Shown one piece after another: positions 1-44,432 of a stretch of DNA of 44,432 bases. Position 1 is the stretch's first letter. Each line of letters begins with the position of its first letter. Location: IMG/VR virus record IMGVR_UViG_3300025641_000656, positions 1 through 44,432 of that record, one strand, 5' to 3'. This DNA comes from a virus. The notes beneath the pieces are model-generated. The model was not told the DNA's origin. It saw nothing but the letters and a program-made list of their open reading frames with translations, and ran no database searches. The translations under genes and the position numbers were made by a program.

Positions 1-1
1 T

Positions 2-733
2 TTTCTTGAAACTTTAAAGACCGCCAAAACAAAAATGGTTATCAAGAACCAGATTGACAAGCAAGAAAAAACAATAGAAGAAGAAACCCTCGCACTGAAT
101 CAAAAACTCGCTCAGAGGATGTCTCTTGTTGGAAACACTTGCGAGAAATATGCAAAAGATAGATTAAATGATTTTTATATGATTAAAAGTTTTTATAAAG
201 ATAAAGATTTATTGATTCCTTTATTTGGTGAAGATGAATTTGATCAATTAGAGAATCAAGATTTAAAGAAAATAGTTTCTCGTTATAACGATGTCTTTAA
301 GAGCTTTAATGAAGAAAATATACAATATACTATATTAGAAGATTTTTATAATCCATATTTAAGTTTTGCTGAAGACAGTATGCAATTTTATGGAAAACCG
401 TTTTGTAATTTAACATACAATCAAATAAGATTAATAGTTTATACTAGAGTATTTAAAAATATATTTGATAATAATGAAAATATACCAGATAATATAAGGA
501 AAGATCCCGCGAAACTGTTAGACTTTGGAGGCTCCTCAAAAGAAGAGCGAGACAAAGCCAAAGACAAACTAAATCAAGGTAGCGCTGGAACTCTAGTTGG
601 AGCTAAGGATGAGGATTATGAGTATCTTGGGGTGGACAAGCCTAAGGGAGGGGTAAGTCTTCACGAAGAAGCCAAAAAGAAGGGCGGAACTTTAAATATG
701 GAAGATTTAATGAAATTGCATGGAGTAGGATAG
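2..733 (+). CDS. Protein of unknown function upstream of the tape measure (5' partial)
   Basis: I do not recognise a family. The frame stays open to the left edge of the window, and no Shine-Dalgarno precedes the first ATG at 35, so the gene probably starts outside the window and 35 is only the first internal Met. The visible 232+ residues are hydrophilic, with a Lys/Glu-rich helical N-terminus, a middle rich in Phe/Tyr/Asn, and a Gly/Lys-rich tail. Position directly before the tape measure is where lambda-like phages place the tail assembly chaperones (gpG/gpGT), so a tail-assembly role is possible by context only. Roughly 150-500 is strikingly AT-rich compared with the gene's 3' end. Confidence 0.8.
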   Translation, partial: FLETLKTAKTKMVIKNQIDKQEKTIEEETLALNQKLAQRMSLVGNTCEKYAKDRLNDFYMIKSFYKDKDLLIPLFGEDEFDQLENQDLKKIVSRYNDVFKSFNEENIQYTILEDFYNPYLSFAEDSMQFYGKPFCNLTYNQIRLIVYTRVFKNIFDNNENIPDNIRKDPAKLLDFGGSSKEERDKAKDKLNQGSAGTLVGAKDEDYEYLGVDKPKGGVSLHEEAKKKGGTLNMEDLMKLHGVG

Positions 734-747
734 TTTTGGTGTATTAA

Positions 748-769
748 TACCTTATAACGGAATAAGGTA
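748..769 (+). promoter_or_regulatory. Hairpin over the tape-measure ribosome binding site
   Basis: The arms TACCTTAT (748-755) and ATAAGGTA (762-769) are perfectly complementary over 8 bp with a 6-base loop (AACGGA). The right arm contains the only Shine-Dalgarno-like bases (AAGG, 764-767) before the ATG at 772, so folding would hide the ribosome binding site. Seen directly; a role in limiting tape-measure translation is inference. Confidence 0.45.
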
Positions 770-771
770 AT

Positions 772-3700
772 ATGTCTATAAATCTCAACGTACAAGGTAA
801 TACACAGCCGCTTGAAGCGGCTGTTCAAGCGGCTGTAAACCGTATTCGCAAAACACCGATCAAAATAACGGTGGATGACAAGGGAGCTACCCAGCCGCTT
901 GGGAATATGAAGCGTGGAGCTGACGAGTTTAGCAAATCTATGGAAGCTGCTAACGCTCGTATCATTGCGTTTGGCGCGAGTATGGCGATAATCAATGGAG
1001 TAGCTGACGGCTTTAAAGCTTTAGTTAAAAATGTTGTTGAAGTCGAAAAAGCTCTTGCTGATATCAATGTAGTTATGAATTTATCTACAGCGAATTTAGA
1101 AAAATTCTCAAACGGCTTATTTAAAACCGCCAAGGAAACCGGAGCAGCTTTTAACGTTGCCGCTGAAGCGGCTACCGAGTATGCTCGTCAAGGCTTGACG
1201 ATGGAGGAGTCTTTAAAAAGAACTCGAGACGCTCTTATTTTGACTCGATTAACTGGAATGGATTCTGCAAACGCAGTAAAAGCTTTGACTGCGGCCATGA
1301 ATACTTATGGAGATCAAATAAAAGACACTACTCAACTTGTAAGTAAATTCGCTGCGGTTGATGTAAAATTTGCTGTTAGTGCAGAAGATTTTGCTGATGC
1401 GATATCTCGAACGGGTCAGGCTGCGAAAAGTGCTGGAGTGGATATTGATGAGTTGGTAGGTCTGGTTACTGCAGCACAACAAAAAACTGCTCGAGGTGGT
1501 AAAGTAATCGGAAACTCATTTAAAACAATTTTCACAAGAATAGGAAGAACAGACACTTTAAATCAATTGGAAAATCTGGGTATCGCTGTAAGAGATTTGG
1601 AAGGCAATACGATTGGCGCAAGAAGAATTTTAACCGATCTCGCTAACACTTTTGATCATCTTACGGAATCCCAAAAAGCACAAATAGCTCAGACGGTTGG
1701 TGGAGTTTTTCAAATCAATATATTAAAAGCTGTACTGAGTGACGCTGCAAAGCAAAACGGTATACTTGCAAACGCTACTCAAATCTCTGCAGGGGCCACC
1801 ACAGAAGCTATAGACAAAAACGATCAATTAAGGCAGACCATGTCTGCAATGGCCACAGAAACCGGAATAGCTTTAAAAGAATTAAGCGCACAGATTGGAG
1901 AAATCATGCTTGCTCCAGGAATGGAAAAGGTTTTGAATGTTTTCAAGGGACTGGCTGAAGGAGCAAATGAAATGCTTGGCGGTGGAGAATCCACTGGTAG
2001 CGATTTCGCTCAAGGTTTTTTAAAGGGCTTGGGTAATATCATAACTGGTCCAGGGTTGGTCGTTATTTCCGCAGTATTTATAAAGTTATTTGCTAAAGCT
2101 TTGGTTTATGCGAATCAAAGTCTGCAATCTTTAATTGGGGTAACAAGCGAAGCTCATAAACAAAAAGCAATACAAACTTCTCTTGTTACTTTATTTGGGC
2201 AAAACGCAGCGATAAGCAAGGAAATGTTGCGAACCGATATTTCAAGAACGGAAAAGGAAAAAATAATCCTTGGACTCTTGAAGGCTCAAGTTGTTGAAGC
2301 TAACATGTTGAACTCTGTATCAAAAAGTGTTGCCGCTAGTTTATACACGAAAGGGTACAATGCAAGCCTTGCTCCTCGAAAGGGAAGAGCGGGCGGACAC
2401 ATTCCAAATTTTGCAGATCCAGAACGCGAGCAAGCTGCGCGAGGTGGATATGCTGCTGGAAGTATTCGAAGTATGAATATGCCTGGCGAAGGCTCGGTAA
2501 TATATAACAGCGCAGAAAAAGTAAAGAATTTTAAGGGGATGAGTCAACCTGCGATCATGCCTCCAAAGTCAAGTAAGGCTGGAGAGAATTATCAACAAGC
2601 ATTTGGTAGTATACATGGATTTGATCCATATGCTGCGGGAGGATATATACCTAATTTTAAGAAAATTAAACCGAGAACTTCTAAGTTTACAGCTAAACAG
2701 GGAAGAGTTCAATATGGTATTAATCAAAATTCTTCTAATTATGTTGGTCTCGCCGCATCTAGAGGTTCAGATCAAATTGGTAACTATTATTATGTTGTTC
2801 CTGGTGTTGCAGATAGTGGAGTTTACCAAGCTAGGTCTGACGGATCTCCACCAAAAGGATTTACAGATATTCATGCTCCCGCTAAAGGAAAAAAGACCGC
2901 GAATCCCAATCAAGGTAAGGGCGCTAAAGTCGCTTTTGATTTTTACACCTTAGATGAATCAGATAAAAAAAGAGGCTCAAAAAGATTCGAAGACCAAATA
3001 AATGAAAAACTTCAAAATAAGGGATTTGAGGTTACTAATCAAATTTTAAATAGTTTATCCCTAGGTGATACTTTTTCTATGGATAAATCAAATATGAACA
3101 GTGATTTACCAAAAAGTAAAATGGCTGTTGTTTCGGGCCATATCTTTGAGGCTGTGGCAAAAAGCATTATACGCGGTGTGGGAGAGACCGATAAAATCAC
3201 AGAAGATCAAGGTGCAAGAATTGATTTGCCAAGAAATAAAGAATTATATAAATTGTTTGGGGTTCCTGGTAGCAAAGGTAGGAAAGGTGCTGAAGCTAAA
3301 ATAAACACAAACATAAAAAATGCTAAATCATTCGCTAGAAAAATATATGATGTTAGGTTTGGTAAAGCTGGCGCTCCTAACTTAAGCAAAACATCTGATC
3401 TAAATAAAGGTATATTGTCTAGAAAAGATGGCCGCCTTTTTGTTGGCGACAAACCATGGAGTAGTAGCAACGAAGAACAAACAACTCTTCTTCGCAAGGC
3501 AGGGTTTAAGTCTTTACAAAGCGGCAAATTTTCTAGGGTAGGTTTAAATAGTCAATTAAAATCTCACGGATACATCCCCAACTTCGCCAACCCATTATCT
3601 GATGCAATAGGTAGAGAAAAAGAAGCTGGCGTTCCTGTTTCGAAAATAAGAATTGGCTCTCATTCAGCACTAATGAATAAAAGTAATCCAATCGGTCTGG

Positions 3701-6700
3701 GCGTAACCAATACAGACGACGAACCAAATGGATTGAAAGATGTATTTGGCGCTGCAAATGGATACGTGCCGAATTATGCACCAGAAATTACAAGTTCTGA
3801 CGTGGTTGGTTATAGAGGTAGTGGTGCGCAATCCCAAACGGAGAGCAACGCTAAAAAGTATAACAAAGCTATTGCCGGTGTTATAAAAAGATTTGAAACG
3901 GGCAGGGTTCCTCATAAGAAAATGCAAGAGATGATGCAAAAACTTGGGAACAAATACAACGTAAGTTCTAGCGCTCAAGACAGAGTAGCCAAAAAAACAA
4001 ATCAATTAATTGGGACCACAGAAAAATTAAAAGCAGCTACGCAAAGAGCCGCGAGAAGCGTTGGGCTACAAAACGCAAGCTCAAGGTTTGCTGGAACGAG
4101 GGCGGGAAGAATGATTGGTAGCACTGGTGGGCAAATGGGTTTGATGATGGGCTTGCCTATGGCTGCAGGTTTTGCGCAAGACGCAATTGGGGGTACGGCT
4201 GGCGCAGCCACCGGAGGTTTTCTACAAGGGGCTGGTAGCGGAGCAGCAATGGGAATGATGTTTGGTCCGCTGGGCACAGCTATAGGAGCTACTGTTGGAG
4301 GTTTATACGGATTAGTTGATGGGTTAGGCAAGGCTGAAGAGGCCGCAATTAAAAAAGCGAAAGACGATTTAGACTATTCAAAAAGCATGGGGTCCTCTTT
4401 AGTTTCTCTTTTCTCAGATTTCCCAGAAGCTAAGAAACATTTAAAAGATTTTAGAGAGGGCTACAATAGACTTAATCAGGAAATAAAAAAAGAAAATTCA
4501 AAAACCATAAACGTCGCAAAAGGCTTTGATCCTTTAACAAGTTCAACGATTTACAAAAAAGAAAAAGATCCCGAAGCTCAAGGAAAAGTTAAAGTCATGA
4601 ATGAAATTATGAATACTAATCTGGATTCTAAACTCTCAGACGCCTTGCGCGCATTACCTTCCGATTATACTTTTTCTGCAAAAGGAGCTGAGGCAGGCAG
4701 CGAATTTAAAGGGACGGGAAAAGAGTATGCCAAAGAATTAGAGAAAGCTGATGTATCAAGAAAAAAAGTCATGTTTGAGTCTTTTATGGCTGGGGAAAGA
4801 AAAGCTGAAAATGAATCTGCTGATTTAAGAAAAGAGGAAGTTCGCGGTTTGATTGTTAAGTTAAACCATCAGAAAGCGATGTTAGTTTCACAGCAAGAAT
4901 CCGCATTGGCTCAATTAAGAATAAAAGATAAGTATCGGCAAATTTCTGAAAATTTAGATTTTCAAGAAAAAGTGATGGGTGGCGCGATAACCGAACAACA
5001 GAAAGCGCAAATAAAATACAAAAAAGCCCTGAATTCTGCCGCTGAAAAATTAGATTCTTCTCTTCGGGGTGCAGACTCTAGTCTTAAGGAGGGCTTAATG
5101 ACTTTAGTGAAACGATCTCCTAGTATGCAGAGCTCGGTCAGGAGTGACTTAGCTAAGAAGATGGGCATCAAGGCTAGCGAAAAAAACAGAATATCAAGAA
5201 TAGATGTTACAAAACCTTACTCTAAAATGAGCGGACAAGAGCTTGTGGGTAAATTAAAAGAGATAGATGGAGTTTCCCCTCAAGATCTCGCAGCTATAGA
5301 ATCTCTTGTGTACAAAAAGCGGTCTGACGAAACTCTAGCAAGACAAAGTAAAATATCACAAGCAGGTTCGGCTAAGAGAGTATTGGGCCAAGATCTTTAT
5401 GTTGCGACAGAAAATAAAATTATAAAAGATTTAGAAAGAAAAAACCGCATGTCTTCAGAAGGCCTTCAGTCTTCCCAGAAAATCCGAGGTTTTACCGAAC
5501 AAGTTGCCGCAGCAAGAAGGTTGAATGCTGTAGGCCCAGGATATCAAACCGGTAGAGAAAGAGAAAGTTTTGCAATGTCCGAGAAAAGATTTAAATTAGA
5601 ATCTAAAATCACAACCCTCGAAGAAAATCAAAAAGACAAACTCGCCGGACTGGATACAAAAAAGAAACGGGACGAACTTAAGGAAAAAAGGCTTGAGGGT
5701 ATGGTGACTGGCCAAATAACACTAAAAAGCGAGGCTGATTGGGAAGAGTATGATGCGCTTTTAAATTCGCAAGAAGAAAGAAAAAAGAACCTAGACGAAA
5801 TCGAACAAAAAATAAAAAACATAAACGCAGAGACAAAAACAGAAATATCAAGCGCCCAAGAACTCTTAGAGAAAGAGAAGGAAAGATTAAAACTTAAGAG
5901 GGAATACGAAACCGGACCTGGCGCAATGCGTAATGGAGCTAGGGACGCTCAAAAAAGAATTGTCGAGCAAGCTGAAACGATGGAGTTTAGACTTGGTGGT
6001 GAATTAACAAATCAATTTAGAAACGGCCTTGTTGACGGTATGCAAGCAGCAATAAATAAAGCCGATGACTTGAGCGATGTTATGAATAATATTGCAATGA
6101 ATTTTCTTGGAGCAATTCAACAAGCATACCTTGGCAAAGCCGCCGATGCAATCGTTGGAGCTTTACCGTTTTCTAGCGGAGGAGGAGTAAGAAAATATTC
6201 TAAAGGAGGCGGAGTTCCTGCAATGGTAACTAATGGCGAATATGTAATGGGTGGCGACGCTGTGAAGAAATACGGTGGCGGATTTATGCATAGATTAAAC
6301 GCAGGCGGAAAACTTCCAGGTTATTCAACTGGAGGTAAGCCAGACGAGCCTCAGCCAGGATCCGCTCTTGCTGCAAACTTTGGAGGAGGAGAAGGTTACA
6401 ACACAGGAAGAAGATATCAATCTCAAGCAATGTCTGGGTTTTTCTATAGCGGACAATCTGGAAACCTAGGACTTCAAGAGGATACTCAATATACAAAAGG
6501 AATCATTCAAGAAAGAATGAGAAAAGAGGCTGAGAAAAAAGCCAAAAAAAGAGCTTTAATGCAAATGCTCGTAGGTACCGCTCTGAGTGTTGGAATTGGA
6601 AGTATGGTTTCCTCTGGCCTTGAGGGCCTTGCTGAATCTGGAGCACTAGGAGAAAAATCAATGCTTGATTCTTGGGGCAAATCTTCTGGCATAGACTCAG

Positions 6701-7284
6701 CCGCAGTAAATCAAACAATGCTAGAAACCGGCATGTCAAGAACTGAGGCGATGAGCATAAATCAACCCTTTGAAAACGACTTTGATTTTGGCTCAATCGT
6801 TAAAGACAATTACAGCCCTTTTAGCCCAACGTCTATCCAGGAGTCAAGAGCTGTTTATAGAGGAGGAAAAATAAATGGTTATGCCAACGGCGGCCACATA
6901 GCTGGCAAGTCTGGCATCGATCAAATTCCCGCAATGCTCAGCGAAGGAGAATATGTAATTCGAGCAAGTAGCGCTCGACAACTTGGCAAGCCAATGCTCG
7001 ACCGAATAAATGCAGGAAAATTTAATGATGGTGGAGCAGTGACCCCCTTAACAGAAAACTCAGAAACTGGAACTTCTGGCGGAAATACAAATAATATTAA
7101 TATAACGGTTAATATGGACAAGGGAAGTGGGAAATCAGAGAAAAAGGATGATAAAGCAGGAGCCAATCCAAAAGACTCGTCAGAAGATCAAGAAAAAAGC
7201 ACGCAGTTGGCGGAAAAAGTAAAACAACAAGTTATTTCTGTGATAATGGACGAGCAGCGACCAGGAGGCTTGTTGAGTGACTGA
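772..7284 (+). CDS. Tail tape measure protein with embedded nuclease-like domain
   Basis: This 2170-residue protein sets tail length and is expected to be ejected with the DNA. Residues about 60-400 match the TP901-type tape-measure core (the stretch around ISRTGQAAKSAGVDIDEL and the FTRIG and VGGVFQ motifs). Motifs GHIPNFA (542), GYIPNFK (624), GYIPNFA (933) and GYVPNYA (997) follow; residues 630-932 form an insertion with a PD-(D/E)XK-like signature (E793, D818, E841-x-K843). About 1100-1185 is a Gly/Ala/Met-rich hydrophobic zone able to enter a membrane, and about 1620-1715 is a charged coiled coil. Near the C-terminus two copies of a GEYV...AV..LG...L..INAG element occur (about 1820 and 2060), common in tape measures, followed by a Ser/Gly/Lys-rich tail. 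The start follows a weak AAGG inside a hairpin. It is followed 2 bases later by the next tail gene. Confidence 0.95.
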   Translation: MSINLNVQGNTQPLEAAVQAAVNRIRKTPIKITVDDKGATQPLGNMKRGADEFSKSMEAANARIIAFGASMAIINGVADGFKALVKNVVEVEKALADINVVMNLSTANLEKFSNGLFKTAKETGAAFNVAAEAATEYARQGLTMEESLKRTRDALILTRLTGMDSANAVKALTAAMNTYGDQIKDTTQLVSKFAAVDVKFAVSAEDFADAISRTGQAAKSAGVDIDELVGLVTAAQQKTARGGKVIGNSFKTIFTRIGRTDTLNQLENLGIAVRDLEGNTIGARRILTDLANTFDHLTESQKAQIAQTVGGVFQINILKAVLSDAAKQNGILANATQISAGATTEAIDKNDQLRQTMSAMATETGIALKELSAQIGEIMLAPGMEKVLNVFKGLAEGANEMLGGGESTGSDFAQGFLKGLGNIITGPGLVVISAVFIKLFAKALVYANQSLQSLIGVTSEAHKQKAIQTSLVTLFGQNAAISKEMLRTDISRTEKEKIILGLLKAQVVEANMLNSVSKSVAASLYTKGYNASLAPRKGRAGGHIPNFADPEREQAARGGYAAGSIRSMNMPGEGSVIYNSAEKVKNFKGMSQPAIMPPKSSKAGENYQQAFGSIHGFDPYAAGGYIPNFKKIKPRTSKFTAKQGRVQYGINQNSSNYVGLAASRGSDQIGNYYYVVPGVADSGVYQARSDGSPPKGFTDIHAPAKGKKTANPNQGKGAKVAFDFYTLDESDKKRGSKRFEDQINEKLQNKGFEVTNQILNSLSLGDTFSMDKSNMNSDLPKSKMAVVSGHIFEAVAKSIIRGVGETDKITEDQGARIDLPRNKELYKLFGVPGSKGRKGAEAKINTNIKNAKSFARKIYDVRFGKAGAPNLSKTSDLNKGILSRKDGRLFVGDKPWSSSNEEQTTLLRKAGFKSLQSGKFSRVGLNSQLKSHGYIPNFANPLSDAIGREKEAGVPVSKIRIGSHSALMNKSNPIGLGVTNTDDEPNGLKDVFGAANGYVPNYAPEITSSDVVGYRGSGAQSQTESNAKKYNKAIAGVIKRFETGRVPHKKMQEMMQKLGNKYNVSSSAQDRVAKKTNQLIGTTEKLKAATQRAARSVGLQNASSRFAGTRAGRMIGSTGGQMGLMMGLPMAAGFAQDAIGGTAGAATGGFLQGAGSGAAMGMMFGPLGTAIGATVGGLYGLVDGLGKAEEAAIKKAKDDLDYSKSMGSSLVSLFSDFPEAKKHLKDFREGYNRLNQEIKKENSKTINVAKGFDPLTSSTIYKKEKDPEAQGKVKVMNEIMNTNLDSKLSDALRALPSDYTFSAKGAEAGSEFKGTGKEYAKELEKADVSRKKVMFESFMAGERKAENESADLRKEEVRGLIVKLNHQKAMLVSQQESALAQLRIKDKYRQISENLDFQEKVMGGAITEQQKAQIKYKKALNSAAEKLDSSLRGADSSLKEGLMTLVKRSPSMQSSVRSDLAKKMGIKASEKNRISRIDVTKPYSKMSGQELVGKLKEIDGVSPQDLAAIESLVYKKRSDETLARQSKISQAGSAKRVLGQDLYVATENKIIKDLERKNRMSSEGLQSSQKIRGFTEQVAAARRLNAVGPGYQTGRERESFAMSEKRFKLESKITTLEENQKDKLAGLDTKKKRDELKEKRLEGMVTGQITLKSEADWEEYDALLNSQEERKKNLDEIEQKIKNINAETKTEISSAQELLEKEKERLKLKREYETGPGAMRNGARDAQKRIVEQAETMEFRLGGELTNQFRNGLVDGMQAAINKADDLSDVMNNIAMNFLGAIQQAYLGKAADAIVGALPFSSGGGVRKYSKGGGVPAMVTNGEYVMGGDAVKKYGGGFMHRLNAGGKLPGYSTGGKPDEPQPGSALAANFGGGEGYNTGRRYQSQAMSGFFYSGQSGNLGLQEDTQYTKGIIQERMRKEAEKKAKKRALMQMLVGTALSVGIGSMVSSGLEGLAESGALGEKSMLDSWGKSSGIDSAAVNQTMLETGMSRTEAMSINQPFENDFDFGSIVKDNYSPFSPTSIQESRAVYRGGKINGYANGGHIAGKSGIDQIPAMLSEGEYVIRASSARQLGKPMLDRINAGKFNDGGAVTPLTENSETGTSGGNTNNINITVNMDKGSGKSEKKDDKAGANPKDSSEDQEKSTQLAEKVKQQVISVIMDEQRPGGLLSD
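2395..3780 (+). repeat. Four dispersed G[YH][IV]PN[FY] motifs in the tape measure
   Basis: Coding motifs lie at 2395-2415 (GHIPNFA), 2641-2661 (GYIPNFK), 3568-3588 (GYIPNFA) and 3760-3780 (GYVPNYA). The spacings are 82, 309 and 64 residues, so they delimit modules rather than form a tandem array. The last 64-residue module has its own Ile/Gly/Asn-rich pattern around residues 955-990 (a NP-x-GLGV element). I remember similar motifs in large virion proteins of marine phages, but cannot verify that here. Confidence 0.7.
3121..3330 (+). other. PD-(D/E)XK-like nuclease core inside the tape measure
   Basis: Residues 784-853 read as a helix with GHIFE (E793), then a strand with ARID (D818) and a strand with GAEAK (E841-x-K843). 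The order E, D, ExK is the catalytic signature of the PD-(D/E)XK nuclease fold. The domain lies between two GYIPNF motifs at 624 and 933. Only the pattern is seen. No structure or homology could be checked, so activity is unproven. Confidence 0.45.
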
Positions 7285-7286
7285 TC

Positions 7287-8168
7287 ATGACTTTCTCAAA
7301 TTATGAACAAACTATAGTTGTAAACAATACCGCTCTTTCTGGAGTAGTAAATGTTAATGGAAGTTACGGAATAACAGAAAAGCCAATCAAGGTTGCTGGT
7401 GTAGGATTTATAGATGCTTTCGTTAACGCTCCGCTGGAAGGTAATTTTTCGATTTCAAGAAAAATGGTGAGCAGGGATCCTATACTGGATCTGAATGTAG
7501 TCGGGCAGTACGCTTACGACGAAAATGAAATAAGTGGATCAATCTTATACGACAATAACACGAAAGGTTTTGGGTTTACAAAAGGAAGAATTACTCGTTA
7601 TTCAGTCAACTGTACAGTGGGCGATCTTCCTGATATTGAAACTGATATCACTGTATTTGGGGATCTAGGAAGCGGAATATTAATTCAAGAAGCTACCAAG
7701 CCTCATCCACCTATACAATTTACTGACCAGGCCAGTATTTCAATAAACGTAAGCGATTTTTCAACAGACGCAGTAACAGATTTCAGCTTTAGTCGAGCTT
7801 TAAATTTGCAACCAATGTATGCAATTCCAAAAGGCACCGAAGCCGAATGGTATGCCGACAGCAAAACCACTTACGAAAATCATGATCCAATACAAATCGA
7901 TACAATTTATCCAATCGAAACGGATATTAATTTTACAATGATTGTAAATGAATACGAAGTAAGACAAACCAAAGATCGTCTCAGAGCGGCTCCAGAAAGC
8001 GATGTCGTTATTCAAATAAAAGATTCTAAAACAAAAGAAGTTATTAATGCTTTTACTGGCGTTAAGGCTAGATTAATAAGCGAATCTATAACATCCTCGG
8101 TCGAAGGAGAAATGAGTATATCTTTAACTTATAAATCATATGAGACCCTTCATAATCCAGTAATATGA
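7287..8168 (+). CDS. Beta-rich tail structural protein 1
   Basis: This 293-residue protein is dominated by alternating hydrophobic/polar beta-type sequence with no signal peptide or membrane segment. Its C-terminal 45 residues (SESITSSVEGEMSISLTYKS) resemble the C-terminus of the next gene product (SQSISISEGSHAMGSVSVK), suggesting two paralogues. The place between tape measure and gpM-like protein, and the beta-rich character, suggest a tail-tube or baseplate-ring component; that is inference. The start ATG lies 2 bases after the tape-measure stop without a Shine-Dalgarno, so translation is probably coupled. The stop overlaps the next start by 4 bases (ATGA). Confidence 0.85.
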   Translation: MTFSNYEQTIVVNNTALSGVVNVNGSYGITEKPIKVAGVGFIDAFVNAPLEGNFSISRKMVSRDPILDLNVVGQYAYDENEISGSILYDNNTKGFGFTKGRITRYSVNCTVGDLPDIETDITVFGDLGSGILIQEATKPHPPIQFTDQASISINVSDFSTDAVTDFSFSRALNLQPMYAIPKGTEAEWYADSKTTYENHDPIQIDTIYPIETDINFTMIVNEYEVRQTKDRLRAAPESDVVIQIKDSKTKEVINAFTGVKARLISESITSSVEGEMSISLTYKSYETLHNPVI

Positions 8169-9082
8169 GCAAGCCTTTTTTAAGATTTGAAGATGGTAAG
8201 ATTTCTTTGGGAGGCAAGGACCTAATGGTTCAGTCTGCTAATTTATCAATAACCCCAACTCTAGAACCAGAAAGAGTATACGGAGACCTTGATCTCTCGA
8301 TAGTCGGAGCGAAAACCGAGTTTGTTAATTTTGCAGCTACCGCAGGTCTTCGCGGCAAGCTTGATATTTCTTTTGTAATTACTGCTGAATTTTTTAAACA
8401 AAATAATATTATTAATTCTATTGATAGATTGTTTGAAATAAAAGATGGTATGAGTGAAAATCCTATTGATGGAAATATAGTTGGTCGTTATTTATTTGAT
8501 AATATGTATTTAACTAATTTTAGTTTTAGTATAGCTCCTTTTCAAGTTATACAAGCTAATGCAAGTTATGATATATATGGTACAATATTAAAAACAGTAG
8601 ATAGAAGGTTTCAAGAATTAAATATTGATCCTGCTCATGGACTTAAATCATTTGGAGAAATAAAAGCAAGCAATACAAATATGGACACCGCAAATAAAAA
8701 ACAATTTGAGGTATCTAAATTAAATTATAATATAATAGTGGGAAGGAAGGTACATAATCATATAAAAGACGGCGAACATACCTCTATTAATACAACCGCG
8801 AATGGAGTGGTTCCTACTCGCGTATCAATTGAAAATATTGAAGCCGAGATGAATATAGAATCAAACGATATGATAAGAAATTTAAATCCAGACGGAAATT
8901 ATCAATCAGGAACAACTCCCGAAGGCTTAAGCGACTCTACTATACAGGCTTTTTTGTACAGCTTGCAGGGAGAAAAGATCGCTAATTTCTCTTGTTCTGG
9001 AAGGATACACAGTCAGTCAATTTCAATATCAGAGGGCTCGCATGCGATGGGCTCAGTGTCTGTAAAGCAGATAATTAAATAA
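8165..9082 (+). CDS. Beta-rich tail structural protein 2
   Basis: This 305-residue protein is probably a paralogue of its upstream neighbour: similar size, beta-rich composition, and an alike C-terminus ending in a serine-rich strand pair. It overlaps the upstream gene by 4 bases, so it is translationally coupled. No catalytic motif is seen. A tail tube/baseplate role is inferred from place in the operon. The middle (about 8390-8640) drops to about 20% GC by hand count (8401-8520), while 8281-8340 is about 47%, an abrupt composition change inside one gene. Confidence 0.85.
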   Translation: MSKPFLRFEDGKISLGGKDLMVQSANLSITPTLEPERVYGDLDLSIVGAKTEFVNFAATAGLRGKLDISFVITAEFFKQNNIINSIDRLFEIKDGMSENPIDGNIVGRYLFDNMYLTNFSFSIAPFQVIQANASYDIYGTILKTVDRRFQELNIDPAHGLKSFGEIKASNTNMDTANKKQFEVSKLNYNIIVGRKVHNHIKDGEHTSINTTANGVVPTRVSIENIEAEMNIESNDMIRNLNPDGNYQSGTTPEGLSDSTIQAFLYSLQGEKIANFSCSGRIHSQSISISEGSHAMGSVSVKQIIK

Positions 9083-9084
9083 TC

Positions 9085-11373
9085 ATGACAATCTCCGCTC
9101 CAGCCTCGGACGCTTCTGAAGGAAGAATGGGAAACCTTGTTAATTATAGCGGGGTTTTTCAAACAGGGCAAAATTACGAACAATTTGATTTTGTTTATGC
9201 TACGGGTGATGGATTGTATTATTACGCAAAGCAAAATATGGTTTTCGGCGGCGGAGTCTCTGTCTCAGACGATCAAAGATTTACATTGCTTCCTCACGAG
9301 GTAGCAGCTAATTCTCATTATATTATTGATGAGTTTAATAGGCCCGACGATCTAAACGCAACATTTAGCCCTGGAAATATAATAAATATAGCTGGGTCTA
9401 CTGGGTCTAGCGATGGAACTTATTCTATATTAAATATAGAAAAAAATTATACAAGCACCACCGTTCAAGGTTTAACTGGTGCAGCAATAAAAATAAAAGG
9501 GACATCTGAGACTAGTTTTATAGAAAATTACGAACCTTCGTCTGCTAATGTTCTAACAATCTCAACAATCAATGCGTATCCTGAATCTAATCCAGATTTG
9601 TGGACAAGCGATAAGTTTTTTTACGACGCAGATTATGGATCAACAGTTAATTTTAAGGCAAATAATATAAAGCATGAGTATGGTAATGGTTATTATATTC
9701 TGCAGCCAAAAGGCATAAATGCATTAACGTTTGAGGTTAATTTAAAATTCGACAACAGAACAAATAAAGAAGCTAATTCTATAATACATTTTGTAGAAAA
9801 CCATTTGGGGCAATTAGAGGTTGACGCCTCCTCTCCTAATCTTAAATATAAACAAGGAATATCAGGGTTTCGATGGGACGGAAACGCGATGTTTAATCCT
9901 TATCGATCGACAGAAAATGAAGCTAAGACTTTTTATTGCTCAGAATTTAATCATGCTTTAAGTTTTGAGAACAGCAATAATATAAGTTTAAAGCTCAGAA
10001 ACTTGGATACTTCTTCATTGAGGAAATCCGAGCAGTTGTTCATAAGGAAAGCAGAAACGTTTGACCCGACAATGGTTTACGAAAAAAATGATGTAGCTTT
10101 TTATACTGGAAACCATTCATACTATTATTGGCACAGCGATTCAAGTACCAGTAATAAAGTTCCTTCTGAGATAACTACGGGTTTTAATGGCAGGCTTGAT
10201 TACAAGAAAGATTTACATACAGGTTACTGGACTCGCGATTTCTTTTGGAAGCCATCTTTAGGACTAAGCGTTGATCAAAAGCCAAGAATGAACGAAATAG
10301 AACTAGGAGGATACCTTCAGATTTATAACGACGGCATAAATGAAAGCCTTTTAAATTTGGACTTACAGTTCAACAATAGAGATGATGAGGAAGCTTACGC
10401 TATACTTCATTTCCTTGAGCAAAGACTAGGGTACAAACCTTTTAATTTTACGCCTCCCGCCCCATACAATAGAAAGCAAAACTTTGTGTGTCAGGAGTGG
10501 AGCCACACTTATAATTACAAAAATAATCATAGCATATCTGCTCGATTCGAGCAGTTTCCATTTAATATAGATGAGCAGGATTTTACCAATTTAGACACTC
10601 CTCCAGAATTGGCAGAGGGAGAATTGATATTCACCTCTCCGTTGTCGTTTTCGATCAAGGACCAAGGAGAACAAATAATTCCCGGAGAAAAAGGAAAGGG
10701 CAGGGTTAAATTGATGAATATAGGAGATAAGCCCTTGACGTTAATTAGTGCAGAAGCGATAGAGAGAGACATTGGGACTTTTTCTATTATAGGGCAGGGC
10801 GGAGGCGCAAACGTTCCTTTTGTTGGCGAAGGCCTTGATAGAGAAGATTACATATATAGCCTTCCGTCTGCCGGTTTTCCTTTTGGTCTAAACGGCAAAA
10901 CAATAAAACTAAGCAAGTCTTATACACCTGGCGTTAGTGACGGCGGGCAGATGTTTACGGTGGTCACGGGTTCCCCTGGTAACTACAGATCCGAAATAGT
11001 TAATTCAGTTCCAAACACTTTTTTTCAAAACAACAGAGGACAAATAAAATCCGGAGTAAATGAGCCGTTTAATACTGCATACAGGGAGTGCGGTAAATTT
11101 GCGATTGAGAATTTCTTTATCAATAATCAAAAGACCACAATCGAGGCAGGAGAGGAAGGCTATATTGATATTGAGTTTTATGGAATAAATAACTCGGACG
11201 TAAATGTTTCGTTGATCGATGGATTTACAGACGAGATAATAGACAATAATTCAGACGTTATTCTTGTTGGTCTTGTAAATAAATACTATTTTGGAGATTT
11301 ATATATAAGAAGCTCTGCTTCAAGCGATCTTCAACAAGGTGAGTTGAAAATATTCGTCGCAGCAGAAAAATAA
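9085..11373 (+). CDS. Minor tail protein with two gpM-type domains
   Basis: This 762-residue protein contains two copies of the lambda gpM (minor tail) pattern: about 193-325 (GYYILQPKGIN, then a F-DNRTNKEA element and IIHFVENHLG) and about 393-510 (ILHFLEQRLGYKPF, then FVCQEWSHTY and SISARFEQFPF). In gpM the domain helps form the tail tip where the tape measure and L/J meet. Residues 1-70 and 340-390 hold a Tyr/Trp-rich Y-x3-D-x-V-x-Y-type element like the carbohydrate-binding-type repeats in the downstream fibre. About 515-600 looks like an Ig-like ASH domain (FSIKDQG, then KLMNIGDKPLTL), and the C-terminus (600-762) is unassigned. Lambda M is about 110 residues, so this is a much enlarged version. 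The start is 2 bases after the previous stop and has no Shine-Dalgarno. Confidence 0.85.
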   Translation: MTISAPASDASEGRMGNLVNYSGVFQTGQNYEQFDFVYATGDGLYYYAKQNMVFGGGVSVSDDQRFTLLPHEVAANSHYIIDEFNRPDDLNATFSPGNIINIAGSTGSSDGTYSILNIEKNYTSTTVQGLTGAAIKIKGTSETSFIENYEPSSANVLTISTINAYPESNPDLWTSDKFFYDADYGSTVNFKANNIKHEYGNGYYILQPKGINALTFEVNLKFDNRTNKEANSIIHFVENHLGQLEVDASSPNLKYKQGISGFRWDGNAMFNPYRSTENEAKTFYCSEFNHALSFENSNNISLKLRNLDTSSLRKSEQLFIRKAETFDPTMVYEKNDVAFYTGNHSYYYWHSDSSTSNKVPSEITTGFNGRLDYKKDLHTGYWTRDFFWKPSLGLSVDQKPRMNEIELGGYLQIYNDGINESLLNLDLQFNNRDDEEAYAILHFLEQRLGYKPFNFTPPAPYNRKQNFVCQEWSHTYNYKNNHSISARFEQFPFNIDEQDFTNLDTPPELAEGELIFTSPLSFSIKDQGEQIIPGEKGKGRVKLMNIGDKPLTLISAEAIERDIGTFSIIGQGGGANVPFVGEGLDREDYIYSLPSAGFPFGLNGKTIKLSKSYTPGVSDGGQMFTVVTGSPGNYRSEIVNSVPNTFFQNNRGQIKSGVNEPFNTAYRECGKFAIENFFINNQKTTIEAGEEGYIDIEFYGINNSDVNVSLIDGFTDEIIDNNSDVILVGLVNKYYFGDLYIRSSASSDLQQGELKIFVAAEK

Positions 11374-11375
11374 TT

Positions 11376-12455
11376 ATGGCAAAATCAGAATCAAATTTTA
11401 ATAAGCAATTAATTTCAATCACTCCCGATTCGGTCGTGGATATGTACGAAATCGATTTTAGCAATCTTCAGTCAAACTTTGAAATGCTTAAGGATTTACA
11501 CGGAGTTAATCTGGGCGCAGATGCTATATATAGGTTTTGCCCCATGAAGAATTCAAGCAACCCTGTTTATTGGCAGGGGAATGCCTATCAACCTTTACCT
11601 GTAAAAATGGAGGGTTTTGAGAGTCAGTCAGACGGAAGGCTTCCAAGGCCAACAATTTCAATAGCTAACCCCGAGGGGCTTTTATCTAAAATTATTAGAT
11701 CTAATAAAGATTTCGCCAATTGCAAGGTTACCAGGAAGAGAACTTTTGTTAAATTTCTTGATGATGAAAACTTTCAAAATAGGAATTTAAACGAATCAGG
11801 AAAGAATCCTTTTGGCGAATCCGATCCAAACTCACACTTTCCTGATGATATATTTTTTATAAACAAGAAAACAATAGAAAACAAAAATGTAATTACTTTT
11901 GAACTTGTGTCTTCATTAGAGCTTCAAGGATCAAGTGTTCCAGCAAGAATAGTAATGCCGTCTCACTGCTCTTGGATGTATAGATGCTCTATTGGTTGTG
12001 GGTACAAAGGCCTAGCTATAGAAGATAGCGAAGGCAGAGATCTAACTCAGAAATATGCCCATAACAATTACGGCAATGGATTAGACGATATTCCCAAGTG
12101 GAGCAAGCATGGGTTTTTGGATAACGAGCTAGTTCCTGGCGGATACGACTCTGGCTCATTGGTTAAAATAATTCCACAAAGCTCGGCTGACCCTTATAAA
12201 TCTACGCCCGTTGTTTTTTTATGTATAAAAACCCACGCTATTGCATCCGATCATATACCGTTTTTTGACAATAATCACTGGGTAAAAGACGAATGTCAGA
12301 AAACAATAGACTCTTGCAAGAAAAGATTCTCTGAGTCTCATTTGGATTCTTTGGGCGGGTCTAGGAATATCACCGATTATAACAAAATAAACATAACTCA
12401 TAAAGGATTAAGGTTTGGAGGTTTCCCGGGCACAGAAAGATATCCAGCTGCATAA
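11376..12455 (+). CDS. L: Minor tail protein L, Fe-S type
   Basis: This 359-residue homologue of lambda gpL belongs to the tail tip initiator complex. Typical features are the N-terminal VYWQGNAYQPLPVKMEGF and RPTISIANPEG segments, a VTRKRTFVKFLDD strand, and the cysteine set C198-x5-C204-x3-C208 plus C307-x6-C314, followed by the family-like ending FGGFPG. Lambda gpL holds an iron-sulfur cluster through conserved cysteines, and these are the likely ligands here, although which four are used cannot be told. It lies between the gpM-like and the JAMM gene, exactly the lambda M-L-K order. The next gene starts 41 bases before this stop. Confidence 0.9.
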   Translation: MAKSESNFNKQLISITPDSVVDMYEIDFSNLQSNFEMLKDLHGVNLGADAIYRFCPMKNSSNPVYWQGNAYQPLPVKMEGFESQSDGRLPRPTISIANPEGLLSKIIRSNKDFANCKVTRKRTFVKFLDDENFQNRNLNESGKNPFGESDPNSHFPDDIFFINKKTIENKNVITFELVSSLELQGSSVPARIVMPSHCSWMYRCSIGCGYKGLAIEDSEGRDLTQKYAHNNYGNGLDDIPKWSKHGFLDNELVPGGYDSGSLVKIIPQSSADPYKSTPVVFLCIKTHAIASDHIPFFDNNHWVKDECQKTIDSCKKRFSESHLDSLGGSRNITDYNKINITHKGLRFGGFPGTERYPAA

Positions 12456-12771
12456 AACTATACTCGAACAGGTTAAGACTTATTGCTTGCGGTCTTTAAC
12501 TGAGGAGAGTTGCGGATTGATCGTTGAGTCTACTTCAGGCCTAAAGGTTTTGCCTTGCAAAAACGAAAGCCCTTTTCCTGAGCATCATTTTATGATTAAT
12601 TTAAATATTTTTATAGAAAATAAAGTTTTATATGTTTATCATTCTCATGTGAATTGCTCAGTAAATCCATCTATTACAGATAAGTTATATTCTGATGAAT
12701 TATGTATCCCATTTTTGATCTATAGCATTAGGGATGATGAATTTGGTATATATGGCAATATAAGTGTATAG
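12415..12771 (+). CDS. K: Tail-tip JAMM (Mov34/MPN) metallopeptidase, gpK N-terminal half
   Basis: This 118-residue protein has a complete JAMM zinc motif: a glutamate at 30/31 (EESCGLIV), H76-x-H78, S86 and D89 (YHSH then ten residues to D). That is the ExnHxHx10D pattern of prokaryotic JAB-domain peptidases. Lambda gpK joins this domain to an NlpC/P60 cell-wall peptidase, and here the NlpC/P60 half is absent. The predicted start is TTG (12415), inside gene L, preceded by AAGGA-like bases; no in-frame ATG lies near the domain start. It probably acts in tail-tip maturation or cell-wall contact. The 3' half is notably AT-rich. Confidence 0.85.
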   Translation: MEVSRAQKDIQLHKTILEQVKTYCLRSLTEESCGLIVESTSGLKVLPCKNESPFPEHHFMINLNIFIENKVLYVYHSHVNCSVNPSITDKLYSDELCIPFLIYSIRDDEFGIYGNISV

Positions 12772-12792
12772 TTATTTAAGGTTTAAGGTTAA

Positions 12793-15700
12793 ATGAAAAC
12801 AGTATATTTATATGGAAAGCTTGGAAAGCGCTTTGGTAGAAAGTGGACCTTGAACGCGGACTCAGCTGTGGAGGTTTTTGCCGCTATAGACGCTAACAAG
12901 GAGGGGTTTCTTGAGTATCTTGCCAAAAGTCAATCGGGCGGTATTGATTATGCTGTTTTAAATAAATCTCCGACCGATATTTCATCAAAAAAAGAATTAA
13001 AAAAGCATATGATCTCCGAGTCTATGGTTGAGATAAGGGACAAGAAGCAAGAAATGCATATTGTTCCCGCGCCACAAGGCAATGCGGCAGTTATAATGTC
13101 AATTATGTTTGTTGGTGGAACAACTGCGGGCGGATTAACTCTTGTTGGTAAAATAGTTGTAGCCGTTGCTGTGTCTTTTGTTGTTGGGGCGATAATGAAA
13201 GCGTTATTTAAGCCGCCCGAAAGAAAAACCCCTACAACAACAAAATCTTATTTGCTCAAGGGAATAGCTAATAGGCAAAGTCAAGGCGTTGCAGTACCTT
13301 TAGGTTATGGAAGATTAAAAATAGGTTCAACAAATATATCTCAACACAAACTCTCAAAAAGAAAAAACGTCCCAGGAAAGCCTCATGTTTTAGAGTCTTA
13401 TACCGAGATAGAGTTTTTGGATTTATTGAGTGAAGGTCCGATAGCTGGACTTTGTGATCAAAATGGGAACTTAATAAACCTTAGTCGTTCTGGCATTATT
13501 GAGAGACTAGTGCAGAAGGTCTTGGGTTACGACCTTCGGGAGGGTATTTTTTTAAACAATGTGCCTGTTGTGAATACCCCAATAAGCGAAGCCGAGACTG
13601 GAACTGCGAATTATATACTCAATGAAAATGGCGAGGCTCCTGTGATCAAAACAGGAGAAGAAAAAGACACTTTGATTATTTCAGATTTTAATTGTTTTGT
13701 TGTTGATCATTCCGTGTTGTTATATGGAGCCGGACCCTACACAAAAAACGAGGGGGGAGCCGAGCATAGGCCTGATGTAGAAAGCGCAAAGAAAAACGGA
13801 GCCAAAATAGCAGCTCATTTTGTGGCAAACAAAAACGTTAACAAAATTCGAATTGAAATGAACACAACTTTGTCGATACAGAACGATGACGGTAGTAATC
13901 AGGAAAACAATGTTCAATTTGCAATATTAATGGAAAAGGACTATGTCGAACACAATGTCTTATCTCCAAGTTCTGGTTGTATCGTTAAGTTTGATGATTC
14001 ATTGAACGGAGCCGTAACCACCGACGAAAGCAATAGGTTTATTGTTACAGGCCTCTGCACTTCGATGTATGCTTTTGATGTTATTATTGAATTTGATCGC
14101 CCAAAAATAAGCTCTAAAGGTATAACTTTTAAATTAATAAAGTTAAGCAATGAATATGATCCCTCGGTAAAAGGAGCGTTAGGGGGAATAGGCAGAGACA
14201 GAAGTTTAAAGTTATCTTCCGTTGCTGAATACGTAGAAGAGCCTCTGCTTTATCCTTATAGCGCTATCGTCAAACTCAAATTCGACAGTAAGAATTTTTC
14301 AAATTTACCCGATAGATCTTATCATGCGAGGTTAAAGAAAGTTTTAATTCCTTCGAATTATGATCCAATCTCAAAGCATTATGACGGGCCTTGGGATGGA
14401 TTGTTTAAGGGGCAGCCGGATTCTCTTTCGTCCATACATTCTGTAAGCGATGAAGACAAGTATTGGACGGATAATCCTGCTTGGGTTTTTTATGATTTAT
14501 TATCTAATGCTAGATATGGGGTTGGGAAGTACGGTCTATATGAAGAATATATCGATCGATGGCAGCTGTATAGAATATCAAAATACTGCGACGAATTGGT
14601 TAGAACCGATTACGAAATAGAAACCTCTTCTGGTTCTCCTATAAATTTTAACTCGGTGGTTGAGCCGAATAGCAAACTAGACTCTTTTAGCATAACTATA
14701 GACCAAGCATCATATAGCTCCGATAATTTTATCAAAGATTTTGGAACGGGAAACCAATTCAAAGGGAAAAAGATAGCTTTTTTTATTCCATCAAGAAACC
14801 AGGATATCTCGGCTTTGACGGGAACAAATAAAAGCGAAGCCATACAGCAATTGCGATCAAGAGCTACTCAGTTATCTGGCGAAATCAAAATAGAACAGAG
14901 AGACATTATATCAAGCAATCCAAATAAAAGTGGGGGAGGCACTGTCATTGTCTCGGGTCCAGATTTAAGCGGTTTGAGTGCATCGTTTCAAGAGGGAGCT
15001 TCTATCAAGACGATTGGTGGTTGCGCGGTTCAAATCAATCATGCTATAGTCGAGCCAAGATTTACTTCTAACTTGTATATAACTGATGAAATGGAAGCTC
15101 TTCAGCTTATTAACAATATGGCGTCTGTATTTAGGGGGATTATTACTTTTTATAATGGAAAAATAATGGCGATTCAAGATTCATATAAGAATCCTATTCA
15201 ATTATTTAATAATTCAAACGTAAGTCAAGATGGTTTTTCGTACTCTGGGGTAAGTAAGGATCAAAAAATAACAAGCTCTATCGTTAGATATAACAATAAA
15301 GATGATAGCTTTAAGCCTGCAACCGCTCAAGAAGAAGATAAAAATGCAGTTAGAACTTTTGGGTTCAAAGAAAAGGAGACTCTTGGTTTTGGGGTAACAT
15401 CCTCCAGTCAAGCAAGAAGACTCGCCAAGTGGGTTCTGTTTACCACCCAACTAGAAACAGAAACTGTTTCTTTTGAGACTTCTGTCGAGGCTTCATATTT
15501 ATATCCCGGATCAATTTTCGAAGTTTCTGATGAAATGAGGGTGGGTAAGTCAAAGAGCGGAAGGGTTTTGGATGTAAATTTTTATACAAAACAATATGAA
15601 TTTGAGCAGTCTGGTCAGGATAGAGTTTTGAAAAAATCTTTTGATGTATATAGCCCATATATTTTGTTAGATAAGCATATGGTTGATGAGCCGTTCGTAT

Positions 15701-17457
15701 CTATGGTCGAATTGACAGTATGTACTGGTCTAGCTAATTCTACGGAAGAGAAAATAAACTTAAGAGCTCCTTTTGAGCGCTCCTCTCTTGATCAGGATGC
15801 CGAAATAGAGTCTGTTTTAGTTCCTCAGGTAATTAAATTTGAATGCTCTATTGGTTACAACTCGGAGGTAACAAAAAAAGGGCCCCAGGGACAAAATGTA
15901 ATAGCGAGAGGCTTTTCTTTAAAAATTCCTTTTGAGCTGTCTTTGTCAGACAATACGTTTTCAATATTTAATCACGGCTTTGCCGACGGAGATAGAGTTA
16001 GATTTACAACAGAGGGATCTCTTCCTTCTGGGATTAGCATGAGTAGAAGAGGTAGCACCGCTTATTATGTAAAAGATTCAACAAAACACACTTTCAAAAT
16101 AAGCTATTCTGCAGGAGGGGATGAGGTAAATGTTTCAAGCCAAGGTTTAGATTCTCTTGGAAACGATGGAGGCTTGCATTATATATGCCCGGAGGATCAA
16201 GAAAAAACAAAAGAGGCTTTGACTAAAATAATGATCGGCTCATCTTGGAGCGCAAAGGGCGTGATGGCTGCGAAAACAGACAAAGAGCTCGAACAGGCGG
16301 TCGTAGATAAGTTAGAGTTAAAGTCTAACGAAGACACGAAGAAGTTTCCAGGGTGGAAGATCTCAGACTGGCTTGGTTGGGTTCGCGTTTTTGGCAATGA
16401 TTGGGCGTATGTCACGCAGTTCGGTTGGATATATCTTGGACAGTTAAGAAAGTCTTCAGGAAACGATGGTTTTTGGTTTTACACCTCGTCATCAAAGGGA
16501 AGCTCTTCTAACGGTTGGGTATGGACCAACGATTCGCTTAAAGATACCTTTTGGTTTTTTTATTCATTATATTCTGAATCCAGTACCGCAAGTGGGTGGG
16601 TTATACCTTATTACGATGATAGAAATAGCGTGTGCGAGTTTTTTGTTTACGACTCTGACGCTTCAAGGTCGGTGGGAGATAGCTATACTTTAAACAATGT
16701 TGAATACATTATTGTTCAAAAGTCTTTTGGAGTCTCGGGTTATTTTATTAGGCATCCGAATATTATAAATCAAATAGTAGGCACTCCAAGATCCAACCTA
16801 ACAAATTCTTCTCCTTCGGATCTGGGGGGCTTAACGCTTAACCAAAGAAGAGAAACTTTGACCGGGTCGGGCTATTACAAGGAAGTAGATATAAATTCTT
16901 TTGATTATTTAAGCGCAGCTTCTTCGCTGCAAGCAAAGGAATCCATAAGAATAAACCTTAGCGAAACTCACACAGAGGTCATACAGGATGGGCAAGAAGT
17001 ATTTGTTGAAGATGTAATAGATTCTTCTGGGGATTTTGATGATTATGTAAATGTTGTTTATGTGTACGATAATGTAGATAAAAGGTGGACGACGTCCGTT
17101 AATCCTTGGCGGTTAATAAAAATAAATGATTATCAATTTGAATTAGAAAATTCTTCCGCTATTGTTTCTAGGCTGAGCTCTGCAAGCATAACATCCTTTG
17201 GGAAAATCAATTTCATCCCTCCCCCTGTTTCCGAGGTTGAAAGATCCTTGCAGGGGCAACTTTTTAGAACAATGAGTGTAAAAGAAAAATCTCATAACAA
17301 GTATGAAGTTGTTGGTCTTGAATATAATCAATCTAAATTTGACGCAGTCGACAAGCAAACTGTCGTCAGGCAACCAGTTATGCCTATACCCCCTCAAGCG
17401 GACATGAGAATTCCAGAAGCTCCTGACACTTTGATATTAACCGATTTAACGATATAA
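12793..17457 (+). CDS. J: Tail tip host-specificity protein: gpI-gpJ fusion
   Basis: This 1554-residue protein joins two lambda functions. Residues 1-180 match gpI: a beta-grasp-like start (VYLYGKLGKRFG), a hydrophobic Gly-rich stretch at about 97-138, and the family ending VPLGYGRLKIGSTNIS. From about 200 it is gpJ: EFLDLLSEGPIAGL, a loop with IFLNNVPV, and DNPAWVFYDLLSNARYGVG with the following YCDELV. gpJ forms the tail tip that binds the host receptor. At about 1187-1290 sits a tryptophan-rich module (GWKISDWLGW, GWIYLGQL, GWVWTNDS). The protein ends in RIPEAPDTLILTDLTI, which looks like the beginning of an FN3 domain. The TAA stop is followed by GAA and then the ATG of the next gene in the same frame, so J and the fibre may once have been one protein. 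Confidence 0.92.
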   Translation: MKTVYLYGKLGKRFGRKWTLNADSAVEVFAAIDANKEGFLEYLAKSQSGGIDYAVLNKSPTDISSKKELKKHMISESMVEIRDKKQEMHIVPAPQGNAAVIMSIMFVGGTTAGGLTLVGKIVVAVAVSFVVGAIMKALFKPPERKTPTTTKSYLLKGIANRQSQGVAVPLGYGRLKIGSTNISQHKLSKRKNVPGKPHVLESYTEIEFLDLLSEGPIAGLCDQNGNLINLSRSGIIERLVQKVLGYDLREGIFLNNVPVVNTPISEAETGTANYILNENGEAPVIKTGEEKDTLIISDFNCFVVDHSVLLYGAGPYTKNEGGAEHRPDVESAKKNGAKIAAHFVANKNVNKIRIEMNTTLSIQNDDGSNQENNVQFAILMEKDYVEHNVLSPSSGCIVKFDDSLNGAVTTDESNRFIVTGLCTSMYAFDVIIEFDRPKISSKGITFKLIKLSNEYDPSVKGALGGIGRDRSLKLSSVAEYVEEPLLYPYSAIVKLKFDSKNFSNLPDRSYHARLKKVLIPSNYDPISKHYDGPWDGLFKGQPDSLSSIHSVSDEDKYWTDNPAWVFYDLLSNARYGVGKYGLYEEYIDRWQLYRISKYCDELVRTDYEIETSSGSPINFNSVVEPNSKLDSFSITIDQASYSSDNFIKDFGTGNQFKGKKIAFFIPSRNQDISALTGTNKSEAIQQLRSRATQLSGEIKIEQRDIISSNPNKSGGGTVIVSGPDLSGLSASFQEGASIKTIGGCAVQINHAIVEPRFTSNLYITDEMEALQLINNMASVFRGIITFYNGKIMAIQDSYKNPIQLFNNSNVSQDGFSYSGVSKDQKITSSIVRYNNKDDSFKPATAQEEDKNAVRTFGFKEKETLGFGVTSSSQARRLAKWVLFTTQLETETVSFETSVEASYLYPGSIFEVSDEMRVGKSKSGRVLDVNFYTKQYEFEQSGQDRVLKKSFDVYSPYILLDKHMVDEPFVSMVELTVCTGLANSTEEKINLRAPFERSSLDQDAEIESVLVPQVIKFECSIGYNSEVTKKGPQGQNVIARGFSLKIPFELSLSDNTFSIFNHGFADGDRVRFTTEGSLPSGISMSRRGSTAYYVKDSTKHTFKISYSAGGDEVNVSSQGLDSLGNDGGLHYICPEDQEKTKEALTKIMIGSSWSAKGVMAAKTDKELEQAVVDKLELKSNEDTKKFPGWKISDWLGWVRVFGNDWAYVTQFGWIYLGQLRKSSGNDGFWFYTSSSKGSSSNGWVWTNDSLKDTFWFFYSLYSESSTASGWVIPYYDDRNSVCEFFVYDSDASRSVGDSYTLNNVEYIIVQKSFGVSGYFIRHPNIINQIVGTPRSNLTNSSPSDLGGLTLNQRRETLTGSGYYKEVDINSFDYLSAASSLQAKESIRINLSETHTEVIQDGQEVFVEDVIDSSGDFDDYVNVVYVYDNVDKRWTTSVNPWRLIKINDYQFELENSSAIVSRLSSASITSFGKINFIPPPVSEVERSLQGQLFRTMSVKEKSHNKYEVVGLEYNQSKFDAVDKQTVVRQPVMPIPPQADMRIPEAPDTLILTDLTI
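16351..16660 (+). other. Tryptophan-rich module in J
   Basis: Residues 1187-1290 of the J fusion contain many Trp in a GW-x2-S-x-W-x-GW ... W-x-Y-x4-GW-x-Y ... GWVWT spacing, with Phe/Tyr pairs (GFWFY, FWFFY). The pattern is like a C-terminal module I remember from Verrucomicrobiota proteins. A second W-rich stretch closes the fibre protein. Confidence 0.6.
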
Positions 17458-17460
17458 GAA

Positions 17461-20400
17461 ATGCTATCTACCGCAATAGGAATTCAGTTTGATGTAAACG
17501 ATCTCAAGGCTAATTACGAGGTCATTGGCTCGTCCGACAATTACTCATTTCAATACAACCTAGGGAAAGGGAGTAAGCTTGTAGATTTTGAAGGAGAAAC
17601 CGCGCAGAAGACCATATCGCTGAATGGTAATTACGGTACATTTTCAATCAGAATATTTGCAGTAAGCGAGGTAGGCATTCGTTCTGAATTTATTGAGGAA
17701 AAAATATCGATTAGCCCACCGTTATTTGATGATACTTTTACCTTTTCTGAAATCAAAGTTTCAAATCTTCCAGAAGATTCAAACATAGGAAGCACTATCG
17801 AAATAGAACCTTCTGAGAGCGGTAATTTATTAGCAGTTAATTCTGAGTATATTAATAGAAATGTCGAAATAGAATGGAGACTATCTCCCCCTCCAGGCCA
17901 CGCGAAGGAAGGAAGGTCGTTGGGCAACGAACTGCTCAGCGATAAGCTTTTAAGAGACTTTTCTCTGCAAATAAGAAACACAGAAAATGGCGATGTAATC
18001 TCTGATACACAATTGAATAGCTCGGTAGCTCTTCAGTCAACTCTCAATACCGCATCGGTATCTGATATGATGGACGCTTATACGGGTTTTTCTTTTATAG
18101 TGTCAAATGACACAATAACAGAATTAAATCTAGACAGAACTCTTGCGCTAGAGGTTGTCTCTAACGACGCGTTTGGTCGCCAAGCAACTGGAGTGTTAAC
18201 TGGAATAAATTATTTACCTACAGTTGACTCATTAAGCTATAATTTAAGGGGGGCAAAAATGTCTTTTAGTTGGTCCTCTCAAGATACCGATTTTTATGCA
18301 GCTCAAATCTCATCTCTCGCTATTCCTGGCGACGAAGAAATATACGATCCTTATAACCTTCAACAAAGCATAGATCATTACGAAAGCCTGAGCAGGGCCC
18401 CTATTTGGGAAAAGCACAATAATTATAGAGTCGGAGATAAAGTCGTTCACAATTCAGTTGTATTTGAATGTATACAAAATTACATATATTCCAGCTTTCC
18501 AGATGTAAATACAAGCGACACTAGCTACTGGACAAATATAGGGCCAGTAATAGATCATTCTTTTACTCAAGAAAATATAACAGAAAATAATAAAGAATTT
18601 AATCAAACATGGGGGTATAATTATTATTATTCTTTTGTGCCTATTGATGGTTATGGTACAGGAGTAAGAACCAATCTAACTGAAACAGGTTTACATCCAG
18701 GAGGTGCGCTGAATCCTTTTAAGTCTGATGTAAAAATAGATAATTTAAATTTTATAGAAAGAGATGATGATTTAATTTTTCGTTGGAATGTAACTGATCA
18801 GGATAATAATTTAGTAGATTTAAATCAATATAAATTTTTAGTTGGGTCTACTGATAAACCTTCTATTCTTGGAATAAGTGGATCTTTATATGATAGTGAT
18901 ACAAATTTATTTCTAACTGGAATAACTGAAGGTTTAAATTCTAGAACTTCTGTTACTGAAAATGGAGTTGAAAGTATATCCGAAGATCTTCCTGGCACAA
19001 AAGTTTTTGAAACTTATGAATATACAAGAGAAATAAATAATTCAATTTATAAAGTAGGAGGTTTTCCTGCGCATCAAGATTTTTCTTATTCTGGTCAGTA
19101 TAATAATGGTGACCATGTAATATTTGAAAACTCATTATACAGAGCTACAAGCGAAACGGCTTTAAGCTCCGATAAGTTGATGACCCCTCTTGTCTCGCCT
19201 TGGAGTCCTGGCATAAATTATTTATTCAGAACCGGCCTTCATCACTCTGATAGTTTCTCTTATGCTAGCGGAGTTTACTCTGTGTTTGGAACAGTTAATA
19301 ACGAAATTATTGGGCCTGATGCAAGCGATGTTATCGGACTATATAATGAGCTTGAAAGCTATTCTATTGGCGATTTAATTATATCTCCAAACGGTAATAC
19401 GGAAATCTATAAGGGGGGAAAGTTTTTCGATGTTGGCGATAGCGTTTTATACGAGGGGTCTTTATACACATGTATTATTCAGCAGGAAAGCTCTGATTAC
19501 ATATCTCCAGGCACAGGAATAAATCATTGGAAAACCGCTTCAGCTTTTTCAAACGTTTCTGCAGACATTTATAAAGCTATAGCTGCAGTACCACAATCTT
19601 CAGAGATACTTCCCTCGACAGGGTATACCCATTGGCAAGTTCAAAACCCAGAGACATCTAATAAATATTATTTACTCGCTGAAAATTATGATTTTCCGAT
19701 TCGTAATTGGTCTCAGCTTGATGATTTTTCTAGCGCAGATTTTGTTGTATATGCTAATGATATATGGAGCGGGGTCGATTCGAGCGGCCCAAACACCCCT
19801 GCAGGATCAAGGGTTCCAAACTTAAGTAATAATAGTTATTGGGCTAATACCGATAACCAATCGAGCGACTTCTCTACGAGTCACCAAGTTGGAGATAAGG
19901 TATTCTCTAACGGAGCTATATATAAATGTTTAGCTAACAATCCGACAGGAGCGCCTCTTGAAGCTGTAGTTGACAGCGCTTCACAAATAAACTCTTCATA
20001 CCAAGCCTCTCAGTGGATTCCTTATTGGGAGTTAAACACGGGCTTTGACGATAGAATTTTTAAACACGAAGGGATTCCAGAAAGCGGAAAAAGAAGCGTC
20101 GGCCTTGAGTTGGCGATTTTAAGCCCTTTGGGTCAAATTTTAAATTCAAGAAAGATCGTTGGTAATAACCCAGAGCCTAGTATATTACCTCAAGGCTTTC
20201 AAGTCGACTCCTTGAGCAATGTCACCCAAGTTCATTTTAATTTTAATTATGCTTATGGCTCAAGAGAACAAACAACAAAGATTCAACTCTACAGATCTAG
20301 TGATCCGGTTTTTTCAATACTAGATTCGAATGGTTTTCCTGGTTCTGGGGCAGGGTCTTTTGTTTCAGAAATATTGGGGCCTGGGGACTCCACTTTTGGG

Positions 20401-23400
20401 GAAAATATAACATCAATTACAGATTCGCCTCCGATACCAAATATTCCGGGTTTGGGACATCAAATAACCGGTTATTATTACAAGCTTCTTCCTTTTGACT
20501 CTTTTGGTAGTGGCGACTTATTTAACGTAACAGATAATCAAGGAAGTCTTGAGCGGGTTTTGGTTTATCCTCATGGGTACAATAACCAGAACGAAAATGG
20601 ATACATGGGGCCAGTTTTCTCAACAACAGAAGATGCGATCCCTGGCCCTGTTAAAGATTTTAAGGGAGATACGGCTTTTAGGAATTATTTCTTGAATTGG
20701 AAAATGCCTGATGCAGAATTTAATTCTGCAAATAACATAATAAACACTTCTCCAAACGATATAAGCCATTACGAAGTTTGGGAGTCGGAAGATAACTACC
20801 TTTATTTCGGAACTGAGGATACGACTCTCGACGAAACAAGAAATTTATCCGGATACAGAAGAATAACTGGAGACCTAACCAGTATCGGTCCAATACCCTC
20901 AGAGATTAATGACCCAGCTTCGGGAATAACCAACGCAACAAACGTTTTAAATATTTCAGCAATATCTCCAAGCGTGCAAGTAACGCATCAAGGAGAGCCT
21001 AATGATAAAAGATATTTTTGGGTTAGATCTGTGGATCACGCGGGTAATAAAGGTCCGTTTACTGGCGACGCTAACCTAGGATCCTCTAATGATATCATAG
21101 GTTTGGACTTGACCTTGGGGCAGGCTAGAACCACAGATGTTTCGGATTTTGAGCAAAACATAACCCAAACATTTCCAAACACTCTAGCTTTAGTTCCAAA
21201 CAACCCTTTTACAGCTAATCAGCCATACGGAGGGGAAGTTTCGTGGGACCGACATTTTGTATATAATGACGGAGTTGGTTATGTTATTGGGGGTAGCGAC
21301 ACTCACGATCTGAAAACTAGTCAGGGATTAAGTACAGCTAAATATATTTATTGGAAGAGCGGTGATATGTCCGCCTTAACGGCAGAACAGTACTCGATGT
21401 TGGGGCTTGCTGCTCCTGGAGATAAGGTTGTCCGATTGATTGATGCGGAGATAGATGGGGCACAAAATATAACCAGTAATCAATTTTCTATCAAAGAAAC
21501 GGATTATGATTTAGGAACAAACAACCAATACAATAATCATTATATACGCTTTAAGAATGGGCTGCTAGACACTCAAGAAAGAAAAATATCTAATTATCAA
21601 AGATTTTCTAATTACGCAACAATAACCCTAGACAGATCATTTTCTCAACCCCCTTTAAATGGAGATGGTATAGAAATTCTGGAAGAGGTTGCAGTAAGTT
21701 CTGCCATCACGAATCCTCTTCGCAGTATTCAATTCTCTGGGCAGTATAGGGTTTCTGATTACCACCCAGCTGGAGAAGGAGAAACAAGCGACCCGTCTGC
21801 TTACGCAGGGCCAGACATGGATTCGGAAAAACCAAGCCTGCTTGATGATAATGATTTTATTATTGCAAGAAACGCGGGGGGCATACCAACCCCAATGTGG
21901 CACGCTTTTGCGAACGCAACAATAGGTACCGCTCATATAGAAGAAGCCGCAATAACTAATGCAAAAATACATAATTTAACGGCTGATAAAATAAGATCTT
22001 CTGTAATACAATCTCAAGATATTCAGGTGGGTGGAGACGCTAACAGCGGACAAATCAGAAGCGCTGGTTTTGGATTGTTAAATAATTCCGGTACTCGGGG
22101 GTATGATTGTGTGGACGCTCCTGGAGCGGGTTTCGCGATCAGTGGAAACGGTTCTTTTATTTTTAAAACAGAAAGGGGTAAGTTGTTTTTTGAAGAGGAC
22201 GAATTAACTATTCACGGAAATATAAGACAAAAGGACGGCTCCGAGTTGACCGTAATGTCAATGAATGCAGAACCCTCGGTTTTTAATTACGAAGAGACTG
22301 CAGATGGCATTTTTAAACCCGAGCTAAATCAAACTTCAAACATTACTGTAAGATTTAATAATAGCGATATTACCGAAAACGATGTTAGATTCAAAATGGA
22401 ACTTCCTGATGGAACTAATGTTTTTAATTATACTGACTATTCAAATGGTTATAATACTCATGGCTTTGAGTATCAGCCAAACAATACTTATTTTAATTCA
22501 GACACTCAAGTTGCAACTGCTACGTTTAAAGTTGGAAATAAAGAAACCAACACCGCAGGTTTTGATAAAATCATTCACGGAAATGATGATATTATTGACT
22601 TTCAATCTGTTATTATATACGCTTCTGGTATAGGCACAAGCACCGAACATTCAACAACAGTAAGTGTGCTTGCCAATGGAGCTCCTGGACCAACAGGAAA
22701 AACACCTGTTTATAGAGGCGTGTGGGATTCCACAAAGAATTACATCGGCATGGAGGATGGAATTCAAGGGTCCGACACGGCAGAGGAATTGAGAGGAGAT
22801 CTAGTCTATTACGATAATCCCTCATCTCCAGCAGGAGGAAATGGGCATCATTATATAGCTATGAAAAATAGCGGTCCGTCGAGCTTGGTTGTAGCTCCAG
22901 GAACGCATGCTCAAACAGACGATTATTGGAAGAAATTCGGAGCCGAATTTCAAAGCGTGGCAACTAATTTACTGCTTGCGGACAATGCGGTCATAACTCA
23001 TAGCTTGACTATGGGAAGTAGCGACGATGATAATCCAGCAACCAATGGAGCGGGAGGATTAATTCAGAGTTCAGATTTTGTTGGAGGTTTCGATGCAGAT
23101 GGATCTCTCTCTGCAAGCGAAGATTATTCCATCGCAGGTTTTAAACTTCATAAATCAGCAACCCCCCCTAATGATGTATATTTTGATGTGGGCGGTCCAG
23201 GGGTCAATTACCACTCAACAAGTAATCCAGATGATTATAGTTATATAAGGTACGGGTCCGCTTCTAAAAAAATAGAAATTCAGGGATCTTTCGTTAACAA
23301 TTCTAGTCGGGAAAGCGTATCGTTCGCCGCAACTACCTCCACCGATTCTCAAGCAACGTTTATAGGAGGGGGCTACGAAAACGAAATTCACAAGACAGCT

Positions 23401-24210
23401 TCAAACCTAAATAGTTTGGGTTCATCAATAGTTGGAGGAGGCCTTAATAATATCACTGGAAGATTTTCTTTCGTAGGCAACGGTTACAACAATAACGTTG
23501 GGGATAATTTTTCAGCAATAGTAGCCGGTTACGATAATTCCATGCCTGATATAGATATAGATAATAACGGGGCGAACATTATTGGGGCTGGATCTAAAAA
23601 CAAAATTGACGGGGGCTCTCAGCAAGGGGTCTTTGCCGGAAGGAATAATAAAATTATCTATAATCCCCCTGTACGGGATTTCGGCACTTACATCAATAGT
23701 GTTTGGTCGAGTCAGCAAAGAAGGGTTGTTATTGGTTCTGATTTTTATATTTTAAATACAAACCATCTCGGAGGAGGATCTTTAAATCCTGAAATTACCG
23801 CCAGTACACCCGTGGGCCTTTCCACCGCTTGGAGCGAAGGTTATTATGTGGATAATGTTTGGTTTTGCGATAGACTCGCAGCTCCTACTCAAATGTTTAT
23901 GGGGAATAATGCTCATAGCAATCATTGGGTTTATGCTGAAGATTTTTTAAATATCAGCGGGAAAGATTATTGGTTACTTTATTTTCCTGATTTTGGATCT
24001 AAACCAGTTACCTTTTGGGGCTTTATAGCTCCCTTGGCCGCCCATGCTCTAGGCGGATGGGCTTATTTTGATCCCATAAGAAGTCCGACAAGTGAAGGTT
24101 TCTGGCTTTGGTTTTCAGGCGTTTCTAGCTGGGTTTTTATATACAACACCTCTGCAGACGCTGGATTTTATTACATAAGCACCACCCAAACAACAGGTTA
24201 TATCCCTTAA
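17461..24210 (+). CDS. Giant tail fibre / J C-terminal extension
   Basis: This 2249-residue modular adhesin continues gpJ. Residues 1-100 look like an FN3 domain remnant, and another FN3-like unit lies around 1060-1200 (ISHYEVWES to YFWVRSVDHAGN). Six Tyr/Trp elements of the type Y-x2-GD-x-V-x-Y-x-G-x2-Y...P...W occur at about 315-358, 541-580, 650-700, 741-800, 801-860 and 1751-1825; they resemble carbohydrate-binding module 5/12 repeats. About 1481-1505 has the AITNAKIHNLTADKI motif frequent in J/fibre C-termini. About 1961-2070 are YadA-head-like SIVGGGLNNIT repeats. Residues 2121-2245 are a W-rich module. No Shine-Dalgarno precedes the ATG. It is in frame with J across TAA GAA. About 18550-19130 is very AT-rich (19% GC by hand at 18721-18840) against 50% at 19141-19200. 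Confidence 0.9.
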   Translation: MLSTAIGIQFDVNDLKANYEVIGSSDNYSFQYNLGKGSKLVDFEGETAQKTISLNGNYGTFSIRIFAVSEVGIRSEFIEEKISISPPLFDDTFTFSEIKVSNLPEDSNIGSTIEIEPSESGNLLAVNSEYINRNVEIEWRLSPPPGHAKEGRSLGNELLSDKLLRDFSLQIRNTENGDVISDTQLNSSVALQSTLNTASVSDMMDAYTGFSFIVSNDTITELNLDRTLALEVVSNDAFGRQATGVLTGINYLPTVDSLSYNLRGAKMSFSWSSQDTDFYAAQISSLAIPGDEEIYDPYNLQQSIDHYESLSRAPIWEKHNNYRVGDKVVHNSVVFECIQNYIYSSFPDVNTSDTSYWTNIGPVIDHSFTQENITENNKEFNQTWGYNYYYSFVPIDGYGTGVRTNLTETGLHPGGALNPFKSDVKIDNLNFIERDDDLIFRWNVTDQDNNLVDLNQYKFLVGSTDKPSILGISGSLYDSDTNLFLTGITEGLNSRTSVTENGVESISEDLPGTKVFETYEYTREINNSIYKVGGFPAHQDFSYSGQYNNGDHVIFENSLYRATSETALSSDKLMTPLVSPWSPGINYLFRTGLHHSDSFSYASGVYSVFGTVNNEIIGPDASDVIGLYNELESYSIGDLIISPNGNTEIYKGGKFFDVGDSVLYEGSLYTCIIQQESSDYISPGTGINHWKTASAFSNVSADIYKAIAAVPQSSEILPSTGYTHWQVQNPETSNKYYLLAENYDFPIRNWSQLDDFSSADFVVYANDIWSGVDSSGPNTPAGSRVPNLSNNSYWANTDNQSSDFSTSHQVGDKVFSNGAIYKCLANNPTGAPLEAVVDSASQINSSYQASQWIPYWELNTGFDDRIFKHEGIPESGKRSVGLELAILSPLGQILNSRKIVGNNPEPSILPQGFQVDSLSNVTQVHFNFNYAYGSREQTTKIQLYRSSDPVFSILDSNGFPGSGAGSFVSEILGPGDSTFGENITSITDSPPIPNIPGLGHQITGYYYKLLPFDSFGSGDLFNVTDNQGSLERVLVYPHGYNNQNENGYMGPVFSTTEDAIPGPVKDFKGDTAFRNYFLNWKMPDAEFNSANNIINTSPNDISHYEVWESEDNYLYFGTEDTTLDETRNLSGYRRITGDLTSIGPIPSEINDPASGITNATNVLNISAISPSVQVTHQGEPNDKRYFWVRSVDHAGNKGPFTGDANLGSSNDIIGLDLTLGQARTTDVSDFEQNITQTFPNTLALVPNNPFTANQPYGGEVSWDRHFVYNDGVGYVIGGSDTHDLKTSQGLSTAKYIYWKSGDMSALTAEQYSMLGLAAPGDKVVRLIDAEIDGAQNITSNQFSIKETDYDLGTNNQYNNHYIRFKNGLLDTQERKISNYQRFSNYATITLDRSFSQPPLNGDGIEILEEVAVSSAITNPLRSIQFSGQYRVSDYHPAGEGETSDPSAYAGPDMDSEKPSLLDDNDFIIARNAGGIPTPMWHAFANATIGTAHIEEAAITNAKIHNLTADKIRSSVIQSQDIQVGGDANSGQIRSAGFGLLNNSGTRGYDCVDAPGAGFAISGNGSFIFKTERGKLFFEEDELTIHGNIRQKDGSELTVMSMNAEPSVFNYEETADGIFKPELNQTSNITVRFNNSDITENDVRFKMELPDGTNVFNYTDYSNGYNTHGFEYQPNNTYFNSDTQVATATFKVGNKETNTAGFDKIIHGNDDIIDFQSVIIYASGIGTSTEHSTTVSVLANGAPGPTGKTPVYRGVWDSTKNYIGMEDGIQGSDTAEELRGDLVYYDNPSSPAGGNGHHYIAMKNSGPSSLVVAPGTHAQTDDYWKKFGAEFQSVATNLLLADNAVITHSLTMGSSDDDNPATNGAGGLIQSSDFVGGFDADGSLSASEDYSIAGFKLHKSATPPNDVYFDVGGPGVNYHSTSNPDDYSYIRYGSASKKIEIQGSFVNNSSRESVSFAATTSTDSQATFIGGGYENEIHKTASNLNSLGSSIVGGGLNNITGRFSFVGNGYNNNVGDNFSAIVAGYDNSMPDIDIDNNGANIIGAGSKNKIDGGSQQGVFAGRNNKIIYNPPVRDFGTYINSVWSSQQRRVVIGSDFYILNTNHLGGGSLNPEITASTPVGLSTAWSEGYYVDNVWFCDRLAAPTQMFMGNNAHSNHWVYAEDFLNISGKDYWLLYFPDFGSKPVTFWGFIAPLAAHALGGWAYFDPIRSPTSEGFWLWFSGVSSWVFIYNTSADAGFYYISTTQTTGYIP
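23821..24195 (+). other. Tryptophan-rich module at the end of the fibre
   Basis: Residues about 2121-2245 of the fibre are packed with Trp/Phe/Tyr (VWFCDR, HWVYAEDF, YWLLYFPDFG, GGWAYFDP, GFWLWFSGVSSWVF). It follows YadA-head-like repeats and ends at the stop codon; similar head repeats resume in the next gene. The module may have been inserted there. Confidence 0.55.
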
Positions 24211-24214
24211 TATC

Positions 24215-24847
24215 ATGCCAATTCCAAATTCTTCCCCTCCATCAGCTCCTTCATCAAGTGCATCCGCTTCCGTTAATTATGTAGCTTCCCCACAAGACAC
24301 TACTTTGTTTGGTGGCGGATTTGATTCTGCTTGCGCTATATTTTCTGGAGAAAGCAACGAGATAATAAATTCAAGAAGATGTTCGATCTTGGCAGGATCC
24401 AATAACACGATAGATGAAAAATACAACACCCATATAATAGGGGATTTTATTGAAGCTGATGTCGATAGCGCTTTTTATATAGGCTGCCTAAATGGATTAT
24501 TTTCTATTGGTGATGTAGTGGCTTATCATTCATCAGACGAAAATCTAAAGGATAATATAAAAAATATAAAAAACCCTTTGTCCAAAATACTATCCCTTGA
24601 CGCTGTAGAGTTTGACTGGAATAATAAACAGTCCACCCATAAGGGTCACGACATAGGCTTGATCGCGCAACAGGTAGAGCTTATTGCTCCCGAGATCGTC
24701 ACCACAAGAAGTAGCGGGTATAAAGCTATTAAATATGAAAAATTAACCTCTTTGCTTGTTGGCGCAATAAAAGAACAACAAGAGCAGATTAATGTTTTAA
24801 GCGACAGGGTTGAGAGCTTGCTAAAAAAGCTAGACTCTATGAGTTGA
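24215..24847 (+). CDS. Fibre tip protein with S74 intramolecular chaperone
   Basis: This 210-residue protein starts with a Ser/Pro-rich linker and two or three YadA-head-like units (SILAGSNNTI, THIIGD), continuing the repeat type found at the end of the preceding fibre. The C-terminal part from S107 is a peptidase S74 / endosialidase chaperone domain: SDENLKDNI with the expected Ser107-Lys112 dyad, GHDIGLIAQQVELIAPEIV, then YEKLTSLLVGAIKEQQEQI and a coiled-coil end. Such domains trimerise beta-helical fibres and cleave themselves off just before the serine. It starts 4 bases after the fibre stop, in another frame, without a Shine-Dalgarno. Its stop overlaps the convergent gene by 11 bases. 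Confidence 0.88.
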   Translation: MPIPNSSPPSAPSSSASASVNYVASPQDTTLFGGGFDSACAIFSGESNEIINSRRCSILAGSNNTIDEKYNTHIIGDFIEADVDSAFYIGCLNGLFSIGDVVAYHSSDENLKDNIKNIKNPLSKILSLDAVEFDWNNKQSTHKGHDIGLIAQQVELIAPEIVTTRSSGYKAIKYEKLTSLLVGAIKEQQEQINVLSDRVESLLKKLDSMS

Positions 24848-25640
24848 TTACTTTCATTAACACTCTTGACTCTGATGGCGGTATATCAGAGTAACTCAAC
24901 CACTCTTTAACTGAGTCGTTTTTATATTTTCCGCTCTTCCACCAATCCCTAAGTATCACTTTAAACTCTTCAAAATTAGAACAGTTTAATTTGTCGCTCA
25001 CAAGAGACTCTATCATGGAGGATGGAGTTAGCGACCCACTCGAGGAATTAGTTGATCCTGTTTGGCTGGATTTATCTATTTCGTCGTCCCCTACAATATG
25101 AACGTTTAGGAAATTTCTTACGCACCTAACGAAAGCTCTATTGCAGGCTATGGTCTCTAAGAACTTAGTCGCAAAGCTACTAGTGTTATCTAAAGTGGCG
25201 TTAGCCATATCCTGAAAGATCACTGGTTCCCCGAAAGTTTCATAGTTTGGTAGGAATTTCATTCTGCATACCACGGCAACATGATTTAACTCACACCTAA
25301 CTGTTTCATACGCTACATCTGAAAACCCTCTTAATTTAGCTAACTCTTTAATCCCGCTAAGTTTTATTAATAATTGATAATCCTTCAGCCCTATTATAGA
25401 TCTAGGTAGATCTTTTTTTCTTAAACTGAACCAAGATTTATTTGGAAAGAGGTTTTCGTCTTTAATCATAGCTCTCCAATTCACAGAGCCATCCTCCGAG
25501 AATTCGTAATCTACATTATCAAGTAATCCAAATTCATTTCTAAGAAATTTGCCTGGACCGTCTTTGTAGTTTTTGATATAAACTAAATTACTTTGTTCTT
25601 CGTTTTCTGAATTATTTTCTGATGTCTTTGTTTTTACCAT
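24837..25640 (-). CDS. Unknown protein, possibly Rad52-like/recombination-associated
   Basis: This 267-residue protein is the last gene of the leftward operon. I do not recognise it with certainty. The central part (about 85-185) has a beta-rich stretch (YETVRCELNHVAVVCRMKF), then a Thr/Ala segment and a helix of the type ETIACNRAFVRCVRNFLNV. That layout recalls phage annealing-type proteins in which DNA-binding strands are followed by an A-x-NRA-x3-R-x2-R helix. A Ser/Gly linker at about 193-205 separates a C-terminal domain rich in Trp/Lys (WWKSGKYKNDSVKEWL). The upstream gene overlaps it by 29 bases. Function is low confidence, but the gene itself is solid. Confidence 0.75.
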   Translation of the reverse strand: MVKTKTSENNSENEEQSNLVYIKNYKDGPGKFLRNEFGLLDNVDYEFSEDGSVNWRAMIKDENLFPNKSWFSLRKKDLPRSIIGLKDYQLLIKLSGIKELAKLRGFSDVAYETVRCELNHVAVVCRMKFLPNYETFGEPVIFQDMANATLDNTSSFATKFLETIACNRAFVRCVRNFLNVHIVGDDEIDKSSQTGSTNSSSGSLTPSSMIESLVSDKLNCSNFEEFKVILRDWWKSGKYKNDSVKEWLSYSDIPPSESRVLMKVINS

Positions 25641-26799
25641 GATTTTTGTCGTTATAAATTTTTAGAGTATCAATTTCTTCCCAGAATTCAGGGCAGTCTA
25701 TAACTTGGTCATGTTCTCCTTCGAGCTCATTTTTCCAAGCAGCCTTACTGCTGTATATTTGTCCTCCTGATATGATTTTCATTGAATTTTTATAACGACT
25801 ATTATTACATAGTTTTTCAGAATTGTCAAGATCTTTTTTAGTTTTTTCTTTTAATAAAGTAATCGGCCAGTCGAAGAATTTTAATCTTAGTTCATTTATT
25901 ATACTTTCATCTTTGCATAATAGATTGAATCTAACGCCTCCTTTTTCTAGAGATTTAAAATAACTTTCTTTGCTGTCGTGTGATACGAAATAATTTATTC
26001 TGTTTATATTTTTACGTATAACATCTAAGTATCTAACTTTCATTGGTTTGTCGAGAAATATATTACATTTTCTATCGTATGCCCATTTTGCTATATTTTG
26101 CTCGTCAAAACATTCATGACCCCATATGTTAACGGGTTGACCCTTGGCAAAGCTTGCGGGCATTATATGGTTGGGAACTACGGAAATAGCTGGGATGTGG
26201 TATTGAGGCCCTAAATGTAGAGTTTCTATTTCTGAAATGGTATTTTTGATTTTTAACAATTTTAAAATAGACGAAGCTATTTCCTCAGGTTTAATTAAAT
26301 TCACCATCTTCGGCGCTTCACTGTCAGAAAACGACGGCTTTAGCCCGTTCCTGTGGGACTCGATAAGTATCTGGTTTTCTTTGTCTCCCCAATATGGACC
26401 ACAACACTCTTTAAATAGTACGCTATATAGGCACACTATTTTTTTATTAAAGCCAGAGGCTACATGAGTGCTAAATGAATCATTCCCAAAATGCAAAAGC
26501 GAATTCTGTATGATATATGCGGATTGTTTTATATTTGTTCTTCCGTGCAAATGCTCGCAACCCCTGATTGATTTATCTTCTTTTCCGCCTATTTGTATAA
26601 CCTTAATTCCTTCGCTATTTAAATGAGGCAGAATCATTTCCATTACGTCATTATAGTAGTCGTAATTCTTTGCTTGCATTCCACTGCTCGCATGAAGGGT
26701 TATGTATTTGTTTTCGGCTATGGGGTAAAAGCAAGTCTCTATGTGGGGCTTATCTATTTTAACTCCACACGATAAGGCGTATTGTTCGATTAAGTGCAT
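25612..26799 (-). CDS. C-terminal half of a split GT9 glycosyltransferase plus extra domain
   Basis: Residues 1-170 of this 395-residue protein match the donor-binding half of GT9/ADP-heptose:LPS heptosyltransferases (ITLHASSGMQAKNY, IKVIQIGG, then FGNDSFSTHVASGFN and KKIVCLYS). The acceptor half with MPQSIGDI lies at the end of the upstream gene product. The two genes overlap by 10 bases in frames that differ by one base, and reading across gives an uninterrupted GT9 (FNL then MHLIEQYALSCGV). Residues about 195-390 form an additional domain of unknown function with several Trp/Lys-rich strands. It may work as a two-chain enzyme or be the product of a recent frameshift. Confidence 0.85.
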   Translation of the reverse strand: MHLIEQYALSCGVKIDKPHIETCFYPIAENKYITLHASSGMQAKNYDYYNDVMEMILPHLNSEGIKVIQIGGKEDKSIRGCEHLHGRTNIKQSAYIIQNSLLHFGNDSFSTHVASGFNKKIVCLYSVLFKECCGPYWGDKENQILIESHRNGLKPSFSDSEAPKMVNLIKPEEIASSILKLLKIKNTISEIETLHLGPQYHIPAISVVPNHIMPASFAKGQPVNIWGHECFDEQNIAKWAYDRKCNIFLDKPMKVRYLDVIRKNINRINYFVSHDSKESYFKSLEKGGVRFNLLCKDESIINELRLKFFDWPITLLKEKTKKDLDNSEKLCNNSRYKNSMKIISGGQIYSSKAAWKNELEGEHDQVIDCPEFWEEIDTLKIYNDKNHGKNKDIRK

Positions 26800-28697
26800 A
26801 AATTAAATTGTATTTTATCTTTACCGTTGTGCATGTAATTCAACATTCTTTGCGTCCCTATAAACGGAAGAAACGCTACTTCAAAAAAACCTTTATGATT
26901 TCCTTGCCCCTCCATTGATGGCAAACTGTCCAGTCCCTTGCTATATGGTATCACTTTATGTATATATGGGTTGCCGTCTAGTATGTCGAAATACTCTGGT
27001 TTTGTTGCGAAGTAAATGTTGTAATTAGGGTAAGTTTCTTTGATGTTTTTTAATAGCGATGTGCATAAGTAGATATCTCCAATGCTTTGGGGCATAGATA
27101 TCAAGAGCCTGCCTCCTTCGTCGTCTTTATCTAAAAGCTCTATAAAGTCTATTTTTTGATTTTTTTGATTATCTTGAGTCGCTACCTGTTTGAAGTATTT
27201 TAAGACATCCTCTCTTGGCATATTTTCAGATAGTCTTTTCATCCAATGCTTGTGTCCGTCGTCTGTGCTGTCTAGATCTATTTTTAGTATATTTTTGTAT
27301 AAGTCTATAACCCATTCTGAGTTATCTTCGATATGTGGAGGTGTGTAGCCTGCATTCTTTTCTTCTACTTCAAAATTAAAATCCCAGTCAACATCGGGCA
27401 TTTCATCTATGATAGACTCCAGCTTCTTTCCGATGACCTCTATGCTATAATTATTTATTACAAATTCTCTCGATTTCTTGCCCACTTCTTTCGCCTTGCT
27501 AGGCTTCATTTTGAGAACCTTCTTGAGTTGATTAGCTATGCTTTGGGGGTTAGTGCTTGCTTTTATAAATTGAGTGCCAGGCTCTCTGTATTCGGTCCAG
27601 CTAAGAGGCAAGCTTCCGCTTTCATCGGTACAACAATCTTCTCCACAGCTGTAATTCGTAACCAGGGTTATAAGCTCTGCTAGTTTAGCTTCCTGAATAG
27701 GTATTTCTTGCCCGCCGCTAGTAAAGGGGTGGCAATAAACATTCATTAAATTATATATCTCGTTTAACTGCTCTTCGGAGACCCCAGCTTTAGTGTTGGT
27801 TGTTACTTGAGATTTCTCTGCGCCACAAAATCTACAATCCAGATCTTCTTCTTTATAAGCTTTTATTTCGTACTTTTTACAGTTCTTGCAAAAATAAGTC
27901 GTAACTACTTTTTCTGGGTCAATGCCTTTTTCTTTAATTAATCTAGGAATGTCCCAGCCCTCTTTCCAGTGAGTATGTAATAACAGTTTAGTTTTAGATT
28001 CTGGGTTCTGATTGCAGAATATTTTAAACCCTTCAATTAAATTTGGAACGCTTTTTCTTAATTGGTTTCTAAAAACAAACCCCACTAAGAAGTCATCTTT
28101 TTTTATGTTTTGTTCTTTTCTTATTTTTAATCTATCTTCATCTTTAAGTTTGAAAAATTTAGATGTATCCAGAGCGCCATGTAAAGTTTTGACATGTTCG
28201 TGGCCAAGCCTGTTTAGTTCTTTAGATGCGAATGACGCCCAGGAGTAATAGTTTTTTATTTTAGGGGCGAGCTTGACAGCTTCCGGCAGAATGGGTAAAC
28301 TGTCTAGCGTTGTCCATATCATGCAGTTAATTTTGTTCCACCACTTCTTTTCTGTATATCCAGAAAAAGCCCAAATATCCTCTATACCTATATATACATC
28401 AGGCTTCTCTTCTTCTAGAAATTTATCTATAGTTTGCCCTCCGTATCCAGCGCTTCTAGCTAAGCCGGGATCTTCATTTAGCTTGCGCAGCAGGGCTGGA
28501 TTGTTTGGCAGTGAGCCTTGGCATTTCCATGGCAGGGTTGAAAGTATCGGGTCTCCCCATTTGATTCCGTTTGAGAATTCAACCAGTTCGTACTTTCCTG
28601 TTTTCTCTAAGTGGAGAAGTATATTTTTAGTATGCTTTCCGAAGCCAGTAAAAGCCTTGCAGTGATTGCTGTGTATTAATACCTTTTTCTTCTTCAT
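26790..28697 (-). CDS. GT4 glycosyltransferase fused to DUF4214-like region and GT9 N-terminal half
   Basis: This 635-residue multi-domain protein starts with a GT-B/GT4-type transferase at about 1-440 (HSNHCKAFTGFGKHTKNILL; VYCHPFTSGGQEIPIQEAKLAE as the donor-site Glu region). A four-cysteine zinc-ribbon insertion lies at about 267-292 (CKNC ... CRFC). About 462-505 resembles DUF4214 (WVIDLYKNILKIDLD, then HWMKRL). About 528-635 is the N-terminal half of a GT9 enzyme (LLISMPQSIGDIYLCTSLL, then PYIHKVIPYS). The stop lies within the next gene, whose product supplies the rest of GT9. It begins directly at the stop of the upstream gene (no spacer). Confidence 0.9.
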   Translation of the reverse strand: MKKKKVLIHSNHCKAFTGFGKHTKNILLHLEKTGKYELVEFSNGIKWGDPILSTLPWKCQGSLPNNPALLRKLNEDPGLARSAGYGGQTIDKFLEEEKPDVYIGIEDIWAFSGYTEKKWWNKINCMIWTTLDSLPILPEAVKLAPKIKNYYSWASFASKELNRLGHEHVKTLHGALDTSKFFKLKDEDRLKIRKEQNIKKDDFLVGFVFRNQLRKSVPNLIEGFKIFCNQNPESKTKLLLHTHWKEGWDIPRLIKEKGIDPEKVVTTYFCKNCKKYEIKAYKEEDLDCRFCGAEKSQVTTNTKAGVSEEQLNEIYNLMNVYCHPFTSGGQEIPIQEAKLAELITLVTNYSCGEDCCTDESGSLPLSWTEYREPGTQFIKASTNPQSIANQLKKVLKMKPSKAKEVGKKSREFVINNYSIEVIGKKLESIIDEMPDVDWDFNFEVEEKNAGYTPPHIEDNSEWVIDLYKNILKIDLDSTDDGHKHWMKRLSENMPREDVLKYFKQVATQDNQKNQKIDFIELLDKDDEGGRLLISMPQSIGDIYLCTSLLKNIKETYPNYNIYFATKPEYFDILDGNPYIHKVIPYSKGLDSLPSMEGQGNHKGFFEVAFLPFIGTQRMLNYMHNGKDKIQFNLCT

Positions 28698-29258
28698 TTA
28701 AAAAGGAGCTTCGTCATTGCCCGTGGGCTTTTTAGTTTCCTCTTGTTGGTCTTTTTTATATTTTTGTATGTTTTTGATTTCTTCTCTTCTTCTATGGGAA
28801 TACAATTCTTTGAGGTAGAATTTCAAAAACTGATCAAGATTTTCCACTTCTCCAGGCTCAATAGGTATTCTGAATGACTGATTTCCGTTTCTTGTGAAAG
28901 TTATGCCAAAGGCTGGTAGGGTAATAGAACCGTTCTGCGTTTTTTGCTGCTTGTCCCACGGAACAAACTTAATGGACGTTTTGTTTTCTTCGTAGCTGTG
29001 GAACGCTGAATATTCGTAACGCTTGTTTAATGAGCTGATAATTCCGCCAATCTCAAATTCACTAAACTTTAGGTTTATGTTTTTGTCTGGATTGTCTTTA
29101 TTTCCAGAAAAGTTTCCAGATCTTTTCTTGTCGTCCCAGCTGTATTGTTGTATTGCACTAACATAAACAACAGGTTCTTTGTTTCTGTTGACTCCGATTT
29201 TAAAATTAAATGCGCAACCTGCGTTTTTACTGTTTGGTTTGTATAGTGATATGCTCAT
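28698..29258 (-). CDS. Putative ssDNA-binding protein with SSB-like acidic tip
   Basis: This 186-residue protein has a beta-rich N-terminal core (SISLYKPNSKNAGCAFNFKIG, VVYVSAIQQYSWD, LKFSEFEIGGIISSL) repeated in pattern at SAFHSYEENKTSIKFVPW. It then has a helix, a charged linker and the ending NDEAPF, similar to the acidic aromatic tips by which SSB proteins recruit partners. That suggests a phage ssDNA-binding protein of a PurA/Whirly-like type rather than an OB-fold SSB; this is inference. It lies inside the glycosyltransferase operon. An ATAATATATTAT palindrome abuts the ATG, and 48 bases separate it from the upstream gene, the largest gap in the operon. Confidence 0.8.
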   Translation of the reverse strand: MSISLYKPNSKNAGCAFNFKIGVNRNKEPVVYVSAIQQYSWDDKKRSGNFSGNKDNPDKNINLKFSEFEIGGIISSLNKRYEYSAFHSYEENKTSIKFVPWDKQQKTQNGSITLPAFGITFTRNGNQSFRIPIEPGEVENLDQFLKFYLKELYSHRRREEIKNIQKYKKDQQEETKKPTGNDEAPF

Positions 29259-29268
29259 AATATATTAT
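29257..29268. repeat. 12-bp perfect AT palindrome at a start codon
   Basis: ATAATATATTAT is its own reverse complement and overlaps the start codon of the leftward gene at 29258. It lies in a 48-base gap. Composition is pure A/T, so chance is possible. Confidence 0.25.
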
Positions 29269-29306
29269 TGATTTTATAAGAGATACTATCCTAGAATCTT
29301 TTTTTC

Positions 29307-30191
29307 TCAACTATTAATTTTATCTATATGATGGCACCAATCTTCTTCTGAGTATAGGTTGCTGTATTTTCTGTAACTAGATGTCCATATGTGATTAGGT
29401 AAATGTTTTATTCTAATTATGTCAAAATGTTTTTTCATTAATTCTGTGCAATTGCTCTCTTTGATTTTGTCATACTTTTTGTTAATAGGGTCCCAGTAGG
29501 TTTCTATTATAGCTTTGCATAATAATTGTTCTGGGAATCTAGAGACATTTTTAAGCGAGCATAGAGATACGGCCCTCGCGAAAACCGAGATCATTCGATC
29601 TTTCTGTCCAGCTACAATATGATCTGAAGGGTGAAATTTATTTTCCCTAGAGAATCTAAAATAAATGTTAGAGGTTATTATTTTAAACCAATTATAATTT
29701 TTTGTTTTTTCGTTTTTATTGTTGTGAGTATTGGATTTTAACATATGAACTAGAAGGTCTAGGTTTGGGAAGCTCTCATCTGACCTGACCTTTATACAAA
29801 AGAAACCTTTTGCGGCTTTGAGTCCATTTAATGCAGTGAAGTGCTGGTATATCCATGGGGCTTGTGCGCCCGGTTTTTTTTGAAATTTTGGTAAGTCTGA
29901 GTATTTATTAATTACTATTTTTATTTTATCTTTATATTTGTCTAGTTTATTTACTTCGTCTTTATCCCAGCAGCTAACTATAACCTCTCCGTATTTTAAA
30001 TAACTATCTATAGTGTTGATTGATCTATCGTTTATCGGCCCTTGTATTATTATTGATACAGAGTTTTCTAACTTTTCGAATCTTTTTAGTATTTTTTTTT
30101 GTAGGTACAACGCAAAATTAGTAAAGCTAGGTACATACTTTAACTCTTTACCTGATTCGTCTTTTAATTTGTGCGGGTTCCAGTGATTCAT
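29307..30191 (-). CDS. WavE-like glycosyltransferase
   Basis: This 294-residue protein is close in pattern to the WavE lipopolysaccharide core synthesis family. It has IIIQGPINDRS near residue 47, VIVSCWDKDE about 25 residues later, a Pro/Arg-poor middle with HFTALNGLKAAKGFFCIKVRSDESF (the KxRSD acidic site typical of GT-A folds), and an aromatic C-terminus. It is predicted to transfer a sugar to a surface polysaccharide in the cytoplasm. It overlaps the upstream GDPD-like gene by 4 bases (ATGA). Confidence 0.8.
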   Translation of the reverse strand: MNHWNPHKLKDESGKELKYVPSFTNFALYLQKKILKRFEKLENSVSIIIQGPINDRSINTIDSYLKYGEVIVSCWDKDEVNKLDKYKDKIKIVINKYSDLPKFQKKPGAQAPWIYQHFTALNGLKAAKGFFCIKVRSDESFPNLDLLVHMLKSNTHNNKNEKTKNYNWFKIITSNIYFRFSRENKFHPSDHIVAGQKDRMISVFARAVSLCSLKNVSRFPEQLLCKAIIETYWDPINKKYDKIKESNCTELMKKHFDIIRIKHLPNHIWTSSYRKYSNLYSEEDWCHHIDKINS

Positions 30192-30610
30192 TTTAAATAA
30201 TCAGAGCATAACCCAAAGCAGGGCGGCCCTCCGTAATTTCTTGCGTCATCCACAACAAGAACGCTCTTATTGCTAACCCTCTTCCCTGGATATGTCCATA
30301 TAAAGTTTTTGGAAGTTAATGTGAAGTCGTCTGATTCGTGCCAAAAATAATTTAATACCTTAAATTCGCTTAATAAATCCATAGCTTCTAGGTTTTTACA
30401 ATGAATCCATAAGTGTCTAAAATTCTGAATTAGGAATTTCATTGGACACGGATTTTCAGGATTGTCGTGACCAAGCCATAGCTGTTCTTTCGCCCAGACA
30501 TCGATTTCAACGTCAAACCCCGAGTCTAGAGCTTCTTGTATGTAGCTTATTGAGTTTTCTCTTTTCTCGTTCGGACCTTCGGTATTACCTCTATGGGAGA
30601 TCAGTATCAT
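30188..30610 (-). CDS. Short glycerophosphodiester phosphodiesterase-like protein
   Basis: The ATG at 30610 starts the protein MILISHRGNTEGPN. An in-frame TTG at 30631 would add seven residues, but the HRG motif is usually at the very N-terminus, so I prefer the ATG. GDPD-type residues seen are HRG, the following EN pair (KRENSISYIQEAL), VEIDVW and LGHD. Enzymes of this fold hydrolyse phosphodiesters such as glycerophospho-head groups. At 140 residues it is roughly half a GDPD barrel, so it is either a minimal version or truncated at the C-terminus. In phage and LPS clusters such genes occur beside sugar nucleotidyltransferases. Confidence 0.75.
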   Translation of the reverse strand: MILISHRGNTEGPNEKRENSISYIQEALDSGFDVEIDVWAKEQLWLGHDNPENPCPMKFLIQNFRHLWIHCKNLEAMDLLSEFKVLNYFWHESDDFTLTSKNFIWTYPGKRVSNKSVLVVDDARNYGGPPCFGLCSDYLK

Positions 30611-30968
30611 CCGTGAAATATTTATCCCCAATCACTGAGGGCGTTTTGATTACGCAGGTTATAGTATTATCTTCAAGCGGCATGAAATCTGTAGCCTCGT
30701 TTTTTTCTATTAAAATAATATCGTCTTTTTTGTAAATTTCTCCGTTCATTCTTGCTGAGCCCTGTATTATTATCGATAGCTCCTCAGCCTCTTTGTGGAC
30801 ATGCCTATCTTGGTACTCTCCTTTTTCGTAACTTTTTACGGAAACTTCAAACTCTTTGGTTTTAAATATAGTGGGCGCAAAATTTCCCGCAACCCAGCCT
30901 CCTTTAAAGTTGTTTAGATTATATTTTTTCAAGATTTTTATTCGTTCGGATTTGGAGTGTTCGCCCAT
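30591..30968 (-). CDS. Cupin domain protein
   Basis: This 125-residue single cupin has a metal-site motif of the first box, RHVHKEAEELSIIIQGSARM, then GEIYKKDDIILIEKNEATDF and a second box (TCVIKTPSV). The N-terminal 35 residues are a Lys-rich helix. Family members include sugar epimerases, isomerases and regulators; beside a sugar nucleotidyltransferase a role in nucleotide-sugar chemistry is likely. The C-terminus overlaps the next gene (TTG option) and the N-terminus overlaps the upstream nucleotidyltransferase by 31 bases. Confidence 0.8.
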   Translation of the reverse strand: MGEHSKSERIKILKKYNLNNFKGGWVAGNFAPTIFKTKEFEVSVKSYEKGEYQDRHVHKEAEELSIIIQGSARMNGEIYKKDDIILIEKNEATDFMPLEDNTITCVIKTPSVIGDKYFTDDTDLP

Positions 30969-32359
30969 AGGTCAGGATCCGAGTCTTCTCTCCCTTGGTG
31001 TTCTAGAAAATACTTTAGGTCCTCTGGAGTTCCTAGTCCCCACATTTCCGGAATATCAAAGATTTTTATTTTTTTATTATCATTGATTGCTTCATTATAG
31101 ACCGGACAAACGTAAAATTCATTGTTAACTCTTACGTCATTTTTTATCATCCGCTCTGCATATTTTACGTAATCCGAACCTTTAGTCCAATAATAAATAC
31201 CCACTGTTGCTTTGTCGCTAATTGGCTTTTTCTCTTGAACCTCCGAGACAAAGCCGTTTTCATCTAGCTTTGCGTAACTCCATTTTGGGTGAGTTGAATA
31301 AAAGGTTAATATGCCCCCGTCAATATTATCCCCCACCATCGAGTACATGAATTCATTACTATCCCATTCTACAAACTGATCTGAGTTTGCAATCAGTAGA
31401 GGTTCGTCGTTATCGATAAGGCTTTTGGCTAGTAGGGTTGTGCAGGCCGCACCTTCTGTTACTCCGTTAACCGTTACTATCTCACAATCGGGAGAGATCA
31501 TTTCCAGGGTTTCTTTTAAACTATATTTGTGATAATGTTCTTCTTGAACTATAAATATATGTTTTGCCTCTATGTTCAAGTTTTCTGTAATTACTTGAAT
31601 CATTGGTTTTCCCCTCACTTCAATCAAGGGCTTCGGAAATGTGAATCCAGCCTTTTGGAAGCGCGAGCCTGCTCCAGCCATTGGTATTAGTACGTTCATT
31701 TTTCCCCCTTGCCATTTTTGGTTAATTTTTGAATTTGCATTTGCTTTGTCTATAGTATATTGTATTTTTGATAATTCGAGATCTTTTGCGTTTGTGACTC
31801 CGCATAAATGCGCGCCAGATAGCATTGCCGCCTTTCTTCCTATGTGAGAATCCTCCACGATGACACACTCTTTTGGTGCTAAACCAAGATTAATCATTGC
31901 CTTTAAATACATCTCTGGGTTAGGCTTGGAATTTTTCACATCTTCGTTTGTTACATAAAATTCCACATACTCAATCAACCCTTTTCTAAGTAGTATCATT
32001 TTGGTTGTCTCTCTGATGGAGTTCGAGCAAACACACATCTTGAATCCCCTGCTTTTTAGGTTTTTAAATATTTTTATTTGTTCAGGGTCAGGTTTTAATT
32101 CTGCGTTTATAAAGTCTATGGTAAATTCTTGCTTCCCTTTCCATACTTCTTTATGCATATCTTCAGGAAGACCTTTAAGCTCCGATAGCTTGTTTAGTTT
32201 TTTGGCGGTAGGCAGGCCGTCGTATGTAGATAAATGCTCCTCTCTTTTTATGGTGAATTTTGGATCCAAAGAGCTTAGGGATTTATTTAAGCAGTGGTAA
32301 TGCATATCTCTAGAGTCAACTAAAACTCCGTCAAGATCAAATAGTATCGCCTTAATCAT
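30938..32359 (-). CDS. HAD phosphatase fused to sugar nucleotidyltransferase
   Basis: This 473-residue protein has two enzymes. Residues 1-200 are a HAD hydrolase: D8-L-D10 in ILFDLDGVLVDS, CSNS at 111-114, K145 in NSKPNP, and E169-D170 in VIVEDSHIG. Residues 221-450 are an NTP_transferase domain: MNVLIPMAGAGSRFQKAG, then FPKPLIEVRGKPMI, and an acidic NSDQF site. Together they could remove a phosphate and then activate a sugar or polyol phosphate, forming the donor used by the neighbouring transferases. Met221 (31699) is preceded by AAGGGGG and four bases, so the second domain may also be translated by itself. Confidence 0.92.
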   Translation of the reverse strand: MIKAILFDLDGVLVDSRDMHYHCLNKSLSSLDPKFTIKREEHLSTYDGLPTAKKLNKLSELKGLPEDMHKEVWKGKQEFTIDFINAELKPDPEQIKIFKNLKSRGFKMCVCSNSIRETTKMILLRKGLIEYVEFYVTNEDVKNSKPNPEMYLKAMINLGLAPKECVIVEDSHIGRKAAMLSGAHLCGVTNAKDLELSKIQYTIDKANANSKINQKWQGGKMNVLIPMAGAGSRFQKAGFTFPKPLIEVRGKPMIQVITENLNIEAKHIFIVQEEHYHKYSLKETLEMISPDCEIVTVNGVTEGAACTTLLAKSLIDNDEPLLIANSDQFVEWDSNEFMYSMVGDNIDGGILTFYSTHPKWSYAKLDENGFVSEVQEKKPISDKATVGIYYWTKGSDYVKYAERMIKNDVRVNNEFYVCPVYNEAINDNKKIKIFDIPEMWGLGTPEDLKYFLEHQGREDSDPDLWANTPNPNE

Positions 32360-33172
32360 TTAAACAAGATAGTTCTTTTCCGAGAGCTCTTCTATGTCTT
32401 TCTCGAAGTAGGGATATGTTATATAGTTTTTAGATAATGTTTTGTTTCCAGCCCTGCTTATAGTCTCTGCTGTCCAGGGGTACGGATCAAACCCGTATTT
32501 ATCAAGTATCAGTTTTAGCGATATGGAGTTATTTATAGTGTCCGAATCGCTCCATTGTTTTTCGTCTATTTTTCTGACATCTGGGTCTACAAGGTACTTT
32601 CTAGAACCTGTTTCGTCGTTTTTTAATATTGGGTTTAATACCCTATTGTGTCCGATGTCCTGTATCGATGACCCATCCTTGTTGTACATAACACATCTCC
32701 AGAAGAAATCCGCAGCCTGCCTGAATAGCCCGCAAAACCTCTCGTCCCATAGTCCGGTTTTAATTATAGATTCCGGTAGGTAAGAGTGGAATTGGTCCCC
32801 ATGTCCGTTTTGTATGAATGAATATTTTTTATGCAAATTTACGCATTTTGATGCCCAGTCTTTTTTGAATACAGAATCGTCTTGACTGCAAACTACTATA
32901 TCACAATCAGGATTTTTTAAAGACTTAAATCCATTAATGATGGCCTGGTTCCAATTTCTCGAAAGGTGCCCAGTAGACCAATTGGGTCTCAGGTCATTGT
33001 TCATTACTGAGATTTTATCTTTAAATTCTTCTGGTATTTTTAAAGTCGTGTGATTGTTTATCAAAAAAACTTCGAAGTCAAAGTTATTTATATCACTATT
33101 AAATAAAGATGGAAGGGTGACCCGTAACCTCTTATCCCCTAGGTAGGTAACTATAAATATCTTGATCTTCAC
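32360..33172 (-). CDS. GT2-like glycosyltransferase (GT-A fold)
   Basis: This 270-residue protein starts with a GTG codon. The N-terminus MKIKIFIVTYLGDKRLRVTL and the Rossmann-like FEVFLINNHTT fit GT-A transferases, and CDIVVCSQDDSVFKKDW supplies the metal-binding acidic site. The later Trp/Arg-rich half would hold the acceptor site. It abuts the next gene without a spacer (stop at 32360-32362 against the ATG at 32359). Substrate unknown. Confidence 0.8.
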   Translation of the reverse strand: MKIKIFIVTYLGDKRLRVTLPSLFNSDINNFDFEVFLINNHTTLKIPEEFKDKISVMNNDLRPNWSTGHLSRNWNQAIINGFKSLKNPDCDIVVCSQDDSVFKKDWASKCVNLHKKYSFIQNGHGDQFHSYLPESIIKTGLWDERFCGLFRQAADFFWRCVMYNKDGSSIQDIGHNRVLNPILKNDETGSRKYLVDPDVRKIDEKQWSDSDTINNSISLKLILDKYGFDPYPWTAETISRAGNKTLSKNYITYPYFEKDIEELSEKNYLV

Positions 33173-33175
33173 AGG

Positions 33176-33841
33176 TTAGCCGTTTCTCAGTTCATGTATC
33201 TCGAAATCTTCTGGAAGTTCATGCTCCTTTATGTGCCACCAGTCAACAGGAAATCCAAAGTCGGAGTATTCCTCTGGAATGCCTGGATGTTCATCTAGGC
33301 ATGATTCAAAGAAGAATGAGTCGGGCTTCTTTCCTATATGTCTCCATATATTAAACATGAACGTGTTTACTGCAGAAACTACTCCGATATGTTCGTAGTC
33401 ATGCCCTCCTATAATTCCTCCTTTTTTGATTTTTGGATAAATAGCTTTAATTTCTTTTAGTAAATGATTAAATTCGTGGCTTGAGTCTAGGTAAACAAAG
33501 TCTAGCGGCTCGTCTATCTCCTTAAGCTTGTCGATGGAATTTCCTTTCATGAACTCAACATTGTCTCTGTTTATTAGTGAGGTTCCAGGCTCTCTGGGGG
33601 GATCGTTTACGTCAATCAGGTAAAGCTTCCTTATATCTAGATTTGTATATATATTTTGAGAGTTCAGGCAACTCCCAATTCCTGACTCAACTCCAACCAA
33701 ATCTTTTTTTCCTTTTAACGTCTCCATTGAGGGTCGTAATTTGGTTAGGATTTTATTTTCTTCCCATTTTTTGCTTGCTAGATATTTATTTACATCGTAC
33801 CAGTTTCTTTGCAGGTCTTCGCTTCCGTATGATTTGTTCAT
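33176..33841 (-). CDS. SAM-dependent methyltransferase (class I)
   Basis: This 221-residue protein has the Rossmann motif I area LVGVESGIGSCLNSQN, followed by LYLIDVND (motif II acidic residue), VEFMKGNSIDKL, and PLDFVYLDSSHEFNHLLKEI, which matches Methyltransf_24-type enzymes. KKGGIIGGHDYEH is the expected motif after it. Class and fold are clear and the substrate is not. Among glycosyl- and sulfotransferases an O-methylated sugar is plausible. Confidence 0.85.
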   Translation of the reverse strand: MNKSYGSEDLQRNWYDVNKYLASKKWEENKILTKLRPSMETLKGKKDLVGVESGIGSCLNSQNIYTNLDIRKLYLIDVNDPPREPGTSLINRDNVEFMKGNSIDKLKEIDEPLDFVYLDSSHEFNHLLKEIKAIYPKIKKGGIIGGHDYEHIGVVSAVNTFMFNIWRHIGKKPDSFFFESCLDEHPGIPEEYSDFGFPVDWWHIKEHELPEDFEIHELRNG

Positions 33842-33864
33842 ACTGGATAGTATTTTTTAATTTA

Positions 33865-34755
33865 TTATTTTCTATTTAATATGAATTTTTCAAATAGTAT
33901 TTTGTCACATTTTTCTATATTTACATATTGGTCCCAGAAGTTTATTGCGCTGTTCCTTATTTTCTTGTAGCTGTCATCTTCAATAGAGAGAAGTTCTATT
34001 GGGTCTATAGTTCTTCTAACACACATAGAGTCCCAGCTGACCTCGTCCTGAAATGGGTAATCATTCATGCCTGAAACTATAGGAACTGTTCCCGACATCA
34101 TTGATTGATAGAGCCTAAATGAACTACTTCCCGCCCCTCTAGGAGCAAATGAAAACTTAGAAGCAGATAATCTTTTGCAGAAATTTTTATTTAATTTTAT
34201 TCTTTCTTCTTTATCTTTTATATGCCAGATAGGTTTTGTTTTCTCTTTGTCGAACTTTGGTAGGTTGTAGTTGAATATTTTATCTCTATTGGCGTAACCT
34301 GTTTGACCTGTGAAGCAAAAGTTATTTATTTTGTTTGAGGCTCTACATTCTTTTATGAAAAAAGCATCTTTAATCATTTCGTATTCAAAATGCCTCATAG
34401 TTAGAGGTATTGGTATTATTTTTCTGTGGGAATTCTCTATAGACCCCATCAATGGTTGGCATATGAATTTAGTGCAAACGCTATCTTTGTAGGCGAAGCT
34501 TGGGTTGTCGTGCATCGCTAAACAAAAACATTTATCTCCGTATTTTTTATATAAATCTGTGTTTGATAGTCTGTCAAAGTCTCTATTGCATTCTAGATAA
34601 TCTAGATGTAATAATATCGCATCTGCTTCGTTATGTTTTTCTGTATAATCTATGCGGTCTAGATTATGGGAAAATGGTCTTCCTAGTATTGGGTCGTGTA
34701 AGGTATCTTCGCTTCCATTGATTACCGATACTTTTATTCTAGAATTCATATCCAT
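33865..34755 (-). CDS. Exostosin-like glycosyltransferase (GT-B)
   Basis: This 296-residue protein has a C-terminal half with SKFSFAPRGAGSSSFRLYQSM followed by GTVPIVSG, a hallmark of exostosin/GT47-like proteins where the donor sugar nucleotide binds. The N-terminal half (DAILLHLDYLECNRDFDRL) is the acceptor lobe. It starts at MDMNSR, with another Met two residues in. The ATG lies inside the upstream sulfotransferase gene (17-base overlap), and 23 bases separate it from the next gene. Confidence 0.8.
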   Translation of the reverse strand: MDMNSRIKVSVINGSEDTLHDPILGRPFSHNLDRIDYTEKHNEADAILLHLDYLECNRDFDRLSNTDLYKKYGDKCFCLAMHDNPSFAYKDSVCTKFICQPLMGSIENSHRKIIPIPLTMRHFEYEMIKDAFFIKECRASNKINNFCFTGQTGYANRDKIFNYNLPKFDKEKTKPIWHIKDKEERIKLNKNFCKRLSASKFSFAPRGAGSSSFRLYQSMMSGTVPIVSGMNDYPFQDEVSWDSMCVRRTIDPIELLSIEDDSYKKIRNSAINFWDQYVNIEKCDKILFEKFILNRK

Positions 34756-35281
34756 ATAGCTCTATATCTCTTGCGAAAGATTCCCTGACTATGTCTCTAG
34801 TCTCATTGTCGTAATAATCTCTATAATTTTTTTTATCCCTATCTCTTGATCTTGATTTTTTATTGGGGTCAACCTTGATGCCGCAAATATCTCGAAGGGA
34901 ATTTAACCCTTTTTCTCTATTTTCGAATTTGATAATTAAGTCCATTTCTTCATCGGCATAATCAGAGCACTGAAACCCGTGCTCCCAGGGGGCGGGTCTA
35001 TAATGTTTCAAGAAAAATAACAAACTTTTTCCAGTTCTTATTCCGTAAGCTTCGTGGAAAACTTGGTGATAAAAAGATATAACTCTATCCCAGGGGTTCC
35101 TGACTATTGTAAACTTAAAATAATCATCCCATTCTTTATTTAGGTGCTGCTTTATTTGGCTTGCCCTTAGGTGTTTTTGATGATCTGGCACTAATTGGTC
35201 TTTTAGTATTTCATTCTCGATCGATGTCCCGCTAGTTCTGGGGGCATGAATGAATATTATTTTTTGTTCACTTAAAATCAT
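34739..35281 (-). CDS. Sulfotransferase
   Basis: This 180-residue protein of the Sulfotransfer_2 type has FIHAPRTSGTSIE (residues 10-22), the 5'-phosphosulfate loop for PAPS, and FTIVRNPWDRVISFY, the 3'-phosphate-binding motif. It would move sulfate from PAPS to a sugar hydroxyl. Sulfated glycans are frequent in marine microbes. The 3' end is Arg/Asp-rich (SRSRDRDKKNYRDYY). It overlaps both neighbours (17 and 14 bases). Confidence 0.85.
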   Translation of the reverse strand: MILSEQKIIFIHAPRTSGTSIENEILKDQLVPDHQKHLRASQIKQHLNKEWDDYFKFTIVRNPWDRVISFYHQVFHEAYGIRTGKSLLFFLKHYRPAPWEHGFQCSDYADEEMDLIIKFENREKGLNSLRDICGIKVDPNKKSRSRDRDKKNYRDYYDNETRDIVRESFARDIELYGYEF

Positions 35282-35963
35282 TTTTAAGTCTCATCCTAAA
35301 ATTGGCTTCATCACTTGCGGCGAATGTGTCGTTTTTTTCGTCAAGAGAATCTCTTGAGTTATTATTGTCCTTGTGAGACCAGTGTTTGTGTCTTATTATT
35401 ATCTTGTCTATGTATTGACATTTATTTAGTTTTTGTGAGACTTTGGTAAATTCATTGTCGCAATAAAGGGTTATATAGGAAGGGTGATATATATATCCGA
35501 ATCTGTCATAATATTTCTTTCCTAAGATACAGAGTGTGTTTAGGTTTTGCCCTTGGTAGCCATCATTATACCAAAGAACTCCATCTGTATTTGGAAAGAA
35601 TTTTTTCATATCATCAACTATTGTAGAATCATAACCAATGAGCTCTGGATGCATGTCGTCGCTCGCGAGTAGGCATACGTCGAAATCTTGATCTTTGACT
35701 CCTGAGTTTATTGCACATATTTTTGTTGTGAAATTGCTAATTAGGTTATTTTTTACTATCCTATTCTCATTAAATATAATACTTACATTTGGGAAGGAGC
35801 GAATTAAGTCGATAGTTGTTTTTTGATTCATTGATCTATCGTCCTTGTCACAGCTGATCACGAATCTAGTTTCTTTATGTGTCGATAGGTTTATATATGA
35901 CTTTAATACTTCTATGCATTTATTTAATCTATTTCTAGTGGGTAATACTATTAGTAATTTCAT
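35268..35963 (-). CDS. GT2-like glycosyltransferase (GT-A fold)
   Basis: This 231-residue protein starts MKLLIVLPTRNRLNKC, as GT2 transferases do, then FVISCDKDDRS and VCLLASDDMHPE, the acidic site. HKHWSHKDN near the end and an Asp/Glu/Lys-rich tail follow. It is about the size of a bare GT-A catalytic domain. It ends inside the next gene and is overlapped 1 base by the upstream stop. Confidence 0.8.
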   Translation of the reverse strand: MKLLIVLPTRNRLNKCIEVLKSYINLSTHKETRFVISCDKDDRSMNQKTTIDLIRSFPNVSIIFNENRIVKNNLISNFTTKICAINSGVKDQDFDVCLLASDDMHPELIGYDSTIVDDMKKFFPNTDGVLWYNDGYQGQNLNTLCILGKKYYDRFGYIYHPSYITLYCDNEFTKVSQKLNKCQYIDKIIIRHKHWSHKDNNNSRDSLDEKNDTFAASDEANFRMRLKNDFK

Positions 35964-36919
35964 TATAATAAGTTGTTTAAGAAATTATTTAATTTAAGAT
36001 TTTGTTCTTCGTTGTTTATTATCTCTCTTATTTTTTTAGAGCAATTAAATTGAACCTCATTCCTAAATTCTTTATTGGAGAGAAAGAAATTTAACTGAGA
36101 TGTGTAGTCCCCTAGATCTCTGAATGTAAAGGCTGTTACGCCCAACTTTAACCATTGAAGATAGCTCTTTCCTTCCGTTAAAGGTTCCCAGAAGAATACG
36201 GGCCTACCTTTTGCCATGCTTTCTATAACTGCGAAGCCATAGCCTTCTAGTCTCTTAATGTGCAGTGTTGCACAGCTTTTATTCATCACTTCGGACGTCT
36301 CTTTTTTAGTCTTATCTTCGCATAATAAATAATCCGCTGAGGTTGCTTTTTTTATTTTGTTGTAGCATTCGAAGTCTTCGGGGAAATTGTCTTTATAATT
36401 GCATATATAAGTTCCTATTATATCTGAATCGCTCACGCCTTCGTAGGAAAACATTTCGTAATCAATCCATGGCCTGTAGTGGAAGTAGTGTTTTTTGTTT
36501 TTTTCGCAAAGCCTTGCTGCCAGCTGATCTGCGGGCATATAGTTCTGTATTATGTCCCATGGGTAAGCTGTATCCCAATAATCATTTCCGCTATAAAACG
36601 CTAATTTAGCTCCCCATTTTTTAGCCTCTTGCCACAATACGTTTATAACTTCGAATTGATTCTCAAACGCGCTTACAAATATAACCTCTGGTTTTATGTC
36701 GAGAATTTCTTCTTTGCTGGCATAGATAGTGTTTTTTGCAAATCCATACTTTTCAGTAGATTTCCTTGAGTGAGACTTGTTCCACGCCCACCCTTGGGGA
36801 GGTAGTTCTGATATTTCGTATTCTTCAGAGGGAATTATTAATTGGTGCCCAAGCTTCTCCAGGCTTAAGCTTAAGTTTTTAGTTAGGGTTATATGTATAT
36901 CTGGAAAGAATATTTTCAT
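35963..36919 (-). CDS. GT4-like glycosyltransferase (GT-B)
   Basis: This 318-residue GT-B protein has its N-terminal lobe from MKIFFPDIHITLTKNL and a C-terminal lobe with HIKRLEGYGFAVIESMAKG, the Glu-x7-Glu type donor-site region, followed by RPVFFWEPL. It also has a Trp-rich segment PQGWAWNKSH. It probably adds a sugar in the same polysaccharide pathway. Its stop overlaps the downstream gene by one base and its start overlaps the upstream stop by 4. Confidence 0.8.
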   Translation of the reverse strand: MKIFFPDIHITLTKNLSLSLEKLGHQLIIPSEEYEISELPPQGWAWNKSHSRKSTEKYGFAKNTIYASKEEILDIKPEVIFVSAFENQFEVINVLWQEAKKWGAKLAFYSGNDYWDTAYPWDIIQNYMPADQLAARLCEKNKKHYFHYRPWIDYEMFSYEGVSDSDIIGTYICNYKDNFPEDFECYNKIKKATSADYLLCEDKTKKETSEVMNKSCATLHIKRLEGYGFAVIESMAKGRPVFFWEPLTEGKSYLQWLKLGVTAFTFRDLGDYTSQLNFFLSNKEFRNEVQFNCSKKIREIINNEEQNLKLNNFLNNLL

Positions 36920-37707
36920 TCAGCTATTGTAGATGTATGTCCCCTGTTTCTCCATTTTTTACCATCTTTGCATAGGATCGTTTTTATATTACCAAAGGAA
37001 TTTGTACCTGTCAATTGTTTGTATTTACATTGTTGTATGTTCAGGCATGTTGTTATTACGGACTCGGGGACTTTAATCATGTATTCTGGGTACCCACTAT
37101 CCCACATAGTTTGTATAGATGTCGTCACTCTGGACAGGCAGTTGGCATATTTATTCATTTGGTCTGGGCTTCCTATCGCTAGTTGGTCGTTAACTTGATT
37201 TGGCAGTGAAGCTTTTTCATGCACAAAACTAAAACTAAATTCATTTTTCATTTCTTTTTCATGATCATAAATATTGTCACTTTCGAATAACGGCAATCTA
37301 ATGTGTTTGTTTTTTAAGCAATCTTTTATTTCGTGAGTTTTTATTTGCTCTAGTACTTGTATGTCCGGCCTTAGCCTTATGACTAAGTCATAATTAATTT
37401 TTTTCAACGAAGCATAATTATGAAACATCGTGTTTGAGGCCTTTACCCCTACCAGCATCGGAATTAGTCCGGGGCCTGGCTCGCAGGGCAAGTTCTTTGT
37501 TGGATCCAATAGCTTCATTGTTTTCTCAAAATTAAGTATTTCCCGTTTTACAGGGTTGTAATAATTAGCAAAGTCGTAAGACGGTTGGTCTTCCCAGGTT
37601 GTAAGGAAGATATCTGGCCTTAATGGCCAGATTATGTTTTTTGTAATTGACTCCACGCAATGCTTCCAGTCTCCGAGTTTGCCGCTAAATAATAATGCTG
37701 TTCTCAT
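36916..37707 (-). CDS. Putative glycosyltransferase of unclear family
   Basis: This 263-residue protein begins MRTALLFSGKLGDWKHC and contains PDIFLTTWEDQ and a central YDLVIRLRPDIQVL. This pattern recurs in uncharacterised sugar transferases of virus and LPS clusters, with RPD as the likely acidic site; I know it from context and not from an experimental family. A Lys/Cys-rich C-terminus (CLNIQQCKYKQLTG) follows. It overlaps its upstream gene by 4 bases (ATGA). Confidence 0.65.
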   Translation of the reverse strand: MRTALLFSGKLGDWKHCVESITKNIIWPLRPDIFLTTWEDQPSYDFANYYNPVKREILNFEKTMKLLDPTKNLPCEPGPGLIPMLVGVKASNTMFHNYASLKKINYDLVIRLRPDIQVLEQIKTHEIKDCLKNKHIRLPLFESDNIYDHEKEMKNEFSFSFVHEKASLPNQVNDQLAIGSPDQMNKYANCLSRVTTSIQTMWDSGYPEYMIKVPESVITTCLNIQQCKYKQLTGTNSFGNIKTILCKDGKKWRNRGHTSTIAE

Positions 37708-38654
37708 TCTGTGATATACCCTGTTATGTCTCTCTGCGCTACAAGCTGCTCTATATTATCCAACAGGAAGGGGTAGAGCTTGTACGCCGGATTCCTTAAT
37801 GTGTTTTTTATTATTCTAGACGCGCTTTTTATATCATAATGCAATGGGAACACAAACTTTTCGTTAAATAACCAACGTATAAGATAAGAATATTGTACGG
37901 TTCCGTATTGCTCGCAATATTTTGAAAAGGTGAACGTGGGCTTTCCTAGGTGGTAGGGTATATATCTAACCCCAGAATCAACACCAAAGAAAGCTATACA
38001 TTTACTTGATGCGTAAAATATTTCCTCAAGAGATAGAGGGAGAAAAGATATGTTTTCTAAGTTTTCGTTCATCAGTTTTGAGTATTTGTGCTCCGACTTT
38101 TCGTCGTAAAGTATTACTAGGTGAAAGTCTTGTATTATGTTTTTTATTAATTTATTTATATACCAATCTTCCATGTTAGAGTCAGCACCGTCCCTAGCAT
38201 ATAGATGTGCGAGTACAAATTTGTCAGGGAGCTCTACTCCGGTTTTTGGTTGAACCTCTGGCGCGGGAAAAAAATTAAAACTCTTGAACCAGTCATACTC
38301 ATGATTTAGCCATTCTAGTGAGTCTATATGAAGATCGTAAAACTTGTCATAAGAGGATTCCATTCTTGCTCTAATCTCATCTGGGACATTATTTATATTT
38401 CCGGGATGAAGTTCTTCGGGGAAATTAGAACATTTGATTTTGAATTTATTGTATTTTTTGTCCTTAATAATAAATATGTTTTCAAAATGAGACGGCCACA
38501 TGGCGTTTAGTATGTTTGATTGGGCTCTGTTTCCTTCTGTATCTGAAAAAAGATCTATAGTACAATCTGGGTGAAGCTGTTTTATTGCAGGTATAAACCT
38601 GTTTGCTGCAAAATGGTCGCCCAAACCCCCTTCCATCCTTACGGAAACTCTCAC
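37704..38654 (-). CDS. GT9/heptosyltransferase-like GT-B protein
   Basis: This 316-residue protein starts with GTG. The N-terminal MEGGLGDHFAANRFIPAIKQ is a Gly-rich GT-B acceptor-side loop, and FFGVDSGVRYIPYHLGKPTF matches the GT9 donor motif (G-x-DSG-x2-H/Y-x-A/P). It may be a complete unsplit relative of the GT9 found in two pieces at 25612-27120. GTGA joins it to the wHTH gene. Confidence 0.75.
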   Translation of the reverse strand: MRVSVRMEGGLGDHFAANRFIPAIKQLHPDCTIDLFSDTEGNRAQSNILNAMWPSHFENIFIIKDKKYNKFKIKCSNFPEELHPGNINNVPDEIRARMESSYDKFYDLHIDSLEWLNHEYDWFKSFNFFPAPEVQPKTGVELPDKFVLAHLYARDGADSNMEDWYINKLIKNIIQDFHLVILYDEKSEHKYSKLMNENLENISFLPLSLEEIFYASSKCIAFFGVDSGVRYIPYHLGKPTFTFSKYCEQYGTVQYSYLIRWLFNEKFVFPLHYDIKSASRIIKNTLRNPAYKLYPFLLDNIEQLVAQRDITGYITE

Positions 38655-38959
38655 GACACCCTCCCGTTTACTAGAACCTTGCCCTCTATCACAAATGTTT
38701 TTAGCTGGGTTAACATCTTGTTTGCAGTCTTTCTTCTTTTTATGTGGTTGTTTTTGGAAAGCCTCTTCATGCTTGCCGATATCTTGCCGTAGGACATCCC
38801 CCCTAGGTCTTCTGCTATTTTGTTATTGGAAAAGAATATAGGTTTGCCGTGCCCCCCTTTCATCAATAAATAACTATATACTACTAAATCGTTTCCTATT
38901 AATCTTCCACTAATCACATCTTCTTGTATTACCATTGGTATCTGTATAAATTTCCTCAT
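38651..38959 (-). CDS. Winged-helix DNA-binding protein heading the leftward operon
   Basis: This 102-residue protein from the ATG at 38959 has a helix-turn-helix core at VVYSYLLMKGGHGKPIFF, NNKIAEDLGGMSYGKISASMKRL and wing HIKRRKTANKML, like the winged helix of phage/plasmid replication or repressor proteins. A longer open frame starts at a TTG (38995), but that TTG is the -35 box of the promoter reading this gene, so I reject it. The first position in the operon suggests autoregulation, perhaps at the palindrome at 39012-39028. Confidence 0.75.
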   Translation of the reverse strand: MRKFIQIPMVIQEDVISGRLIGNDLVVYSYLLMKGGHGKPIFFSNNKIAEDLGGMSYGKISASMKRLSKNNHIKRRKTANKMLTQLKTFVIEGKVLVNGRVS

Positions 38960-38966
38960 GCCGACA

Positions 38967-38995
38967 ATAGTAACATACGATTCGTTTTTCGTCAA
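38967..38995 (-). promoter_or_regulatory. Leftward promoter with extended -10, leaderless geometry
   Basis: On the reverse strand TTGACG (38995-38990), a 17-base spacer, then TACTAT (38972-38967) with TGT in front, giving an extended -10. Only 7 bases lie between the -10 and the ATG at 38959, so transcription should start at or within a base or two of the start codon. Seen directly, but not tested. Confidence 0.7.
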
Positions 38996-39011
38996 GTAGA
39001 ATTCATAAAAA

Positions 39012-39028
39012 TCAACTTTAGTAGTTGA
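39012..39028. promoter_or_regulatory. Possible operator palindrome between divergent promoters
   Basis: TCAACT-ttagt-AGTTGA, 6-bp arms, lies 16 bases upstream of the leftward -35 box and 69 bases upstream of the main rightward -35. It is a candidate site for the winged-helix protein. Arm length is short, so chance cannot be excluded. Confidence 0.35.
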
Positions 39029-39053
39029 AAAAATTGTACGATGTTAATAGTAT
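39025..39053 (+). promoter_or_regulatory. Weak second rightward promoter candidate
   Basis: TTGAAA (39025-39030), 17 bases, TAGTAT (39048-39053). It overlaps the palindrome at 39012-39028. The -10 is poor and an ATAGTA/TACTAT inverted repeat (39047-39068) follows, with a T-run, so a transcript might be attenuated. Confidence 0.25.
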
Positions 39054-39097
39054 AGAGTTCCTTACTATATTTTTTATTAATATATAAATATAAGATA

Positions 39098-39126
39098 TTG
39101 ACATTATTGGGTTTTGATGATATACT
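39098..39126 (+). promoter_or_regulatory. Rightward promoter with consensus -35 and leaderless geometry
   Basis: TTGACA (39098-39103), 17-base spacer, TATACT (39121-39126) with TGA directly in front (extended -10). Six bases separate it from the ATG at 39133, placing the expected start nucleotide on the A of ATG. A near-consensus sigma70 promoter, probably early. Confidence 0.8.
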
Positions 39127-39132
39127 GTTCTC

Positions 39133-39429
39133 ATGAAATTTATAGATTTAAGTGATGATAGATACTTTTTAATAAAGTGTTCTGACTGGTCGGTGATTCT
39201 ATCCGCCGAAGATGAGGTCGAAGCATGCACCGTAGCCTTAACGGGAATGCTGAAAAAAAGAGGTAAGCAGTTAAAACTCTCATCAGTAATGATATCCAAC
39301 GAACTAAAGCATGATGTCATGGATGAAGACTATGATGAGCTGGTAGCTTACCACTCTGTATCAAGAATGCTCGCCAATGCAGGAATGCACGAGCTTTCAT
39401 CTAATATGAAAAGTATATTTGGAGCATAA
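39133..39429 (+). CDS. Small protein of unknown function, first gene of the rightward operon
   Basis: This 98-residue acidic protein (YFLIKCSDWSVILSAEDEVEAC, then KKRGKQLKLSSVMISNELKHD) has no motif I recognise. It is mixed alpha/beta and soluble, with neither signal nor membrane segment. Its start codon falls six bases after a strong promoter with no room for a Shine-Dalgarno, so it is probably read from a leaderless mRNA. It is followed 5 bases later by the dNMP kinase. Confidence 0.75.
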   Translation: MKFIDLSDDRYFLIKCSDWSVILSAEDEVEACTVALTGMLKKRGKQLKLSSVMISNELKHDVMDEDYDELVAYHSVSRMLANAGMHELSSNMKSIFGA

Positions 39430-39434
39430 AAAAT

Positions 39435-39983
39435 ATGAAGATAATAGGAATATCGGGGCTGGCGAGGTCGGGGAAAGATTCATTTTATGAATTTTGTAAA
39501 CCATTACTGGATCAGGAAGGAATAGGGCACAGGAGAATGGCATTCGCGGACGAACTGAAAGAAGAGGCAGACACTATCTTGAGCAAATACGTAGGCATAT
39601 CAGCATTTACTGAAGATACCGAAGAAAAGAAGATTATACGCCCGCTTCTAGTTACCTACGGCACACACATAAGAAGAAAGATGAACCCAGATTGCTGGAT
39701 AGAGAAAGTGAGAGGCAAAATGAGACGCCTTGAAAAAAGCGAAGAAATTGTCTTCATAACGGACGTTAGATTCAAGAACGAAATAGAATGGGTACACAAA
39801 GAAGGGGGGTCTTCGATACATGTATCTAGGTCCGGCATAGTCCCCCCAAACGAAGATGAAAAACAGAACGACCCCATCCTAAGAAAAGAATCTAATTTCA
39901 GAATAAAATGGAATAACTTTGATACAGAAGATATGATCAAGATAAACAACGAGGTAAATGAAATACTAAAATCTATACTATGA
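39435..39983 (+). CDS. Deoxynucleoside monophosphate kinase
   Basis: This 182-residue P-loop protein has the Walker A GLARSGKD (G8-K14), with Asp replacing the usual Ser/Thr as in T4 gp1-like dNMP kinases. IVFITDVRFKNEIEWV (D110-V-R-F) is the acidic/Arg region found in this family, and SAFTEDTEEKKIIRPLL supplies the lid-type helix. It would raise dNTP supply by phosphorylating dNMPs. The stop overlaps the sigma-like gene by 4 bases (ATGA). Confidence 0.85.
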   Translation: MKIIGISGLARSGKDSFYEFCKPLLDQEGIGHRRMAFADELKEEADTILSKYVGISAFTEDTEEKKIIRPLLVTYGTHIRRKMNPDCWIEKVRGKMRRLEKSEEIVFITDVRFKNEIEWVHKEGGSSIHVSRSGIVPPNEDEKQNDPILRKESNFRIKWNNFDTEDMIKINNEVNEILKSIL

Positions 39984-40582
39984 ATAATTTATCTGATTTA
40001 GAAATAATAAACGAAATCAAGGAGGATAAGAACGTTGAGGAGAATTTGCAAAATTTAGTCGAAAGACATAGCGGTATTTATCTAGACATGGTTAATGCCT
40101 ACTCATCAAACGGCAACCCCTACATAGACAGGTCTGAGCTGGTAAAAGACAAGGAGTACAAGATATACCTAGCGGCGCTTAATTTTGACGAAAGTAGAGG
40201 TGCTAAATTCAGCACTTACCTGGGGAACGAAACTAAATGGTCTTGCCTGAACACTTACAATAAAAACAAAAGAAAGCCGGTGTTCAACTCTGAATATATA
40301 GAAAATATGCCCGAAAACCCAAATTTTAACGAAGAGAATATGGCTGAATCACTAAAGAGAGACATGTTTGATAAAGTTTTATCAATCATCAAGCATCACC
40401 CCGACAAAAGAGTTGAAAAAATATTTAAAATGAGATATATTATAGGAACAAAAAACAAAGTTATGGCATGGAAAGACATAGGAAACAAAATGAAATTAAG
40501 TATACAAGGCTGCATAAACATTCACAACTCAGCGGTTGTTCACGTCCAAGAAGAATTGAAAGGGGAGTTAAGTTTTGAATAA
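39980..40582 (+). CDS. Sigma70-family-like transcription factor
   Basis: This 200-residue protein resembles a short sigma factor. Residues about 23-93 look like region 2 with AALNFDESRGAKFSTYLGNE and KWSCLN, the DNA-melting/-10-binding helix. About 135-195 looks like region 4: VEKIFKMRYIIG, then AWKDIGNKMKLSIQGCINIH, a helix-turn-helix. Linkers are Asn-rich. It could redirect host RNA polymerase to phage middle or late promoters; this is inferred from family alone. It is coupled to the dNMP kinase and, through an 8-base overlap, to SSB. Confidence 0.75.
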   Translation: MNNLSDLEIINEIKEDKNVEENLQNLVERHSGIYLDMVNAYSSNGNPYIDRSELVKDKEYKIYLAALNFDESRGAKFSTYLGNETKWSCLNTYNKNKRKPVFNSEYIENMPENPNFNEENMAESLKRDMFDKVLSIIKHHPDKRVEKIFKMRYIIGTKNKVMAWKDIGNKMKLSIQGCINIHNSAVVHVQEELKGELSFE

Positions 40583-40955
40583 GTTCATAGGGCTAGGCAA
40601 TCTAACGAAAGATCCAGAGCTTAAAGAGATTAAATCAGGAAAGTCGGTTTGTGTATTTAGCATAGCCATAAATAATAAAGTTAACGACTCTGTTACATTT
40701 GTTGATGTAGAGACATGGAATAAGTCTGCAGAAAATTGCGCAAGGTTCCTCAGTAAGGGAAGGAAGGTTCTAGTAGAAGGGAGGCTTCAATTAAACACCT
40801 GGAACTCCAAGAGCGGAGAGACTAGAAGTAAGTTGTTTTGTATAGCCGACCTAGTAACCTTCTTGGATAAATCTAGCGAGAATCAAGAATCAAGCAACAA
40901 CCAACAGCAATCCGCACCAATCGAAGAAGATGAATTTGCGGACATTCCATTCTGA
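40575..40955 (+). CDS. ssb: Single-stranded DNA-binding protein
   Basis: This 126-residue OB-fold SSB has N-terminal NKFIGLGNLTKDPELKEI, VCVFSIAINNKV, VDVETWNKSAENCARFLSKG and RKVLVEGRLQLNTW in the standard order, then a Ser/Gln-rich linker and the canonical acidic tip EDEFADIPF. Start is TTG at 40575, chosen because AGGGGAG lies close upstream and the N-terminus then fits SSB exactly. TGATG links it to the next gene. Confidence 0.93.
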   Translation: MNKFIGLGNLTKDPELKEIKSGKSVCVFSIAINNKVNDSVTFVDVETWNKSAENCARFLSKGRKVLVEGRLQLNTWNSKSGETRSKLFCIADLVTFLDKSSENQESSNNQQQSAPIEEDEFADIPF

Positions 40956-42010
40956 TGAACAAATTAATATTCAAAGCCCCGCTAAACTCTTTGTCCTTCG
41001 GTAACGTTTCCTTTAACATACTTAGGGAAATTTTCAAAAAAGGTATAGACTTGGCTCTATTTCCTATTGGCAAGGTTGATATTAACTCGTTTGGAGAACA
41101 GAGCGAGGAATTCAAAAACTGGCTAGAAGACTCCATAAACAACAGGTTTACAAAATTAAACAAAGACACAACAACATTGCAAATGTGGCATCTAAACGGC
41201 TCTGAAAACAGGATAAGTAGAAAACAAATACTTTATACCTTTTTTGAGCTCGATAAACCTACAGGCAGTGAGATTAATCTTGGATCCATGCAGGATAAGC
41301 TTGTGTTTAGTAGCTCTTATGCTTCGGATAAATTCCCGGGCAGCAGCTTTGCGCCGCTAGGTTTTGATGAAACGTTTTTCAAAACAGACAAGCCCTACAT
41401 GGGAAACAAGATCCACTTTGGATTAATGGGAAAGTTTGAAAAAAGAAAACACACAGCCAAGTTAATAAAAGCCTGGATAAAGAAATACGGAAACAACTAT
41501 AACTACCAACTAACATGTTGCGTAACCAACCCGTTTTTCAAAAAAGAGCAAATGGAATCTATCTTGAGAGAAACGTTGGGAGGAAAGGCTTATGGAAATA
41601 TAAACTTCCTTCCGTTCCTACCGCAAAACGCACAAGTAAATGACTTCTTGAACTCTATAGATATTGATATAGGAGGAATGAGCGGAGCGGAGGGCTGGAA
41701 CCTTCCTTCTTTTAACGCATCCTGTTTGGGCAAGTGGAGTATCGTACTTAACTCAACGAGCCATAAAGATTGGGCGACCAAAGAAAACTGCATATTAGTA
41801 GAGCCAGACGGAAAAGAAGAAATATACGACAACATGTTCTTCCATAAAGGGGCTGCGTTTAACCAGGGAAGCATGTATACCTTTGATGAAGAAGAGTTTG
41901 TATCCGCAATGGAAAAGGCTGAATCAATTTGCAGAAACGAGAACAATGAAGGTATCAAACTTAGGAACAAATTCACATACAAGAACACACTAGAAAGGAT
42001 ACTAGAATAA
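40955..42010 (+). CDS. GT4-like glycosyltransferase
   Basis: This 351-residue GT-B enzyme has a start-lobe loop around NSLSFGNVSFNIL, the nucleotide-sugar side FGLMGKFEKRKHTAKLIKAW, and GGMSGAEGWNLPSFNA, which carries the acidic pair typical of GT4. It lies in the DNA-metabolism operon between SSB and an FmdB-like gene, outside the main glycan cassette, so it may modify a phage product or act early. Its start overlaps the SSB stop by one base. Confidence 0.8.
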   Translation: MNKLIFKAPLNSLSFGNVSFNILREIFKKGIDLALFPIGKVDINSFGEQSEEFKNWLEDSINNRFTKLNKDTTTLQMWHLNGSENRISRKQILYTFFELDKPTGSEINLGSMQDKLVFSSSYASDKFPGSSFAPLGFDETFFKTDKPYMGNKIHFGLMGKFEKRKHTAKLIKAWIKKYGNNYNYQLTCCVTNPFFKKEQMESILRETLGGKAYGNINFLPFLPQNAQVNDFLNSIDIDIGGMSGAEGWNLPSFNASCLGKWSIVLNSTSHKDWATKENCILVEPDGKEEIYDNMFFHKGAAFNQGSMYTFDEEEFVSAMEKAESICRNENNEGIKLRNKFTYKNTLERILE

Positions 42011-42354
42011 TGCCTCTATATACATACGAGCACCCAGAAAACGGAAAAACTATCGACTTAATACAATCAATGAACGATAAGCATATTTATGTAGATGACT
42101 CTGGATTAAAATGGAACAGGGTCTTCCATTCCCCTCAAACATCAATAGATGCAGAGATTGACCCGTTCGACAAACAGGCATTTAAGGATAAGACCAATAA
42201 CAAAAAAGGTACCTACGGAGATTTTCTAGACAAGAGTAAGGAATTAAGTCAAAAAAGAAAAGATAAGTGCGGTTACGACCCAATACAAAAAAAATTCTTT
42301 AAAGAATATAGCTCAAAAAGAAGGGGAGTCAAACATCCTCTAGATAGAGACTAA
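42010..42354 (+). CDS. FmdB-like small protein without the zinc ribbon cysteines
   Basis: This 114-residue protein starts MPLYTYEHPENGKTIDLIQSM, as FmdB/putative regulatory proteins of phages do, but the CxxC pairs of that family's zinc ribbon are absent (only one Cys, in KCGYDP). The C-terminal half is Lys/Arg-rich. Its function is unknown even for the family; a virion-assembly or regulatory role is speculation. Start shares one base with the preceding stop. Confidence 0.65.
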   Translation: MPLYTYEHPENGKTIDLIQSMNDKHIYVDDSGLKWNRVFHSPQTSIDAEIDPFDKQAFKDKTNNKKGTYGDFLDKSKELSQKRKDKCGYDPIQKKFFKEYSSKRRGVKHPLDRD

Positions 42355-42378
42355 AATTTCGGTGTAATAACTTCTGGC

Positions 42379-44142
42379 ATGAAGAACCCAGAAGATTTTA
42401 AAAACAATCCGTTATACACTGATATAACGAAGCTTGATCATTTATCACCGTCCCCTTCTTTTAATTACAGCTGGAGTCATGACTCGGGGCGTTGGGAGCC
42501 CCAGTCAGATATATTCAGTGGTTACATCGACTTAAGCGATACTCACAAGATATTGCTTGGGATATCAGGAACCATACAAGGTTTTACGGGGGCCCTAAGC
42601 GATATAAATATCGGGGTAAACCTAGACCAAGATACGGAATCCCATAGACTACTATCAGGCATATCTGGATCATTAGGAAATAATAACGATGGAGAAACCC
42701 ATAGGCTACTATCGGGAATATCTGGATCATTAGGAAATAATAATGATGGAGAAACCCACAGGCTACTATCAGGAATATCTGGCGCCCTAGGCAATAATAA
42801 TGATATAGAGACCCATCGACTACTTTCGGGGTTGTCTGAAGAGCTTTCTAATATACATATAGGGGTTGACTTAGACCACGATACAGAGACTCACAGGTTG
42901 CTTTCTGGGTTGTCTGGAGAACTTTCTAATATACATATAGGGGTTGACTTTGATCACGACACAGAGACACACAGGTTGCTTTCTGGGTTGTCTGGAGAAC
43001 TTTCCAACATACATATAGGCGTTGACTTTGATCACGACACAGAGACACACAGGTTGCTTTCTGGCATCTCAGGGGAGCTTGCGGACATACATATAGGGGT
43101 TGATTTCGATCATGATGTACAAACCCACGAATTACTTTCTGGCATTTCTCGTCAATTATCAGGGATTCGAAAAGGGGTCGATTTAGATCACGATGGAGAA
43201 ACCCATAGGTTACTGAATGCCGTAATAGGTAAATTAGATAACGTAGGAGGAACCTTAAATGTATGCGAAAATGGAATCCCTAGATCAAGGCAATTATCCC
43301 AACAGTGGAAATTAAAAACTAAAACCGTAAACCAAAAAATAGAAGAAGATTTTATATTGCTTGAGAACATCCCAGATCATCATAGATACGGGTATTCTAC
43401 AGGGCAGAGTTACGGCACAGACAGAAGCTTGTTTGATGATATATACGGAACTTATTTTAACAATGGAAGAATGAACGCGAATACGCCAGAAGAGTTTCAT
43501 CCGGATTACTTTATACATGCAGAATATACAGACCCAAATAGGGGCGTAGATAAAACAGAATGTTTTCATACTGATACTATGTTTGGGATTAGACAGGAAA
43601 ACGTAGGAGCTAGCTTGATAAACTCTTACGAGCTCGAAGATTTTAATGAAATGTATAAAAGGGGACTGCTTGACCATGTCACTATTTTTAACCACTCCCC
43701 CTATCCGATTCAGTTTCACACTGCAAAAAACAGAAGATACGACAATAGAGAGCTTGTTTCTCCGTTAAATAAAGATATAATATACCTGGAGTCGGACATG
43801 GCGGTAAAAATACAAAACGATGAGGCTGGAGGTATTTTTATAAAAAGACCACACACAATCTCAGGTTTCACGGTTACCTATTCTTTAACCTACAAGGATA
43901 CGGGTGTTTACGATGTTGTCCCCACGAACAATTTTAATCTATGGGAAATCGAAAAGCCGCAAAAAAGCAATTCCCACAAAGACTCCATTCTCCCAGTTGA
44001 AGAGCTTCCGGAAGATCCCGATTCTGAATTTAGCGTATGGGAGACTAAAGGCAATTATCTTATCCCAATACATGGAGAACCTCCTTTTGATACAGACTTT
44101 AGCCTGTGGAAGATTGAGGGAGATACCATGAAGGCTAAATAA
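42379..44142 (+). CDS. Repeat-containing probable fibre protein
   Basis: In this 587-residue protein, residues about 56-290 are ten H-x-LL units. The first is long; three are short (19 residues, HRLLSGISGSLGNNNDGET type); five are 26 residues (HRLLSGLSGELSNIHIG followed by V-D-x-D-H-D-T-E-T); the last is degenerate. The acidic loop D-x-D-H-D-T-E resembles calcium-binding turns, but this is not established. The C-terminal half (300-587) is globular-looking with Trp/Tyr-rich segments and a weak internal echo (EFSVWETKGN, DFSLWKIEGD). No Shine-Dalgarno is visible. A trimeric fibre or whisker is a sensible guess and not more. Confidence 0.75.
   Translation: MKNPEDFKNNPLYTDITKLDHLSPSPSFNYSWSHDSGRWEPQSDIFSGYIDLSDTHKILLGISGTIQGFTGALSDINIGVNLDQDTESHRLLSGISGSLGNNNDGETHRLLSGISGSLGNNNDGETHRLLSGISGALGNNNDIETHRLLSGLSEELSNIHIGVDLDHDTETHRLLSGLSGELSNIHIGVDFDHDTETHRLLSGLSGELSNIHIGVDFDHDTETHRLLSGISGELADIHIGVDFDHDVQTHELLSGISRQLSGIRKGVDLDHDGETHRLLNAVIGKLDNVGGTLNVCENGIPRSRQLSQQWKLKTKTVNQKIEEDFILLENIPDHHRYGYSTGQSYGTDRSLFDDIYGTYFNNGRMNANTPEEFHPDYFIHAEYTDPNRGVDKTECFHTDTMFGIRQENVGASLINSYELEDFNEMYKRGLLDHVTIFNHSPYPIQFHTAKNRRYDNRELVSPLNKDIIYLESDMAVKIQNDEAGGIFIKRPHTISGFTVTYSLTYKDTGVYDVVPTNNFNLWEIEKPQKSNSHKDSILPVEELPEDPDSEFSVWETKGNYLIPIHGEPPFDTDFSLWKIEGDTMKAK
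42544..43250 (+). repeat. Tandem coding repeats, 57- and 78-base units
   Basis: Three 57-base units (from about 42652) are followed by five 78-base units, in part almost identical in DNA (the unit beginning CACAGGTTGCTTTCTGG is nearly the same three times). They encode the H-x-LLSG repeats. Recent duplication or gene conversion is likely for the identical copies. Confidence 0.85.
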
Positions 44143-44432
44143 TGGACTTCTTCGAGATAAGTCATCCTATTAAAAAAATAGGACAAGATAAATATGTAAT
44201 AGGAAAGCAAGCGCTAGACCCTCTTGTTTTAATCGAGGGAAAAAAAATACAGACCGAAATAGGTCAGTTCAAAAATGTTCTGTCTGACAGTTCGACTGCG
44301 ATTAGTGGTTTTACAGAAAATTCCTTTATAGATAACTTAGTACTACAAACCGGAATCTTTCAGGATATATCGGGAGAAGTATTTCGCTCTGCTAGTGGTT
44401 TTACAGAAAATTCCTTTATAGACAACTTAGTA
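44142..44432 (+). CDS. Start of a further repeat protein (3' partial)
   Basis: An ATG at 44142 shares one base with the preceding stop (TAATG), and the frame is open to the window edge for 97 codons. The protein starts MDFFEISHPIKKIGQDKYVI. It contains the element SGFTENSFIDNLV twice, 30 residues apart, with ISGEV-type residues between. The place after a repetitive fibre gene suggests another structural repeat protein. Confidence 0.75.
   Translation, partial: MDFFEISHPIKKIGQDKYVIGKQALDPLVLIEGKKIQTEIGQFKNVLSDSSTAISGFTENSFIDNLVLQTGIFQDISGEVFRSASGFTENSFIDNLV
44304..44432 (+). repeat. Direct repeat of 39 bases, period 90, cut by the edge
   Basis: AGTGGTTTTACAGAAAATTC with its continuation occurs at 44304-44342 and 44394-44432. 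They differ in one base (GAT/GAC). The second copy ends at the last base of the window, so more copies may follow. Confidence 0.8.

What the first reader, a model, noticed from the sequence alone, without database searches (positions are those of the whole stretch)
2395..3780. Tape measure with GYIPNF-type motifs bracketing a nuclease-like cargo domain
Four G[YH][IV]PN[FY] motifs divide the tape measure into modules, and the 300-residue module between motifs 2 and 3 carries E793, D818 and E841-x-K843, the order expected for a PD-(D/E)XK nuclease. Tape measures are ejected into the host, so this could deliver a nuclease (against host DNA, rival phage or the phage's own DNA end), with the motifs acting as processing or docking sites. 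I recall similar motifs in marine phage virion proteins, but the cargo idea is my inference.
Basis: partly seen in the sequence, partly recalled or inferred. Interest (0 to 1): 0.8.

Follow-up and report, generated by a model that had tools for sequence, protein, structure and literature searches.

The report
Phage tail protein with swappable enzyme slot
The protein that sets tail length in this uncultivated phage carries a plug-in slot, fenced by short repeated motifs, where related phages swap different domains that look like DNA-cutting enzymes and that could be injected into the bacterium at infection.

Summary
In detail: the tape measure (772-7284, 2170 aa) has G[YH][IV]PN[FY] at residues 542, 624, 933 and 997, and E793, D818, E841, K843 are as stated. 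In 69 diverged versions of the 624-933 module the column of D818 is D in 69, of K843 K in 68, of E793 E in 66 (D in 3), of E841 D or E in 69, although 67 of 68 are only 11-27% identical to the window's. All 43 tape measures in the set found by N-terminus (window included, duplicates too) carry a signature module. The motifs are cassette borders: in 11 chosen close pairs identity is 53-60/60 before motif 2, 2-6/40 after it, and 42-50/50 again at module 3. Other phages' slots also hold SNase and GNAT-like modules. I read it as an exchangeable injected-effector slot, mostly holding a viral PD-(D/E)XK-like nuclease. Not shown: activity, delivery, target. Two AlphaFold models (pLDDT 78, 89) gave no PD-(D/E)XK match, and a profile comparison with Mrr failed, so membership rests on the active-site signature. 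No co-varying immunity gene was found. My searches found neither motif nor arrangement in print.

The parts
772..7284 (+). tape measure gene, 2170 aa
   Evidence: open frame; PhageMin_Tail PF10145 at residues 119-311, E 7.6e-29; 13 PHROG tape-measure families; followed by lambda-type tail genes
1126..1704 (+). PhageMin_Tail domain, residues 119-311
2395..2412 (+). motif 1, GHIPNF, residues 542-547
2413..2640 (+). module 1, 76 aa, conserved among close relatives
   Evidence: cluster of 38 modules of 74-78 aa
2641..2658 (+). motif 2, GYIPNF, residues 624-629; 5' border of the swapped cassette
2659..3567 (+). cargo module, residues 630-932, PD-(D/E)XK-like active-site signature
3136..3138 (+). 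G789 of GxxFE
   Evidence: column G in 69 of 69
3148..3150 (+). E793, acidic residue in the predicted first helix of the signature
   Evidence: column E in 66, D in 3 of 69
3223..3225 (+). D818, predicted metal-binding aspartate
   Evidence: column D in 69 of 69
3292..3294 (+). E841 of [DE]xK
   Evidence: column D in 35, E in 34 of 69
3298..3300 (+). K843 of [DE]xK
   Evidence: column K in 68 of 69
3568..3585 (+). motif 3, GYIPNF, residues 933-938; 3' border of the swapped cassette
3586..3759 (+). module 3, 58 aa, conserved small family (NPxGLGVxNTxDEPxG read by eye)
   Evidence: 42 modules in the N-terminus set, 87 distinct in the wider set
3760..3777 (+). motif 4, GYVPNY, residues 997-1002
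3814..5898 (+). second variable region, residues about 1015-1709
   Evidence: 0-64% identity to L008, L009 and L036 per alignment block, mostly under 50%, while residues 1751-1900 are 94-98%
4102..4386 (+). glycine-zipper-like segment, residues 1111-1205, 14 of the protein's 38 GxxxG

Best explanation
The tape measure of this phage group doubles as a carrier for injected enzymes. SHOWN by sequence: between the conserved N-terminal tape-measure domain and a glycine-rich, membrane-type segment lies a slot bordered by G[YFH][IV]PN[FY] motifs, into which whole domains are exchanged in frame with borders at the motifs. In this window the slot holds a domain with the nearly invariant order GxxFE - D - [DE]xK - K/Q, the active-site signature of PD-(D/E)XK metal-dependent nucleases; one pair of relatives shows it under constraint. 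INFERRED: the domain is an active nuclease; it rides in the tail tube as part of the tape measure, leaves the virion ahead of or with the DNA, and acts in the infected cell against a target that differs between hosts or rivals (host or competitor nucleic acid, or a defence RNA/DNA). That would explain why it is present throughout the group yet constantly replaced. The motifs act as flexible joints or docking/processing sites that let foreign domains be tolerated without harming tail assembly.
For: 43 of 43 tape measures in the N-terminus set carry the signature module (39 by profile A1, which was built partly from these, and 4 by a diverged GxxFE-D-ExK module). Catalytic columns nearly invariant in 69 modules. 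Cassette borders at the motifs in 11 pairs; for L027/L045 the first 1600 nt of the gene are 99.6% identical, yet the cargo is swapped and 40/40 residues match again after the last motif. 460 of 528 pairs among 33 proteins have cargo under 30% identical although the parts before motif 1 are 75-100% identical. Window and L187: NG86 dS of the cargo is 0.61 against 1.15 (25 codons), 2.06 and 1.78 in flanking parts, so the cassette probably moved between lineages; dN/dS 0.27 (NG86) or 0.17 (YN00) (YN00 failed for the flanks, and dS above 1 is rough). Other modules between such motifs include SNase (E 1.9e-9, above cut-off) and GNAT (one above, one below cut-off). Glycine zipper near the slot, as in the DNase effector Tde1 and some tape measures (PMC10240207, passages). 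Precedent for an endonuclease on a tape-measure relative: Tme (PMC11126660, passages).
Against: No PD-(D/E)XK hit with either AlphaFold model in Foldseek PDB and the VIA second look, nor with the second model in BFVD, even at pLDDT 89; the predicted element order lacks a clear first strand between the E helix and D. No Pfam family for any of 69 modules and only two single weak PHROG rows; hhalign against Mrr_cat at control level. No co-varying immunity gene next to the tape measure and no PF00303 or PF01555 match in 9 relatives, contigs that may be incomplete, so self-protection is unexplained. A second part of the protein (about 1015-1709) varies just as much, so variability is not special to the nuclease. 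Delivery and activity not tested.
Confidence: 0.6

Rival explanations
1. The nuclease-like module works for the phage's own DNA: it trims or releases the genome end during packaging, tail joining or entry.
For: Present in 43 of 43 tape measures of the N-terminus set, as a core function would be. A virion-associated REase-fold nuclease needed for packaging is known (T4 gp4-like; PMC7824862, passages).
Against: Cassettes are swapped for unrelated sequence between phages (window against L008, L009, L036) whose neighbouring genes are 94-99% identical (borders); a housekeeping DNA-end enzyme should not need that. Slots of other phages hold other enzyme classes.
Confidence: 0.12
2. The module is a homing-type selfish cassette that drives its own spread through tape-measure genes.
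For: A homing endonuclease interrupts the tape-measure gene of phage ICP1 (PMC10448857, passages); here the cassette seems to move between lineages.
Against: No Rfam match, so no known intron family, in 7 sources with the window; the cassette is in frame, has protein motifs on both sides, and its first residue is A in 52 of 69 (next N, S, V), unlike an intein; no empty allele among 43.
Confidence: 0.1
3. The motifs are protease sites: the tape measure is a polyprotein whose cargo is cut free after ejection.
For: The exchanged unit is flanked by a motif on both sides. Polyvalent phage proteins are thought to be separated by built-in peptidases (PMC5512222, passages). One of 42 proteins scanned from relative G001 and the window matches subtilase PF00082.
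Against: No peptidase family in the window's tape measure; motifs also flank short conserved modules; no cleavage data. Equally compatible with docking or flexible joints.
Confidence: 0.3
4. The module is structural only, with no catalysis.
For: No fold or family match to a known nuclease.
Against: Among the most conserved columns are exactly the charged signature residues while the rest diverges; a spacer would not keep E, D, [DE], K.
Confidence: 0.07

Closest known systems
PD-(D/E)XK (restriction-endonuclease-like) nucleases
   Same: Order helix-E, D, [DE]xK, with a following conserved K/Q; that this is the superfamily's signature is recalled knowledge
   Different: No detectable sequence or fold match; 23 residues with a helix between D and [DE]xK; embedded in a tape measure; profile found in 1 of 397 genomes of the family of G014, on the tape-measure contig itself
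Polyvalent proteins of phages and conjugative elements (Iyer et al. 2017, PMC5512222, passages)
   Same: Several effector domains in one polypeptide thought to be delivered with the DNA
   Different: Carrier is the tape measure with a repeated border motif; the words 'tape measure' occur 0 times in that main text
MuF polymorphic toxins of temperate phages (PMC5576092, abstract)
   Same: Conserved phage part plus toxin domains proposed to be delivered by phages
   Different: Here the variable domain is internal, in the tail tape measure, and no linked immunity gene was found
Tme, tape-measure-related effector of Streptomyces contractile injection systems (PMC11126660, passages)
   Same: Tape-measure relative carrying an endonuclease, with predicted transmembrane helices
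   Different: C-terminal EndA-like domain (DRGH, H-N-N); no motif-bordered slot in the passages seen; belongs to a bacterial injection system, not a phage
Lambda-type siphophage tape measure (gpH)
   Same: PF10145 region, next to M-, L- and J-like tail genes
   Different: Motif-bordered cargo slot

Membership tests
PD-(D/E)XK nuclease superfamily | D and [DE]xK catalytic residues conserved | tested here: met
   D 69/69; [DE] 69/69; K 68/69
PD-(D/E)XK nuclease superfamily | acidic residue in the preceding helix | tested here: met
   E 66, D 3 of 69, in helix 152-173 of model 1 and 110-126 of model 2
PD-(D/E)XK nuclease superfamily | alpha-beta-beta-beta-alpha-beta core fold | tested here: inconclusive
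   No match by Foldseek or VIA; a strand at [DE]xK and flanking helices are predicted but a first strand is not clear
PD-(D/E)XK nuclease superfamily | sequence-profile relation to a known family (only Mrr_cat tried by hhalign) | tested here: inconclusive
   hhalign at control level; no Pfam hit for 69 modules
PD-(D/E)XK nuclease superfamily | metal-dependent nuclease activity | not testable with these tools
   needs an assay
tape measure protein | PhageMin_Tail/TMP domain and place before tail-tip genes | tested here: met
tape measure protein | length sets tail length | not testable with these tools
   no virion images
polymorphic toxin | conserved carrier with exchanged domain | tested here: met
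   for the exchange; toxicity untested
polymorphic toxin | adjacent immunity gene varying with the toxin | tested here: not met
   Between window and G001 (the record of L008) the gene before the tape measure and the six after it are 96-100% identical while the cargo is swapped; only sequence held was examined
polyvalent protein | embedded peptidase that separates domains | tested here: inconclusive
   no peptidase family in the window protein by Pfam
intron- or intein-borne homing nuclease | intron RNA or intein splicing residues | tested here: not met
   no Rfam match in 7 sources; first residue A in 52 of 69 modules

The most novel reading that the evidence does not exclude
A large group of uncultivated phages uses its tape measure as a general protein-delivery port: a short motif, G[YFH][IV]PN[FY], marks exchangeable slots, and whatever enzyme is put between two motifs is carried in the tail and injected. 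The commonest cargo is a phage nuclease family that keeps only the E, D, [DE]xK signature and may have a new or strongly altered fold, aimed at host- or rival-specific nucleic acid.
Probability: 0.4. Interest if true: 0.9.

Novelty: new variant of a known kind. Interest (0 to 1): 0.78.

Why it matters
Phages are known to inject a few proteins with their DNA, but which ones do so is usually learned case by case. A motif that marks cargo slots in tape measures would let injected effectors be read straight from metagenomes, would show that siphophage tails carry exchangeable enzymes, and could give a natural design for protein delivery through a tail tube. It also makes a direct test possible: swap cassettes at the motifs in a culturable relative and see what changes.

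Tried and rejected
Chance motif: rejected (0 in 2000 shuffles). Intron or intein: no Rfam match, no typical intein start. Linked immunity gene: the window's genes up to 17457 against the flanks of 42 loci, which reach at most 8 kb on each side, the 44 kb against G001 and G001's upstream genes against five relatives; none found. Against G001, 27 of 33 window genes other than the tape measure are 95-100% identical; the six less alike lie at 17458-24844 (85%, 62%), 33868 (91%), 35966 (88%) and from 42355 on (73%, 48%), not next to the tape measure. Self-protection by DNA modification: PF00303 and PF01555 absent in 9 relatives; in a scan of 42 proteins of G001 and the window (25 of 49 families shown) single proteins matched DNMK, dUTPase and dCMP deaminase, which proves nothing. 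Named phages: cargo, module-3 region and two other slot regions gave no tblastn match in 50,697 records; N-terminal parts match 99 and 102 records, each below 60% identity. Fold: two models, Foldseek PDB, VIA, and BFVD for the second; best E-values 2.0, 1.5 and 1.7, best VIA Z 3.5 and 3.7, no PD-(D/E)XK row. PDB by profile: ribosomal eS1, lectin and a designed chain at E 0.9 or worse; two single modules that look canonical by eye gave nothing useful. Mrr_cat: hhalign E 0.39-0.6, like reversed and unrelated controls (0.47-0.94); of seven hmmsearch alignments looked at, only L156 and in part L130 were in register. The regular expression for the signature is loose; I rely on alignment A1. PADLOC on the 62 other modules: single weak rows only. 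Papers: of six motif strings, five occur in no held paper and 'ipnfa' only in 9 unrelated ones (listing); 'tape measure' with nuclease, PDDEXK, polyvalent, effector or cargo terms (listings; one search showed 20 of 115) showed no title or abstract start with this arrangement, and in the papers of which I saw passages I saw none; the five papers were not opened. Most subscription journals and preprints are not held.
Full report
WHAT IS THERE. The window holds part of the tail region of an uncultivated phage with lambda-type tail genes: the tape measure at 772-7284 is followed by homologues of minor tail proteins M (PF05939) and L (PF05100), a J-like protein (PF13550), a CBM_5_12-bearing protein and an S74 chaperone. 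The tape measure has PhageMin_Tail at residues 119-311.

RELATIVES. A scan of IMG/VR with the first 541 residues gave 42 loci (some are identical contigs, L006 and L007 equal the window, L037 and L043 lack the start). All 42 carry the motifs. In most the first lies at 540-548, the second at 620-628 and the third at 867-940, because the module between them varies in length; the more distant L040-L042, L046 and L047 begin at 579-621. Of 113 motif-bearing frames of 200 aa or more, 102 are tape measures by N- or C-terminal profile or a C-terminal pattern; of the 11 others, nine are open-ended fragments.

THE CARGO. I cut all modules between successive motifs from 156 proteins: 341 distinct ones (modules under 25 aa and exact duplicates dropped). 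Single-linkage clustering put 91 into one cluster of 199-449 aa, including the window's. From it 69 less similar members were aligned. G789 and D818 are invariant (69/69), K843 68/69, E793 66/69 with 3 D, and the column of E841 is D in 35 and E in 34; they rank 2, 1, 3, 4 and 9 of 303 columns. Mean column identity is 11%. K857 is K in 58 and Q in 11. Five modules outside the cluster also match its profile. Of 78 distinct slot regions counted as complete, 63 match; of the 15 that do not, some are cut fragments and others hold a diverged signature (four have GxxFE-D-ExK) or other cargo. In the N-terminus set the count is 43 of 43, window included (39 by profile, 4 by the diverged module).

CASSETTE EXCHANGE. 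Among 33 proteins, duplicates included, the parts before motif 1 are 75-100% identical, yet 460 of 528 pairs have cargo under 30% identical (ten members were left out: L006, L007, L034, L037, L040-L043, L046, L047). Window and L008 are 99% identical before motif 1 and 20% in the cargo, while 27 of 33 other genes of the shared 44 kb are 95-100% identical. I compared 11 close pairs, chosen by me for similar N-termini and not independent of each other: identity before motif 2 is 53-60 of 60 residues, after it 2-6 of 40, before the motif that opens module 3 0-8 of 40, after it 42-50 of 50. In L027/L045 the first 1600 nt are 99.6% identical and 40 of 40 residues match after the last motif. In 9 of the 11 pairs a second break follows the last motif (2-9 of 40); in two it does not (35 and 40 of 40). 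L187, from a Flavobacteriaceae MAG, shares the window's cargo at 77% identity with NG86 dS 0.61, while a 25-codon stretch before motif 2, module 3 and the C-terminal part have 1.15, 2.06 and 1.78: the cassette probably moved between lineages. dN/dS of the cargo is 0.27 (NG86) or 0.17 (YN00); YN00 failed for the flanks and dS above 1 is rough.

OTHER CARGO. Up to five modules stand in a row in the regions, and six in L067, L159 and L166. One is a staphylococcal-nuclease homologue over Pfam's cut-off (L142), one GNAT over cut-off (L098), one GNAT below it (L093). A cluster of 14 modules has a P-loop-like stretch (E 0.006, below cut-off). By eye only, without family support, I read kinase-like (L097), ADP-ribosyltransferase-like (L145) and HAD-like (L082, L078) patterns (the Pfam scan gave no such family for these four).

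FOLD. AlphaFold gave pLDDT 77.7 for the window's module and 89.3 for the L150 module. Around the signature the order in the second model is helix (with E), helix, short strand at D, helix, strand with [DE]xK, long helix. No solved structure matched either model and no viral model matched the second at E below 1, nor did the VIA second look show a nuclease of this kind. hhalign with 30 Mrr_cat sequences was at control level. So 'PD-(D/E)XK' is a statement about the active-site signature. The domain could be a strongly altered member or a different fold with a similar site.

HOW IT MOST LIKELY WORKS. From established knowledge, tape measures leave the virion and help DNA across the inner membrane. 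Proximity labelling links lambda's gpH to the inner-membrane protein ManZ during injection (PMC13190303, abstract and passages). The slot lies before a glycine-rich segment with 14 GxxxG in 95 residues; a zipper of this kind is needed for the DNase effector Tde1 to enter target cells, and some tape measures have one (PMC10240207, passages). An endonuclease on a tape-measure relative is known in Streptomyces injection systems (PMC11126660, passages). I infer that the cargo is injected and acts in the infected cell. Presence throughout the set with constant replacement fits a target under selection to vary, such as host or rival nucleic acid or a defence molecule. How the phage spares its own DNA is open: no co-varying neighbour and no PF00303 or PF01555 match was found. 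What the motifs do physically (joint, docking, cleavage) is not decided.

WHERE IT OCCURS. A strict form of the motif (AAxGYIPNFA) was found in 3 stretches of the collection of 84,980 bacterial and archaeal species genomes, in one Verrucomicrobiales and two Flavobacteriaceae MAGs, in frames that read as tape measures by eye; other forms of the motif were not scanned for there. The cargo profile was found in 1 of 397 genomes of the family of G014, on that same contig. Named phages show no detectable relative of the slot regions tried.

VERDICT. The more general result is a motif-bordered, exchangeable cargo slot in tape measures.

Noticed in passing
window 3814-5898: Residues about 1015-1709 of the tape measure are a second variable region; identity breaks right after the last motif in 9 of 11 close pairs. 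It may match host inner-membrane partners.
   Followed up: partly
window 3586-3759: Module 3 (48-78 aa, NPxGLGVxNTxDEPxG by eye) is a conserved small domain of unknown role, in 87 distinct copies; in the N-terminus set it is the last module before the last motif.
   Followed up: partly
L142:8760-9344, L098:2246-2656, L093:259-696: Motif-bordered staphylococcal-nuclease and GNAT-like modules in other phages' proteins.
   Followed up: partly
L145:678-1334, L097:2622-3200, L082:2209-2721: Modules that by eye look like an ADP-ribosyltransferase, a kinase and a HAD enzyme; Pfam did not support this.
   Followed up: no
window 17461-24847: Apart from the tape measure and the genes from 42355 on, the tail-tip/S74 chaperone region is the least alike part shared with G001 (85% and 62%; 27 of 33 genes are 95-100%).
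   Followed up: no
window 25612-28697; L169: Glycosyltransferase genes in the window and, by eye only, a long row of glycosyl- and sulfotransferase-like genes in relative G001.
   Followed up: no
L167: One of 42 proteins scanned from G001 and the window matches subtilase PF00082 (E 7.5e-46); by eye it is L167:1124-2296. A candidate protease if the motifs are cut.
   Followed up: no
L069, L157: Long frames with a motif pair only near the C-terminal end (residues 1480/1531 of 1697 and 1057/1108 of 1277); L157 was not called a tape measure.
   Followed up: no
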